Shown piece by piece: positions 1 to 64,000 of a stretch of 64,000 bases of DNA. The DNA is taken from contig NC_041788.1 of the NCBI RefSeq assembly GCF_900090045.1, positions 372,001-436,000 of the forward strand. The letters run 5' to 3'. The notes beneath the pieces are model-generated. The model saw only the letters and a list, made by a program, of their open reading frames with translations. It ran no database searches and was not told where the DNA came from. Origin of the DNA: Plasmodium malariae. Its lineage: Eukaryota; Apicomplexa; Aconoidasida; Haemosporida; Plasmodiidae. The first letter of the stretch is position 1; each line of letters starts with the position of its first letter. Made by a program: the position numbers and the translations under genes.

Positions 1-3000
1 AGCACTTTCAGTTGTAATATGATCAGTTTGTTCATTTAATTTATCAGTCAGCGATACAGGAAAAAATCTTCCAGTATCAAAGTATAAATTAGTAGCCATA
101 TGTATACCAAGCCAAAGCAGAGGATTAGGTGTTCCTGGAAAATAGGTAAGTTTACTATATATATTTTGCAATTCATTTGCCTTATTCTGTACATCTAAAA
201 CTCTTAAATACGCAAAACCCACAACAATAGATACAAACTTTTTATCAACAAATTGATCCATTTTTTTCGAAGAATAATAATTAGAACTAGCTATTGCTTG
301 GTTTTCACATAAAAGACTTAAATTATTTAAATTTAATAATGAAAACACTTGCTTACATAAAATAAAATAATTTGAGAAAATAAATGTTTTTCCATATTTT
401 AATTGAGTTATTGGCTTTTTGGCGTACGGAGGCAAAAGACTATTTGTTATATTATCCATTATACTACCATAATATGCATATGCAAAATTAAAAAAGGCCT
501 TTTCATTTACGGTTAAACCAAGCATTTCTTCTTTTCCATACGTTCTATCAAGCTCATCTGCATAATTACTTAATTTTGTAGAAAACATCATTTGAAATAT
601 AGAAAATAATGTTTTTGAAAAGAATCTAGATGCCATGGAATTATTGAGTTCTTCAAATCTCTGTTCTTTGCTCATTTTTGAATAGTGATTTGAAACATTG
701 AAAAAAAACAAATTATTTAAACTCTGTTAAAAATAAAAAAAATATATATATAATATAGTATAATATAATTTATATATTTTCCTAAGTAAAATAAGTACAA
801 ATGTAAAAAACTACAAAAAAGGAAATATCAAAATGAAATAGCACATAAACTGCATAATAGTAAACCTTAAAACTGTATATATACATGTGTATGTGCATAA
901 ATATGTCTTACTATTTTATCATTTATCCTATGCCCATGAAAACTATTTTCAATTTTTCTAATGAGTAAATAAACTGATTGTAAAAAGGAGACATCTGAAA
1001 AGTCATCTTTGTTCAATTTATAAATTGAAAATAGTTCTTCGCTAAATTCTTTCAAATATGTTTTATTTATTGTGAACCCATATATCATACCGTATTTATA
1101 AAAATTTAAAGCGTTACCATAAATTGAATGCATGAAATATAGAAGCCTGTCTGTAAACTTTTTTGCCGCGGGAGTAGCTGTTAGATATTTTCTTAAATTA
1201 AATATATCTGCAAAAAAAATTATATCTTTATAGTTATTTTCGTAAAGTTCATAGGAATCCTTCATTAGCATTATTTTATTATTTATATTAAAAATATTAT
1301 GATTCTTATATATATTTTTTACATGCCTTTGATTAAAATATGATGCATATGCTTTATTTATATGCTTTTTCAAATGTAAAATCCAACTAACATATTTGGG
1401 TGCCATAAATTTTTGTGATAGAACTTTTTCATGCATTCGTTTTCTTGTATTATTATCATCATAATTTAAAAAAAAATAGCCTAAGTTAGAATTGTGAAAC
1501 CATTGTAAAAATTGGTTCTCAAGTAACAAAGCTAGAGGATATGAACGTTGTTCTCCAATTGGTGGTTCATTAAGACTGTGAAAAAAATCTAATTGTAAAA
1601 AGGAATTTACGTGGACTATAAATCTTATACTTTTTTTCATTTTTTCTATGGCATCAGAACTTAACAATTTCTCTAATTCTAAAAGGATAAAAAGGTTGGT
1701 ATAAATGTGAAAATAGTTTACAATTTTATATTCAAAAATATTTTATAAAAATAGGGAGAAAAATTTTAAAAAGAATGTTACAAATAAATAAATAATACAC
1801 AGTCACCTTTTATTTTAAATCTTACTTTCTACTAAGTTAACAGCTAAATTACTTCTTACGAATAAAGTATAAGCCTTTTTCAAATGGGATGGATACCAAT
1901 AATTTGTAGTAATAGTTTTATTAAAATCATCTTCCTTTTCTAAACTTAAATACATAGCTTCTCCTATATTTTTATCTGCAATGTCTATAGAATAATGAAG
2001 CATATATATTTTTTGTTGTCTAATAAAAAATAATAGAAATTATATTAAAAAAAATTTCATTAATTATTTTTTTATTTTTATTATTTTTTCTTAATGGTTG
2101 TATAAAATGTTTTCTATTGTCTAATTAAAACTATTTGATATATTTTTTATTAGCTTCGTTTTGTTTAAAGAATCAAATTTTATAATTTTAATTTTTTTTA
2201 GTTACCCTTAAAAGACGTAAGTCTCAGTAATAATAAAAATGTATACCAATTTAAATCGTTCGTTAAAAAATTATCATAATCTTCATAAACATTCATATTT
2301 CTTATTAAGGTACTTATATTATTTATGTTAACAACTTTAGTAGTATACATATAAAACTTCTGCAACATGGACGATGAGTTTTCATGCTTCAAGTTCATAT
2401 ATACGAGTGCTCCCTTACAAATATTACACTTTGTAAATGTACTCTGTTCATATTCTAAGATCTTATTATTTTCATCTTTTGATGCTATATTTTCTGTAGC
2501 TAATGATTTGCATTTTTCAACACCTAAAAATTTATATATAATTATATTTATAATTTCTCCCTATAAAATTGTTATTATTATATAAACTAAAATACAAAAT
2601 TCTTTTTATAAATTATTAAATAAAAATTATATCCTTGTTTTTTTTTTAAATCCTTAAAATTTACATTGTAGTAAATTATCCATTAGATCTGAGAGATTAG
2701 AATCTTCATCAAAAGTTAACTCAATAGCTGTAAAAAAATTAAAATATGTCAAGGATAACTAAATTTTGTTTAAAAAAATTATAAAATAGAAACTCTATCT
2801 AATATTTTTATAAAAGAAATTAATGCATATCAACATGAAATATTTTTCTTTTTTGTTTCCTTTGCCATTGAAGTATCCAGGTAAGTAAAGAGAACTCACG
2901 TAAGCTTTGTTCTCATTATCTGTTAATATTAAACAAATGCATACATACATATATATATTATTATTAATATTAGATTATGATTAAAAAATTAATAAAAATA

Positions 3001-4525
3001 ATATAATGATACATATGTGTAGATGTGGTGATACTATTTATACAAAAATTACTTAAAATTCCAGTTAAATTTAAAAAGTGTATATATAAAATTTGTTCTG
3101 GAGTGAACCTAGTATAACATCTTGAAAAATGTAAAAAGTTTTTGTATATACTAAATGGGTTTAATGAATCAGTATCAGATTCTTTACTATTTAAATTAGT
3201 TATATCTTCACCTTCAATTGCAAAATGACCACTATTATATATGTTACATTTAGTTGTATCACCACATATAAATTTGAAGAATTCTCTTTTTGTATGTGTA
3301 TGTTCTAAAAATAAATTGGGTTTAAAATTATCTTGATAAATATTTATAAGTAGCGATATATGATATCTATTAAAATTGTGAACCAAGAACTCTAATATAT
3401 TACATTCATCGAATGCTAATCTTCTATTATCACTCAAATAATTTCTTCTTCTTTTTTTTTCTATATTATATAAACTATTGACATTACACATTGAATCAAG
3501 TGTTTTAAACCTATCTGATATATTAAAACTTAAGAGTTTTTCCCAACTAAAAAATTTCACATCTCCTAATACAAAAAAATTATTATATTTCCTAAGGGCT
3601 AAATTTAGGGTAACAAAATGTCCTAATGCTATAAACATAAAAAAAAAAAAAATAAAATATAAAAAAAAAAATATAAAAAAAAAAAATAAAATAAAATAAT
3701 TTATTCTAAATTTACAAATACGATCATAGTAATACCTATAAGATGTGAACCAACTAAGTTATACAAAGATATGCCAAAATGACGTGACAACTCATCTAAC
3801 TTATTCATGAAATCAATATTATCATTTGTTGTAAAAAATAAATCATTCGAATTCTGTATTTTTAACAAATCATCACCTATTATTGAATATGAATATACAT
3901 TTTTTTTTGGCTTTATTTTCTTTATATCATTAATATAATTTAAAATACTTTGAAAATACGATTTAGAATATAATTGCGAATTCTCTTCTTCTTTTTTTTC
4001 ATCCTTTTCCACGAGGATATCATTTAATGCCATCAGTGATTTCTTTAAATCTTTTGTTTCTTTATAAGAATCCATGGGTATTAACATAAATTTTACAATT
4101 TTTAAAGATCTTACAAGTAAACTCTTTTTCTTATATAAATCTGCTTCCTCTGCATTATAAGTTTTCACCAGTTGCTGTTTCGTAATATGTTCATATTTTA
4201 TTAAATCCTGAGCACTAGCACTTATATTAGGTATAACATAATCAGTTTCATTTTCTATACCAACATTATGCTTAATTATGGTAAAATTAGACATATTTAG
4301 ATATTCCGAAACCCCTGGATTTAATATGGGCAATTTTAATTCATCGTGTTTGAAAAATTCTATTATTAACTTTTCTGTTGTTAATAAATTATTATATAAA
4401 TCATCATTGGCAATCATATATTTTAATTGTTCAATGTTATCTTGATTTGTATAACAAGTTACTTTTTCCCATATAAATATGACCGCAAGCAAAATGAACA
4501 TAGATATATTAAGCAGTTGCACCAT
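1..4525 (-). CDS. clag: CLAG / RhopH1 cytoadherence-linked asexual protein, 5' eight exons (3' end outside window)
   Basis: CLAG proteins are the RhopH1 subunit of the rhoptry RhopH complex, delivered to the infected red-cell membrane and needed for the nutrient channel (PSAC). Exons inferred from splice sites and frame: 3736-4525, 3053-3628, 2866-2919, 2665-2727, 2206-2523, 1826-2019, 912-1678 and 1-723, about 1160 codons seen; the family is usually 1300-1450 residues in nine exons, so the last part lies off the left edge. Exon 1 opens with a signal peptide ([17 protein letters not shown]). Family-typical stretches are [14 protein letters not shown] joined to [50 protein letters not shown] and NDKI joined to [17 protein letters not shown]. 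Two oddities: the intron after exon 3 starts with GC, and exons 5 and 6 do not join in frame. It could therefore be a recent pseudogene, or functional with one sequencing error. Family call very secure; intactness unsure. Confidence 0.93.
2728..2865 (-). other. Non-canonical GC-AG intron of the CLAG gene
   Basis: On the minus strand exon 3 ends ...TTCAATG and the intron begins GCAAAGG, ending TTTTTTTACAG. Only this junction keeps the frame open and joins LYLPGYFN to AIELTF. The nearby GTGAGT, a better-looking donor at 2899, gives a stop four codons into the next exon. See findings. Confidence 0.7.
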
Positions 4526-6394
4526 TTTTTACAATTATTTTTCCATATATCCTTTAAAATTGTTGTCTTATATTAATTTAACTTATAAAAAAAATAAAAA
4601 AATACTAAAAATTTACTAAAATGCGTCGCGTAATAAATTATTATTATCATATTGAAAAAGAATAAATAATTGTATTATTTTTTATTTTTTCTCCTTACAA
4701 ATTATGTTAGATTTTTTAGAGTATTCCTCTTTTTTTGATAAACACTGTAATTTCAATGTTCGTATGAACTGTGAAAATACAGATTTATTTTACTTTTATA
4801 GATTAATTTTCCTTGACAATTATGCATATATGCGCATAATTTTTTTATTTTAAAAAATGTTTGCGCTACTTCAATTTTTAATAAATATTAACTTAAAAAA
4901 AATATTTTTTTACACCATTTTTTTAGCTAGTACAAATATTTTTAATTGTAAAATTATATTTTTCTGTACGTAAAAAATAATAATAAAATGATAACACAAT
5001 AATCTAAATTTTGTCAAATTTATAAAGTGAAACAAATAAAAATATAAAACGTAGAATTCAATAAATAAAAAATATACACTTTAGTTTAACTTTTTTTTCT
5101 GGTAAAACATTTTTAAAAAGTATTGTTTTTACGCGCACGTATTTTATTTCTATTTTGAAATGATATAAATGAATTTTTATGTTAAATCTGCGTTGTAATC
5201 AAGGAAATTCATTTATATATGTATTTTCCACAATTTGTTTTTTTTTTTATATAATATAAAAATATATTTACTTCTATATGCATGTATTAAGATATGTAAA
5301 GACACTTTAATATTGGTTGTAAACACATATATTTATTAAACTTAAATTAATTATATGATATTTCAAAACGTAAAAAGGAAAACTAATATGGGAAATATAT
5401 ATCTCCAAAATTAAAAAATATATTATTAGACGGTACATCTCTGTTACTTCAAATATTCAGTAAAATACTATAAAATATAATTTTTCTTGTTATAACGCCT
5501 TTAAAATATTTTACGTATGTTTAATCAAGGATATATAAGATAAATAGCAATATAATGGAAGTTATTAATTCATAAAGAATATTATATAATTTCATTTTTT
5601 ATTAACTACTTTACAACTTGTTTAATATATATTTCATACATTGTGGTTTTCAATTATATTGCTTCATTTTACATATATATTATTTTTTTGTGTGTATATA
5701 TTCACCAAATTTTTTATTCGTAGTAAAACCCAAAAAAATATTATTCAGGTACTTCAAGCAGATTTTGTTTTTTACTCTTTCAATTAATTTTTTTTTTTCT
5801 TTCTTTTTTTTTTTGTATTCCCTTTTATTTAAATTTACTTGTTTATTTCACTTCTCAAATATCATTGCTTCCGTGATAAAAACAATTATAAACGCCACTA
5901 TCATTTTGGCACCATTTGTGATTATAATTCTAACTTATGTCGTATTTTTCGCTTCGCATGTGAACTCTAAGGTTTTTTTATATTACTGGTAATGCACGAA
6001 TTTATATTACATAACACATATTACTTTTATATCTCCTTAGTTTAAAATTTTAATATTGTATAATTTTTTTATAGGACGTTTGTAACATGCAACATTGTTC
6101 AGGAGATGTACATGTAATGAATAAATAAACTTGGGTAGTTATTTATTTATCTTATACATCTTAATCATTTTGATTTTTAATTTTAACTCTAATTTATTAG
6201 CATTTTTTTTTTGTTGTTTTTTGTATACATACTGTTATAATTTATGTTGGAATCTTTTTTTGTGTATTATTTTAACATATATATTTCCGTGAATGAAACT
6301 ATATTAACATTTTCCCTCATTTTTGTATAATTCTTTATCTAACAGTTTTCCTGAAGTCTTCCTATTAATTTTTTAAAATTTGTTATAATTATAC
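4526..6394. other. Intergenic, presumed CLAG 5' flank; no gene supported
   Basis: Very AT-rich sequence upstream of the CLAG start. An open frame at 5618-5992 (+) is almost entirely Phe/Ile/Tyr/Leu from T-rich tracts. It has a hydrophobic tail (about 5870-5980) that could be an old transmembrane exon, but nothing decides this. I see no splice-linked coding sequence. Confidence 0.5.
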
Positions 6395-7370
6395 AGTTTA
6401 TATAAGGAATTTTTCTTTCTACCAGAATTTTGTAACGTTTCAAAATTTATGTTATTCTTTCATTTACTGAGTTTATCTGAATTGGTCCTTTAATTCAAAT
6501 ATAATCCTTCCTCACTAATGGGAGTATTTTGAACTAAAAACATTGAAACATAGCATATGTTAAAGCTCTTACTTGTTCCTATATTGAAATAAAATATGTT
6601 TATTAAAGGTTAATTTTTCCTTCTCTAAGATACTATATATATTAATGTTTTGCATAAGCCAAATTATTTTACTTCTTTAATACTTTCAACTTCATGTTTA
6701 CCTTTATTAAAGTATTTAATGTATAATAACACCTAAATCAATTGTATATATATGAATATTTCTTACAACTGCAAACATAAAACTTAAATGATCTTCCTTT
6801 TACTAACATCCATCAATTTTTTGTGTAGTGAATAAGAAATCCTTAGATACATAATTCAAAAACTATACCCATAAAAAATACCATACATATCTTTTGTTAC
6901 GTTGAAATCATTTATAAATTTACTAATGTTGGGTGCTTTATGATAGTAAATGCACATCGGCGCTTCTTCATTTATTCACAATCACTTTTATTTGAAGAAT
7001 ATTAAAACAATAACTTTATTTATAGTATCCAAAAAAGTTGACAAATTCTAATACAACAATGTCTATCATCTATTGGGGGACTATTATATAAAAAGGAAAT
7101 TTTCATAATCTCACAAACATAACTTCGTTTTTCGTATAAAGAGTGGTAATGCGGATTAATACTAACTTCAAATTGAAAGTTTTAACCAATTTTATGACAA
7201 GTTAATGTTATATCCAATTTATTGCTTCCTTATGTAGAATATGTATTAATATTTAATTATATATGTTATTTATACATCACTTTAAACATATCTTTAGTTT
7301 TAAAAATACATGAATTTTTCTTTTCCTAAACTATCGGTTATTTAATCCACTAAAATGTATACCACTATTG

Positions 7371-7424
<54 letters not shown>

Positions 7425-7670
7425 ATATTCTATTTAACAATATAAATATAATGCTTCATAATTCATAACCTAATTGGTTATTATAATATTTGCCATTTCA
7501 AAATATTTCAATATATATGCCTTTACACCACAAAATTTTCAGTAATGAAATCCTCAACTGCCTTAATTTGTTTTAATGCATTTGGTATATATTTAATTTT
7601 CTTAACTTTCTTCATTGCTATTAAATACTTCGAGCTCAAATGTGAATACTTTTTCCTTAACCAATAATTT
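6395..7670 (-). pseudogene. Decayed protein-coding relic, family not recognised
   Basis: Several short minus-strand frames have normal amino-acid composition, unlike the Phe/Ile/Lys/Asn noise around them, but no continuous ORF survives. The clearest are 7523-7670, which follows a TTAG acceptor-like site and contains YIPNALKQIKAVEDFITEN before a stop; 7020-7180, containing YEKRSYVCEIMKISFLYN; and 6859-6969, containing YYHKAPNISKFINDFNVTKD. Weaker pieces follow near 6780-6850 and 6550-6600. Frames change between pieces and stops interrupt them, as expected of an old pseudogene. They may belong to one gene or two. I cannot name the family. Confidence 0.35.
7373..7420. repeat. (TA)n microsatellite
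   Basis: About 46 bp of uninterrupted TA dinucleotides, probably length-variable between isolates. It lies inside the decayed region. Confidence 0.9.
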
Positions 7671-10600
7671 CTAAGCAAAATAAAATATTTGGATTGTTCA
7701 TTTCACAGATATAATATATTCATTAAATATATATATATATATATGTATGCATAATTTTAATTATTTAATATTTGACTTACACGATGAACCGTAAAAATAA
7801 ATAAATTTTCACCAAGTGGTTAACAATACACATTGTTAGTTAATATAAGTTTTAATAGCAACTAAAATCAACATATTTCTTTATAAAGAGTAATTATAAC
7901 ATTAGATAAAGTTTGCTCGATGCATTATAAAGCAAAATAGTTTTTCTTGAAGTTCTGTACCTTTTGCTGTTCATGTGTTGGAGCATTTTTGCGCAATAAT
8001 CAAAAATAATTCAAAGTTATATTTTTATTAATATATTATTTTCACCATCAGGTTCATCTTATTGTGAAGACTTAGTAAAATATATGAATTGACAGTATCC
8101 TCTTTGATGAATGTAATAAAATATGTGGAAAGTCTTAAAGTACTTTCACAGTTTAGTTTGTACATTATTGTACGAAAAAAGTCCTAGATATAGGAATAAA
8201 CTCATTTCTAGGGATATAAATATAATTTCAAATTTTAAGTAATATACTTTCAAAAAAAAATTTTTTTAATTAAAATTATATTATTCTCAAATTATTATTA
8301 AAATAAATTGTACAAAAAAGAAAAGAATGTTCAATAACAAAATGCATATTTTTTGAATATATCTTTTATTTTCTTTTTAATTTGTATTACGATTTGTTCT
8401 TTGCAAGGACAATTTCAATATCACTATCGATATGCATACAATACAAAATTGTAAACATTAATATTTTAGGTACAAGTACTGTTGTTTAATAATAAACAGT
8501 ACCATATATTCAGTTTTTAATAGTGATTTATTCAAATGAAATATTTAATATTCTCAAAGTAAATTCTTAATTTAACTTAATGTTTAGCATTACTAAATAT
8601 TCGATATTCAAAATATAATATCATGTTTTGAGTAAAATAAAAACTATAATATAGAAAAATTATCACCTATAAATAGATACCATTCGTACATGCTTATTTC
8701 CATACATTTGAGTCAAAACGGATACACATCTGTAATTTACAAAAGTTAATTTTCACATATATAAAAAATAATTATATGATACAGTGTTATAAATGTTTAC
8801 ACTTTACTTTTAACTATAAATAAGTATAATCGCTCACAGTACTTTCAAAGAGTAAATATTTAATAAATTACAAACCAATTTGGCAAGTCAGAGGTATTAT
8901 ATTTTAACAAATACATTCAATATTTGATAACAGAATAAAATATTAAGCCATCAAAAAATAATTTTAAGTGTTAAAATTTTACATATAGATGGAAAATTTC
9001 TTTTTTAAACCAAAAATAACCGAAAGAAAAACATTTTTTTCCTTTTTTTTTTTGAAACAAATTTTCTTTCCAGAATTTAAAAATATTAAAGTTCTAAAAA
9101 TTCAACATATGTTATGAATACTTGATGCAATCTATACTATGCCTTCCATTACCATGTTTTGCGTTCACATATATAGAAAATATAGTACCTATAGAAACCA
9201 TTTTCTAATCGTCATTTTTAACTCCTATAAAATATCGAATAAAAAAGTATGATATTAGAACAAAATATTCCACAAAGTTAAAACTTTTTAAATATATTAC
9301 AAAAAATTTTAATTTTATAATACAAACAAAACTTTTTCTTCGTAAAATGGTTAATTCCAGCTGTAAATAATATAAAAAATCTAATTTAATTTTTATTCAT
9401 AACACTATTTAACTAACATATCTTATCTATCTAACAGAAAAAGTCTACTATTAAGGTTATCCTTAGCTTATTATGTATAATAAAATAATAAAACGTTTAT
9501 ATTCTTTTTATTGTAATTTTATAATGACATACTATATTGTTCATAATAATTTAAAGTAAAAGTTTGCATTATTTTGTTTCTTCCAATATATCGGTTCCTG
9601 CATCGATTTTCAATTTAATTAAATTTAATAGTTATTTTTTCTATTATAGGTTATGTTCTAATTAGTCTAACAATATGTTTCTTTAATAAAAATATTAATT
9701 CACATTAATATCGCTATATTTTTTTTTAATTTAAAATATATTTACGTTTCTTCTTCTATTTTTTGTTTCTTTTTTTTTTTGTTTTTGACAGAAAATAAAG
9801 AATTATTAAATACTAATTTCCTTTCTGAACATGCTATTAACTTTAATTCAATAAATGAGTTCCTTTTGCTTTCGCAAGGAATTGGTATATTTTCTTATCA
9901 GCACATGTTCTTTTTGAACTCTTTCATGTATCATTTTAGTAGAATAACCCTTTCCAGTATGCCCTAATGGCAAAAGTAATAACTACTTTATTAATAAAAC
10001 TTTTGATTTTATAATAATTAAAAAAAAAAAAAAAAAAATTTTTGTGCTCTGGTTCAATTGGGCTTATTTATAAGATGTACATCCTTCTCGTATAAACAGA
10101 TATTATTCTTTACAATATAGAGTACTAGCAAAATATTGACACACACCATAAACAATCTTTTTAAAAATATCTTTAGCAGTAAAATATTCCTATATATAAT
10201 ATGTTTTTATTTTACATAAACCGTGTGACAACGTTAAACATTCAATCATTTTGACTTCTTCGTAATCTTAATAATAAATGTTTAAATGTAATTGAAAATA
10301 AATAAATAAATAAAAATAAAAATTAGTTCTTAATACAAGTATTAAATATCGAATTTAAAATTAAAATTATTCATTTAAATGTAGAAGGATACGGAAAACA
10401 TAAAAAATTATATTCATCACAATAAAACTATCTACCCTATGCATAAAAAACAATAAAATCGGGATATATTTATATACAAACAAGATTTAGCGTTAATGTG
10501 TATAACACTCAATTGATTCTACAACTATGCAAGTTAAAAGAGAATAAATATAGAAAGTAAAAACGTGATACATTCATTATCAGAAATGGAATGTGTACGT

Positions 10601-10894
10601 ATACAAATACGTTAAAAGGATAAATTCGCAATACAAAAAGGAATTACGTATATTCAGTATTAAGCATATTGAATATAATCAATATATTCAATACTTATAT
10701 AGCAATCCGTTAACGCTTCAATCATTATGCAATATCAAAATATTATATAAAATGATTCTTTATAATGTGCATTCGTTAATGTGTAATATAAACAAAAAAT
10801 ACCATTAACCTTACATAATAGCATTTTTAATACTTAATATTTTATAAAAAAAAAAAAAAAGGATTTTGTATTTCATTTTCCCTCATAAACTCAT
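7671..10894. other. Gene-poor AT-rich region
   Basis: No gene is supported. Around 7900-8150 the minus strand shows short protein-like pieces in two frames (for example CAKMLQHMNSKRYRTSRKT), possibly an upstream part of the relic at 6.4-7.7 kb. The segment 9779-9970 is open on plus and also partly open in two minus frames, so its coding strand cannot be decided. A poly(A) run lies at 10021-10038. Confidence 0.45.
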
Positions 10895-11661
10895 TTAATT
10901 CGAGAAATATCTTATAAATAGTAGTATACCCATAATAGTAACTAATAATAAAAAACTTTGTGTTCCCATAGTATTCCACGCATAATAACTTCTTACAATA
11001 CCTGGTATAAGATATAAATCATATTTCTTTAACCATTCATATATCTTAATATCTAAATCATTTAAATTAATATCAGTCATGTTTTATAATTCCTTTCACT
11101 AGTATCTATATTATTATATATTCCACCATACGTGTATGGTTCTGTATCACTATGTTCTCCCCACGTATAACGAGAGTTACTATTGTATTCGCTTCTCTTT
11201 CTAACATTTTGCGTATTATGATGTACATTTTCTCCTAATACATTGTAACTTCCACTCTCACCCAATAGTCTTTTACTTATTAAATCTAATGTTTTTAATA
11301 AATTTTTCTGGCTAACCTCGTATTCTATAAAAGAGGGCTAAGATTTTATAATTGAATTAAATATAAAAGTATATATTTGCTATTTCTTATTTTTAATGTA
11401 ATTGTATAAAACAAAACACCTACACCCACACACACACACACAAAATCTATTATAAGTTATACATAAACCGTATTAATCAATTACATAGTTATTGGATCTT
11501 GGGATGGCCAAAATTAAAAGGACTGAAATAAAATATTTGATAGTAAGTTTCAATGAACTTATTATTCCTTTCTTTGGACTATTCGTTAAGGTACAAATAC
11601 CTTCTGTTGAAAATGGTTTATCTTTAAATCGATCATTCGTTCTCTTCCAGTAAATTGGCAT
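10895..11661 (-). pseudogene. Two-exon PEXEL exported-protein gene with a frameshift
   Basis: Exon 1 (11485-11661) encodes 59 residues with a recessed hydrophobic signal (LKLTIKYFISVLLILAI) and ends at a GTAATT donor. Exon 2 starts at 11316 after an AG acceptor, in phase. Residues 75-79 read RLLGE, a canonical PEXEL (RxLxE), so plasmepsin V cleavage and export to the red cell would be expected. A Ser/Asn/Tyr/Gly-rich segment follows and ends at a TGA (11077-11079). The reading continues one base out of frame from 11080 to 10895 with an acidic helix-like stretch, NTMGTQSF and a C-terminal transmembrane segment (LLLVTIMGILLFIRYF). Both halves look like one normal exported protein broken by a single-base indel. 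The overlap ATGA would also allow a separate downstream ORF, which I think less likely. Family not recognised beyond the export architecture. Confidence 0.7.
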
Positions 11662-13434
11662 TTTAAAACTACTAATTTAAATGACTTTCAATTATTTTCA
11701 ATATAAAAATATAAATAAATTTACTTAGCATTAGAAATAAATATTCAATAATGAATACTCAAGTAAATTAATATTTAAAATTATACATAGGAATATTAAT
11801 AATTTTTAAACACGCTTAAAATGAAATATAAATATATAATTTTAACTTATAAAATACTTATTTTGATGTTCATACTTTACGCTTTTTCTTCTTAACCTCT
11901 TTTAAATTTCATTTAAAATGGGAACCTATAGAGGAAGAACTATATAATATCAAAATTAAAAATGATAGGAAAATTTTTTTTATAATAATATAGCGTAACG
12001 AAGACATAATTAAGAATACTTCACCTTTTTACACTAAGTTAAAAATAAACTTAGATTAATTTGGAATATATAAATTAGCTTTATTTTTGCGTACTGCACT
12101 TTTAATTTATTGAGAAATATTATTACAGATGATATAAATCATTAAATATTGAACATTTACATAGTAGCTAATTTAGTTTATATTTTAAAAGCTTAAATGG
12201 TAATAGTGTGTATTATACATATAAAAAAACTTTTTCAGTACATAATCTTCGTAAATTTATTCTCATGTAACAATTTATTCAAATTATTTATATTATATGT
12301 TGTATTATGAAATGTATCTTTTCTTTTTTTTTTAAATATAATATTTAAAACTTTTATTGAATCTGTCTCTAAATTTATGAATTTATATTGAAATGCGGAA
12401 GTATTAAAATCATTAATAAAAATTTATGCATACATCCATATTTGCTTTAAAAAACATATTACTAATAATTTTTAAAAATAATCATAATTATATATATATA
12501 TATATATATATATTATCAATACTATAAGCAATTATGCTTTTATTTAATGAACTATTAAGTGTCCCCCTAACATAACGAATTTGAACATGGTAATTTTAAT
12601 TTTTACATAAGAATAAAATATTGATATATATATAATGTAATTTGTTTAAAAAGCAAATGTATTGACTTTTTAAAATGTTATAATATGTAAAATATTCTTA
12701 ACTATTCTTAACAAAATACATATTACGCTTACTTTGGTTAATCAATCAGTTACACATTTTTCTTAATTAACTTTTTCTATTATTGTAATGATAAAAACAT
12801 GATCTATTAAGTACAAAAAAAAAAAAAAAAAGGTGCATTTCCTAAGGTAGTTTTCTCTTATTTCATTCCTACGTAATTACATAACATATTATTCGTTTAC
12901 CCTTTATGTTAACAGAACAAATAACAATTAAGCAATAATTATATTTAACATGTAGTAAATTACATAAAACTCTTTTAGAAGGTTAAGATATATTAAATGA
13001 TCATTAAGATTTAAATTAATGTAAACCTTTTTACTTTTTATAACTTTATTTTTTTTATTAATAAAATTATATTTCACTTCACTAAATATTTCTTAAAATC
13101 TGTAAATTTCTTCTCCATATATCTATATTATAAACTATATACAATAAAAGGAGGAACACTAAAATATCTTAAATAATTTATCATTTACACTCATAAACTA
13201 CTTATGTATATTATTTTAATATAACATACTTTTTTTGGCATTCTCAATTAATTTTAAAATTATAAATATTTTCCTTGCATACTATATTAAATCCTTATTA
13301 TACTCTATTATAATTATTTTTAGTGCATATATTTTCTACCTTTTTACTGAAAAGGTATTAAATAATAGAACAGCATTAAAACTTTTTACATTACATCCAA
13401 AGTGGAATACTCTTGATAGTACATACTGATTTTT

Positions 13435-13474
<40 letters not shown>

Positions 13475-15546
13475 AATTTAAAATTTAACCTACTTCAATT
13501 TTTTCAGTCGAATTCTTTTAGTTATTATGAATTTTATCATTTTATATATTTTTTCTTTCCTTAAATATTTGCCTTTTCAACATTTTTCTAAAATATCATT
13601 TATATAAAGTTTAACTTATGCATACAATATTCATTCTATATATGCAAGATTAAATGTTACAAAAGAAGTTAATATTAGTATTATCCGAAACATTAAGTTA
13701 TAATTATATTTTAAATAGAAATTCTTGCATAATGAACGAAAGTGTAAAACTTTTATCTTTTTTAGAACGTTATATTTAATAACTACGGTAATACAAAATT
13801 TATACTAATATGTAATCCAATGAAATTAGTCGAAAATATTAATTATAAAAATTCCTTAATGTCTTATATTAATAAAATATATGGTTTTTCTAAAAAAAAA
13901 GATTACTTCATACAGTATGCATAGTTTAATAGATAACTAAAATATGATAAAATTTAAAATTATCTAAGGTACATACTACAGATCTAAAAAAAAAAAAATT
14001 ATATTTAAATGAACAAATAAAATTATATAAATAATTTTTTCCGTAAATTTTTATATAATTGATCAACCCTTTCTCTTATTAATTTATAATATAGCATCGA
14101 ATTCTGAATATTTTAACACACCTTTTGGTTTGAATTTTTATAATTTACTTATTGTTATATCAATAGCTAAATCATTTAGTAAAAGAACATTATGCTTCTC
14201 TCCCAATGGTTATTATTAAAAGAAATGTAAATATAAATATAATTATAATAAATAAATAAATGTCTTCAATATATATGTGCTAAAATTATTATTTAAGGAT
14301 GACGTACAAAGGTAAATAACCCCGCTTATATATAAATAAATATAATTTCTATAAAATGTGTATATAGTAAATTTTCCATAAAATTGAAATACCATTTTCC
14401 GGTATCATTATGTTTAATACGGTTGTAGTGTCTCTTGTTAATTCATTATCTATTAACAATCTTCGTAGTAAGCCATTAAACATGTCTTTTTATATCATTT
14501 TTTCTTTTTTTATATATGAAAAAGTTTACACTTAACATGAGAAAAAATTAATGTGATAATTAAAAAAAAAAAAAAAACTTATCTGTTTAACGATATACAT
14601 AATATAATAAAAAAAATAATTATGTGTGCTTTTACCTAAAAAATATGAGGGGTGTTTGCTTGAGAGCAATTAAAAAAAGAAAAAAGATAGATAAACTCAA
14701 ATGTTTTAAAGAATATACGAATTTATGTTTAAAGGACACATATATTTACGCTAAAATTTATCCTGAATTTTTATATTTTGTTTTAATTATTTATATCTAT
14801 TTTTATATATATACATATAATATGGGTAATTTTTTTTAAGTTGTATTTATTTAAAATATTGTTATATAATAAAGATATTTTTAATATGAAACCTTCACAG
14901 TATAACAAGATTAGCACTATAGCTTTATATATGAAAAAAATGTTTGCGCGAAACCATAAAATGTTGTAGCCTTGATAAAAATATATATTTTTAAATGAAT
15001 GAAATTTATTAAATAAAAACGAGACAATTCACTATGCATTAATTAACATTTTAACGCTATTTTCATGTTTTCTTTATTTCTATATTTAAGAAAAATATTA
15101 AATTAGAACAGAAAAAATAATAATAAATAAATAAATATTATAGTATAAAATATTCCAAAGATTTTGCATCATAGAGGTAATTCAAATCGATAAAATATAC
15201 GTACATGAATAAAATACATAAAAATAATCTATTCTTAAATGTGGAAGCTTATATAATAATTTTGCAAAAAAAAAAAAAATTAATTTTTAAAAGGATAGAG
15301 TTATAATTTTTCTATGTATGTTTGGTTATTCTTTTACGAATTATGTTATAAAATTTTATTATATATATTTTGATTAAACTAGAAATTTGATACTGTTTTG
15401 TAATTTTATTTTATTTTATTTTATTTTATTTTTTAAGTTTTTTTGGTAGAACCAAATTTAGTAATTTAATTTTCTCTCTCGAAATACAAAAAAGTGAATA
15501 TTAATTATAGTAAAATTTATACAGAATTGCCATTGTATTTTAAAGC

Positions 15547-15584
<38 letters not shown>

Positions 15585-15657
15585 TTATTTATTTATTTAC
15601 ATTTATATTTAATTTAAATAATTTTTTTTTTTTATTTTTGATTAAAATATATAAAAC
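11662..15657. other. Gene-poor AT-rich region
   Basis: About 4 kb without a supported gene. It holds (TA)n tracts at 12490-12512 and 13437-13472, and a CA-rich stretch lies just before it at 11421-11442. Short open frames at 13235-13429 (+, hydrophobic, starts at TTG) and 14624-14839 (+, Lys- then Tyr/Ile-rich) have no convincing start, splice partner or family signature. The latter could be a remnant exon. Confidence 0.5.
15549..15599. repeat. (AT)n followed by (TTTA)n microsatellite in the 5' flank
   Basis: A run of AT dinucleotides (15549-15580) passes directly into five TTTA units (to about 15599), about 60 bp upstream of the ATG at 15658. Length variation here could affect promoter or leader length of that gene. 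Confidence 0.85.
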
Positions 15658-16063
15658 ATGGATAAAGCTAAGGAATTATTAGGAAGCTTTGATTTCTCTG
15701 AATTGAAAAATTTACTTCTAAAATGTAATTCTGAGACATTTTTAAAATTTAATACATTTACACTTTCTGTAGCTATAATTATAGGTATAGCTTCGGTATA
15801 TGCTGCTAATTATTTACTTAACACCTGCAGTATGGTAATATTAAAATTTTATACAACTTTTTATACAAACATTTTTACCTCTTTTATACAGTATATTTTT
15901 TTAATATCATAAAAAATTTATTCTTATTAAAAATAATTTATATATCGTTTAATCTTTTCAGGAAAGAACAGAAAAAGACTTAGATGATGAAGTAATTAAA
16001 ATAAGAGCAGATCAAAAAAGTAGTAAAAAAGACGAAGCAGAGAAAAATGCCAGTTGTTCATAA
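15658..16063 (+). CDS. Small two-exon single-pass membrane protein, 92 aa, function unknown
   Basis: Exon 1 (15658-15834) starts MDKAKELLGSFDFSELK and contains one hydrophobic segment (about residues 36-55, TLSVAIIIGIASVYAANYLL). It ends at ATG|GTAATA. Exon 2 (15962-16063) follows a TTTTCAG acceptor in phase 0 and adds 33 charged residues, starting ERTEKDLDDEVIKIRADQK and ending NASCS. The 127-bp intron is typical for Plasmodium. There is no N-terminal signal peptide and no PEXEL. The layout is an amphipathic N-terminus, one TM and a charged tail rich in Lys/Asp/Glu. Near-canonical splice sites and the sharp amino-acid change from the flanks argue it is real and intact. ETRAMP-type proteins are similar in size but carry a signal peptide and usually one exon, so I do not assign it there. 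Confidence 0.7.
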
Positions 16064-18215
16064 TCTTTTTAATTATAATTTGATAATTGCTGGGACACAA
16101 TAAAACGCGTCTATGAAATATGAAATAAACAAATGATATTAAAGAAAAACAAAAAAGGAATGAACGAAGAATTAGTTAAAAAAATCACAGAGCCAGTGCT
16201 GGTATAACGAAAAATATGTGATAATAGAAACATTAATACACCATGAAATTTTATAGGTTGAATGTATTATGAAAAAAAAAAAAAAAAGAGGGAAGCATTT
16301 TATAATAATATTATGTGTAATGTGTAGATTTCTAAATATTAATTTTTTTTTAATGTATGAACAGTAAAGAACTGTATAATTATCTATTTGAAAAAAGTAC
16401 ACCATGGTTAACATAGAAAACTGAATACAAAAAATAAATGTTGAAAGGAATGGTAACAATACTAAATTGGTAAAATGACTATATAAAGTACAGAAGGAAA
16501 TTTCTTCCCCTAATGGAAAGAAAAAAGGACGAATATATAAAAGAATCAATGAAAATTTTTCGTTCAAAGTAAATTTATATATAAATAATTACGAAGAATA
16601 AATAATTTTAATGGAAAAGTGATAAACGTGTTTAATTTAAAATGAATAGATAACATACTTTGTAAGATATAAATACTTGCATAGAAGCACAAATGTGCTG
16701 ATTATAGAAATGAAAAACTTCAATTTTTTAAGAAAAAATTATTCATAAATAATAGATCATATAATGGATCAAATTAAATAAGTTAAAATTTCTCTTCTAT
16801 TAATTTGGAAATATTTATTTTAATCAATAGTTGTCGAAAAAGAGAAATAAATAAACATACAAAAAATAAATAAAAACTTTAAAAGATCCAAATAATAAAA
16901 ATTTCCTAATCTTGATGTTATCTGTTATATATTTTTTTTCAACAGAAACTAGTTATATTGATTTATAAAAAATGATAAACTCTGAAAGTAAACAAATTTA
17001 AACCATAAGAACATACTTAATTTTTATATGTGAAATAAGGAATAAATTCAAAAAGCAGTTCTTAAAAACGTGATTAAATAACCAATAAAAATTTTTATCG
17101 TTTTCTATTTATACGAAGTATATTATGTAAGTGTATACATATATATGTGCTAGTTGAATTTGCCATACATACAATTTTTTTCTTTTTTTATGTATCATGC
17201 TTTCTTAATATTAGAAAATTGTGATTTTTCATTAAGAAATTTGTTTCTTTTATTGCCGCTAATTATAAAAAATGTTTGATAAAATTATTTGTTACTAATT
17301 ACATAGAGTTATTTATATTATAATGCTAATGAATATGAATTTTATAAAAAAATAATATATATTTTGAATAGATATATATATATATAGGAAATCAATAAAT
17401 GGATATATTAAAAAAAAAAAACGAGAAAAAACATGCTTTATAATCCTATATAACAATCATTCTATACGTTAAATTGAAATATTATTTGTACGTATAGCTT
17501 ACACAAAGCAAGAAGTTACACAACCCATTCAATCATAAACTTTAATTTCTTTAAATCACAGAACAAACGCAATCATTTATATTGAAAAATAAGCCTCCCT
17601 TTAATTATACATTCGAATTAATAACGTTCAATATTATCAAACTGATATCCTAAATTCAACTAGTTCGTTTTTGAAAAAACACACTTGTTATATTCACACT
17701 ATTTTTTTTTTTTTTTTTTTGTATAAACCATTTTTGTCTATTCTTTAACAAAAAATGTAAGTTTCATCTAATCTGAATTATTCTAATATTATAATATAAT
17801 ATGTTAGATTGCTTATTATTAACATCTCCTTAAAAATAAATTAAATATATTTTATGTGTGCTATATACATTTACATGTGAACGTAATAACAAATTTAAAG
17901 ATCTTTTTATTTAGAAGAAACATGTGAATTACTATAAAATCTTTCAAAATATGTAGTCACAAATTTATAAATCAGATGACACTATACAAAATGTTATTAT
18001 ATACTAAATTCAATATATTGAAAATGTGCGAGATATTTTTTTAATCGTACGTCAAAAAAAAAAAAAAAAAAAATTTCGTAATATAATAAAATTTATGGAC
18101 TTTTATAATTGAATCTAATACAAACATATAAAGGTAAAAACTGTTTTAACAGATCCTATGTTATATATACACATATATATATAATATATATATATATATA
18201 TTTGTGTGTGTGTAG
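16064..18215. other. AT-rich intergenic region
   Basis: No gene supported. A minus-strand open frame at 16172-16567 is dominated by Phe/Ile/Ser/Tyr and overlaps the likely 3' UTR of the 15.66-kb gene, so I do not call it. A plus-strand stretch at 17460-17690 has mixed composition (for example NVQYYQTDILNSTSSFLKKH in one frame) and could be an upstream exon of the decayed gene at 18.2 kb. Poly(T) at 17702-17720 and poly(A) at 18055-18073. Confidence 0.45.
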
Positions 18216-18597
18216 CTAAATGCAGTGTAGAAAAAATGGAATCATATTTGAACGATGAATTTTTACATTTTATCTTAGGATTCTACAACATATTAAAATG
18301 TACAATCCAAACAAAATACATCAGCCATAAAACTATAAAAATGCGCGCAATGCGTCCTCGGAACACATATAAAAAGACATTCATTTAATAAAAACATAAA
18401 TTAACGTCATAGGAACATGTTTAAAATTTGATGAATGCATAGATGGTTACAATGAACAAGAAATTAAAAAAAAATGCACGTAAAAACTTGGGATAAACGC
18501 ATTACCTTTTAAATGTGTAAAAACATCCATAGGCCAATTATACGTGGAAATCAGAATTCTTAAGCAAATGACATTTAATAAAAATTCTAAAAATTAG
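18216..18597 (+). pseudogene. Decayed Cys-containing gene fragment, family not recognised
   Basis: After an acceptor-like GTGTAG, a frame from 18216 to 18388 reads KCSVEKMESYLNDEFLHFIL and ends at TAA. A second frame, 18412-18597, reads CLKFDECIDGYNEQEIKKKC, then an in-frame TAA at 18481-18483, then LGINALPFKCVKTSIGQLYV to a TAG at 18595. Regular Cys spacing and mixed composition mark this as former coding sequence, probably secreted, with at least one frameshift and one nonsense codon. I do not recognise the family. Confidence 0.5.
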
Positions 18598-20271
18598 TGA
18601 ACACACACAAAAAGATTTCTTTCCAATATTTGTCATATGGACGGTTATGGTAAAACACAACATTCATTAAAAAATTTGCACATAATAAAAGTTTATAAAC
18701 AAAAAATTAACTAGATAATGTACATAATAAGTGGTGAATCATAAAATTAAAATATTACTAATATATTTAATGATTATGTCATTGACAACCAAATAATTCA
18801 CTCTTAATCCTTTCTTAATTATAGATAATCGAATGTGTAACGCTAGTAATGATAAAAAATTACATTAAATTATGCAACATATAGATTAATAAATAATAGT
18901 AATAATAAACAAAACATCATTTTTAACTAACGTACAATTTGTTAAATAAATTATATTTTACAGGTAAATATATTAAAAAAAAAAAAAATCATACTTTGAC
19001 GTATTCATATTATTAATTTATGAAAACAATAAAATACATAAAATATTTTACAACATTTAACTATAACATTTGAACTAATAATACGAGAATAAAAAAGAAA
19101 ATACAAAATTGGAAATAAAATGATAATTCATAAAAAAAATGAGTATTTAATAAAAATACGTTATATATTCAATCACATATAATAAGAAATAAACTTATTA
19201 TTCATTATTATATACTTTAAAAGTACATCTTATAAATGTAAAATAAAAATTAGTTAACTTCTTCATAGGTAGTATTTTATGTATAAACTAGTGCTATCCG
19301 TAAAAAGTAAACATACATGTATTTATTTATATATTTCCTTGTAGTAAAAGAACACATTTATGGAAAAATGCTATAGAAAATATTACCAGTTTTATATCCA
19401 TACTATTCAAATTATGTCAAATAAATCCTTGAATCATAAATTTTACTATAAATCGATATTTATTTGTTAAAGTGTGCTCTTAATGAAAATTACTCAGAAT
19501 TACTTAAAAAATTAATTAGTACATTAAATTATTGATATGTTCAGGCTTCAAAATTTTAAAACTGTAATGCTGTACATATATAATAAATATGTTTATGCAC
19601 CTATTGAACTAAATATATGTATATTTACAAATTAAAATATTATAAAATGTTTATCATTATTAAATTATATATAATATATATGATTGACAGTGTATATCAT
19701 ACTTTTTTAATATTTGCTCCAATATTAATTTTTTTTTATAATCTATTACGAAAAAAATAAAAAAAAAAGTTTTATTACTTTTTAAATGTCCTACAAAACT
19801 TTTAATTATTCTATTTTTTTTATTTTATTCCTTTTTTAATTACCTGAAAATTTTAAAATCTATTCCATTATATTCATTTTTCAATTTTTTTTTTTTTTTA
19901 AATTATCAACAAAAAAAATAAAAAATTAAATAAATGTATGTATAATTACGAAATGTTTAACTTTTGTATTAGTGTAATATTCAATATTTTCTTCCTTTTT
20001 AAAATTTAAAACGTATATTTTGTAATCTTTTGTTATGCATGTTTTCAACATTGTGCATTCTGATATTCTTTATTTAGTACTAAAATATTTTAGTAGTATT
20101 AATTTTTGTGTATAAATAATTTTAAAATATATTTTTATTTTAAAAATAAATGGAGAATTAAAATAAACATTATTATATTATTATTCTGAATATACTTCTA
20201 TTCCAGAAAAAATCCATACGGTCATATTAAAATTATAATTTTAAAATATAAAAAATATAAATGAATGTTCA
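18598..20271. other. AT-rich intergenic region
   Basis: No coding signal seen on either strand. Homopolymer A/T tracts are frequent, including poly(T) around 19887-19900 and poly(A)-rich stretches near 19750 and 19915. It is the presumed promoter region of the exported-protein gene starting at 20272. Confidence 0.5.
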
Positions 20272-21152
20272 ATGAAATATAAAAGGAATTTTTTTCTTAT
20301 TTACACAGAACGATATTTAATTACCTTTATCATTTTGGCACTGCAATACTTGAATAATGTGAGAAATAATCACATGTATATAAAGATTTACATATATATA
20401 AATGTATATATATTTATATATAATTTTTTTTTTTTTTTATTTAATATTTTTTTAATTACAACTATGATTTTTTCATTAATATTAAAATATTTATTTTATT
20501 ATTATATACACCTAATGATTATTCTTATTTTTAGAGTGCTTTTAGAAGACCCTGGAATAACGGACAAATTGAACACAACAAACAATGTTTTAAAACTCCT
20601 AGGGTATTACTAGAATATGATTACCTTTTTGAAGATGTGCCTAAAGTAAATATTTTAGATGAGGATATATATAATGAAAGGGAAAAATATAGTAAGGGGG
20701 GTTTCTATAAAAATTTAGAAGAAAAGACGAATGATTATTTAAAAAAAAGTACGGAACGAACATCAAAATCAGGATTAAAAAAATATGTAGCGTCTTTAGA
20801 GAAACAGAATGCTTATATTCCGAAAGAGAAAGAGATTGAAGTATGCAGTTAGTATTCAAGGAAGCATAATAATGAAGATGTGGAAAATATTAAATTAAAT
20901 GTAGATTTAAATGTGGATAAAGAAGAAATTATATCCATTGATGAAATATTAGATGCAATGGATGAATGTAAAGATACAAATTGGAGTGTAAAAAATGATT
21001 GTGAAAATGGTGATAAAAACATTAAAAAAAAATTTAAAAAGTTTGTTAAGTATATTTTTATGTTTACTCCATTTATTTTCTTATATCTGATTAAAGAAGT
21101 TTATTCATTTGTTGAGGATTATGTTTTTCGTAATCTGCTAAAACTATTTTAA
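20272..21152 (+). pseudogene. Two-exon PEXEL exported-protein gene with one in-frame stop
   Basis: Exon 1 (20272-20358, 29 codons) encodes a signal-like sequence (YLITFIILALQYLNN) and ends at AAT|GTGAGA. Exon 2 (20535-21152) follows a TTTTTAG acceptor in phase 0. Residues 52-56 are RVLLE, a canonical PEXEL. The middle is charged (ILDEDIYNEREKYSKGGFYK) and the C-terminus carries a hydrophobic segment (FVKYIFMFTPFIFLYLI) ending LLKLF. A TAG at 20850-20852 interrupts an otherwise open 206-codon frame. The frame continues unchanged on both sides with the same composition, so this is one gene with a single nonsense codon, not two genes. Loss is recent, or the stop is a base-call error or polymorphism. 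Full product would be about 234 residues. No family assigned. Confidence 0.75.
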
Positions 21153-22514
21153 TCATTTGACCTGTTCGAGAATTTTACATATTCTTGACTGCACAAATGA
21201 AAAATGTGAAATGATAACAAACCACGTATATTTTTTTTTAATAAAAATTTTGTTCACGAAAAAATAATTAACATAGATGCTAGGAATTAATAATATGTAG
21301 AGAATTTCTTTATTCAAAGAAGTAAACAATATAAATCAGTATATATAATAACATAAATTTAATATAATTAAAAGTTCCCACATTCATGAATAATTTATAA
21401 GTAATTTATTATTTCGTAATTTTACGCTTTTAAAAAAATGTTAAATATATGTTATTATTTTTTTTGTAATCTTATATTGTTTTCATAATTTACCAATATA
21501 TTTAAATTGTGTTTATTCTTTGTCATGCAAATTGTGTTATCCTTATAGGCGTCTTTTGCACGCAAATATATTTTTGAATGAAAAAAAAAGGGAAATGTAC
21601 ATATGTATATATATATATGTATATATATATGCGTACTGCACCTAACTTCTGTTAGACCTAATTTCTATGTAATTATGTTGATGTTATGGTACAGTACGTG
21701 CATACATGTGTATATATGTATTTGTAGATTTTTATAGATAGCAGGAACTCTGTTTCATCTTTAAATGATTCATTTAAATAAAATTTTAAAGTATGAATTT
21801 TTTATTTTAACTGAAACATAAGTAAAAACTTCATATGTCTATAATTCCATACAAAAAAGGAATCTACAATTATTAAAAATATATATTGTGTCAAATGAAC
21901 AAAGGTATTATACATTTTCTTATTTTTATTAGTCATATAGACAATAAATCTCATGCAAATTTTCCAATAATGTCCATGATGCTTTATTTTACTATTATAT
22001 ATTTATAAAGAAAATACGAAAAAGCATAATAGAGAATTGTTAAAACGAATATCTTCTTTTAAAACCTAATTTTAATTTTATTTATATTCTCTTACGTTAA
22101 GAGTTGTATGCCGCATATTCCTGTGCATTCATATTTATATTCTTCTTTGTGCTTTTTAAAATATGTTTTGTACTTCAGTTATTTAAAGTAATTTCTATAC
22201 GGTAAAAGAATTAATGTTTTTTATCTGAAATTACAGTTCCCTCTGTAAAAATATGTATTTGTTATATTTAAATTACATAATAAAATACATCAGTATAATT
22301 CATAATTTGAAATGTTTAAGACAAAATACCTTTTTTATTCATTTTGTGCATTTTGAATTTCATTATTCTATTCAAATTTTACTACTTAAAAAAAATATGC
22401 TACAAAGATATATTAAAAAAAAATTTATATATGAATATATAAATATATATACATTTATATTTTCCAGAAACATAAAACCATATAAGCACTGTTCGTAAAA
22501 ATTGAACACAATAT
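21153..22514. other. AT-rich intergenic region
   Basis: 3' flank of the exported-protein pseudogene. A TATATG-rich microsatellite lies at 21602-21631. An open frame at 22253-22498 (+) is Tyr/Ile/Lys-rich low complexity and I do not call it. Confidence 0.5.
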
Positions 22515-24681
22515 TTATGTTAACTGCAATCGGAATTCTCCTTCCTTTAGTACAATGAAATGATATTTCTTTAAAGAATCTATATTCATAAGGACATTGT
22601 TATAATACTTTTTATATATCTTATTTTTCACTTTTTAATTACTGATTAAGCGCTCTCATGATAACATCTTTAAAGTTCTATTTCACTTTTATTCTAAAAG
22701 TGACTGGGAAATCCATGTACATGCTAAAGTATTATATAAATTATTGTACACATACATGTATACATAAATTAAAACATATGATTTTCATGAGATATATTTT
22801 TTTTAATAATAATTTATTTATTCAAGACATATTAAATTTTAACATTTAACCTTAATGTAGTCCTGCTATAATATAATCGTTACTATGTGCTATATTATTT
22901 GCTATTCGAATAGGGTACATTTTTTCACTTCGTTTTATAAGTCAAATCTAATAAGAATAAAATATTCACATTAGAACAACTATGCCATAAAATATAAAAT
23001 AAGTACAGGCTATTATATAAAAAATAAAAAATTAAAAAAAATTTATATAATTTCCTTCTATTTATATAGAGTTCTATGAACAAGCAGAACTTTTCTTATT
23101 GCGATATCCCTTAGTAAGAGGAAATATATATTAGTATTTCCAGCTCTTTTTACATCATAAAACACAAGTAAAACATTATTTTTGCCTTGTTATTCTATTG
23201 AGGATTACTTCTGTATCACTTGAGAATGTGTTAATTATATTTCATTTTAACTTTTATGATGACTTAGAAATACTTTAGCATGCATATTAATTAACCCATT
23301 AGTCAAATGAATGAAAATTATATACAATTTGTTTGTAATAATAAATTTTCCATATTAACTAAAAAATTCTTACAACAATATAATAAAAAACTGATACATT
23401 ATATATAATATATTTCAAAGTTAATTTTCCCAAGATATAATTTGTAGTCTTAACATATGATTTTCGTAAACCATAAAAATATATAAAGAAATAAAATAAC
23501 AATGGAGGCATAATATCATTAATTTACAACATTCTTCAGTTTTTGGCATATATACATTTTTTTCATATATATAAGTATACGTTTTCGTCATTTTAGTATA
23601 TCGTGAATATAATACTCATTTTGTCATAACACCGTTTTGGTGCTCATCTAGTATTGTATCATTATTCATTATATTAATGGCATAAAAAATTACATTTATA
23701 TTGCGCTTATTAATATTTTTGTTAATTCTATACTATTCTATTTAATTTGGTTAACATATAAAAATTATTCACATTTTTAAACCTATAAAATTTTACGTGT
23801 GAAGTTAAATAAAGATCTAGCAGTGAAAACAATACGTATTGACATGTCAAAACTACTACATAAAACTGATCTTTTTAAATATCAGCTAGTTTTTTCAAAA
23901 AAATCGATAATTTCTTACTTTTTATAATTTTGAAATCGTCATTATGGTTTGTGCCTGAGGAAAAGCTTCAATTACATGCTCTAACTGCACCATTGACATA
24001 TTCACAGGATCTTCTTATGTTTCAAACTATTTATACATATATATATGTATGAATATTGCTAAATATAACTCCTACTTTCTAAGGAGGCCACAATTTGCTA
24101 AACACTAATTTGATAATATAGTCATTTACAACATTTTATAGAACTTCTTTGTAGTAAATTTTTAAACAACATCCATAAATTGCAAACATGTATCTATTAT
24201 AATTCTTTCACTATTCCTTTAATTAAGTTGGAAACTCAAGAAGATTATAATTTTTTAAGAGCTTATATTTTACTGCTCATTCATGACAACTAGATAATAA
24301 TTATGTAGTGTCCGGTTACCATAAAATGAATATACATTAAAACGAGGATAATACTTTCAACAAATATATTATTTTTCTATATTTTTATTAATTTGTGTTG
24401 TAAATATTTTTTTTTTCTTTTTTTCTGCTTATATGAAGTATTTTAAATAATATTATAGTGAAGTCCTTCCTGGGGGTATGATTCAAGTTAGCACCACAAA
24501 AAAGTGAAAATGTAACATTAAAAAATAAATTTCCTCTAAAGTTTTTTATAAAAAAATATTTATAATTAACATTTTGCTCTTTATAAATTCGTAGTTCCAT
24601 ATAGTAAAATAGCATAAGAAATAAAAGCTTATTTAAATTGAAGCTTGATTTTGAATTATTTTTACAAAAATACTTTGACAT
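22515..24681 (-). pseudogene. Possible large decayed gene, protein-like fragments in series
   Basis: Reading the minus strand downward there are five protein-like pieces. 24388-24681 starts at an ATG and looks like a first exon with a hydrophobic core (LNKLLFLMLFYYMEL). 23926-24018 has the most protein-like local composition (VQLEHVIEAFPQAQT). 23430-23700 is open except for one stop (contains NVYMPKTEECCKLM). 23083-23190 contains VFYDVKRAGNTNIYF. 22515-22610 contains YHFIVLKEGEFRLQ. Each has ordinary composition inside noise-like AT sequence, in shifting frames. This fits one long gene decaying on the minus strand, but the pieces could have separate origins. I do not recognise the family. Confidence 0.35.
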
Positions 24682-26987
24682 AGTAATTTGTTACTAGGAG
24701 TTTTACTTATATTTGTTGTCTCATTTTAAATTTGACATTTATTGTATGTCATTATAATAGACAATAAAATTTACAGCGCTGAATTTAAAGCATTCGAGAA
24801 CAATGAAAATTTTCACAATTTATTTTCATATAAAATAGTATAATAAGAAATAAAATTCCATTACAATAATATATCAATTGGAAAATTACATATATTTTTA
24901 TATAAAATTGTTACAATGCTTATTTAAAATGGATCTTCGTTAATGAAAAGAAAAAAAGAAAAAATATATCTAATCTTAAGACACACAAGATAGAGAAAAC
25001 ATTTGATAAAAAGTATTTACAAAAAAAAATTAAATGCCTATTTTGAATGTACTATAATTTAATGAAGTGTTCCGTTAAAAATATGAAACTAGAGATCTTA
25101 TGGAGATATTAAACAAAAAAGACCTTACATTTGGTTATTAGGAATTCTTAAATAAAAGATAACAATAAGTATTTTCTGCAAATAAAAAAATAAGTCCAAA
25201 TGTTGTACTCAAAAAATTTTTAGTAACAAATATTTATAAAAAAAAAAATTATATTAAGATGATATTTGTTTGCATCGAAGAAAACATTACTTACATGTTT
25301 TATTATTAGTGTCTCAATTTATTTTAACAACCTTTTTGCTATACATAATACCTTGACTACATGGAATTAAAAAACTATTTTTTTTAATTATAAAAAAATC
25401 CACATCCTTTTTCTTTTTATGTTGTAACAGAAAAAAGTATGCCATAATGAAGCAGTATTTTTAATATATGTGTTTGCTTTATATTTCATACTATATATAA
25501 CAATTTCAACCTATATTTTACGTCGTTAGTTAAATTTAGAATTCATTAATTAATCACATACTACTAGTATAGTAGTTTATTTTAACAATAATCAAACAGC
25601 TATATGTATTGTATTCATACTAAATAAAAACTTCTGATATAAAACCTTATTTGATCTAACGGATTTTATAATTCCTTTTATTATAATATTGCAATTAAAT
25701 TTTTATTAATTTATTACATCCATTTATTGACTATTTTATTAAAGCTAAGATTCCACAAAAATACCTTTATTCATTCGTTAAAAACGCCATTTTTTGTATT
25801 ATTTAACCTATTTTACTATTCTGTGAAATTTGTATTTTTTTTTTTTTTTGGATTTTCGTTTTTTTAATTAGAATTAAATAAAAAAATATTTTCAATAAAG
25901 AAAATATATTTTACGAGTATTTAAATTTTTATTATTTTGTTGTTTCTTTATACCTAGTTATAAAGAAATAATATATAAATAACATGTAAATAGAATAATT
26001 TATAAAGTAACCCACATATGGGTTTATTGACGTCAAAAGGTAATGCAACCTATATATAGAAGGATACAATTTTATAATTCATTCCATCCAATAATGATTA
26101 ATTAATATAAAAAAGGCAAAAATATTATTATTTAAACATAACATTTATATAATTTTTATACACATAATGATTATTAATTTTTCGTATTACTATAGAAACA
26201 ACTTAATTATTGTTTTATTTTTTTTATTTTATTTTTTATAATGAAATTATCCTATAAACATACTATATTTTTTTTAAATATTTTATATTTTATTATATAT
26301 ATTTTTATTTATTATCTCAGCACTTTGTAATATTAAACCTACAAAATAAATTTTTGAAAAAAAAAAATAAATTAGATATGTCGATCCCGTACGCTTAATA
26401 ATAATAATTTAATATTATAAAACATATTTATTATTGTTTATTGTAAGAGTTATTTTTAAACTGTATTTATGATGTTATTAATATTTTTAAAAAATTTACC
26501 CATATATGTTATTTTTAAATTTTCTTTTTTCAAATATCTTTTTATTGAAGAATAACTGTATTTAACATAATTATATAAAATTTGAGTATTTATTTGAAAA
26601 AAACCTAAATTTTTTTTAATTATTTTTATTAAAATGTAATATATATAAAATTTTTTTAAAATAATATTTTTTTTTTATATATAAAACAATTTGCGAAATT
26701 TTTTTATAAATGTATTTTTTTTTTTCTGTTATTTAAACAATAATATAATTATATATATATATATATATATTTATTTATTTATTTATTTGAATAAAAGGAA
26801 AAAAAATATTTAAGATTGTAATTATAGTCTTATAATAATTAAAAAATAGAATAATTTAGTTATTTGTTGAATATATTTTTAATATTAAAAAGACAACTTC
26901 CAGTAGTTTTTATAGTTTTTAAATGCAATAAATTTAGAAATTATTTGATATTGCTATTATGATATTATATATATATAGGAAGAAAAA
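24682..26987. other. Gene-poor region upstream of the 27-kb exported gene
   Basis: No coding signal on either strand. AT content rises further toward the right end, with long runs of T, A and TA, including (TA)n plus (TTTA)n at 26749-26789, typical of a Plasmodium promoter/5' UTR. Confidence 0.5.
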
Positions 26988-27921
26988 ATGAATAACTACA
27001 GCTTGTTTATTAATGTTCTTACATTTATCCTTTTAAATCTATCATGGAGTTGTTTTAATAATGTAGGATTATAATAAATAATTATACGAACGAATAATAT
27101 GTATTATATACTTTTTATATTATTCTTGCACTGTTGATTTTAAATTGAATATTTTTCTGTTAAATATATGAAAGTAAAAAATATTTTTTTTATACGTTGT
27201 ATTTCGTCGTAATTTATAGATAACAACTACGACCTTTGGTAAATCATGGAATAACAACAATCAAACTAAAACGTCAGATGTAAGGACTATAAGATCACTA
27301 AGTGAACGTGAAGGAATGGGACGCCATAAACCAAATAAAACAACAATGAAAACTGGAAATTCACAAAATGCGGACAATGGTGAAAATTATGATGAAAGTC
27401 GATATGATGCTTTAACACAGGATTATTATGACATGATGGAAGACGATATTACTAATGGCAGAGGATCTTCAGTATCGTTATTGGAAATGATTAACAATAT
27501 AGATCCAAAAGCCCAATTTACTTATTGCCTAGATAAATTATTTACTGAAGATAATGATGGAGAATATGATAATTATAGTAATGCTCCAAAGAAGAGGAGC
27601 TTAGGAAACTTTTTTAAAAATATAAATAAAAGAGTTGAAAATGAAATGGTTAGTTTAATTAATTCTGGAATGCAGGATAATGGATATAATACGAACGGAA
27701 AGAAAAATAAGGCACGTAATTTAAAAAGTTTTTTAAAGAAATATAAATTGTTATCAGCAGTTGGAATATTAGGAATTCTAGGATTATTTTTTAGGTTTGC
27801 ATCACAATATACCAACCTTGGTTATGGAATTCTAGTTATTTTTGCAATTTCCGTAGCTTTTGTTTTGTTCAAGTATATGAAGGTCAAAAAACGTTTAAAA
27901 TTTAAAAATAAGCATGCATGA
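26988..27921 (+). CDS. Plasmodium exported protein, PEXEL plus two TM segments, 258 aa
   Basis: Exon 1 (26988-27062, 25 codons: MNNYSLFINVLTFILLNLSW...) is a signal sequence ending at AAT|GTAGGA. Exon 2 (27220-27921) begins after TTTATAG in phase 0 with ITTTTFGKSWNNNNQT. RSLSE at residues 50-54 is a canonical PEXEL, so cleavage in the ER and export into the red-cell cytosol are expected. The middle is acidic (DYYDMMEDD), then a Lys-rich segment, then two hydrophobic helices (LLSAVGILGILGLFFRF; GYGILVIFAISVAFVLF) separated by a short loop, and a basic tail (KVKKRLKFKNKHA). Signal exon, an FGKSWN-like start, PEXEL and a C-terminal TM hairpin match the two-TM exported families of vivax/malariae/ovale-type subtelomeres, which are thought to sit in Maurer's-cleft-like or caveola membranes. 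Intact, with no premature stop. Exact family and function unknown. Confidence 0.85.
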
Positions 27922-30855
27922 TATCAAGAAAGAAATATGAATGAATCAACTGAGATGCTTATGTAATAATAACTTTAAAAAAAATTATTATTATAACTTA
28001 TTTTTAAATTTTATATAAAAATTTTAATAGAATTAATATATATATATATATAATATTTGAAGAATACCTTTATTTATTTCGGAATTGTGTATAGTTTATA
28101 TATGATGGTTATATATAAATTATTTTTTTTTAATCTTTTTTAATATGTTTTTATTATATATATGAACCTAGGTTTAAGTATTACGCTAATAATATTTTCT
28201 AATTTAGATAAATCTCAAATTTTTTGTTAGTTCTCATGCACGCACGGCGCATGTTTTTAAAAAGTTTTCTCTCATTTTTATATATATAAATATATATTCA
28301 TTAGCGAATGTATTAATGTTTTCTATGTTCCAACTGATAATAACGACTATTTATATATTATGTTAAATAAGCCCATTCATCTGTCTCCAAAATTTTGGTT
28401 GTTTCAAATTAAAAAATTTAAGACGCAAATTAAAGAAATTATTGTTATTATTATTTAATAAAATATATAATAATGTACTCAGTCACAATTTTCTAGAGCC
28501 TAAAGGTTTTATTCTTTTTTTTTTTTTTTTTTTTTTTTCTGTATAACTTTATTTTATCCTTATTTTTAACTTTTATTATATAGCAATAACATTACAAAAC
28601 TGAATTTATTGTTGTAAATGGGTATAATATATTTTTAAAACTCAAATATAAAAAGAGTCCTTCATTATTTTAATTGTATGCATACAAATTTAATGTATAA
28701 ATAAAAGAAAACCAAAAAGTTTTTTATTCAAATATTACTACCAAAAAAACATTTTTACTTTTATTTTTATAATTTTATAATTTTTTTTAAACAGAAAAAG
28801 AATTCTTCAGGAAATAAAAAAATATATGGAAATGATAATAACTCACGTTAATGTGGAGTTGATTAACTGTAATTAGTAAAATATGGTTATTCGTTTTTTT
28901 ATTAAAAAATATATTCGAATTGTATATTGTGTAAAATACTAGGTTAAATGTTATGCTAACAAAATATATTTAAGTTCGAAGAAACTTAACCATAATGTGT
29001 AAGAACAATAATTTTAAATAAACATATATTTATATCTATATAAATAGATATATATGGATATATATAATTGTTTATATAATTAAAGCAAAAGACGTATTTC
29101 TTTTTTATGATAATTTGGAGTTATAATACTTTTATGAAGTATTTGAAATTTGAATTATTTTAATAATACAAAAATTCTAATTTGCTTTCTCTAAAAATAA
29201 AGGTGCAATATTTTGTCATTTAAATAATGTTTTTGCAAATATAAATTCTATGTTCTTCATAAAATATGAAAAATGAAAATTTACGAAAAAAATATTTTTA
29301 TTTAAGAATGTTATTTTTCATGCTTACATATAAATAGCAAAATATAACTAAAGATAATTACAATTTGTTCCAATTACATCAATGTCTGCTTAATTACTTA
29401 AATACTCAGCTTATATTGCGCGAGAAAAATAAATCTTGTTTTCTTTTTATTAATAATATAGTGTTCATTTAAAAATAAAAATTAAATTAATATAATTACA
29501 CATAAAAAAATCCAGTATTAAAAAATATCTATTTAGAAATTTACAGTTATAAGAAAAACATATAATTTAATTATCATTTATTTAATAAATATGACTAAAA
29601 TCCTTTAAAATTTTATAAGCCAAAATGAAATAATCTAAAAAATTCTTAAAATTATAAGAAAAATACATGCACTAGCTTTTTTTTTTTATTTTGTTTTTCC
29701 ATGAGCACATAATAATAAATTATAAACATGGTCCTTCAGTTTTTCTTTTAACTTTTTATATTATACTTAGAGCAATATTAATATATATATTTATATACAT
29801 ATATATATATAGTAACTGTTTTTCTAAATACAAACAAAAAAAAAAAAAAAAATTTAAACGTTTAATTTTTATATTAGCTTTTTATTTTTTCTACTTTTCT
29901 TCTATTTTTTTAAATATTTAACATATTAAGATGTCACTCCATATTATTTAAAAGAAAAACAAAAAAAAATCTATCTATATATATATATATATATATATAA
30001 AGACATTTGTTCGTTATTAATGAATATGATACAATAAAATAAAATTTTTTGTTTTATTGCCTCCCCATGCTTTTAAAATGCATTAAAAGTATCACAAATA
30101 TAAAAAATTTTATAATAATAAAAAAAAAAGAAAAAAGATGAGTCCATCATAATAGCTATTATTAATCATAGTATTAAAAAAATATTGAACACACACACCA
30201 TATATTAATGTGATTATAGATTCTTATTCTTTTTAAGCCATTCATATTTTTTATAATTTAGAACAAACAATAATAAAATAACAAAGTTGCTTATTTTTAA
30301 CTAAGTTGTTTCAAAATATTATTTATTTTAATCTTTCTAAAAGAACAACTGTTATTCTATAACCCTTTCGTTTCATAGCTTTTTTCTTTATTTTAATTTA
30401 TATATATTTTATTTAGCTTTTGTAATGCCTTTTATTTTATTTTGATAATGCTTTTTAAAAAAAAAAAAAAAAAAAAATTAATTTAAAAAAATATAAATTA
30501 TGAAAAAGTTTTTTATAATTAAAATTTTCGTTTACTTAAAAATTAAACTATATATTATTATTATAAATTAAATATTTTTTTTTTTACCTAATGATTTTTA
30601 CGATGATTCCATATACTCTCAATAATATATTTACATATAATATTAAATTTGTTTTTTTTTTTTTTTTTACATTTTTAATTAATATTTTAATAAATTTTAT
30701 TGTATTTAATAGTTTTTGAAATATATATAAAATTTAACAGAAATTGTTATTATTATATATACATATATATAAGAGAATATTTTAAAAAGATTTCAAACTT
30801 TTATACAAATGATCTTTTTTATTTAATTAAAAATTTTACATGTTTATAAATCATA
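27922..30855. other. AT-rich intergenic region between two exported-protein genes
   Basis: No gene supported. It contains long poly(T) (28519-28539) and poly(A) (30459-30477) tracts and a (TA)n tract at 29978-29999. An open frame at 29691-29921 (+) is low-complexity Ile/Tyr/Lys/Phe and starts at TTG. Confidence 0.5.
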
Positions 30856-31885
30856 ATGGCAGTTTTAAGCAAATACAATAAGAAAGAAAAGAAAAATGCT
30901 TTTCTCTTTTGTACGAAGTTATCTGTGTGTTACTTTTTATTTTGGGTCCAAAATTGCGCAAACTCGGTAAGATATATAACAAAACACCAACCCCCTAGAA
31001 CATCTTTTAATTTTTCTAATTCAATTAAAATTATTTTTCATACTATGTTATTATGTAATATATTTTTTTTTTAACCATATATATATTATATATATATATA
31101 TATATATATGTTCATGAATATATAAAGAAATTCTTACCATACTTAAAATTTTATATAACATTTTGCCCAATTTTTAGTCTGAATATGATGGTAACTCCAA
31201 TAATGTAATGATTTACAATCATGGAAAAATATCAAACATACGAGTAATGAGATCCTTAGGGGAAACAAAAAAAAATTCAAAGTCAAAGGAGGAGGATATT
31301 GTGAAAAAACTAAAACGTGATAGACTTGAAAGTAGTTTTTTACCTAAAGCATTTCATGATATATATGATGTCGACAAGACATCAGCATCTGGTGCTCCTA
31401 GATTTCCTGAATGGTACAAGAATAACTTTAAATTTGACGAAGAAACAATAGAAAAATTGTTTAACAGTCATCGTAAAGGAGCGATGGAAGGAGATCCAGA
31501 ATGTCTTGCAAAATATCCAAAGGGTTATTGGGATCCATATTTTGCATTATATGGAAAGGGTAGTAAGTCTACAAATAAACAAGAACAAGCAGAACAGCAA
31601 CAAGAACAACAACAGGAATTATATAAGTATATGCTGAAGAATAATTTTAAAGATGTTCCAGATATAGAAAATGTAGATGCTGACATAAAGAAAGGACAAC
31701 CACATGTAGTAAGAAGTTATGGACAAATAGATAACTCCACTGACACTTCCATTACTTCCGCTGCCGCAACCGCCCCTTCAGCCTCTGCTTCCGCCGTAGA
31801 TTCCGCAGCAGAAACAGCTGATGCTACTAAAACACAAGAACAGAAGAAAAAGAAAAAGAAAAAATTTTTTTTTTTTAAAAATTAA
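30856..31885 (+). CDS. Plasmodium exported protein, PEXEL, soluble, 272 aa
   Basis: Exon 1 (30856-30966, 37 codons) carries a recessed hydrophobic signal (AFLFCTKLSVCYFLFWV) and ends at TCG|GTAAGA. Exon 2 (31178-31885) begins after TTTTTAG in phase 0. RSLGE at residues 62-66 is a canonical PEXEL. A conserved-looking globular block follows with clustered aromatic and Pro/Gly residues (FPEWYKNNFKF; ECLAKYPKGYWDPYFALYGKG), then a Gln/Glu tract (EQAEQQQEQQQE), a Ser/Ala/Thr-rich tract coded with unusually high GC, and a Lys run ending in Phe codons made by A and T homopolymers. No TM segment after the PEXEL, so the product is probably soluble or peripheral in the host cell. Intact. I do not recognise the globular block. 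It lacks the Trp/Leu pattern I would expect of PHIST. Confidence 0.83.
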
Positions 31886-34671
31886 CAAATAAAAATTAGG
31901 AAATATCTAATTTATATTTTAATTAAAAGTGAAAAATTTTCAATATAAAAAACACTAATCAATATTAGCATACACTGAGAAAAGAAGAGAAGGAGAAGAG
32001 TTGGTGGGGTTTATATAATTTACTTGGAATTCATGTTACACAGGAAGTATATTTTTATAAAGCCATTGAAAATAAGAGTTATAATAAAAAATGATGAAAC
32101 TTATGGAAAAATTAAATGTGAATTGAGATCTAACAATACAGTATAAATAAATATCTCACTCCAAATGAAAAGTTTTTATGAGAAACTTTTTCCATATTTT
32201 ATTGTATCGTAATAATAATGATAAATCATTAAATCTTGACATATTTTGAATCGACTGCTTTTCACTGTTATATTTTTATAATGAAGAAGTTGAAGTTTTT
32301 ATTTTTCAAAATTTCTTATAATATTATTTTTTTATCCAAATAAAAAAAATATAGGCCTTTTTTTTTGTTTTATATTGAACTTACGAAGAATATATTATGA
32401 TTTGTAAAGAATAAGTTTTAAGCATATGTTGTGTTAACAATTATTATTTTCGTAAAAAAAGAAAAAAATATTGCATATATGTTATTATTCTTAGAAGAGT
32501 TTTCTAGATATTCATAAGCCCCCCTAAAAATATTATTACAAATTAAATTGATTATCATATATAATTTTTTAAAGGTATTATACTATTATTGAATATATTT
32601 AAGAATTCTTGGAGTTAGGAATAAGAATTTGATGATAGAACATTTTTCTTTATATGATATCTATAATTTTTCATTGCGTTTTAATCATTTTTTTTCTTTT
32701 CTTTTTTTTTATTCTAAGCTTTAATTTTTATAATATGCTTATACTATTCCATATTGCTTAAATTTTAGTAATTTATATAATATATATATATAGTTTTATA
32801 TATATCCGTTTCACTTATTTCATCCATTTCAGTGGATTTTTGCATTTTAAAAATTGTGTACGAATTTTATTATTTTGAATGAATTCAATTTTAATCTTTG
32901 TTTTACTTTGTATTGTGAACTTTCAATTATATAGAAAACGTTTTATTAAATTATATATGATACAATTAAAGTGAATTAACAGATTCTTCTAAGTTATAAA
33001 ATTTTGCATATATATTATTGTTTTTTTGTGGTTAAAGAATAATAGGAACTTTTTAAATGATAATTCTACTAATTTATTTATATTTGAATATATATTACCA
33101 TTACTTGTACAACAATAAGAACAAAGTATTATTTTCCATATATACATTTAATAACCCTTTAATTACTAATTTTTTCCCCTAAAAAGGTAAATTTTACTTG
33201 ATATCCTGAGGATTAGATCTTTTTTAATTTAGAAGAATTTTTAAACAAAATAATCTTTTTATTTAATATTTATTGAAATAATAATAATTTAACTTTTAAT
33301 AATTAGTTTGTTATTGCTTTTTTTACTATATATATATTTGGTTAAGTAAAAATTTACCAATAACTTCACACATGTTCTTTGAGGCCAAAAAAAAAGAAAT
33401 AAATTATTTTTCGACTGTGATTTACTGAAAGCTTTCTAGATAATGATGTCATCCTTTTCTATCATCTTTATATTTCGGGCTTTTCACTTAAATCAGAAAA
33501 ATGAATGTTCATGTTATTTATTAATTTACAATTTATCGAACATTCATATATACATTTTTGTTTCCTCTTTCTATTTCTATTACCAAATTATTTTCATAAT
33601 GTCTTATTTTCTTATATTTGTTTCTTGATATATAAGAAAAATACTTGGGAAGTACGTTATATCAAATGTAACCTCAGTGTATATACTTTAAAAGGCATAT
33701 TTACTGTTCCTTAAAAATGACAAAATTTTAAGACAGCGCACATTGTTGATGAGCTTATTTTATATTTTAAAAAGTATTCGAAGAACCATATCATTATTTA
33801 AATTGGAATTTTAGTCTAAAAATTGTTGCAAGGCTTAAACGATTTTTTTCGTACGCATATTTAAATTTAATAACTTTATTTTTATTAAGCTCTTATGTGC
33901 ACTAAATTACTATAATTTAAAAGGGTATTAAATAAATATCAATTTCAGTAATTACGAATAAAAATTATAAAATAAGAATGTTCCATGAATAAATTTAAGT
34001 ATACAACTGTTTCTTCAATTGAAATGCATTAAATACACAATATAAAACAATTTAAAGGATATAAAAACAATAAATATATTAGTACTATTCATTAGTTACA
34101 TCAACATTATGGGGAAAAAAGTGCTATGAGTACTTCTTAACCTTTTATTTGTTTACATTGGTAACGTAATTTATATATTTATCCACAAGTAAATACATGT
34201 ATAGATATTTATAGTTTTTCTGCATAATTTTATATTTTCGTAAGTTCAAAATTTTTTCATATTTCTTAATTTATTTTATTTTTTATGTTTCATATTAATA
34301 TAAACCCAAGTTATGAAGAATATATTTTGGATGACATAAAATAATTTACAAAATTAAACTTTTTAACAGAGGTATTCAAATACTAAAGTCAGCAAAAATT
34401 TCAAGTTCCAAATTTTCATTTAAGAAAAAGAATAATAACGAAATATATAAAATAGATAAAATAAATAATAAAAATACAAAAGTATCGTATTCATGCATAA
34501 ATGCAATATTTGGGTACATGGAATATCCTACTATTAGTAAAAACTTATTACGCGATATTTATATGAAAAAAATAAATCCATATATTTTTAATTCATTTAG
34601 TTAATAATAAGGAAAATATGCATAATAAATATGATAATATATCAAAATATAAAATTCAAAATGAAGAAACC
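31886..34671. other. Intergenic region; possible RBP upstream fragment near its right end
   Basis: Mostly non-coding. At 34422-34605 (+) one frame is open and protein-like (contains SCINAIFGYMEYPTISKN and DIYMKKINPYIFNSF) and ends at TAA; it follows TTTTTAACAG-type sequence at about 34370. It may be a piece of the RBP N-terminus out of order, or another relic. No other coding signal. Confidence 0.45.
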
Positions 34672-37600
34672 ATGACTAAATATAAATTTTTTTTGTTTTG
34701 TATTTTTATTATAATGTTAAATATGATAAACCTAATTCAATCTTTTCCATCTAATTAGATTATAATTATCTTCAATTTTTATTCACAATTTAGAAGTTCG
34801 TTCTAAAGGATACTATTACTTTCATATAAAGATATGCATACACCTCCATATTTTGAGGAACTTTCGGATGAATTACAAACATTTATGAATAATTGCTTGA
34901 ATAACAAAAATGTGTTAAATAAATAACATATGAAATGAAATTTTATAAAAATTTAACTGGAGATAACAAAGTATACAATGAAAAATTATATAAATGAACT
35001 GAACACAAAAAAAAATTGTACTAACGAATGTATATTAAAAAATGAAAAAATTAATAAAATATATATACTTCATATTAATAGTAAAATCATTTATACTAAA
35101 AGTGAAGAAAAATTATATTTAACAGAATGAAATTTTGTACCCAAGGTATATATACTGAAAATAAAATTTAAATACGTGTATATATTTAATAATAATATAT
35201 AAGTTAAAATAGATGAAATTAAAGGCTCATTTACTTTCAACAACTGTTTTAGAAAAAAAATATATTTCGATAAAATTTTATTAAATTCTAATGAAATTTA
35301 TATAGACGCAATTGAATATATATATTCATTGAAACTATTTCATGCACGTATAAAAAAAGTAGAATAGATATAGTATTTCCCATTAATAGTAGTATAATTA
35401 TGCAGCTAAAAAATTAAGAGATATGTAAAAAAAAAAGGAGTAAAACGGTTATATAAATAAAAATAGTATTGTACATAATTGGAATGAATAAATTAGTGTA
35501 TCATTCTATATTTAAATTTATTAATTGAATGAATCAGTTAAATCAACGTATGAGTATAAAATAAACACCTAGAATGACACCTTTAGTATTCTTAAAGAAA
35601 TTTTGAAACAAAAAGTATGTTCAGAATCTAATTTCACATTTGATGAAGCAGAGTATTATAAAAATTTTAAGCATTTAGAAAAAATAATACATTACACAAA
35701 ATATCCTCTAAAAATAACGAAAAATTTGACAATTTTTTAATAAATAATAGTTTAAACGTTAATACTAATAAAATATAAATTCTACGGAAGTTTTTCTTAC
35801 ACAAGAAGGATAGAAGAATGAGATATAATAGCAAATTTTAGTTAATAACTCAAACATAAGGCAAAAAAATATAATAAAAATCGAAATTTTATTATGTAGA
35901 ACTAAATAAAATTGCAAACAGTACTGATAACATAACAAAAGCTGAACTATTAATAGATATAATAACTCTAATTAATGAAGATGAAAAAAAAAAGTATGCA
36001 TTATGAATGTAATATATTTGACGATCGTTACGTAGAATTTCTTAAATTAAAAGATATAATGAAAAAAATGATTTTAGAATTTAAAGATAACTTCGCCACT
36101 ATACATATGTCAAATATGTTTTCTGTTGTAGATAGATACAAAGTCGAAAAAAAAATCACTTGTAGAAGTTATTAAAAGAGTACATCAGAAAATGATTTAT
36201 TCCTTCAATAAATATGCATAAGATTAAGGTGATCTCTTCAAAAAAAATGGAGGAATACAAAAAAGATTAATTGTTTATGTATATTTATAAATAGAGTATA
36301 TCACTGAAGGGAAACCTCTACTTCATTACTACATGTTATCAGGTACTTATACACCAAAGGATAAAAGAAAATAATCTGTATATTTTTTTACAGACATAAG
36401 GATACACATACTAAAAGAAAGAACTAAATAAATGATAGAAATTTAAATATAAAAAATGAGAAAAGAACAAATTTAAATAACTACGTAACATCCTACCATA
36501 TTTTAGAAAGGCAGTTTTAATAAAGTTGAAAATAGTGATGATGTTAAGAATAAATAAGGCTTTTATAAAAAAAATGTGCATTAAATGATATAAATAACAT
36601 ATTTCCTACATATAAGGAAATCTATAAAAGTAAAACCAAAAAAAATTGATAATACAATAAAAGCAGTTGAATCAACATATAAAAATATAATATTGCATAA
36701 AAGTTTAAATGTTGTTATAAATAAATTTGAAAATAATCAAACATGAAATTATAATTTTCAATGAAAAAAATTGATTAATTAAAGGACAAAATAAAAGGTG
36801 AATTTGCTTCCACTCAAGAAGATTCTTATAAACTAATTTCATACATTTACATTGAAATTATAAAATATATGTATAATCCTAATAAAGTGGAAATTTTGGA
36901 AATAGAGAAAAAAAAAAAAAAAAGATATTTTAAGATCGCTACATTGAATGAAAGAAGAATTAAATTCTAATCAAATGAATTCAAATGATGTTATAGTTAT
37001 AAAAGTACAAAAGTGAAAAAAAAAAATGAATATATTAAAACAAAATATTAAAGATACTATAAATTAAATCGAACACAAATAGTTTCCGTTGAATGAAAAT
37101 GAAGTTGAGTCTACTGAATAACATAATAAAGGCTTGGATGAAAGTTCGCTTTGTAGTAATTTACTTGAAACGAAAGAAGTAATAAAGACCTTCTATTAAG
37201 ATATAACAAATATACTTCATGATTTAGAAGTAATCTGGATAAATTTCAATAATTAGGTAAAAAAATGTAGAAAAAGTTGAACTAAAAGATGCGATAAAAA
37301 CAACTGAGGAAATTTTTAAAGAATTAAGTAACGAAAAGAGAAAAATCATAAAAATTATGTCAGGTATTAATTCACTAGAAAAAAAAAATTAGAGAAATAA
37401 TAGAAAAATCAAAGAATTCAATAGATAAAATATTATCTATTCTGAACATCTACACGCTTGTTAAAGCTTCTCAGAAACGTGAGTAGAATTAAAAAAATAT
37501 TCCTGAAAGTCATCTTTAAAATTAAAGGAAAAAGAAAATACCATTAGTTCATGTAAATGAAGTAATAGAAAGTTTAAAAGAAAAAAAAAAAAAACTTTAT

Positions 37601-39321
37601 GTTTATAAGCAAAAAACGAAACTACACATTGTTCATGTGCACAAGGAGTTAAACGATATTATAAACACAAGAAAACTAATAATAACATTTAATTATAATG
37701 TGTCATCATCGAACTTTTAAGAAACGCAAATGAAGGTAATATGTAGAACTAATAATATATGAATTTGGAAAATCGGAAGAAGCAATTAATCAAGTAAAAA
37801 TAAATTATAAGAAGGCAGAATAATTGCAAAAAAAGAAATAATATAGTTTTATATTAATGTAAGTAATAAAATAAATGACATGGAGAAAATAAAATATAAA
37901 ATTTTGAATGAAAAACAATACGTTAGTAAATATTCAAATGATTCTGAAATACATATGAACGAATGTAAATTCTATTTTAATAATAAATATATAGGAAAAA
38001 TAATAATTGAATATTTTAAGAATAACATTAAACATGCAAAAAGAATAATATAAGAATATAAATTAAAACTTAGTGAAATATGAAAAATGATAGAACCTAT
38101 TTAAATAGAGCTTCTAGTTAAGCAAAAAAAAAAAAAAAAATACAAATAACTTTGAATTAATTATATAGTTCAAAAGGTAAAATAAATAAACTTTTAAATT
38201 AATCTCCAATTAAAGTAAAAGGATAATGTAAAAAAATAAAAATATAATAAAAAAAAAAAAAACACAAAAAACGATGGATCAAGATAACCTTGACATTTCT
38301 AATATTAAAAAATGGTTTTATGAGTAAGAAGAAAAAGAAAGTGGGTTGAAACAACCAGTAAAAATAGAGAAAATTAAAAATGATAAATTTAGTGAAAGTG
38401 TCTTTTTATACTTTTAATCTGGTTCAAAACAACATAAAACAATCAAATATTTTTCTAATAATAATACAACATCATAAAGAAAGCGATATGGCATCAATTA
38501 TTAACAGCTAATAATTTGGTGAAATTAATTTCATCTATAGTTAATATGAAAGATTTCTCAAAACAACCAAAAATAATATGTAACAATTCTAACATATATT
38601 TAAATGTTGAGAGCTAACAAAGAAACGTAAAAAATGTAAAAATTTATTCAGAAAATGAAATGATGGAAGCAAACTGTACCTTTGATAATATTACTAATGA
38701 AGGAGAAGAATTAGAAAAAAGTATAAATAATAATATGAACCATAGTATTTAAAAAATATAAAAACAAATTTAATGGGGAAATTAATACCGTTAGCGTAAT
38801 AATAAATAAAATATGTTTCATAATAAATATAAGTTCATTTTTAGTAAATTTAAACCAAGTGATTACTACGCAGAGGATAATATAAAATATTACGATATTA
38901 AAAGGAAGCAAAATTGTAATAAATATGTAAAGTCATATAAATTAATAAAAACATGTGATATACAGGTTTCATATACATTCACAACATACAGAGAAGGAAA
39001 AGATTTAAAGTAAAAAGAACTAGTAGAAAAAAATTATAAAGCCTAAGGAAAATAGAATATTATAAAATACCAACTGAGTAATATTAAGAAAAATGAAACT
39101 ATAAAATTGTTATATGTGATAAAACAAAATTTGAATAAAGAAAATGAAAAGATTACAAAGGGACTTTCAATAGTGAGACAGCATTTAAGGTACTATTAAG
39201 GATAAATCTAATTCCATAAAAAATATATATGACTTAAATAGAGATTCCAATATTTTACTTAAAGTAGAAGACGTTGAAAGAATTAAAAAAAACATAGCAT
39301 GTATCATTGAGAAATGAAAAA

Positions 39322-39361
<40 letters not shown>

Positions 39362-42260
39362 TATGATAATATGATTAAGATAATAAATTATTTTTTAAAA
39401 TATAAAATAAAACACAATTCGGAAAAGTTCCGAATTTTTCCCCAGTATTAATGTTAAACAAAGAAACAGAAATTCTTAGCATGAAAAAGTATGTGCATTG
39501 TTTTCTTCATAAATATGGATATATTCAGGTGACATTTATATCTTAAAAAAAAAAGAATGAAAATGAAAGGCTTGTTATATAAGCTAAAAACAGTCAAGAA
39601 GGAAATGTACACAGGAATGAGCTTCAACAAAAAATTTATGTAAAGGAAAAATGAAACCTTTTTTTCAAATAAAATAAAAAATTAACGAAATGAATTAAAA
39701 GTAATTAAAAAAACAAAATATTGTATTATTATAAATATTATGATTATATTTTTTAGAAAGTGTTGATGAATATGAAAATTCTAAAAATAAGACTCAGATA
39801 TTTTAGGAAAAGAACACTGCAATGGTGAAGCAGTTCAATCTCTAAAAGATTTAAAAAATAATATTAAGAAATTCAGAGAAATATTAAATAATATTCAAAA
39901 TTCGATTAAACTCTTTAAGCGAAATCATTTGGTAATTTTAATATTATATATGCCAAAAGGTTAAACAAATTTCTGAAAAATATATACCATAGATAAGAAG
40001 ATTACGAAAATTGGTTCAATTTTTGATGGATTATTAGAGGTAGAAAAAAAGTGTCACATAAATATATAGATATAGATATATATACTTTTATTTATTAGCG
40101 GATCATATAATACTAAAACGTCAAAAAGTATTAATGCAAATTCGAAAACTAGAAGAATACATTTGAAAAATATTCTATCTATCCGTATTCAAGATAGATA
40201 CGCATCTATGAATAATTATAATTCCAAATTAATTATATTATATGAGAAACTCATATTAATAGTGATTTATAGATCAACATGAAAAATTATAATCAATACT
40301 CAATAAATATTAATGTACATGGAATAAAAAAAAAAAAAGGAAAAAGCATTAGAAACAATAACAAATATATAAAACAAAGTATATAAAGTATATGATTTAG
40401 ATCAGCAAACAAATGTAAACATTGTAAAGAAAAGCATAAAGGTTATTATAACAATATATAAAATATTGGACAAAGAAAAAATAGTAGTTATAATTTATAG
40501 AAATATGTTAAATTTCAAATTAAAATAGATACATGAGGGCCATAATATTTTTAATAGTATAGTTAATTTCTACATAAACATTATGGGTGGATCTAACAGA
40601 AGAAGCATATTAAAAAGAGAAGTAACGCTAAAATATTAAAAATGTTATAATCGCCAAAAGGAATAAATTAAATGAAGTTGGAGATACAAATACTCTAGAA
40701 TCTTAAAATGCTATTAATGATATGTATAATGTAGCATCGACTACGAAATAATAAACATTAACCAATTAGTTACTGATATAGCAACATATGATAATTGTTA
40801 TAATAGAGAAAAAATAATGAGAGCAAATGTCCTATTTAAATCAGTAGGATAGACCTTTTCTTGACGAACTTAGAAATATTTTAAAAAATAGAATGACTAT
40901 AATTTGATAGATGAACGAAGATATAAAATAAATAATGTAACTAATTCCCCTAAGTGCAATTAAAAAGAAATTAAATGAACGAAAAAAAGTTTATCAGAAA
41001 ATATTAAATGGTACAAAACAAAAGGATGATACATTTCTTAACATTTTCCGAAGAACACAGGGTAATAATAAATCTACTGCAAATATAACTAGTTTAAAAA
41101 AAATATATTTAAAAAAATTAACTGAACAGGATATAATAGAACAAATAAAAAAAAAAAAAATGGAAAAAATTAGCGCTAATTATAAACGAAAAAGAACTAC
41201 AAGAAGAAATTCATAAATTATTAACGGGGTTATCTACGAATGTAGAAAGAATATAAGAGGAAACATAAAATATTATGTAATAGATATCTTGCAGAGATGG
41301 ATTAAGAGGTAACTGATATTATTATTGAGAATTCAGCGTTAACGTATTCGAAGATAAAATAATTTACTACAAGGAATAAGGGTAAAAGGTAAAGTAATAG
41401 AAGTATTTTATAATTTTTTAAAAGTTAATAGTAGTTCCATAAATTATAGATTGGAAAAAGCTAGTATAAATGATGTAACGAAATTGCAAAATTAAGTGAT
41501 ATACTTAAAAAAGCCGATAATTTAATAGATAATAAAAATAAATAATTGAACTACAAGTTCAGAAATCAAACAAAGCAAACAAAATATTAGATGGTAACAG
41601 AAAATAATGATAATGAATTTATTCTTAAAATTGTGGACGAACCACAGAAAAATGAGTGAAGATACTAATCTTGGACAAAGCTGCGTATGCGATGATGCCA
41701 GTATTCCTACTACCAAAATAACTAACAGTGCTCTTACCTAATCAGAGGACGTGGTAAACAAATTAGAAGACAACAATTACCTTACATAAAACCATGTTCA
41801 TACAAGTTCAAAAATATGAAAATATTGATAATAGTTTAAAAGAAGCAAAACAAATTAAGTATATTGAAAAATATATTATTAGAATTATGTATGTTCACAT
41901 TAATAGTAATTTAAACATTTCTAATCAACATTAAATACAGAAACTGATTTATTAACTTGAAAAAGAAAAATAGGAAATTCCAAATGTTTATAAATAACGT
42001 ACATCAATTATACATAATGAGAATAATAAGTCACACAGTAATGATGGTTATTAGAATGTTAAATGTACAAGAAGAGTATTTATTTATTGTGCACTTGTTC
42101 TAGTTTAGGTTTAATTGTCAAAAATAAAAACAGTGAGGAAGAAGTATATTATGCATGTGAAAATCAAGAACAATGGGTCAATGAAGAAATCACGTATTTC
42201 ACTAATAAAGAACAGGCTGTTGATTTGTCTTTTATAACGAGGATGCTGAATAAATATTAA
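34672..42260 (+). pseudogene. Reticulocyte-binding-protein-like gene, heavily decayed
   Basis: RBP/RH proteins are large micronemal/rhoptry ligands that bind red-cell receptors at invasion: signal exon, short intron, one huge exon, TM and acidic tail. Here an ATG at 34672 opens a signal-like stretch (MTKYKFFLFCIFIIMLNM). About 7.5 kb follows of Asn/Lys/Glu/Ile-rich coiled-coil-like sequence cut by dozens of stops and frame changes. Recognisable pieces include DMHTPPYFEELSDELQTF (about 34830), KQKVCSESNFTFDEAEYYKN and FKHLEKIIHYTKYPLK (about 35605-35720), and EAVQSLKDLKNNIKKFREIL (about 39840). The end (42063-42260) has a hydrophobic piece, then an acidic tail finishing VDLSF plus a few residues, like RBP tails that end near V-I/D-x-SF. 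Size (about 7.6 kb), strand and composition fit an RBP2-type gene. The 5' boundary is uncertain. EBL or SURFIN are less likely because there are no Cys-rich DBL blocks. Confidence 0.75.
39336..39364. repeat. Poly(A) passing into (TA)n inside the RBP pseudogene
   Basis: A run of about 20 A (39319-39338) leads directly into (TA)n, interrupting former coding sequence. It marks relaxed selection on the locus. Confidence 0.8.
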
Positions 42261-42268
42261 GTAAATAG

Positions 42269-42300
<32 letters not shown>

Positions 42301-44314
42301 TTATGTGCATATTACATTTTCAGTCTCAAAAAATTTTAAACTTTTATGTTTAAAAAATTGTCAAGATCTGTTTAATATTATGGGCATTTACCAAGAAAAG
42401 GTACATTAATTTTATAAAATTATTCTTAGAATGTAGTAGGTATGAAAAACTCATATACTTATTTTATTATATACGAAATTTCAAAGAAATGGCACAGTTA
42501 AAAAAAATAAATGAATTTATGTATAAAATAATTTTTCTGAGAACAGTGAACTTTAAATGCATATTTGTTGGATATGTAAATATATAAATGTCCTCTTTTC
42601 ACCTATTCTAAGTTTATAAATTTTATTAAAAGTTAAAGTATATTACTTTATTCAATAAATTTTGTAGATAAATTCCTTTGTAAAGGAGCTAGTAACAAAT
42701 ACAGAACTTGTAAGAAGATTTTAATGCATCTACCTATTTTTGCTATATACTTTTTTGTTAATTTTTTTATGATTTTTATTGTCTTATACATTTTGCATAT
42801 TTACAAATTTAATTGACATTAGGTTAACGTTAAAGTAAATGATAAAGGGGAAAATAATAAAAGGCGTTCATGAATTCTCAAAATGGGGATGAATAGTTTT
42901 AACTTTTTATAATGTGCTCATTTATTATTATTTATTATTCCAATATATTATATATGAATATATTTATTTATTTATATACCTATATATATGTAAATTCATG
43001 TTTATCTTATGAAAAAAGACCAAACGAAAGTTTTATTACAAAGTGAATATAGCTATATATTTTTAGAAATAATAAACTATAAGCAATTAATATATTTTCA
43101 TAATAATATGTAAACAAATATATAGCATCTTATTACATATAAACCTAATGTATCCCTTAAATATATATATGATTTAACGAATAAAATAATTTAGAAGAAA
43201 ATGTAAAAATACCTTGTTAACTGTAGAATAAAAGCTAATGTCTGTCTAATATATAACTTTTGTAGAATAATTCCCTTTTTTTGTACCTAACTTTACTAAC
43301 ATCTAGAGGCCGTTAAATTACATACTATTAACAATTTTATATATGTATAATTATAATTCTGCACCTTTAATATGTCCTCTGAAAAAAAGTACTCATACAC
43401 TCAATGCAAATTTTGTGATAGAATGGAAATAACATATTCTATGAAAAATTGTAAAAAGAGAAAACAAGTATGTAATAATCCCGTATTATTATTTTTTTTC
43501 TCTCCTTTTCTTCTAGATTATCATACATATATTCCTTTTTTAAATATACAATTATATCCTTTTTATTTTAATAATTTTCGATGTAATTAACATACATATT
43601 ATGCATCTATGTTTATATTTTAAAGCATTCTTTAAAAAATAATTTTTATAACGACTCCTGTTTCTTTATGAATAATACAGCATAATACAGAATATATTTA
43701 AAAAAGTTTCAAATTGCAATTAAAAAAATATGAAAACGAGTGAAATAGGTCAAAACACTTGTATTAATGTTCTAATAAAATTTACACACATGTTTATATG
43801 CTTCCTATAAATAACTGAAAATATTAGTTAAAATTTATAAAAAAATTTGACACTATGATAAAAAAAAAAAAAGGTGCTTAAATTATTGAAAATTAAAATA
43901 GTAAAATAAATTATCTTATAAAAAGTAATTATGTGTTTCATTTGTTACCTTCAGAAAACAATTAGAACTCTTAGAAATATGTAATGCATTTATAATCTAC
44001 TTATATCTATCTATCTTTATATATATATAAATATATATGCTCTGATATAATATTGTCTTATGTAAACATAAGTCACTAAAAGGGTCAAAACATTAAAGAA
44101 TTTTACAGAAACAACATTTAATTTATTTTCTCTCTTAAAAATAAATAGCCCATAAATTTTAAGTATATTCAAAAGTTAGAACCAAAATCTTGTAAATTTA
44201 TTTGATTAAAACTTCTAAAATTTTAATAATATCATATACTTATTTTTTTGTGTGTGCCATAAGGTCTCCAATTTTATTTTATTTGTATTTTATAGAAATA
44301 TTTACATCATGTGG
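42261..44314. other. Intergenic region between the RBP pseudogene and minus-strand exported genes
   Basis: (TA)n at 42271-42292 follows the RBP stop. A short ATG frame at 43372-43467 (Cys-containing, MSSEKKYSYTQCKFCDRMEI) ends at a donor-like CAA|GTATGT, but I find no second exon in phase within the next kilobase. It may be an orphan first exon. Otherwise no coding signal. Confidence 0.45.
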
Positions 44315-45325
44315 TTATTGTTGGAATTTTGGTGTGTTATCAGTATCATTCTTTTCATTTTTATTTTCTTCTATTTTTTTTAGTTTGAAGAAAATATATG
44401 TTACTACTACAAAAAGAGCAGTTAACAATATATTTGAAACATGTTTTTTAAAATTCTCTGAAGTTAAAATGGTAAAAATCATTAACAAAATAGGTGGTGT
44501 AATAATACTGTAATTTTGTACATAACTATTTATTAACTGAGTCCTTACATCAGCATTTTGTGTTAAATTGGTTTCCGTATTTGCTCGTTCAGCTTCTTCT
44601 TTTATTCTGCTTTCCATAGATGAATCTAATTTTACTAAATACTGTTTTACATTTTCTGAAATACCATCCCAGTTAACAGCATTTTCTACTTTTTCCTTAA
44701 CAGCATTCTTAAAATCATTAAATTTTCGTTCAATATCCTTAATGTTTAGATCAAAATTTTGTGAACTGCGTGAACTTTGGGATCCTTCTTCATTTTCATC
44801 TTGTGTTCTTTTTGCTTCTCTCTTTCGTTCAGATTTTTCCCTTTCATTATTTTCTGCCAGTGATCTATTGGTTACAAAACTTACTGCACTTCCATTACTA
44901 TGCTTCTCATTACATGAATTGCCAAATTTATTCAAAAAATAAAAAAAGGGGAAATAAAAATATACAGGTTTAATAGGGATTTAAAGATATATATTCAATT
45001 TTCGTAAAAGGGAAAATTGTAATTTTGAAAATAAAAAAAATAGAAGAATTCAAAAAAAATTAATAATAAACAAATAAAAACTTATTTTAAAAGATTACAG
45101 AAAGTTTTTTATCCTTACATCATTGTAAGCACATTGTAGTGTCCAAACAAAAAAGGTAAATAAGAAAATTTGGGTAAAAATGAGAAATAAATTCATTTTT
45201 TCTCTTTTTGTTTGATTATTTCTTAAAGTTTTCATATCTGCCATCTTATTAGGACTTCTAGCTACATAGTTGATGCATTCATAAGCCGTTGCACTATTTG
45301 AGGTATTCTTATTTTGCTTAAACAT
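44315..45325 (-). CDS. Plasmodium exported protein, PEXEL plus two TM segments, 265 aa
   Basis: Exon 1 (45119-45325, 69 codons) has a long polar N-terminus and a recessed hydrophobic signal (MNLFLIFTQIFLFTFFVW) ending AYND|GTAAGG. The best exon 2 start is 44905, after ATGAG and a C/T-rich tract, in phase 0, giving KHSNGSAVSFVTN then RSLAE (residues 83-87), a canonical PEXEL about 14 residues into exon 2. A strongly charged region follows (ENNEREKSERKREAKRTQDE), a helical segment with VNWDGISENVKQYL, then two hydrophobic helices (YSIITPPILLMIFTILT; VSNILLTALFVVVTYIFF) and a basic/acidic tail. Same overall architecture as the 27-kb gene on the other strand. Intact. The acceptor choice is the least certain point, because the pyrimidine tract lies about 25 bases before the AG. 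Host-cell membrane location inferred; function unknown. Confidence 0.83.
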
Positions 45326-48111
45326 TTTCCCCCTATTCTTTTAAAATTCAAAATTAAAATTTTTTAATTCAAAATTAATTATATATATAATTATTAAATA
45401 CTTCTATTTTGCAAAAGAAAAAAATACTTTACAAATATTTTTACTTAAAATTTTTAATTTTAAAAACTAAATGAAAAGATTAAGAGTTATTCAGTTTTTT
45501 TTATTAATATGTATTATTTTATATATATGTTTTAATAACATTAGAATTACTATCTAATTATAAATTGTAAATTATAAATTGTAATTTTTAAAAAATAAAC
45601 TTTTTCAAAATAATAAAATTACGAAGCTAAATACTTCAAAAAATAAATTTAACTCTTGTGAAAATGGAATAAAACTGAATTTCTTGCGAAAAAAAAGAAA
45701 AATTTTATCTTTTTGCTTAAACAAACAAAAAATCCTATTAACTTTTAAAAATAAATTTTTTAATACTATATATGATGAAACGAATATTGTGAAATATTGT
45801 TAAAAATTACCATATTATTACAATATAATATATTTTATTACATTGTGTACATAAATAGCATATGTAATTGTATATAAATATGGATTTTAAAATATTCTAT
45901 TTTTCTTAAACTAGGAATTGTATACTATACTGATGTCGTATATTTTAAACTCCAGTGAATGGATTAATTCGTTTATTTATATATATATTTTTTTTTTTTT
46001 ATTGCGCAAAATAACAATCTAGTAAAGCATAAAAATCTAATATAGCTAGATTATAAAAAAAATTTATATAGTATGTTATATTATATATATATATATCTTT
46101 ATATATAATTTTTGTTTAACAAAAAAGACTGCGGTTTAAAAAAAGAAAATACATACCCTAGACATTTCTATATTTTAAAATAATACAAATATTGCAGCTT
46201 CTATAAGAACATGTAATAATTTTGTTTTATTATTATTTTTATTAGTAAAGATGGATAACATTTTAAAATTTGAAATGATCAAAAAAAAAAAAAATAAGTG
46301 GCACAAAACGAAGCTTGAATGTATATTTTTTTAAATAATTAAAACAATATGAATAATAAATAGTAAAATTATTATTAATATATATATTTTTTTATTTTTT
46401 TTTTATATTATATTAAAAAAATATTTTTATTTTTTAATTATAAATAAAAAAATAAATTACACAATAATTATATGTTTCAAAATCATTTTATATTCCTATA
46501 TGATATTCAAGAAGAATAAAATAAATTTATCAACCTAATCATATAATAATTTATACAGATATAATAATAAAATATATAAACTTCTACATTAGGAAAAAAT
46601 ATATTATTATATGAAGTGATATTTTATTTGTTATAGAGAACCTGTTCGAAAATCCTAAGCTCTAAATAAATTTTATTAGTAAAATTTTGCAAGTCTATCA
46701 ATTATGGATAATAAAAAAGAATCCATTACCCCGCTGTATAATCTCCTATCTGTTATTAGAACAAAAAAAATAGTAATAATATTACAGCAAAAAATGAATT
46801 AAAATAATCTGTAATAATAAAAATAAGTAATAATATTCTTCTTTGAATAAGTCTTTTTGTTGAAATATTTATTGTTAATCACCCAAAGTTTATGAATTCT
46901 ATTTATATTAGATATTTTTAATGTGTTGCAAAAAAAAAAAAATTCTAATTTTGTATACTTTGTACAGTATAGTTAATTTAGTAGAAAACACACAGCTACA
47001 GAGAATAATTAAAAAATTTTAATTAAAACAATTAATTAAGAATTTTTAATACTATGTTATAATTTGTATATCCAATAAAATATGAAACGATAATTCACTT
47101 ATTTGCAATATCAGCAATGACTTCTAAAAAAAAGGTTTTCTTACTTAAAGAAGTAAATTTTTTTTCTTTAATTTGTTAATCATTTCAAAGGAGAAAAATA
47201 AAAATGACCTAAAAAAAAAATTGTCATATTATTGTAGAAAAAGCTAAATGCATACTTTTATTGAAGTTCAAAGTTATGACTTATTCATAAATGTAGTAAT
47301 ATAACTAGTATAACAAAAATACTCATAACTTTTTTTTTTTTTTTTTTTATTTATTATCATTTATTATAGCACATTTTTCATAACTTCTAGGTAAAATTTA
47401 TAAGAAGTTAATTAGTTAAACAATACAATAAATATACGTTAGCATACGAAAAATGTTATGATTCACTAAAAAAAATAGCATAATATAATGCAGATATTGG
47501 TATAAATTATAACGATTAAAACAGAATAATAATTAAAAGCACCAAATTTCATTTAATATAGCAATATACCATCATAATGGATGCAAATGTTTGGAAAATA
47601 AAAACACAAATTAATTGTTTAAAATGCAATTATCTCTGTATTATGGTTTAATGAATTATATTTAACAACTATATATATTTTATTCATAAGATATGTACAC
47701 AAGTACTATAAAATAAAACATTATGTTAAACATATAAAAACAAATTAAAATAATAATTATAAATAATTTCTTTTTTTTTTTTAAATATAAGAAAATAACA
47801 TTCATATAATTACGTCTTCAAAAAAAAAAATAATACTATTGTTACAAACACACGATATATAAAATTTACCTCAATAAAAGTGTAGAAATTTTAAAATATC
47901 ATGTAAAAGAAAAATATTATATATTTTTACTCTTAAACTGTTAAATTTTTTTCGGTATATATAACAATATTGTTATATTTTAAGCTTAGATGAACATATT
48001 TCATTTTTATATTATTTAAAAATGTTCTAAAATATACAAAATTTTGCTTCATTTATTTCAAATACGGAAAAAAAGCTAATTATTACAAAACATATTTATA
48101 ATTTATTTTCA
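45326..48111. other. AT-rich intergenic region between two minus-strand exported genes
   Basis: No coding signal on either strand. Long homopolymers (poly(T) at 47332-47348) and palindromic AT stretches near 45370-45400 and 46080-46110. It holds the promoter side of the 44-kb gene and the 3' flank of the 48-kb gene. Confidence 0.5.
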
Positions 48112-49116
48112 TTATATAAAGCGTCTTCTATTTGGTTTACAAAATATTAACAAAGATAGTACAAATGCAACAAAAAATAGAGGTATAATATAATTCTCTG
48201 CTTTAAAACATATACATGCAAAGAAAGCGATCATAGCTATAAAAGCAATTCCTCGATAAAAATATTCTATTATTGTTATAATCTTTCTCTTTTTCCTTTT
48301 TTCTATATTTTCTTTAGAAAAAGGGTCTTTATCTGTTGTGTAATTTGCTTCATCGCCCATGTAAAATTTTAATAAACTACATTTATTTTTTAATATATCA
48401 TCATTAATTTCTACATTAATAGTTTTTCCTGTTAATGAATCTAAATTTCGTCTATATAAATCTGTATCATCATTTTTATCATTATAATTAGAACTCTTTT
48501 CTACATTGTCCATATGGTCTTTAGATACTTCACCATTTGACCTGAATTCCTTAATTTCGTTTTCTGATTTAAATTCATGTTTTTTTTTTTCATTTGGTTC
48601 TGAATTTGTTTCTTCTGGTTCTTGAATCTCAACATAATCAACTGTAACTAGTAATCTGTAAGGTCTTAAAATTAATGTGGCATTTATTCCTTTTGCTTCA
48701 TCATATACGCCATAATGTGAACGCTAAAAATTGAGTTAAATGTTGTACATAATGCATCAGTGTATATATATATATATATATCCTTTTTCAAACTTTATGA
48801 AATTTTAATAATATATATAAATAACAAAGCAAAATGCAGAACAACAAGATTAACATATAAATATAATTTTATTTCCTACATTACTGTTAGAATAAAGTAA
48901 TATCCAAAGGTAATGTGTAAATAAAAAATATTTAATAAAAAATTTTGTTTTATCTATTTTTTTCCTCTTATAGCTTTTGTTTGAAATCACATAATTTCTA
49001 GCAATTAAACGTTTAGTCACATACTCGTTATAATAACTAAGTTTAGTATTATTTAATATACTATTGTTTTCTCTTGTCATTATAAAATGCTTTGAATTTT
49101 TAAAATAACACTTCAA
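48112..49116 (-). CDS. Two-exon, two-TM exported-type protein with non-canonical PEXEL, 282 aa
   Basis: Exon 1 (48880-49116, 79 codons) has a basic N-terminus and a recessed hydrophobic stretch (FFIKYFLFTHYLWILLY), ending NSN|GTAGGA. Exon 2 (48112-48723) begins after TTTTTAG in phase 0 with RSHYGVYDEAKGINATLILR. Where a PEXEL would be expected (residues 102-106) the sequence reads RLLVT: Arg and Leu are in place but the fifth position is Thr, not Glu/Gln/Asp. An acidic Glu/Lys/Asn region follows, then a basic patch (KRKKRK), two hydrophobic helices (GIAFIAMIAFFACICF; YIIPLFFVAFVLSLLIF) and the tail CKPNRRRFI. Architecture matches the neighbouring exported genes, so export is likely but not assured. 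Intact. Confidence 0.8.
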
Positions 49117-51204
49117 TTTTATACATTAAATTTTCATTGTTATTTATGTATTCTATTTAATATGATACACATACAGAAATAATTTATTTGATTTTTATTT
49201 TCTCTTTAAAAAATTCAAGTCCAAAAAAAAAATAAAAAATAAAATAAAAAAACAATTAAAATGCATAAAAGTAATACATAATAGATTAATGTCTACAGAA
49301 CAACCAAACACAGATACTTAATAGTGAATAATAAATAATAAATACATAAATATGAATAAGGAACAAAGGATATACTTACTACTAAATAATTAATAAAAAA
49401 TAAACTTGTAAATAATAAACAAAATATAAACTTACTAGAAAATAATGAACAAAAAATACTTCATAGTGAATAATATAGAATAAATAAGCTAAAGTGGGTA
49501 AAATACAATAAATATTTAATAGTGAGTTACAAACAATAAATAATTAAAGGTGAATAATAAACGATATATAATTAATAATGAGTAACAAAAAGTTAACATT
49601 GTAAATAATAAATAACAGCTGATAAAAAGAATATTATATAAAAAATTCAGAAAAATTAGTTCAAATCAAAAAATTCAGTAAAAGTACGTTAAATGTTCTA
49701 GGTTTATAACAGAAATTATAAAGTATTTACATTTTATTGAATATAATGAACAGATCGCAATCATTTTAATGATAATAACACAATAACTTAAATACTAAAA
49801 AATAATAGTTCATATTTCTTATTTATTTTGGCTCTTTTTTAAGTTATAATTTATATTGTATATATAATATATTAGTAATTTTTTATTTTAAAAGGATATA
49901 ATATAAAAAAAGAAAACTCGGTAATGATTAAAATAGAATTTCATATATCTTTTAAAGCTAGTAGTACAACTTTACGTAGTCTCATAAATACTTTAATTGT
50001 TTTGGACTCAAATTTGTATTTTTCATATTATATAGTTGAGATAATACTTTATAAATTTAATAAATAATAATGATATAAAACTATTTTAGCATGATATAAG
50101 TTGGGCAATCTATGTAACATACAACTAAAAAGCATTATTACGCATTAATTTTTAAATGTAAATTATTCACTAATAATGTATCGCCATAGAGAAGTTCAGG
50201 AAATAAAATTTTTTCTCATGTAATAAATAAATATGATATATATGTACCATATTAATTTAATTTTTTTTTTTTGTAAAGAAGTATTATCTTAATAATTTAT
50301 TGTATCTAATTAAAATATGTTTTCTATAATATTAGGACCAAAGTTATACTGTAACAGTCATGAAATTAAAATATAAAAAATGAATTGTATTATGAAGAAA
50401 TAATCTTACAATTTAAAAAAAGGCAATCAATATGATTGTAAAAAATATAAACTTACAACAAAAAAAACAAAAAAAAAAAAAACAAAAACAAGATAAAGAT
50501 AGAATAAACATAAAATAAAAACACATTAAATAAAAAAAAATTAATTTAATGGTTATATTGAAGTACTTGTATGACAGAAACCACTTCATATTTATTTTTT
50601 TTGGCAACACAATTTTAATGATAAAAATAACAGAGTTTGGAATTAAAATAATTTATAAAAATGATAATACCTAACTTTTAAAGTCAAAATGATAAAAAAA
50701 AAAAAAAAAAAAAACAATATAACATTTAGTTTAACATGTCTACTATAAAGGATCATATATAAATATAATATTAATATGAACAATGCTTTCTCTGTTATTG
50801 ATTGTTCACACCTATTTATGTTCTACAATCATAATACAACATTATGTGTACCATGAACTTGACGTGAACCTCATCCAAATACATTACTATCAAACAAAGA
50901 AAAGATAACTAATATTTTTTTAATACAGATATATTTTCTATCTGTATTTCTTATGTCCTTTTTTGCTGTAAGTTACTGACCTAATTTTTATATAAATAAT
51001 AAAATATTCAAAATGGAACAAAAGATTAAAATTTTCATCAGTAAACTTATTTTATAAATTCAAAAACAAAACATAAGAAAAAAGATAATAAATGTAAATT
51101 TATAATAATTACTGCTGCAATGTACCTTTGAAAAAGAAAAGCCTTTGTATGAATAAAATAATTTTTTTTATTACTATATTTCTTTTCCTTTGGAAAAAAA
51201 TGCA
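49117..51204. other. Non-coding region with degenerate repeats
   Basis: No gene supported. The left part is repeat-like (see 49310-49640). An open frame at 50413-50610 (-) is Phe/Leu/Cys/Ser noise opposite A-rich sequence. Poly(A) at 50695-50714. Confidence 0.5.
49310..49640. repeat. Degenerate A/T-rich tandem repeats (AATAGTGAATAATAAA-like)
   Basis: Variants of the words AATAGTGAATAATAAA, ATAAACTTACTA and AATAATGAACAAAAAATAC recur at irregular intervals through this stretch, giving a blurred array. It has no coding potential and is probably an old satellite-like repeat in the 5' flank of the 48-kb gene. Confidence 0.6.
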
Positions 51205-51475
51205 TTTTTATTTGGAATTAACCTAACTAAAATGTATTTTCATATAGATCAATCTATTTAACCAAAATGTATTTTTATATAGATCATTCTAATTAATTAA
51301 AATGTATTTTCATATAGATTTATCTATTTAACCAAAATGTATTTTTATATAGATTTATCTATTTAACCAAAATGTATTTTTATATAGATTAATCTATTTA
51401 ACCAAAATGTATTTTTATATAGATCATTCTAATTAATTAAAATATATTTTTATATAGATCAATCTAATTAATAAT
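51205..51475. repeat. 35-bp tandem repeat array, about 7 copies
   Basis: The word AAAATGTATTTTTATATAG recurs at 51229, 51264, 51299, 51334, 51369, 51404 and 51439 (the last reads AAAATATATT), an exact 35-bp period. Between words comes AT(C/T)(A/T)(A/T)TCTATTTAACC or its variant ATCATTCTAATTAATT. A diverged partial unit precedes it from about 51205. Copies differ by a few substitutions and never in length. Confidence 0.92.
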
Positions 51476-52344
51476 TGGTATGTACCTTATATCAATATTT
51501 ACAATAAAAAATAGTAATGAAAATCTGTAATTATATATTGTCACTGTCAAAATGAGAATGGCATAATTTCAAGAAAATATATTTTAGATTTTAAATACTA
51601 TTAATAAAAGCTTTTTCTTTTTTTTTTTTTTTTTTTTTTTATACATACATAACCGCTGTATAAAAAACCACAACCAAAGTGTACACTGAAAATGCGAGCT
51701 AGTCATTTGAGCTTTTTTTTAAATATATTTACTGGTATATTGTTATACATATATATATGTGATGAACATTTTTTATATTTCATATATATGTACACACATG
51801 TATAAAAGTAGATGTGTCTAAAAAATATTAAGAACAAAACTAATGGTTAAAAATAAAGAAATAGTACTAATTTTGTGTAAATATAGGGAATGTAACTTAA
51901 AAAGTAATATGAAGATTTCTATATATTTATCTGATAAAATAATTTTAATTCTGAAATTTACGCCTTCTGAAAAAGTGGTCTTTATTACATTTTAAATAGA
52001 TTTCTGTTTATTTTTTAGTTGCAACAATACCCCTAATATAGAATAAAACTAATGTTGCTACAATATATATCTGTCTCATGAAGTCATTTGTAGCATAAAT
52101 TTTTACGAAAAAAATAAAATAATATACAAATTTTTATAACATTAAATGATTTTAATATTATAGAATTTTTTTTATTAATATTTTTCTTCTTACTGTAAGT
52201 CACGAAATAAGATGTAATGTTAGGAAGAATAACGAACATTTTAGTAAAAACTTTTTCTAAGAATTATTTTAGGCATTTTAAAAAAAAGCAGTAAACATAA
52301 TATTTTATGAAAGCTCAAATGATACATCCAATTCGACAACAAGA
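51476..52344. other. Intergenic, upstream of the 52-kb decayed gene
   Basis: Poly(T) tract at 51617-51640 and no coding signal until about 52285, where the frame leading into the 52345 ATG becomes open (YESSNDTSNSTTR). Confidence 0.45.
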
Positions 52345-52597
52345 ATGGGCAAATTAAAAAAAATCACTGCAACTTCTGTTATAGCTTTAAAATCAGGGGA
52401 TAAAAATGTAAAAATAAATATTGGTACGCCCCTTAATATGATTTTGTCATTTATATTAATATAGAAATACCATTATTCTTAAAATATTAAGCAATATTCA
52501 TTTTTGAAAAATTTGTAAATACATAACCCGTTATTAGTATAACTATCCATTATATGCATTTACTTATGCATATACGTGTTCGCATATGTTCATACAA

Positions 52598-52637
<40 letters not shown>

Positions 52638-53196
52638 AAATTTTTTGAATATATTATAATTTCAGAATGTCCATTGTGCATTGTACCTATGAGGTACTCA
52701 TTATATGAGCAAAATAACTTTCAAAAAAGGTTAAGAAACAGTCATAAAAGAATAATGGTAGAAGCAAATATGGACCCATGGAAGCAAGACTTTTTTATAA
52801 AACCAATAATTTACAATGAAAAAGAAGTAGAAAAATGCTCAACAGATGAATACAAAGCCATTTCCTTTGAGAAAATAAAAATCATCTGTATATAATAATC
52901 CAAATTATGGAAAAAGATCGTCGCTAATATAAAAGAAAAATATTCTAAAGAAACATTTAACATGAATGACGCATAGAGAAATTATATGTGGAATAGTAAA
53001 TAGGTAACTTATTTAGAACAAGTACATTCTGCTATAAATGACAACTTTAATGATAAAAATCTCTCTGGAAAATATTATTGAAATGTTTTTCATCATCTGC
53101 ATACTCTACATTGAAACACATTTTAATGCATTTTTTGAAGACCTTAATCACCAATGGTATAATGAGTACATGTCACGAAATCCTCTACAAGATTAA
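52345..53196 (+). pseudogene. Two-exon gene relic, possible exported helical domain, not assigned
   Basis: Exon 1 (52345-52423, MGKLKKITATSVIALKSGDK...) ends ATTG|GTACGC; the frame is also open about 60 bp upstream, so the start is uncertain. Exon 2 begins after TTTCAG at 52666 and stays open to 52893 (ECPLCIVPMRYSLYEQNNFQ; VEANMDPWKQDFFIKPI). After TAA the same kind of sequence continues in other frames with stops: LWKKIVANIKEKYSKETFN at about 52908, VTYLEQVHSAINDNFNDKN at about 53006 and FFEDLNHQWYNEYM near 53135-53170, ending TAA at 53194-53196. Spaced Trp and helical charged segments recall exported helical domains such as PHIST, but I cannot confirm any family. Broken by several stops and at least two frame changes. 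Confidence 0.55.
52599..52634. repeat. (TA)n microsatellite within the intron of the 52-kb relic
   Basis: About 34 bp of TA dinucleotides between the putative exon 1 donor (52424) and exon 2 acceptor (52665). Confidence 0.9.
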
Positions 53197-55372
53197 GATA
53201 TACATAATTAGAGGAAAAATATAAAAAAAAAACACATTAGTGAAAATATTCGAAGTTAAATAAATTTGTGAAATTTGTTAAATTTGTTAAATCTGCTATA
53301 TTGGTTTTATAAGTTAAGTTGCTTTAATTGCTTAAAATGTCTTGCTCGATTAAGATTCTTAAACTGATTACTCAGCATAGTTGATAACTATAAAAGAAGT
53401 TCATTTTGATTTTTATATTTATATACAACCAATACATACCTTGAAACACACAACTGATAGTCTAGTAATTTTTAAAATATATTAGGCCAACATAATTTAT
53501 GGTGGTAGTTATTATAATAAAAAAAGGTTGTACTTTTATTATTTGGATTCTTCGTGTTTCATTAGCATATGTTATAATTCACTCACTTGTGTCGATGAAA
53601 ACACAGAAATTGTAACTTTGCGTACAAAATATACATATTATGCATACATGTAATATTCTTAGTGTCAAAGGACTACAAATGCGAGTAATTCCTCCTATAT
53701 TTTTACCATCGATTCTACGTAGGTTTACCATCCTCCATTTAGATCATTAATTATATTTTTGTGTTATGTTTAATCAATGTTAATAATATCTCCATATTTT
53801 ATTTTATTCACAGAAACTTCATACACATTTAAAAAGTATAACAACTTATTTTACTAATAAAGGAAAGAACTATTTTACACTCCAACTTCACCCCTACTTC
53901 AAAAAAAAAAGAAAGGCGGGAAACTTATTAATAGTGTTTAAAATAACCCTCAAGAATAAGGGGAAGCTTATTAACAGTATATAATATAACGCTAAAGAAA
54001 AAAGGGAAACTTATTAATATAGTATAATATAATAATAAACAAAAAGCTGAAACTTATTAATAGTGTTTAAAATAACGCTCAAGAATAAGGGGAAGCTTAT
54101 TAACACTATATAATATAACGCTAAAGAAAAAAGGGAAACTTATTAATATAGTATAATATAATAATAAACAAAAAGCTGAAACTTATTAATAGTGTTTAAC
54201 ATAACTCTAAAGTAAAAGGGGAAGTTTATTTATAATGTTTTATAACGTTTGTAGTGATATGGAAATGGAACAAAGGACATATATGTAGTAGTCAAAGGAT
54301 GAAACAATTAAAAAAGAAAAAAATATACACTAACTGATAGTAATATGAAATTTATTTAGAGTGAGAAATATGGATATATAGATATATGCGTTATTCTCTA
54401 TATATTAAAAAGAAAGTTATAAAAAATTTCAATTTCATAATTTATCTGCTATGTAAACAGTATAAATACACTGACAATTAAATTAAGGATCTATAGTTTA
54501 TATTCATTGATAAAATATAACCTTTTTTTTTTTTCTTATTTGAATTATCGATAAATACTATTACAATAATGTCTTTAGCACAATGAACAAATTACATAAT
54601 AATATTTCTCATAATATCCCTATGCAATATGACAACATTAGGTACATAGAAATAAGAAAAAACAAAATTAACATAGAAAATTGGAAATATTCCTAAACAT
54701 ACATATAAATATAAGCTAACATAATAATTAAGACATTCTTGGTAACCAATTTTATAATATACTGTTAGTATTTAATTGTACGTATATACAATAAATTTAA
54801 TTTTATATTCTTTCTCGCACATTATATGCAAAATTAAAGAAAATAAGTTTTTTTCTTTTTTTTTCCTTTCTTTTGTTTTTGATGTTTATTAGAAAATTTT
54901 TATATACTAATCAGTTTTTTTTTTTTTTTTTCTCTTTTTGAATAAATAGCTACAATAAATACTACTACTTACGATAAGAACTCTTAAATACGTAAACTTC
55001 TCACTATAAAATAAACTCATAAAGTAATACAATAAATTACATGGTTAAAACATGATGTATAATGAAAAAAGTTCAATTAAACACACTACAATGTTTAAAT
55101 TTATTTTCAACAAAAACGTACACAAATATATATAATATATATACAACTAAAATATTCCATACTTCCAATTACTTCAATAATTTCAGTACCTTCATAATAC
55201 ATATTAAATAACATATTATATGTATATAAAAAAGAAAAGATGCGTGGAAAAAAAAATAATATAACGCACACGATTCTTTATATATGTTGAAAGGTGTTAA
55301 AAATAACTTCATTAATTAAGAACTACTAGTGCAAATGTGTAGAGTGGATCAGCAAATGAAAGTCAGAAATCA
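53197..55372. other. Intergenic region holding a 129-bp repeat array
   Basis: No gene supported. It contains the array at 53915-54240. From about 55000 the sequence resembles the 3' flanks of the tandem gene family to the right, so the duplicated unit starts here. Confidence 0.5.
53915..54240. repeat. Higher-order tandem repeat, 129-bp unit made of three about 43-bp monomers
   Basis: GAAACTTATTAATAGTGTTTA begins at 53920, 54049 and 54178, an exact 129-bp period. Inside each unit three related monomers share a core (G/A)GGAA(A/G)CTTATTAA. The second starts with AATAAGGGGAAGCTTATTAAC and the third with GAAAAAAGGGAAACTTATTAA. The first two 129-bp units are nearly identical (differences such as CAGTATA/CACTATA, ACCCTC/ACGCTC); the third is partial and more diverged. 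Non-coding. Confidence 0.9.
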
Positions 55373-56140
55373 TTACTTCATATCAGATTGCGAGTTTACA
55401 CTGAAGAATGCATCTGGTTTATGATGGTCTTGATCTTCAGGACTTTCATATTAGTATTTTGATCGTATGAATGTAGATTCTCTTAGTATATCAACAAGGA
55501 AGCTCCCAACTGTAACTATATTATTATGGATCATTTCCGGTGAATATTTGATACATTTTTCTTTTTCATAATCATTTTTAACTTTTTTTATTTCATTTTT
55601 ATTGTAACACATTTTTCTTTTATCTGGATACTGTTTCGCACTGTAGACCTTCACAGACATTTCCTCACCAACTCTTTGTTCAATCCAAAAAAAAATTTCG
55701 CCCTGCTTCAAATATTCTTCTGTTAAAACACCTTCAATCACAAATGAATTAAGACGCTTTTTTATTCTGCTAACACAGTTATTCTTGGATTCGTCGTCAA
55801 CAAATTTATATCCATACTTTTTTTCAAATCCGCGTAAAACTGTTAAAATATTTTCGGTTTTCTCTATTTCTAAAAACATTTTTGCTTCATCAGCACCATA
55901 TAGCAATAATTGATACAAAAGGTCAAATGATACATTAAACTCTACATTTCCCAGTTTCTTAGCTTCTTCTGTAACATCATCCTTAAAGTATTCATAGTTG
56001 TATTCACTCTTCTTCTTATCCTTAGTATGTGTTTTTGCAGCTTATCCCTTAAATGGACGTTCCTTCATGTCTCCAGCAGCGCACTTAGTAAGTGCACGCA
56101 TAAAGAAAATTTGGATTTGTAAATAGGTATATATATTCAT
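55373..56140 (-). pseudogene. Secreted-protein tandem family, copy 1, two in-frame stops
   Basis: A 256-codon frame runs from ATG at 56140 to TAA at 55373, broken only by TAA at 56042-56044 and at 55451-55453. The start MNIYTYLQIQIFFM is a signal peptide aligning with the intact copy. The conserved core is YGYKFVDDESKNNCVSRIKK, then LTEEYLKQGEIFFWIEQR. Note Leu where the other copies have Cys in EEYCKQ. No frameshift is visible, and sequence after each stop still matches the family (SPEDQDHHKPDA after the second). So it is barely dead, and may be alive in other isolates. Family function unknown. Confidence 0.8.
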
Positions 56141-56521
56141 GGCAACTAATTAATTCGTAGACAGTACAAATATTCGAGAATACGAATGAGTAAAAATAAA
56201 TTTATTATTTTCTAAAGGAAAATTCTCCAAAAGAAATATATACTTAAATGTGCATTATATTAGCTATAAATATTCCAAAGTAACAGGTAAAATAAAGGCA
56301 TCTAATATACACACCAACAAAAAATATATAATAAAATATATCCTTAAATGATTGGAGAAATAAAATGTTTTCTAATTCGTTGTAAAATTATTTTCTTTTA
56401 TGCTTTCATTAAAATGTTTATTCATTTATAATTATATTGTATAAATCATGAGATATATCGTTTTCTATTTCAATATCTTCTTTAATTTTAAAAGCACAAT
56501 AATATTTTTGAATATTTAAAA

Positions 56522-56563
<42 letters not shown>

Positions 56564-57421
56564 TGTTATGAATTAATATTGTTTTTAAAAAAAAAAAATT
56601 AAAAGTACATTAATTTTTTTTTTTTTTTTGGGATTAAAATTATTAATGAGTTCTATTAATCGATAGATTCGGCTTATATATAATTATTTCCCTTATATCT
56701 AAAAAAATATGCTCAAAAAAAATAGTAAATTTTACAGTATTTTTATTTTAAATACTTATAATCCATAAAATTTAAATAATATATTTTCTCCATGGATAAT
56801 AAAATTACACATCATACACATTAATCCATTACTTGGCAAAATATGTATTTTATTTACAATTAAAAAAAAATAATTCATTTAAAAAAAAAAAAAATTGCCT
56901 TATTATTCTTATTCGTACTTTGTTTAATATAGTACTATATATCTATGTTAAATAAAAAAACTATGGAGCTTTTCTGTCTTTTTTTTTTTATTATTTTAAC
57001 TGCATTTAATTTAACTTCAACTTTAGTTACGAACATGTAAAAAATTAAAATTCACAATTAAAAAAACTCAAAGAACTGTAAATAAATAACCATATGGTTA
57101 AAAAACTATTTATGGAGAACAAAATGTTCAATTTAGTACTTTACAATTTAAAAATTCTTTTAACGAAAACGTACACACATACATATGGGGAACAAGAATA
57201 CTACAAAAGTTCTAACACTTAAACGTTTTCATTAACTTTTTAATACAAACTTAATTACATACTACTCGTATAAAAAAAAGGGCTCAACGAGAAAAAAATT
57301 ATTTAGCACTCACAATTATTTATATATATTTAAGGACGTTCAAGAAAAAATCATTAAAATATTAATGGAAAAATAATGCTCTATACATTATGCCGAGAGG
57401 AGAAGCGATGAAAATCTGGTA
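56141..57421. other. Intergenic part of the tandem unit between copies 1 and 2
   Basis: Presumed promoter of copy 1 and 3' flank of copy 2. It holds (AT)n at 56525-56560, poly(A)/poly(T) blocks at about 56587-56630, and the flank motifs shared with the other units. No coding signal. Confidence 0.6.
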
Positions 57422-58489
57422 TCAGTTTTTATCTTCAGTAGTCGAGTTTTCTTTTTCTTTAACTTCAGGTTTTTTATGGCTTGAATCTTCTGGATTAAAA
57501 TATATTGGATCTAGAGGTTCAAAATGACTTGGTTTTTCTGATTTTTTATGGCTTGGATCTTCTGGATTAAAATATATTGGATCTAGAGGTTCAAAATGGC
57601 TTGGTTTTTCTGATTTTTTATGGCTTGGATCTTCTGGATTAAAATATATTGGATCTAGAGGTTCAAAATGGCTTGGTTTTTCTGATTTTTTATGGCTCGG
57701 ATCTTCTGGATTAAAATATATTGGATCTAAAGGTTCAAAATGACTTGGTTTTTCTGATTTTTTATGGCTTGGATCTTCGGGTGCTACGGGTAAGACCTTG
57801 GATGGTACTACTATTTTGGATGTTCTTAATACATCAAGAAGGAAATTCTCTACTGAACTAACAACACCATCTACCATTTTTTCGGAAAGTTTTACACTTC
57901 TACCTTTTTCTATAGAACCTAAAAGTTTTTTTATTTCAGCTGCATTATGACACATTTTCTTTTTCTCTTCCTCTGTTTTTAGTTTATCTACCTTAGCAGA
58001 CATTTCCTCATCTAATCTTTGTTCAACCCAAAAATATTTCTGTGCTTGTTTGCAATATTCTTCTGTTAAAATGTTTTCCATTACAATCAAATTAAGACGT
58101 CTTTTTATTCTGCTAACACAGTTATTCTTGGATTCGTCGTCAACAAATTTATATCCATACTTACCTTCATATTCATTAAGAATTTCTAATATCTTTTCAG
58201 TTTTCTCAATTTCTAAAAATAGTTTTGCTTTATCAGCACCATTTGGCAATAATTTATACAAAATGTCATTTGAAGCATGAAACTCTACATCTCCAAGTTT
58301 CTTAACTTCTTCCTTAACTCCGCCATTCTTCAAATGATCATATGTATATGCATAAGGTAAAGCATTTTCTGTTTTTAAATTTAGTCCCTTCTTCTCGGCT
58401 TCCTTCATGCATCCAGCTGCGCACTTAAAAAGTGCGTATATAACAAAAATTTGGATTTGCATAAATGTATATATATTCATAGCGAACAA
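57422..58489 (-). CDS. Secreted-protein tandem family, copy 2, intact, with 24-residue repeats
   Basis: Single exon, 355 residues from the first ATG. The ATG at 58480 (fourth codon, MNIYTFMQIQIFVIYALFKC) aligns with the start in other copies and is the likelier one. A signal peptide covers the first 25 residues. The conserved domain spans about residues 60-230: YGYKFVDDESKNNC (111-124), LTEEYCKQAQKYFWVEQR (141-158), EEMSAKV, then CHNAAEIKKLL. Four Cys lie after the signal start. From residue 248 come four 24-residue repeats (EDPSHKKSEKPSHFEPLDPI...) and a partial fifth, then a charged tail ending KENSTTEDKN. The protein is secreted, with no TM, PEXEL or GPI signal that I see, so parasitophorous vacuole or merozoite surface is a guess. 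Only full-length intact member in view. I do not recognise the family. It lacks MSP7, MSP3, RAD or PHIST signatures as I know them. Confidence 0.88.
   Translation of the reverse strand: MFAMNIYTFMQIQIFVIYALFKCAAGCMKEAEKKGLNLKTENALPYAYTYDHLKNGGVKEEVKKLGDVEFHASNDILYKLLPNGADKAKLFLEIEKTEKILEILNEYEGKYGYKFVDDESKNNCVSRIKRRLNLIVMENILTEEYCKQAQKYFWVEQRLDEEMSAKVDKLKTEEEKKKMCHNAAEIKKLLGSIEKGRSVKLSEKMVDGVVSSVENFLLDVLRTSKIVVPSKVLPVAPEDPSHKKSEKPSHFEPLDPIYFNPEDPSHKKSEKPSHFEPLDPIYFNPEDPSHKKSEKPSHFEPLDPIYFNPEDPSHKKSEKPSHFEPLDPIYFNPEDSSHKKPEVKEKENSTTEDKN
57470..57785 (-). repeat. 72-bp coding tandem repeat, four copies plus a partial
   Basis: The unit (plus strand TTTTTATGGCTTGGATCTTC...) recurs every 72 bp, encoding a 24-residue repeat rich in Pro, His, Ser and Lys. 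Copies are almost identical at DNA level; differences are single bases such as ATGGCTT/ATGACTT, CTAGAGG/CTAAAGG and CTTGG/CTCGG. None of the other tandem gene copies shows this array, so it expanded after duplication. Confidence 0.95.
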
Positions 58490-59730
58490 TAAATTTGTTC
58501 CTTAAAAATTTAGGAATTCGCAAATAAAAATAAATTTATTATTTTCTAAAAGCAAATGTGCTAAAATAATGCAATGCACTTATACGTATGATTTATTTTA
58601 TTTATAAACTTTCCGGGCGTATGTAAAAATATATAATACACAGTAATAAAATTAATACAATAAAATATAAAACTTTTATTCGTTTAAAGGAAAAATATTT
58701 TTTTTAAAATTCGTTTAAAATTTATATTTTCCTATGGTTAAGAAAAAAGTTTATGTATTACACTCTTATATATATAATAAGATATGTAGTTTTATATTGA
58801 TGTATCCCCTATTTCGTTTAAATTCTTAAGTGAATCTTAAAATTTAAAATAAAAATAAAATTTTTTTTTTTTTGTGTCATAAATTAATTACAATTTAAAA
58901 AAAAAAATAAAAACACATTAATTTTTTTTTTTTTTTAAGTTTAAATTCTTAATTTATTATGAGTTCTATTTCAACATATATTTATTTTATATATATTATT
59001 CTAGTTTTTCCAAAAAAAAAATAAGCTCAAAAATGCGAGCAAAATATATAACATTTTTCCTTTATATATTTCTGAACTAGATATATTACACTTGTATTTT
59101 TCTTTATGATATAATAAAATTGTGCATTAAATGTCTGCACTTCGTTTTAACTAGATAAAAATAATATATAGTTTATAAACAATTGGAAAAGGAAAAAATT
59201 CCTTTACAAATACAAATATTACTATTTTTTTGATTCCATTTTCAGTAATATAGTAGTAAATAACTAGGTTAAATAAGAAATAAAAGACCTTATTGCTCTT
59301 TTTTCATTTTTTATTAAATGAGTGCACTTCGAACTTACTTTAAAAATTCTTAAAAACATAAAATTCAAGATTAAAAAAACTCAAAGAAATGCAATAAAAT
59401 ATTATTTTGTTAAAAAATAAAATGCATTATGAAAAAAGTAAAGTTAAATATACTATACAAATGTATCAATATATTCTTAATGAAAAACTACACATTATAT
59501 AAGTGAAATAAAAAAAAATTCAAAAGTTCTCTGCACATTTATATTTTCTGTGCTGCTTTAATTCAAACTGAACATAAATATGTAAAAAAAAAAAAAAAAA
59601 GAGCAACGAAAAGAGAAAAAAAGTAATTTAACACGTACGACATATTATATATTTTAAAAATTGTTAGGAAAAAACTTTAAATTATTGAATGAAAAATAGT
59701 GATATACACATTATAAGTTGGCTTTGCAAT
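58490..59730. other. Intergenic part of the tandem unit between copies 2 and 3
   Basis: Presumed promoter of the intact copy 2. It has poly(T)/poly(A) blocks near 58860-58935, the shared 5' flank motif near 58943, and the shared 3' flank of copy 3 near 59375-59500. No coding signal. Confidence 0.6.
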
Positions 59731-60510
59731 CTAAGTTATGAATCGGTTTTTCTTATCATTAATCGAGTTTTCATAAGGGGGTTCACTATTTTTATGAGGT
59801 TTGTCTTCATGTTTTTCGGGTGACTGTTTACATTGTACTTTTTTTGGATTATTTTAAAACATCTAAAAGGAAGGACACAAGTGTAGTAACATTATTGTAT
59901 ATCATTTCTTCTGAAAGTTTTATACTTATACCTTTTTCCAAAACACATATGAACCTTTTAATTTCAGATTTATTTTTGCTCATTCCTTTTTTCTCCTAAC
60001 TTTTCTGCTTATTTAGAAAAAGAGCCATTTCCTCATTAACTCTTTGTTTAATCCAAAAAAAATTCTCAGCCTGCTTGCAATATTCTTTTGTTAAAACATC
60101 TTCAATTACAATAAAACTCAGGCATTTTTTTATTTTAATGATACAGTTATTCCTGTATTCGTCATCATTAAATTCATACCCATACGTCACTGGAATTTAT
60201 TCAAAAATATATAAAATATTTCCAGGTTTCTCTAATTTATAAAATATTTTTCCTTTATCAGCACCATATATTAATAATTAGCACAAAAAGTCAGTTGATG
60301 CATTAAACTCTACATTTCCAAGTTTTTTAATCTCTGTAACTTGACCAGTCATCATATAATCATACAAGTAGTCATAGGAAAGCTTTTAATAATTATGAAA
60401 TGTTACCATTCCATTATGTCTAGTATTAGGTGCTCTGAATTTCCAGCTGCACATTTAATAATTGCGTATAAGAGGAAAACATGGATTTGTAAAAAGGTAT
60501 GCATATTCTT
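59731..60510 (-). pseudogene. Secreted-protein tandem family, copy 3, decayed
   Basis: The position of the family start codon (60508-60510) reads AAG instead of ATG, followed by a recognisable signal region (FLQIHVFLLYAIIKCAAGN). The frame then breaks several times. The best preserved block is 59996-60190 (YGYEFNDDEYRNNC; VLTKEYCKQAENFFWIKQR), and the C-terminal end at 59731-59800 keeps ENSINDKKN. At least two frameshifts and several stops. No 24-residue repeats. Confidence 0.8.
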
Positions 60511-61809
60511 GGCTAACAATAAATTTGTAAAAGAAAAATTAGGAAGAACATGAATCAAAATAAATTTTTTTTATTTAAGAATATTAAGCAAAATTCTCTA
60601 AAATAATGCACTTAAATGTTTTATATGTGTACACATTCTGCAATAGTAGGTAAATAAATTAACTAGAATGCAGCAATAAATTTAAATGATAAAATAAAGA
60701 CTTCAGTATTTTAAAGAAATAAAATATATTTTTAATATTCTTAAAATTTATAATTATTCATGATTTATGAATAGAATTCATTTAGATGAAACCATAATAT
60801 GTAAATTATATATGTTGTTCCATATTTCTAAGCCTTGTTTCAATTGTAAAATATTATGTTTAGTAATTTTTGAAAGGAAAAAAAAATGATTTTCTTTTTT
60901 ATTATGAATTAATTTTCATTTTTTTTAAAAAAGCAAAAATGAATTATTAACTTTTTTTCTTTTTATATTTGAATTCTTAATTATTGTAAGTTTTTTTATT
61001 CCATGATAGATGCCTATTATATATATTATTATGGTTTCGCTAAAGATATATTCTGAAATATACTAGTAATGTAATTAACATTTTTCTTTTAAATGGATAG
61101 TTCTAGGCAAGTAAAATTATATCAGTACAGTTACTGTATAGTAAAATAAAATTATGCATTAGATATATCTCCTTCACCTATTTATAGACAAGAAAATATA
61201 TCCTTTATAAACAATTAGAAAAGGAAAACATTCCTTTATAAAATGCAAAATTACAGTTATATTTCTTCATATCGTTTAAAAGCACTTCGAAAAGGAAAAA
61301 ATTCCCTTATAAAGACAAATAATTACTATTTTTTTTGTTCTATTCTTATTATCTTACTATATTTCTATATTAAACAAGAGATATGAGAAATCTATAACTC
61401 TTTATTTTTATTAAATAACTACAGTTCACTTCAACTTAAGTTACGAATTCATAACATAAAATTCACAATTAAAATGACTCAATAAGATATTCAAAAAAAA
61501 TATATGTGGTTAAAAAAGAATGTATAATGAATACATATCAATTAAATACAATTCAAAAGAATAAATTTATTTTTAAGGAAAACTCACAAATTATAGAAAT
61601 ATGGACTATAAACATATGTCAAATATTCCATAAATTTGATATTTATAATATCTTCTCAATGAAGGTTTAACCGTGTATTATACATGTTTAAAAAATAGAG
61701 ATATACAGATATAAAAAAAACTATTTAACCCTCACAATTATTTATGTAGTTTAAGACGTGTTAGAAATAAGTTTAAATTATTAATAGGATACTCGCATTA
61801 TATATATTA
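60511..61809. other. Intergenic part of the tandem unit between copies 3 and 4
   Basis: Shared unit flanks as in the other copies (5' motif near 60970; 3' motif near 61565). A short duplicated phrase (TTTATAAACAATTAGAAAAGG / TTTAAAAGCACTTCGAAAAGG, each followed by AAAA-CATTCC or AAAATTCCC) occurs at 61203 and 61275. No coding signal. Confidence 0.55.
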
Positions 61810-62584
61810 TTCGGAATGGATAGGAAAGGAAGAACTTGCATTCCCTTTTCTTGTCAGTAGTTCTGTTACTACCTGGATCTTCTGGTTTAATGGGTAAACT
61901 TTAGGATTGTAAAATTATTTTTTACTTCTTATTACATTATTGAGGAAGTTTTCAATTGTAATAACAGTACTGTCTTTAATTCAATCTGGTAATTTTATAT
62001 TTCTTTTTCTAAAATACATAAAAGTCTTTTTATTTCATCGTCGTCATTACCCATTATCCTTTTACCTTCATCAGTTTTTTGCTTATCTACCTTAACGGAC
62101 ATTTCCTCATCTATTCTTTGCTCAATCCAAAAATAATTTTGAGCTTGTTTGCAATATTTCTCTCTTAAAACACCCTCAATCACGATTGAATTAAGACACT
62201 TTTTTACTCTGTTAACACAGTTATTCTTCGATTCTTCGTCAACAAATTTATATTCATACTTTTTTTCAAATCCTCGTAAAACTTTTAAAATATTTTCGGT
62301 TTTCTCTATTTCACTAAATATTTTTTTTTTTATTAGCACCATGTGGCAATAATTGATACAAAAGGTCAATTGATGCATTAAACTCTACATTTACAAGTTT
62401 CTTAATTTCTTCTCTAAGGAGGCCACTCTTATAATAATCATTTGTATTCGTAGTTCTTATCACCCACTCTAACTGTTATGCGCTCCTCTATGTTAGATTC
62501 TTCTTCGTTCATGCATCCATCAAAGCACATAAAAAGTGCGTATATGACGAAAATATGGATTTGTATAAACGTTTATATATTCAT
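61810..62584 (-). pseudogene. Secreted-protein tandem family, copy 4, decayed
   Basis: The ATG at 62584 is followed by a TAA at codon 4, then a family-like signal region in frame (QIHIFVIYALFMCF). Further stops and a frameshift follow. The core block 61995-62330 is well preserved (KYEYKFVDEESKNNC; VLREKYCKQAQNYFWIEQR; EEMSVKVDKQKT), ending at TAA 61995-61997. A remnant of the C-terminal region reaches to about 61850. No 24-residue repeats. Confidence 0.8.
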
Positions 62585-63807
62585 AACTAATAATAAATTT
62601 ATAGATGGAAAATTATCTAGTATGTAAATAAAAATAAGTTTATATACTAAAAGTATTCCAAATTCTCTAAAATAATGCACTTATTGATGCGTTATATTAT
62701 CTATAAACTATAGAGTACTTAAAAAAATATATATGCTATTCAGAGATAAAAATTTCTATAGTATAATACAAGAATTTCAATAGATTATAGGAATAAAATA
62801 TTTTTTATTTAGTTGAAAACTCATTCTTTCATAATTAAAAGAAGGGTTCATTTATATATATCAGTATTATATATATATTGCTAAATTAATGGTTTTATAT
62901 ATTAATATATCCCTTTTAATTTTTGTATTTAAAATGGTATGTTTGAAAAATTTTGAAAAATAGAATAAAAAAAAAAAAAAAATTCATTATTAATTTTTTT
63001 GTGCCTTTTAAATTTAAATTCTTAATTATTATAATTTTATTCCTTAATAGATGCCTTTAATATAAATTATTCTTGTTTTACTAAAGATCAATTATGCTGA
63101 AATACTCCAGCAAGAGATACAACCATTTTCTCTTTTGAATAATTTTTTGTAAGATTCAAAAATTATAGCTGCATTTTTTCCTCATAGTAAAAAAAAAACT
63201 ACGCATTAATTATATTACTTCACTGATTATTAAGAGAAATATAGAGTTTATAAACAAAAGAAAAAAATATTTTATAAATATAGAAAATTTAATTTTTTTT
63301 TCATCTAATTTATTTAATATCTTTTTATATATCTTGGTCAAAAGAGAGAACATATCATATATCTACTTTTTTTTATGCATAAAAAAAATACATTTTCACG
63401 TTAACATAAGTTACGAATTAGTAAAAACGTAAAATTCATAATTAAAAGGAGTCATAAAAAAATGCATTAAATTATGTAGTTAAAAAAAAATGATGCACGA
63501 AGAAAAAAGAACAATTAAAAGAACTATACAAAATTATAAATTTATTTTCAACAAAAAATTGCATAATATATATATGAATTAAAGTGCCTCAAAAGATCTA
63601 TCCTCATCCATATTTTCCGTATCGCTTTAATGCAAAGATAAAAATAAATTATGCATAAAAATTGGAAGAGAACATAAGAGAAAAGCATCCTTAAGTACAA
63701 ATAATTATTCATACATCTTAAAGCGTGTTACAAAAATATTTGAATTATTAATAGAAAAATAGTGGTGTACACATTATAACGAGTGATTTGGTTATCCCAG
63801 TAGTGAG
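62585..63807. other. Intergenic part of the tandem unit between copies 4 and 5
   Basis: Same unit flanks again (5' motif near 63017, 3' motif near 63540). No coding signal. Confidence 0.55.
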
Positions 63808-64000
63808 TCAGTTTTTCCTATCAGTAATCGAGTTTTCTTTAAGGGATTCATATGGTCTACGTGGTTGATCTTCAGGATTTTCGGGTATTTTCATGGGTTC
63901 TTCATTTATGGTTATTCTTAAAACATCAAGAAGGAAATCTTCAATTGTAATTATGGTATTTTCAATCATTTCTTCAGAAAATTTTATATTTTTATCTTTT
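63808..64000 (-). CDS. Secreted-protein tandem family, copy 5, C-terminus only (runs off window)
   Basis: The last 63 codons and the TGA of a fifth copy are open: IKFSEEMIENTIITIEDFLL, then LDVLRITINEEP, NPEDQPRRPYESLKENSITD and a final RKN. This matches copy 2 (SEKMVDGVVSSVENFLLDVLR) and the shared C-terminal motif ENS-x-T-x-x-K-N, without the 24-residue repeats. No stop or frameshift in the visible part, so it may be a second intact member. Its 5' part lies beyond 64000. Confidence 0.8.
   Translation of the reverse strand, partial: KDKNIKFSEEMIENTIITIEDFLLDVLRITINEEPMKIPENPEDQPRRPYESLKENSITDRKN

What the first reader, a model, noticed from the sequence alone, without database searches (positions are those of the whole stretch)
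55000..64000. Tandem array of an unrecognised secreted-protein family, with one full-length intact copy visible
Seen: five same-strand units of 2.0-2.3 kb, each with a single-exon gene sharing a signal peptide, the core YGYKFVDDES-x-NNC and (L/V)-T-E/K-EYCKQ-x-x-x-FW-x-x-QR, and a C-terminal ENS-x-T/N-D-x-KN. Known: malaria parasites amplify secreted antigen genes at chromosome ends. Inference: a lineage-specific family whose first, third and fourth copies died while copy 2 (perhaps copy 5) was kept. It lacks PEXEL, TM and the signatures of families I know.
Basis: partly seen in the sequence, partly recalled or inferred. Interest (0 to 1): 0.75.

Follow-up and report, generated by a model that had tools for sequence, protein, structure and literature searches.

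The report
Malaria gametocyte protein gene array
The repeated genes are the tail end of an already published row of 22 copies of the malaria gametocyte gene Pfg27 in Plasmodium malariae; what may be less appreciated is that these copies carry a secretion-like leader that the falciparum-type protein lacks.

The parts
55373..56140 (-). Copy 1 (array position 1 of 22, L005): broken Pfg27-domain gene; leader at 56140, in-frame stop between leader and domain, domain piece 55451-56041, second stop before the C-tail
   Evidence: (domain piece E 1.3e-17)
57422..58480 (-). Copy 2 (L004): intact Pfg27-domain gene, 352 aa, leader residues 1-23, domain about 45-231, C-tail with 24-aa repeats
   Evidence: (E 2.7e-22)
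57464..57823 (-). 72-nt (24-aa) tandem repeats in the C-tail of copy 2; P. malariae record P0001 has one unit fewer and no other difference over its 304 aa (it starts at copy 2 residue 25)
   Evidence: (D2)
59731..60510 (-). Copy 3 (L016): broken Pfg27-domain gene; start codon altered, frame changes, several stops
   Evidence: (three stops inside the match)
61840..62584 (-). Copy 4 (L017): broken Pfg27-domain gene; leader and domain in different frames; largest piece 61995-62378
   Evidence: (piece E 1.4e-12); outer ends approximate
63808..64000 (-). Copy 5 (L011): 3' end of an intact 254-aa Pfg27-domain gene that continues past the window edge
   Evidence: E 2.5e-17

Best explanation
This is the downstream end of a 22-gene tandem array of Pfg27-domain genes in Plasmodium malariae, most likely at the Pfg27 locus. 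It arose by repeated local duplication and patchwise homogenisation, with copies dying in place. Shown: family, fold, copy number, breakage, shared leader and shared cysteines. Inferred: the leader sends these paralogues into the secretory pathway (unlike falciparum Pfg27), so they most likely act as small helical, possibly disulphide-stapled proteins in the parasitophorous vacuole or at the periphery of the gametocyte-infected cell, where they would support gametocyte integrity and diversify in sequence. They are unlikely to act as cytoplasmic RNA-binding proteins.
Against: No signal-peptide program was available, and chance hydrophobic N-termini are common here (24 of 67). The leader's pN/pS interval overlaps those of both linker and domain; against the domain (0.79, 0.69-0.90) it is lower in only 4426 of 5000 bootstraps. 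The copies are related, so counts of copies are not independent. Three conserved cysteines is an odd number, and model coordinates could not be read, so no disulphide was tested. Library proteins P0001, P0012 and P0013 begin at a later Met, which would make them leaderless; 5 of 16 intact copies do have a Met between residues 25 and 62. I found no expression data for P. malariae. The AP2-G core motif GTAC (recalled) is not enriched upstream (16 seen, 18.1 expected; 21 of 22 copies). In the tree 10 of 14 inner branches miss the support mark, and grouping 17-22 is weak (81/93).
Confidence: 0.65

Rival explanations
1. The copies keep the falciparum Pfg27 role: cytoplasmic or nuclear RNA-binding gametocyte proteins, with the leader unused or not functional, expanded for dosage.
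For: Same fold; library proteins P0001, P0012 and P0013 start after the leader; the falciparum protein is described as a cytoplasmic RNA-binding phosphoprotein (PMC2880792, passage) found in cytoplasm and nucleus (PMC4053738, passage).
Against: 9 of 16 intact copies have no Met from residue 6 to 62; leader constrained more than the linker beside it (4953 of 5000 bootstraps); shared cysteines absent from P0011; high divergence (domain dN 0.2-0.62 in 111 of 117 pairs with dS under 1) does not look like dosage.
Confidence: 0.22
2. A wholly new secreted antigen family.
For: Found in few species, leader, tandem array, C-tail repeat number differs between records.
Against: Pfam Pfg27 above its cut-off for copy 2 and for the pieces of copies 1 and 4; 1N81 match; published as Pfg27.
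Confidence: 0.02
3. Mostly a decaying array under relaxed selection with little function left.
For: 6 of 22 copies interrupted; domain pN/pS 0.79 and 10 of 117 pairs with dN/dS above 1.
Against: 16 of 22 frames intact over 222-352 codons; leader and cysteine columns conserved; the domain's pN/pS interval (0.69-0.90) stays under 1.
Confidence: 0.11

Closest known systems
Pfg27 (gamete antigen 27/25) of P. falciparum and relatives; structure 1N81
   Same: Domain and fold; probably the same locus (UIS3-like gene near the array; falciparum neighbour recalled)
   Different: Library protein P0011 (named Plasmodium sp. gorilla clade G1; that this is Laverania is recalled) has no hydrophobic leader and no Cys at the three array positions; single copy in P. 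falciparum according to the legend
P. malariae Pfg27 expansion of Rutledge et al. 2017, Extended Data Fig. 1c (PMC5326575)
   Same: 22 copies on one contig; this is that array
   Different: They functional; I find 16 unbroken frames, 2 copies with several breaks (L016, L017) and 4 with in-frame stops only (L005, L019, L022, L023). I did not test intron models for those four
PFB0115w / PF3D7_0202400, described as having C-terminal homology to the Pfg27 fold (PMC4053738, passage)
   Same: The C4 copy L001/P0006 has a C-terminal Pfg27 domain (E 1.2e-25) and, among the frames I scanned, lies between an ETRAMP and a PRESAN gene
   Different: Not part of the array; no Cys at the array's three positions. 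Equivalence to PFB0115w rests on recalled gene order; against it, PFB0115w is given as 1192 aa (PMC5679621) and as P. falciparum-specific, while P0006 has 335 aa

Membership tests
Pfg27 domain family (PF09216) | Score above Pfam's cut-off (25 bits) | tested here: met
   Copy 2 79.9 bits, copy 1 piece 64.7, copy 4 piece 48.2; copy 5 63.7; copy 3 49.6 with stops read through by the tool; 23 of 23 matches listed are over it
Pfg27 domain family (PF09216) | All-helical Pfg27 fold | tested here: met
Falciparum-type Pfg27 (functional sense) | Leaderless intracellular protein | tested here: not met
   Hydrophobic leader in 16 of 16 intact copies, none in P0011; location itself not tested
Falciparum-type Pfg27 (functional sense) | RNA binding, dimerisation, phosphorylation | not testable with these tools
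   RNA binding and phosphoprotein are reported for the falciparum protein (passage); dimer recalled
Falciparum-type Pfg27 (functional sense) | Early gametocyte expression | not testable with these tools
   No P. malariae expression data found (listing; passages); GTAC not enriched upstream
PEXEL-exported families (fam-l, fam-m, PHIST) | R.L.[EQD] shortly after the leader | tested here: not met
   0 of 16 near the leader; one inside the domain of L012

The most novel reading that the evidence does not exclude
An intracellular RNA-binding gametocyte protein was retargeted to the secretory pathway in the P. malariae lineage: it carries a leader and three new cysteines and was amplified into a diversifying array, making a secreted Pfg27 family at the gametocyte-host interface.
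Probability: 0.45. Interest if true: 0.55.

Novelty: already known. Interest (0 to 1): 0.3.

Why it matters
If the leader works, P. malariae exposes many diverged versions of a protein that is intracellular in P. falciparum. Pfg27 markers and functions could then not be carried over between the species, and the array would give a natural test of what the Pfg27 fold does outside the cytoplasm. Otherwise this is an ordinary, published gene-family expansion.

Tried and rejected
New family: rejected by Pfam, PDB and literature. Promoter route to stage: GTAC 16 seen against 18.1 expected and G.GTAC/GTAC.C 3 against 3.4, no support; TGCAT/ATGCA 50 against 29.8 (maximum of 60 first-order resamples 46), but the upstream regions are homologous, so this is not independent (21 of 22 copies, L017 left out). 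Positive selection: among 117 of 120 pairs with domain dS under 1, 10 have dN/dS above 1 (range as listed 0.22-1.23); pooled domain pN/pS is 0.79; not claimed. Disulphide geometry: model coordinates were not readable, not tested. Relatives in other Plasmodium species: in three protein searches the named rows are P. malariae, P. brasilianum and one Plasmodium sp. gorilla clade row; P0005 and P0013 bear no source. The search needs shared 5-residue words and one search scored only 7995 candidates, so absence elsewhere is not shown. Print searches for leader or secretion of P. malariae Pfg27. Three papers hold Pfg27, signal peptide and malariae together; in PMC5326575 the one mention appears to be that of fam-l and fam-m (passage cut off). 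I did not open the other two for this, and supplements were not readable, so I cannot say it is unpublished. P. malariae expression: one search listed six papers; I saw passages of two, where Pfg27 and gamete antigen do not occur.

Full report
What is there. The last 9 kb of the window hold five minus-strand units, with a 300-nt core repeated at 55647, 57990, 60015 and 62089 and a fifth unit cut by the edge. Copy 2 is a single frame of 352 codons at 57422-58480. Copies 1, 3 and 4 are interrupted; copy 5, read in full from the genome, is intact.

Setting. The window is C14:372001-436000 of a 33,612,066-base assembly of 62 contigs. Library protein P0002, named P. malariae, sits on a contig of the same length as C14 (3,564,281), and the size agrees with the 33.6 Mb given for P. 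malariae in PMC5326575. The assembly holds 23 Pfg27 matches: 22 in one orientation at C14:427487-471783 and one on C4. Rutledge et al. 2017 describe the array in the legend of Extended Data Fig. 1c: 22 copies, 20 functional, one in P. falciparum, 17 in an earlier paper (passage). So the finding is the downstream end of a published array. About 8.4 kb beyond its far end lies a UIS3/ETRAMP gene (L024), with at least one frame without a Pfam match in between.

State of the copies. Sixteen of 22 have one unbroken frame from the leader start to a stop. L016 and L017 are broken in several places; L005, L019, L022 and L023 are interrupted only by in-frame stops. Counting those four as functional would give the published 20; that is a guess, and I did not test intron models.

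Leader. All 16 intact copies start with a hydrophobic leader, such as MNIYTFMQIQIFVIYALFKCAAG in copy 2. Protein P0011 (217 aa, gorilla-clade Plasmodium) has none. Hydrophobic N-termini are frequent by chance here (24 of 67 frames), so the weight lies on conservation. pN/pS is 0.62 in the leader, 1.05 in the linker next to it and 0.79 in the domain. The bootstrap intervals overlap, but the leader is lower than the linker in 4953 of 5000 resamples and lower than the domain in 4426 of 5000. Nine of 16 intact copies have no Met from residue 6 to 62, and two more only Met18; in the other five a later start is possible, and three library proteins are drawn that way. No PEXEL motif follows the leader in 16 of 16. 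The copies are related, so these are not 16 independent observations.

Cysteines. At copy 2 residues 121, 143 and 177 the array has Cys in 16, 15 and 14 of 16 copies; P0011 has I, I, M and the C4 copy M, L, I. New cysteines fit an oxidising compartment, but pairing is untested and three is an odd number. That they were gained in the array is inference from these two outsiders.

Evolution. In the tree copies 20-21, 6-8 and 11 with 13 group with full support, 17-22 with weaker support. L018 and L020 are nearly identical in the domain but differ in the leader, as expected from gene conversion or unequal exchange. The C-tail repeat of copy 2 has one more 24-aa unit than record P0001, with no other difference over that record's 304 residues.

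Function. In P. falciparum, Pfg27 is described as a cytoplasmic RNA-binding phosphoprotein whose deletion lets only a fraction of gametocytes develop normally; that 2010 review knew no orthologue outside P. reichenowi (PMC2880792, passage). It has been placed in cytoplasm and nucleus (PMC4053738, passage). [quoted passage not shown] For the P. malariae copies I favour a secreted role near the gametocyte, on the leader and cysteines; this is inference. The promoter scan gives no support for AP2-G control.

Verdict. Observation confirmed; family and expansion already known; the leader and cysteines are the part worth following.

Noticed in passing
L001 (C4:1007592-1008089): A 23rd, divergent Pfg27-domain gene (335 aa, own hydrophobic N-terminus) outside the array; among the frames scanned it lies between an ETRAMP and a PRESAN gene. 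Possibly the counterpart of PFB0115w (recalled gene order), though lengths differ greatly (335 against 1192 aa).
   Followed up: partly
window 1-4528: CLAG (cytoadherence-linked asexual protein) pieces on the minus strand, in profile order, consistent with exons of one gene (three frames scanned).
   Followed up: partly
window 51189-51506 and 53902-54245: 35-nt and 43-nt tandem repeats just downstream of the array.
   Followed up: no
window 27220-27921, 31178-31885, 44315-44980, 48112-48723: Subtelomeric-looking frames; 44315-44980 is a weak Fam-L/Fam-M match (E 0.0011, below cut-off), 27220 has only a weak unrelated match, 31178 and 48112 none in Pfam.
   Followed up: partly
L005, L019, L022, L023: Four array copies are interrupted by in-frame stops only; in L005 and L019 a stop falls in the linker between leader and domain.
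   Followed up: no
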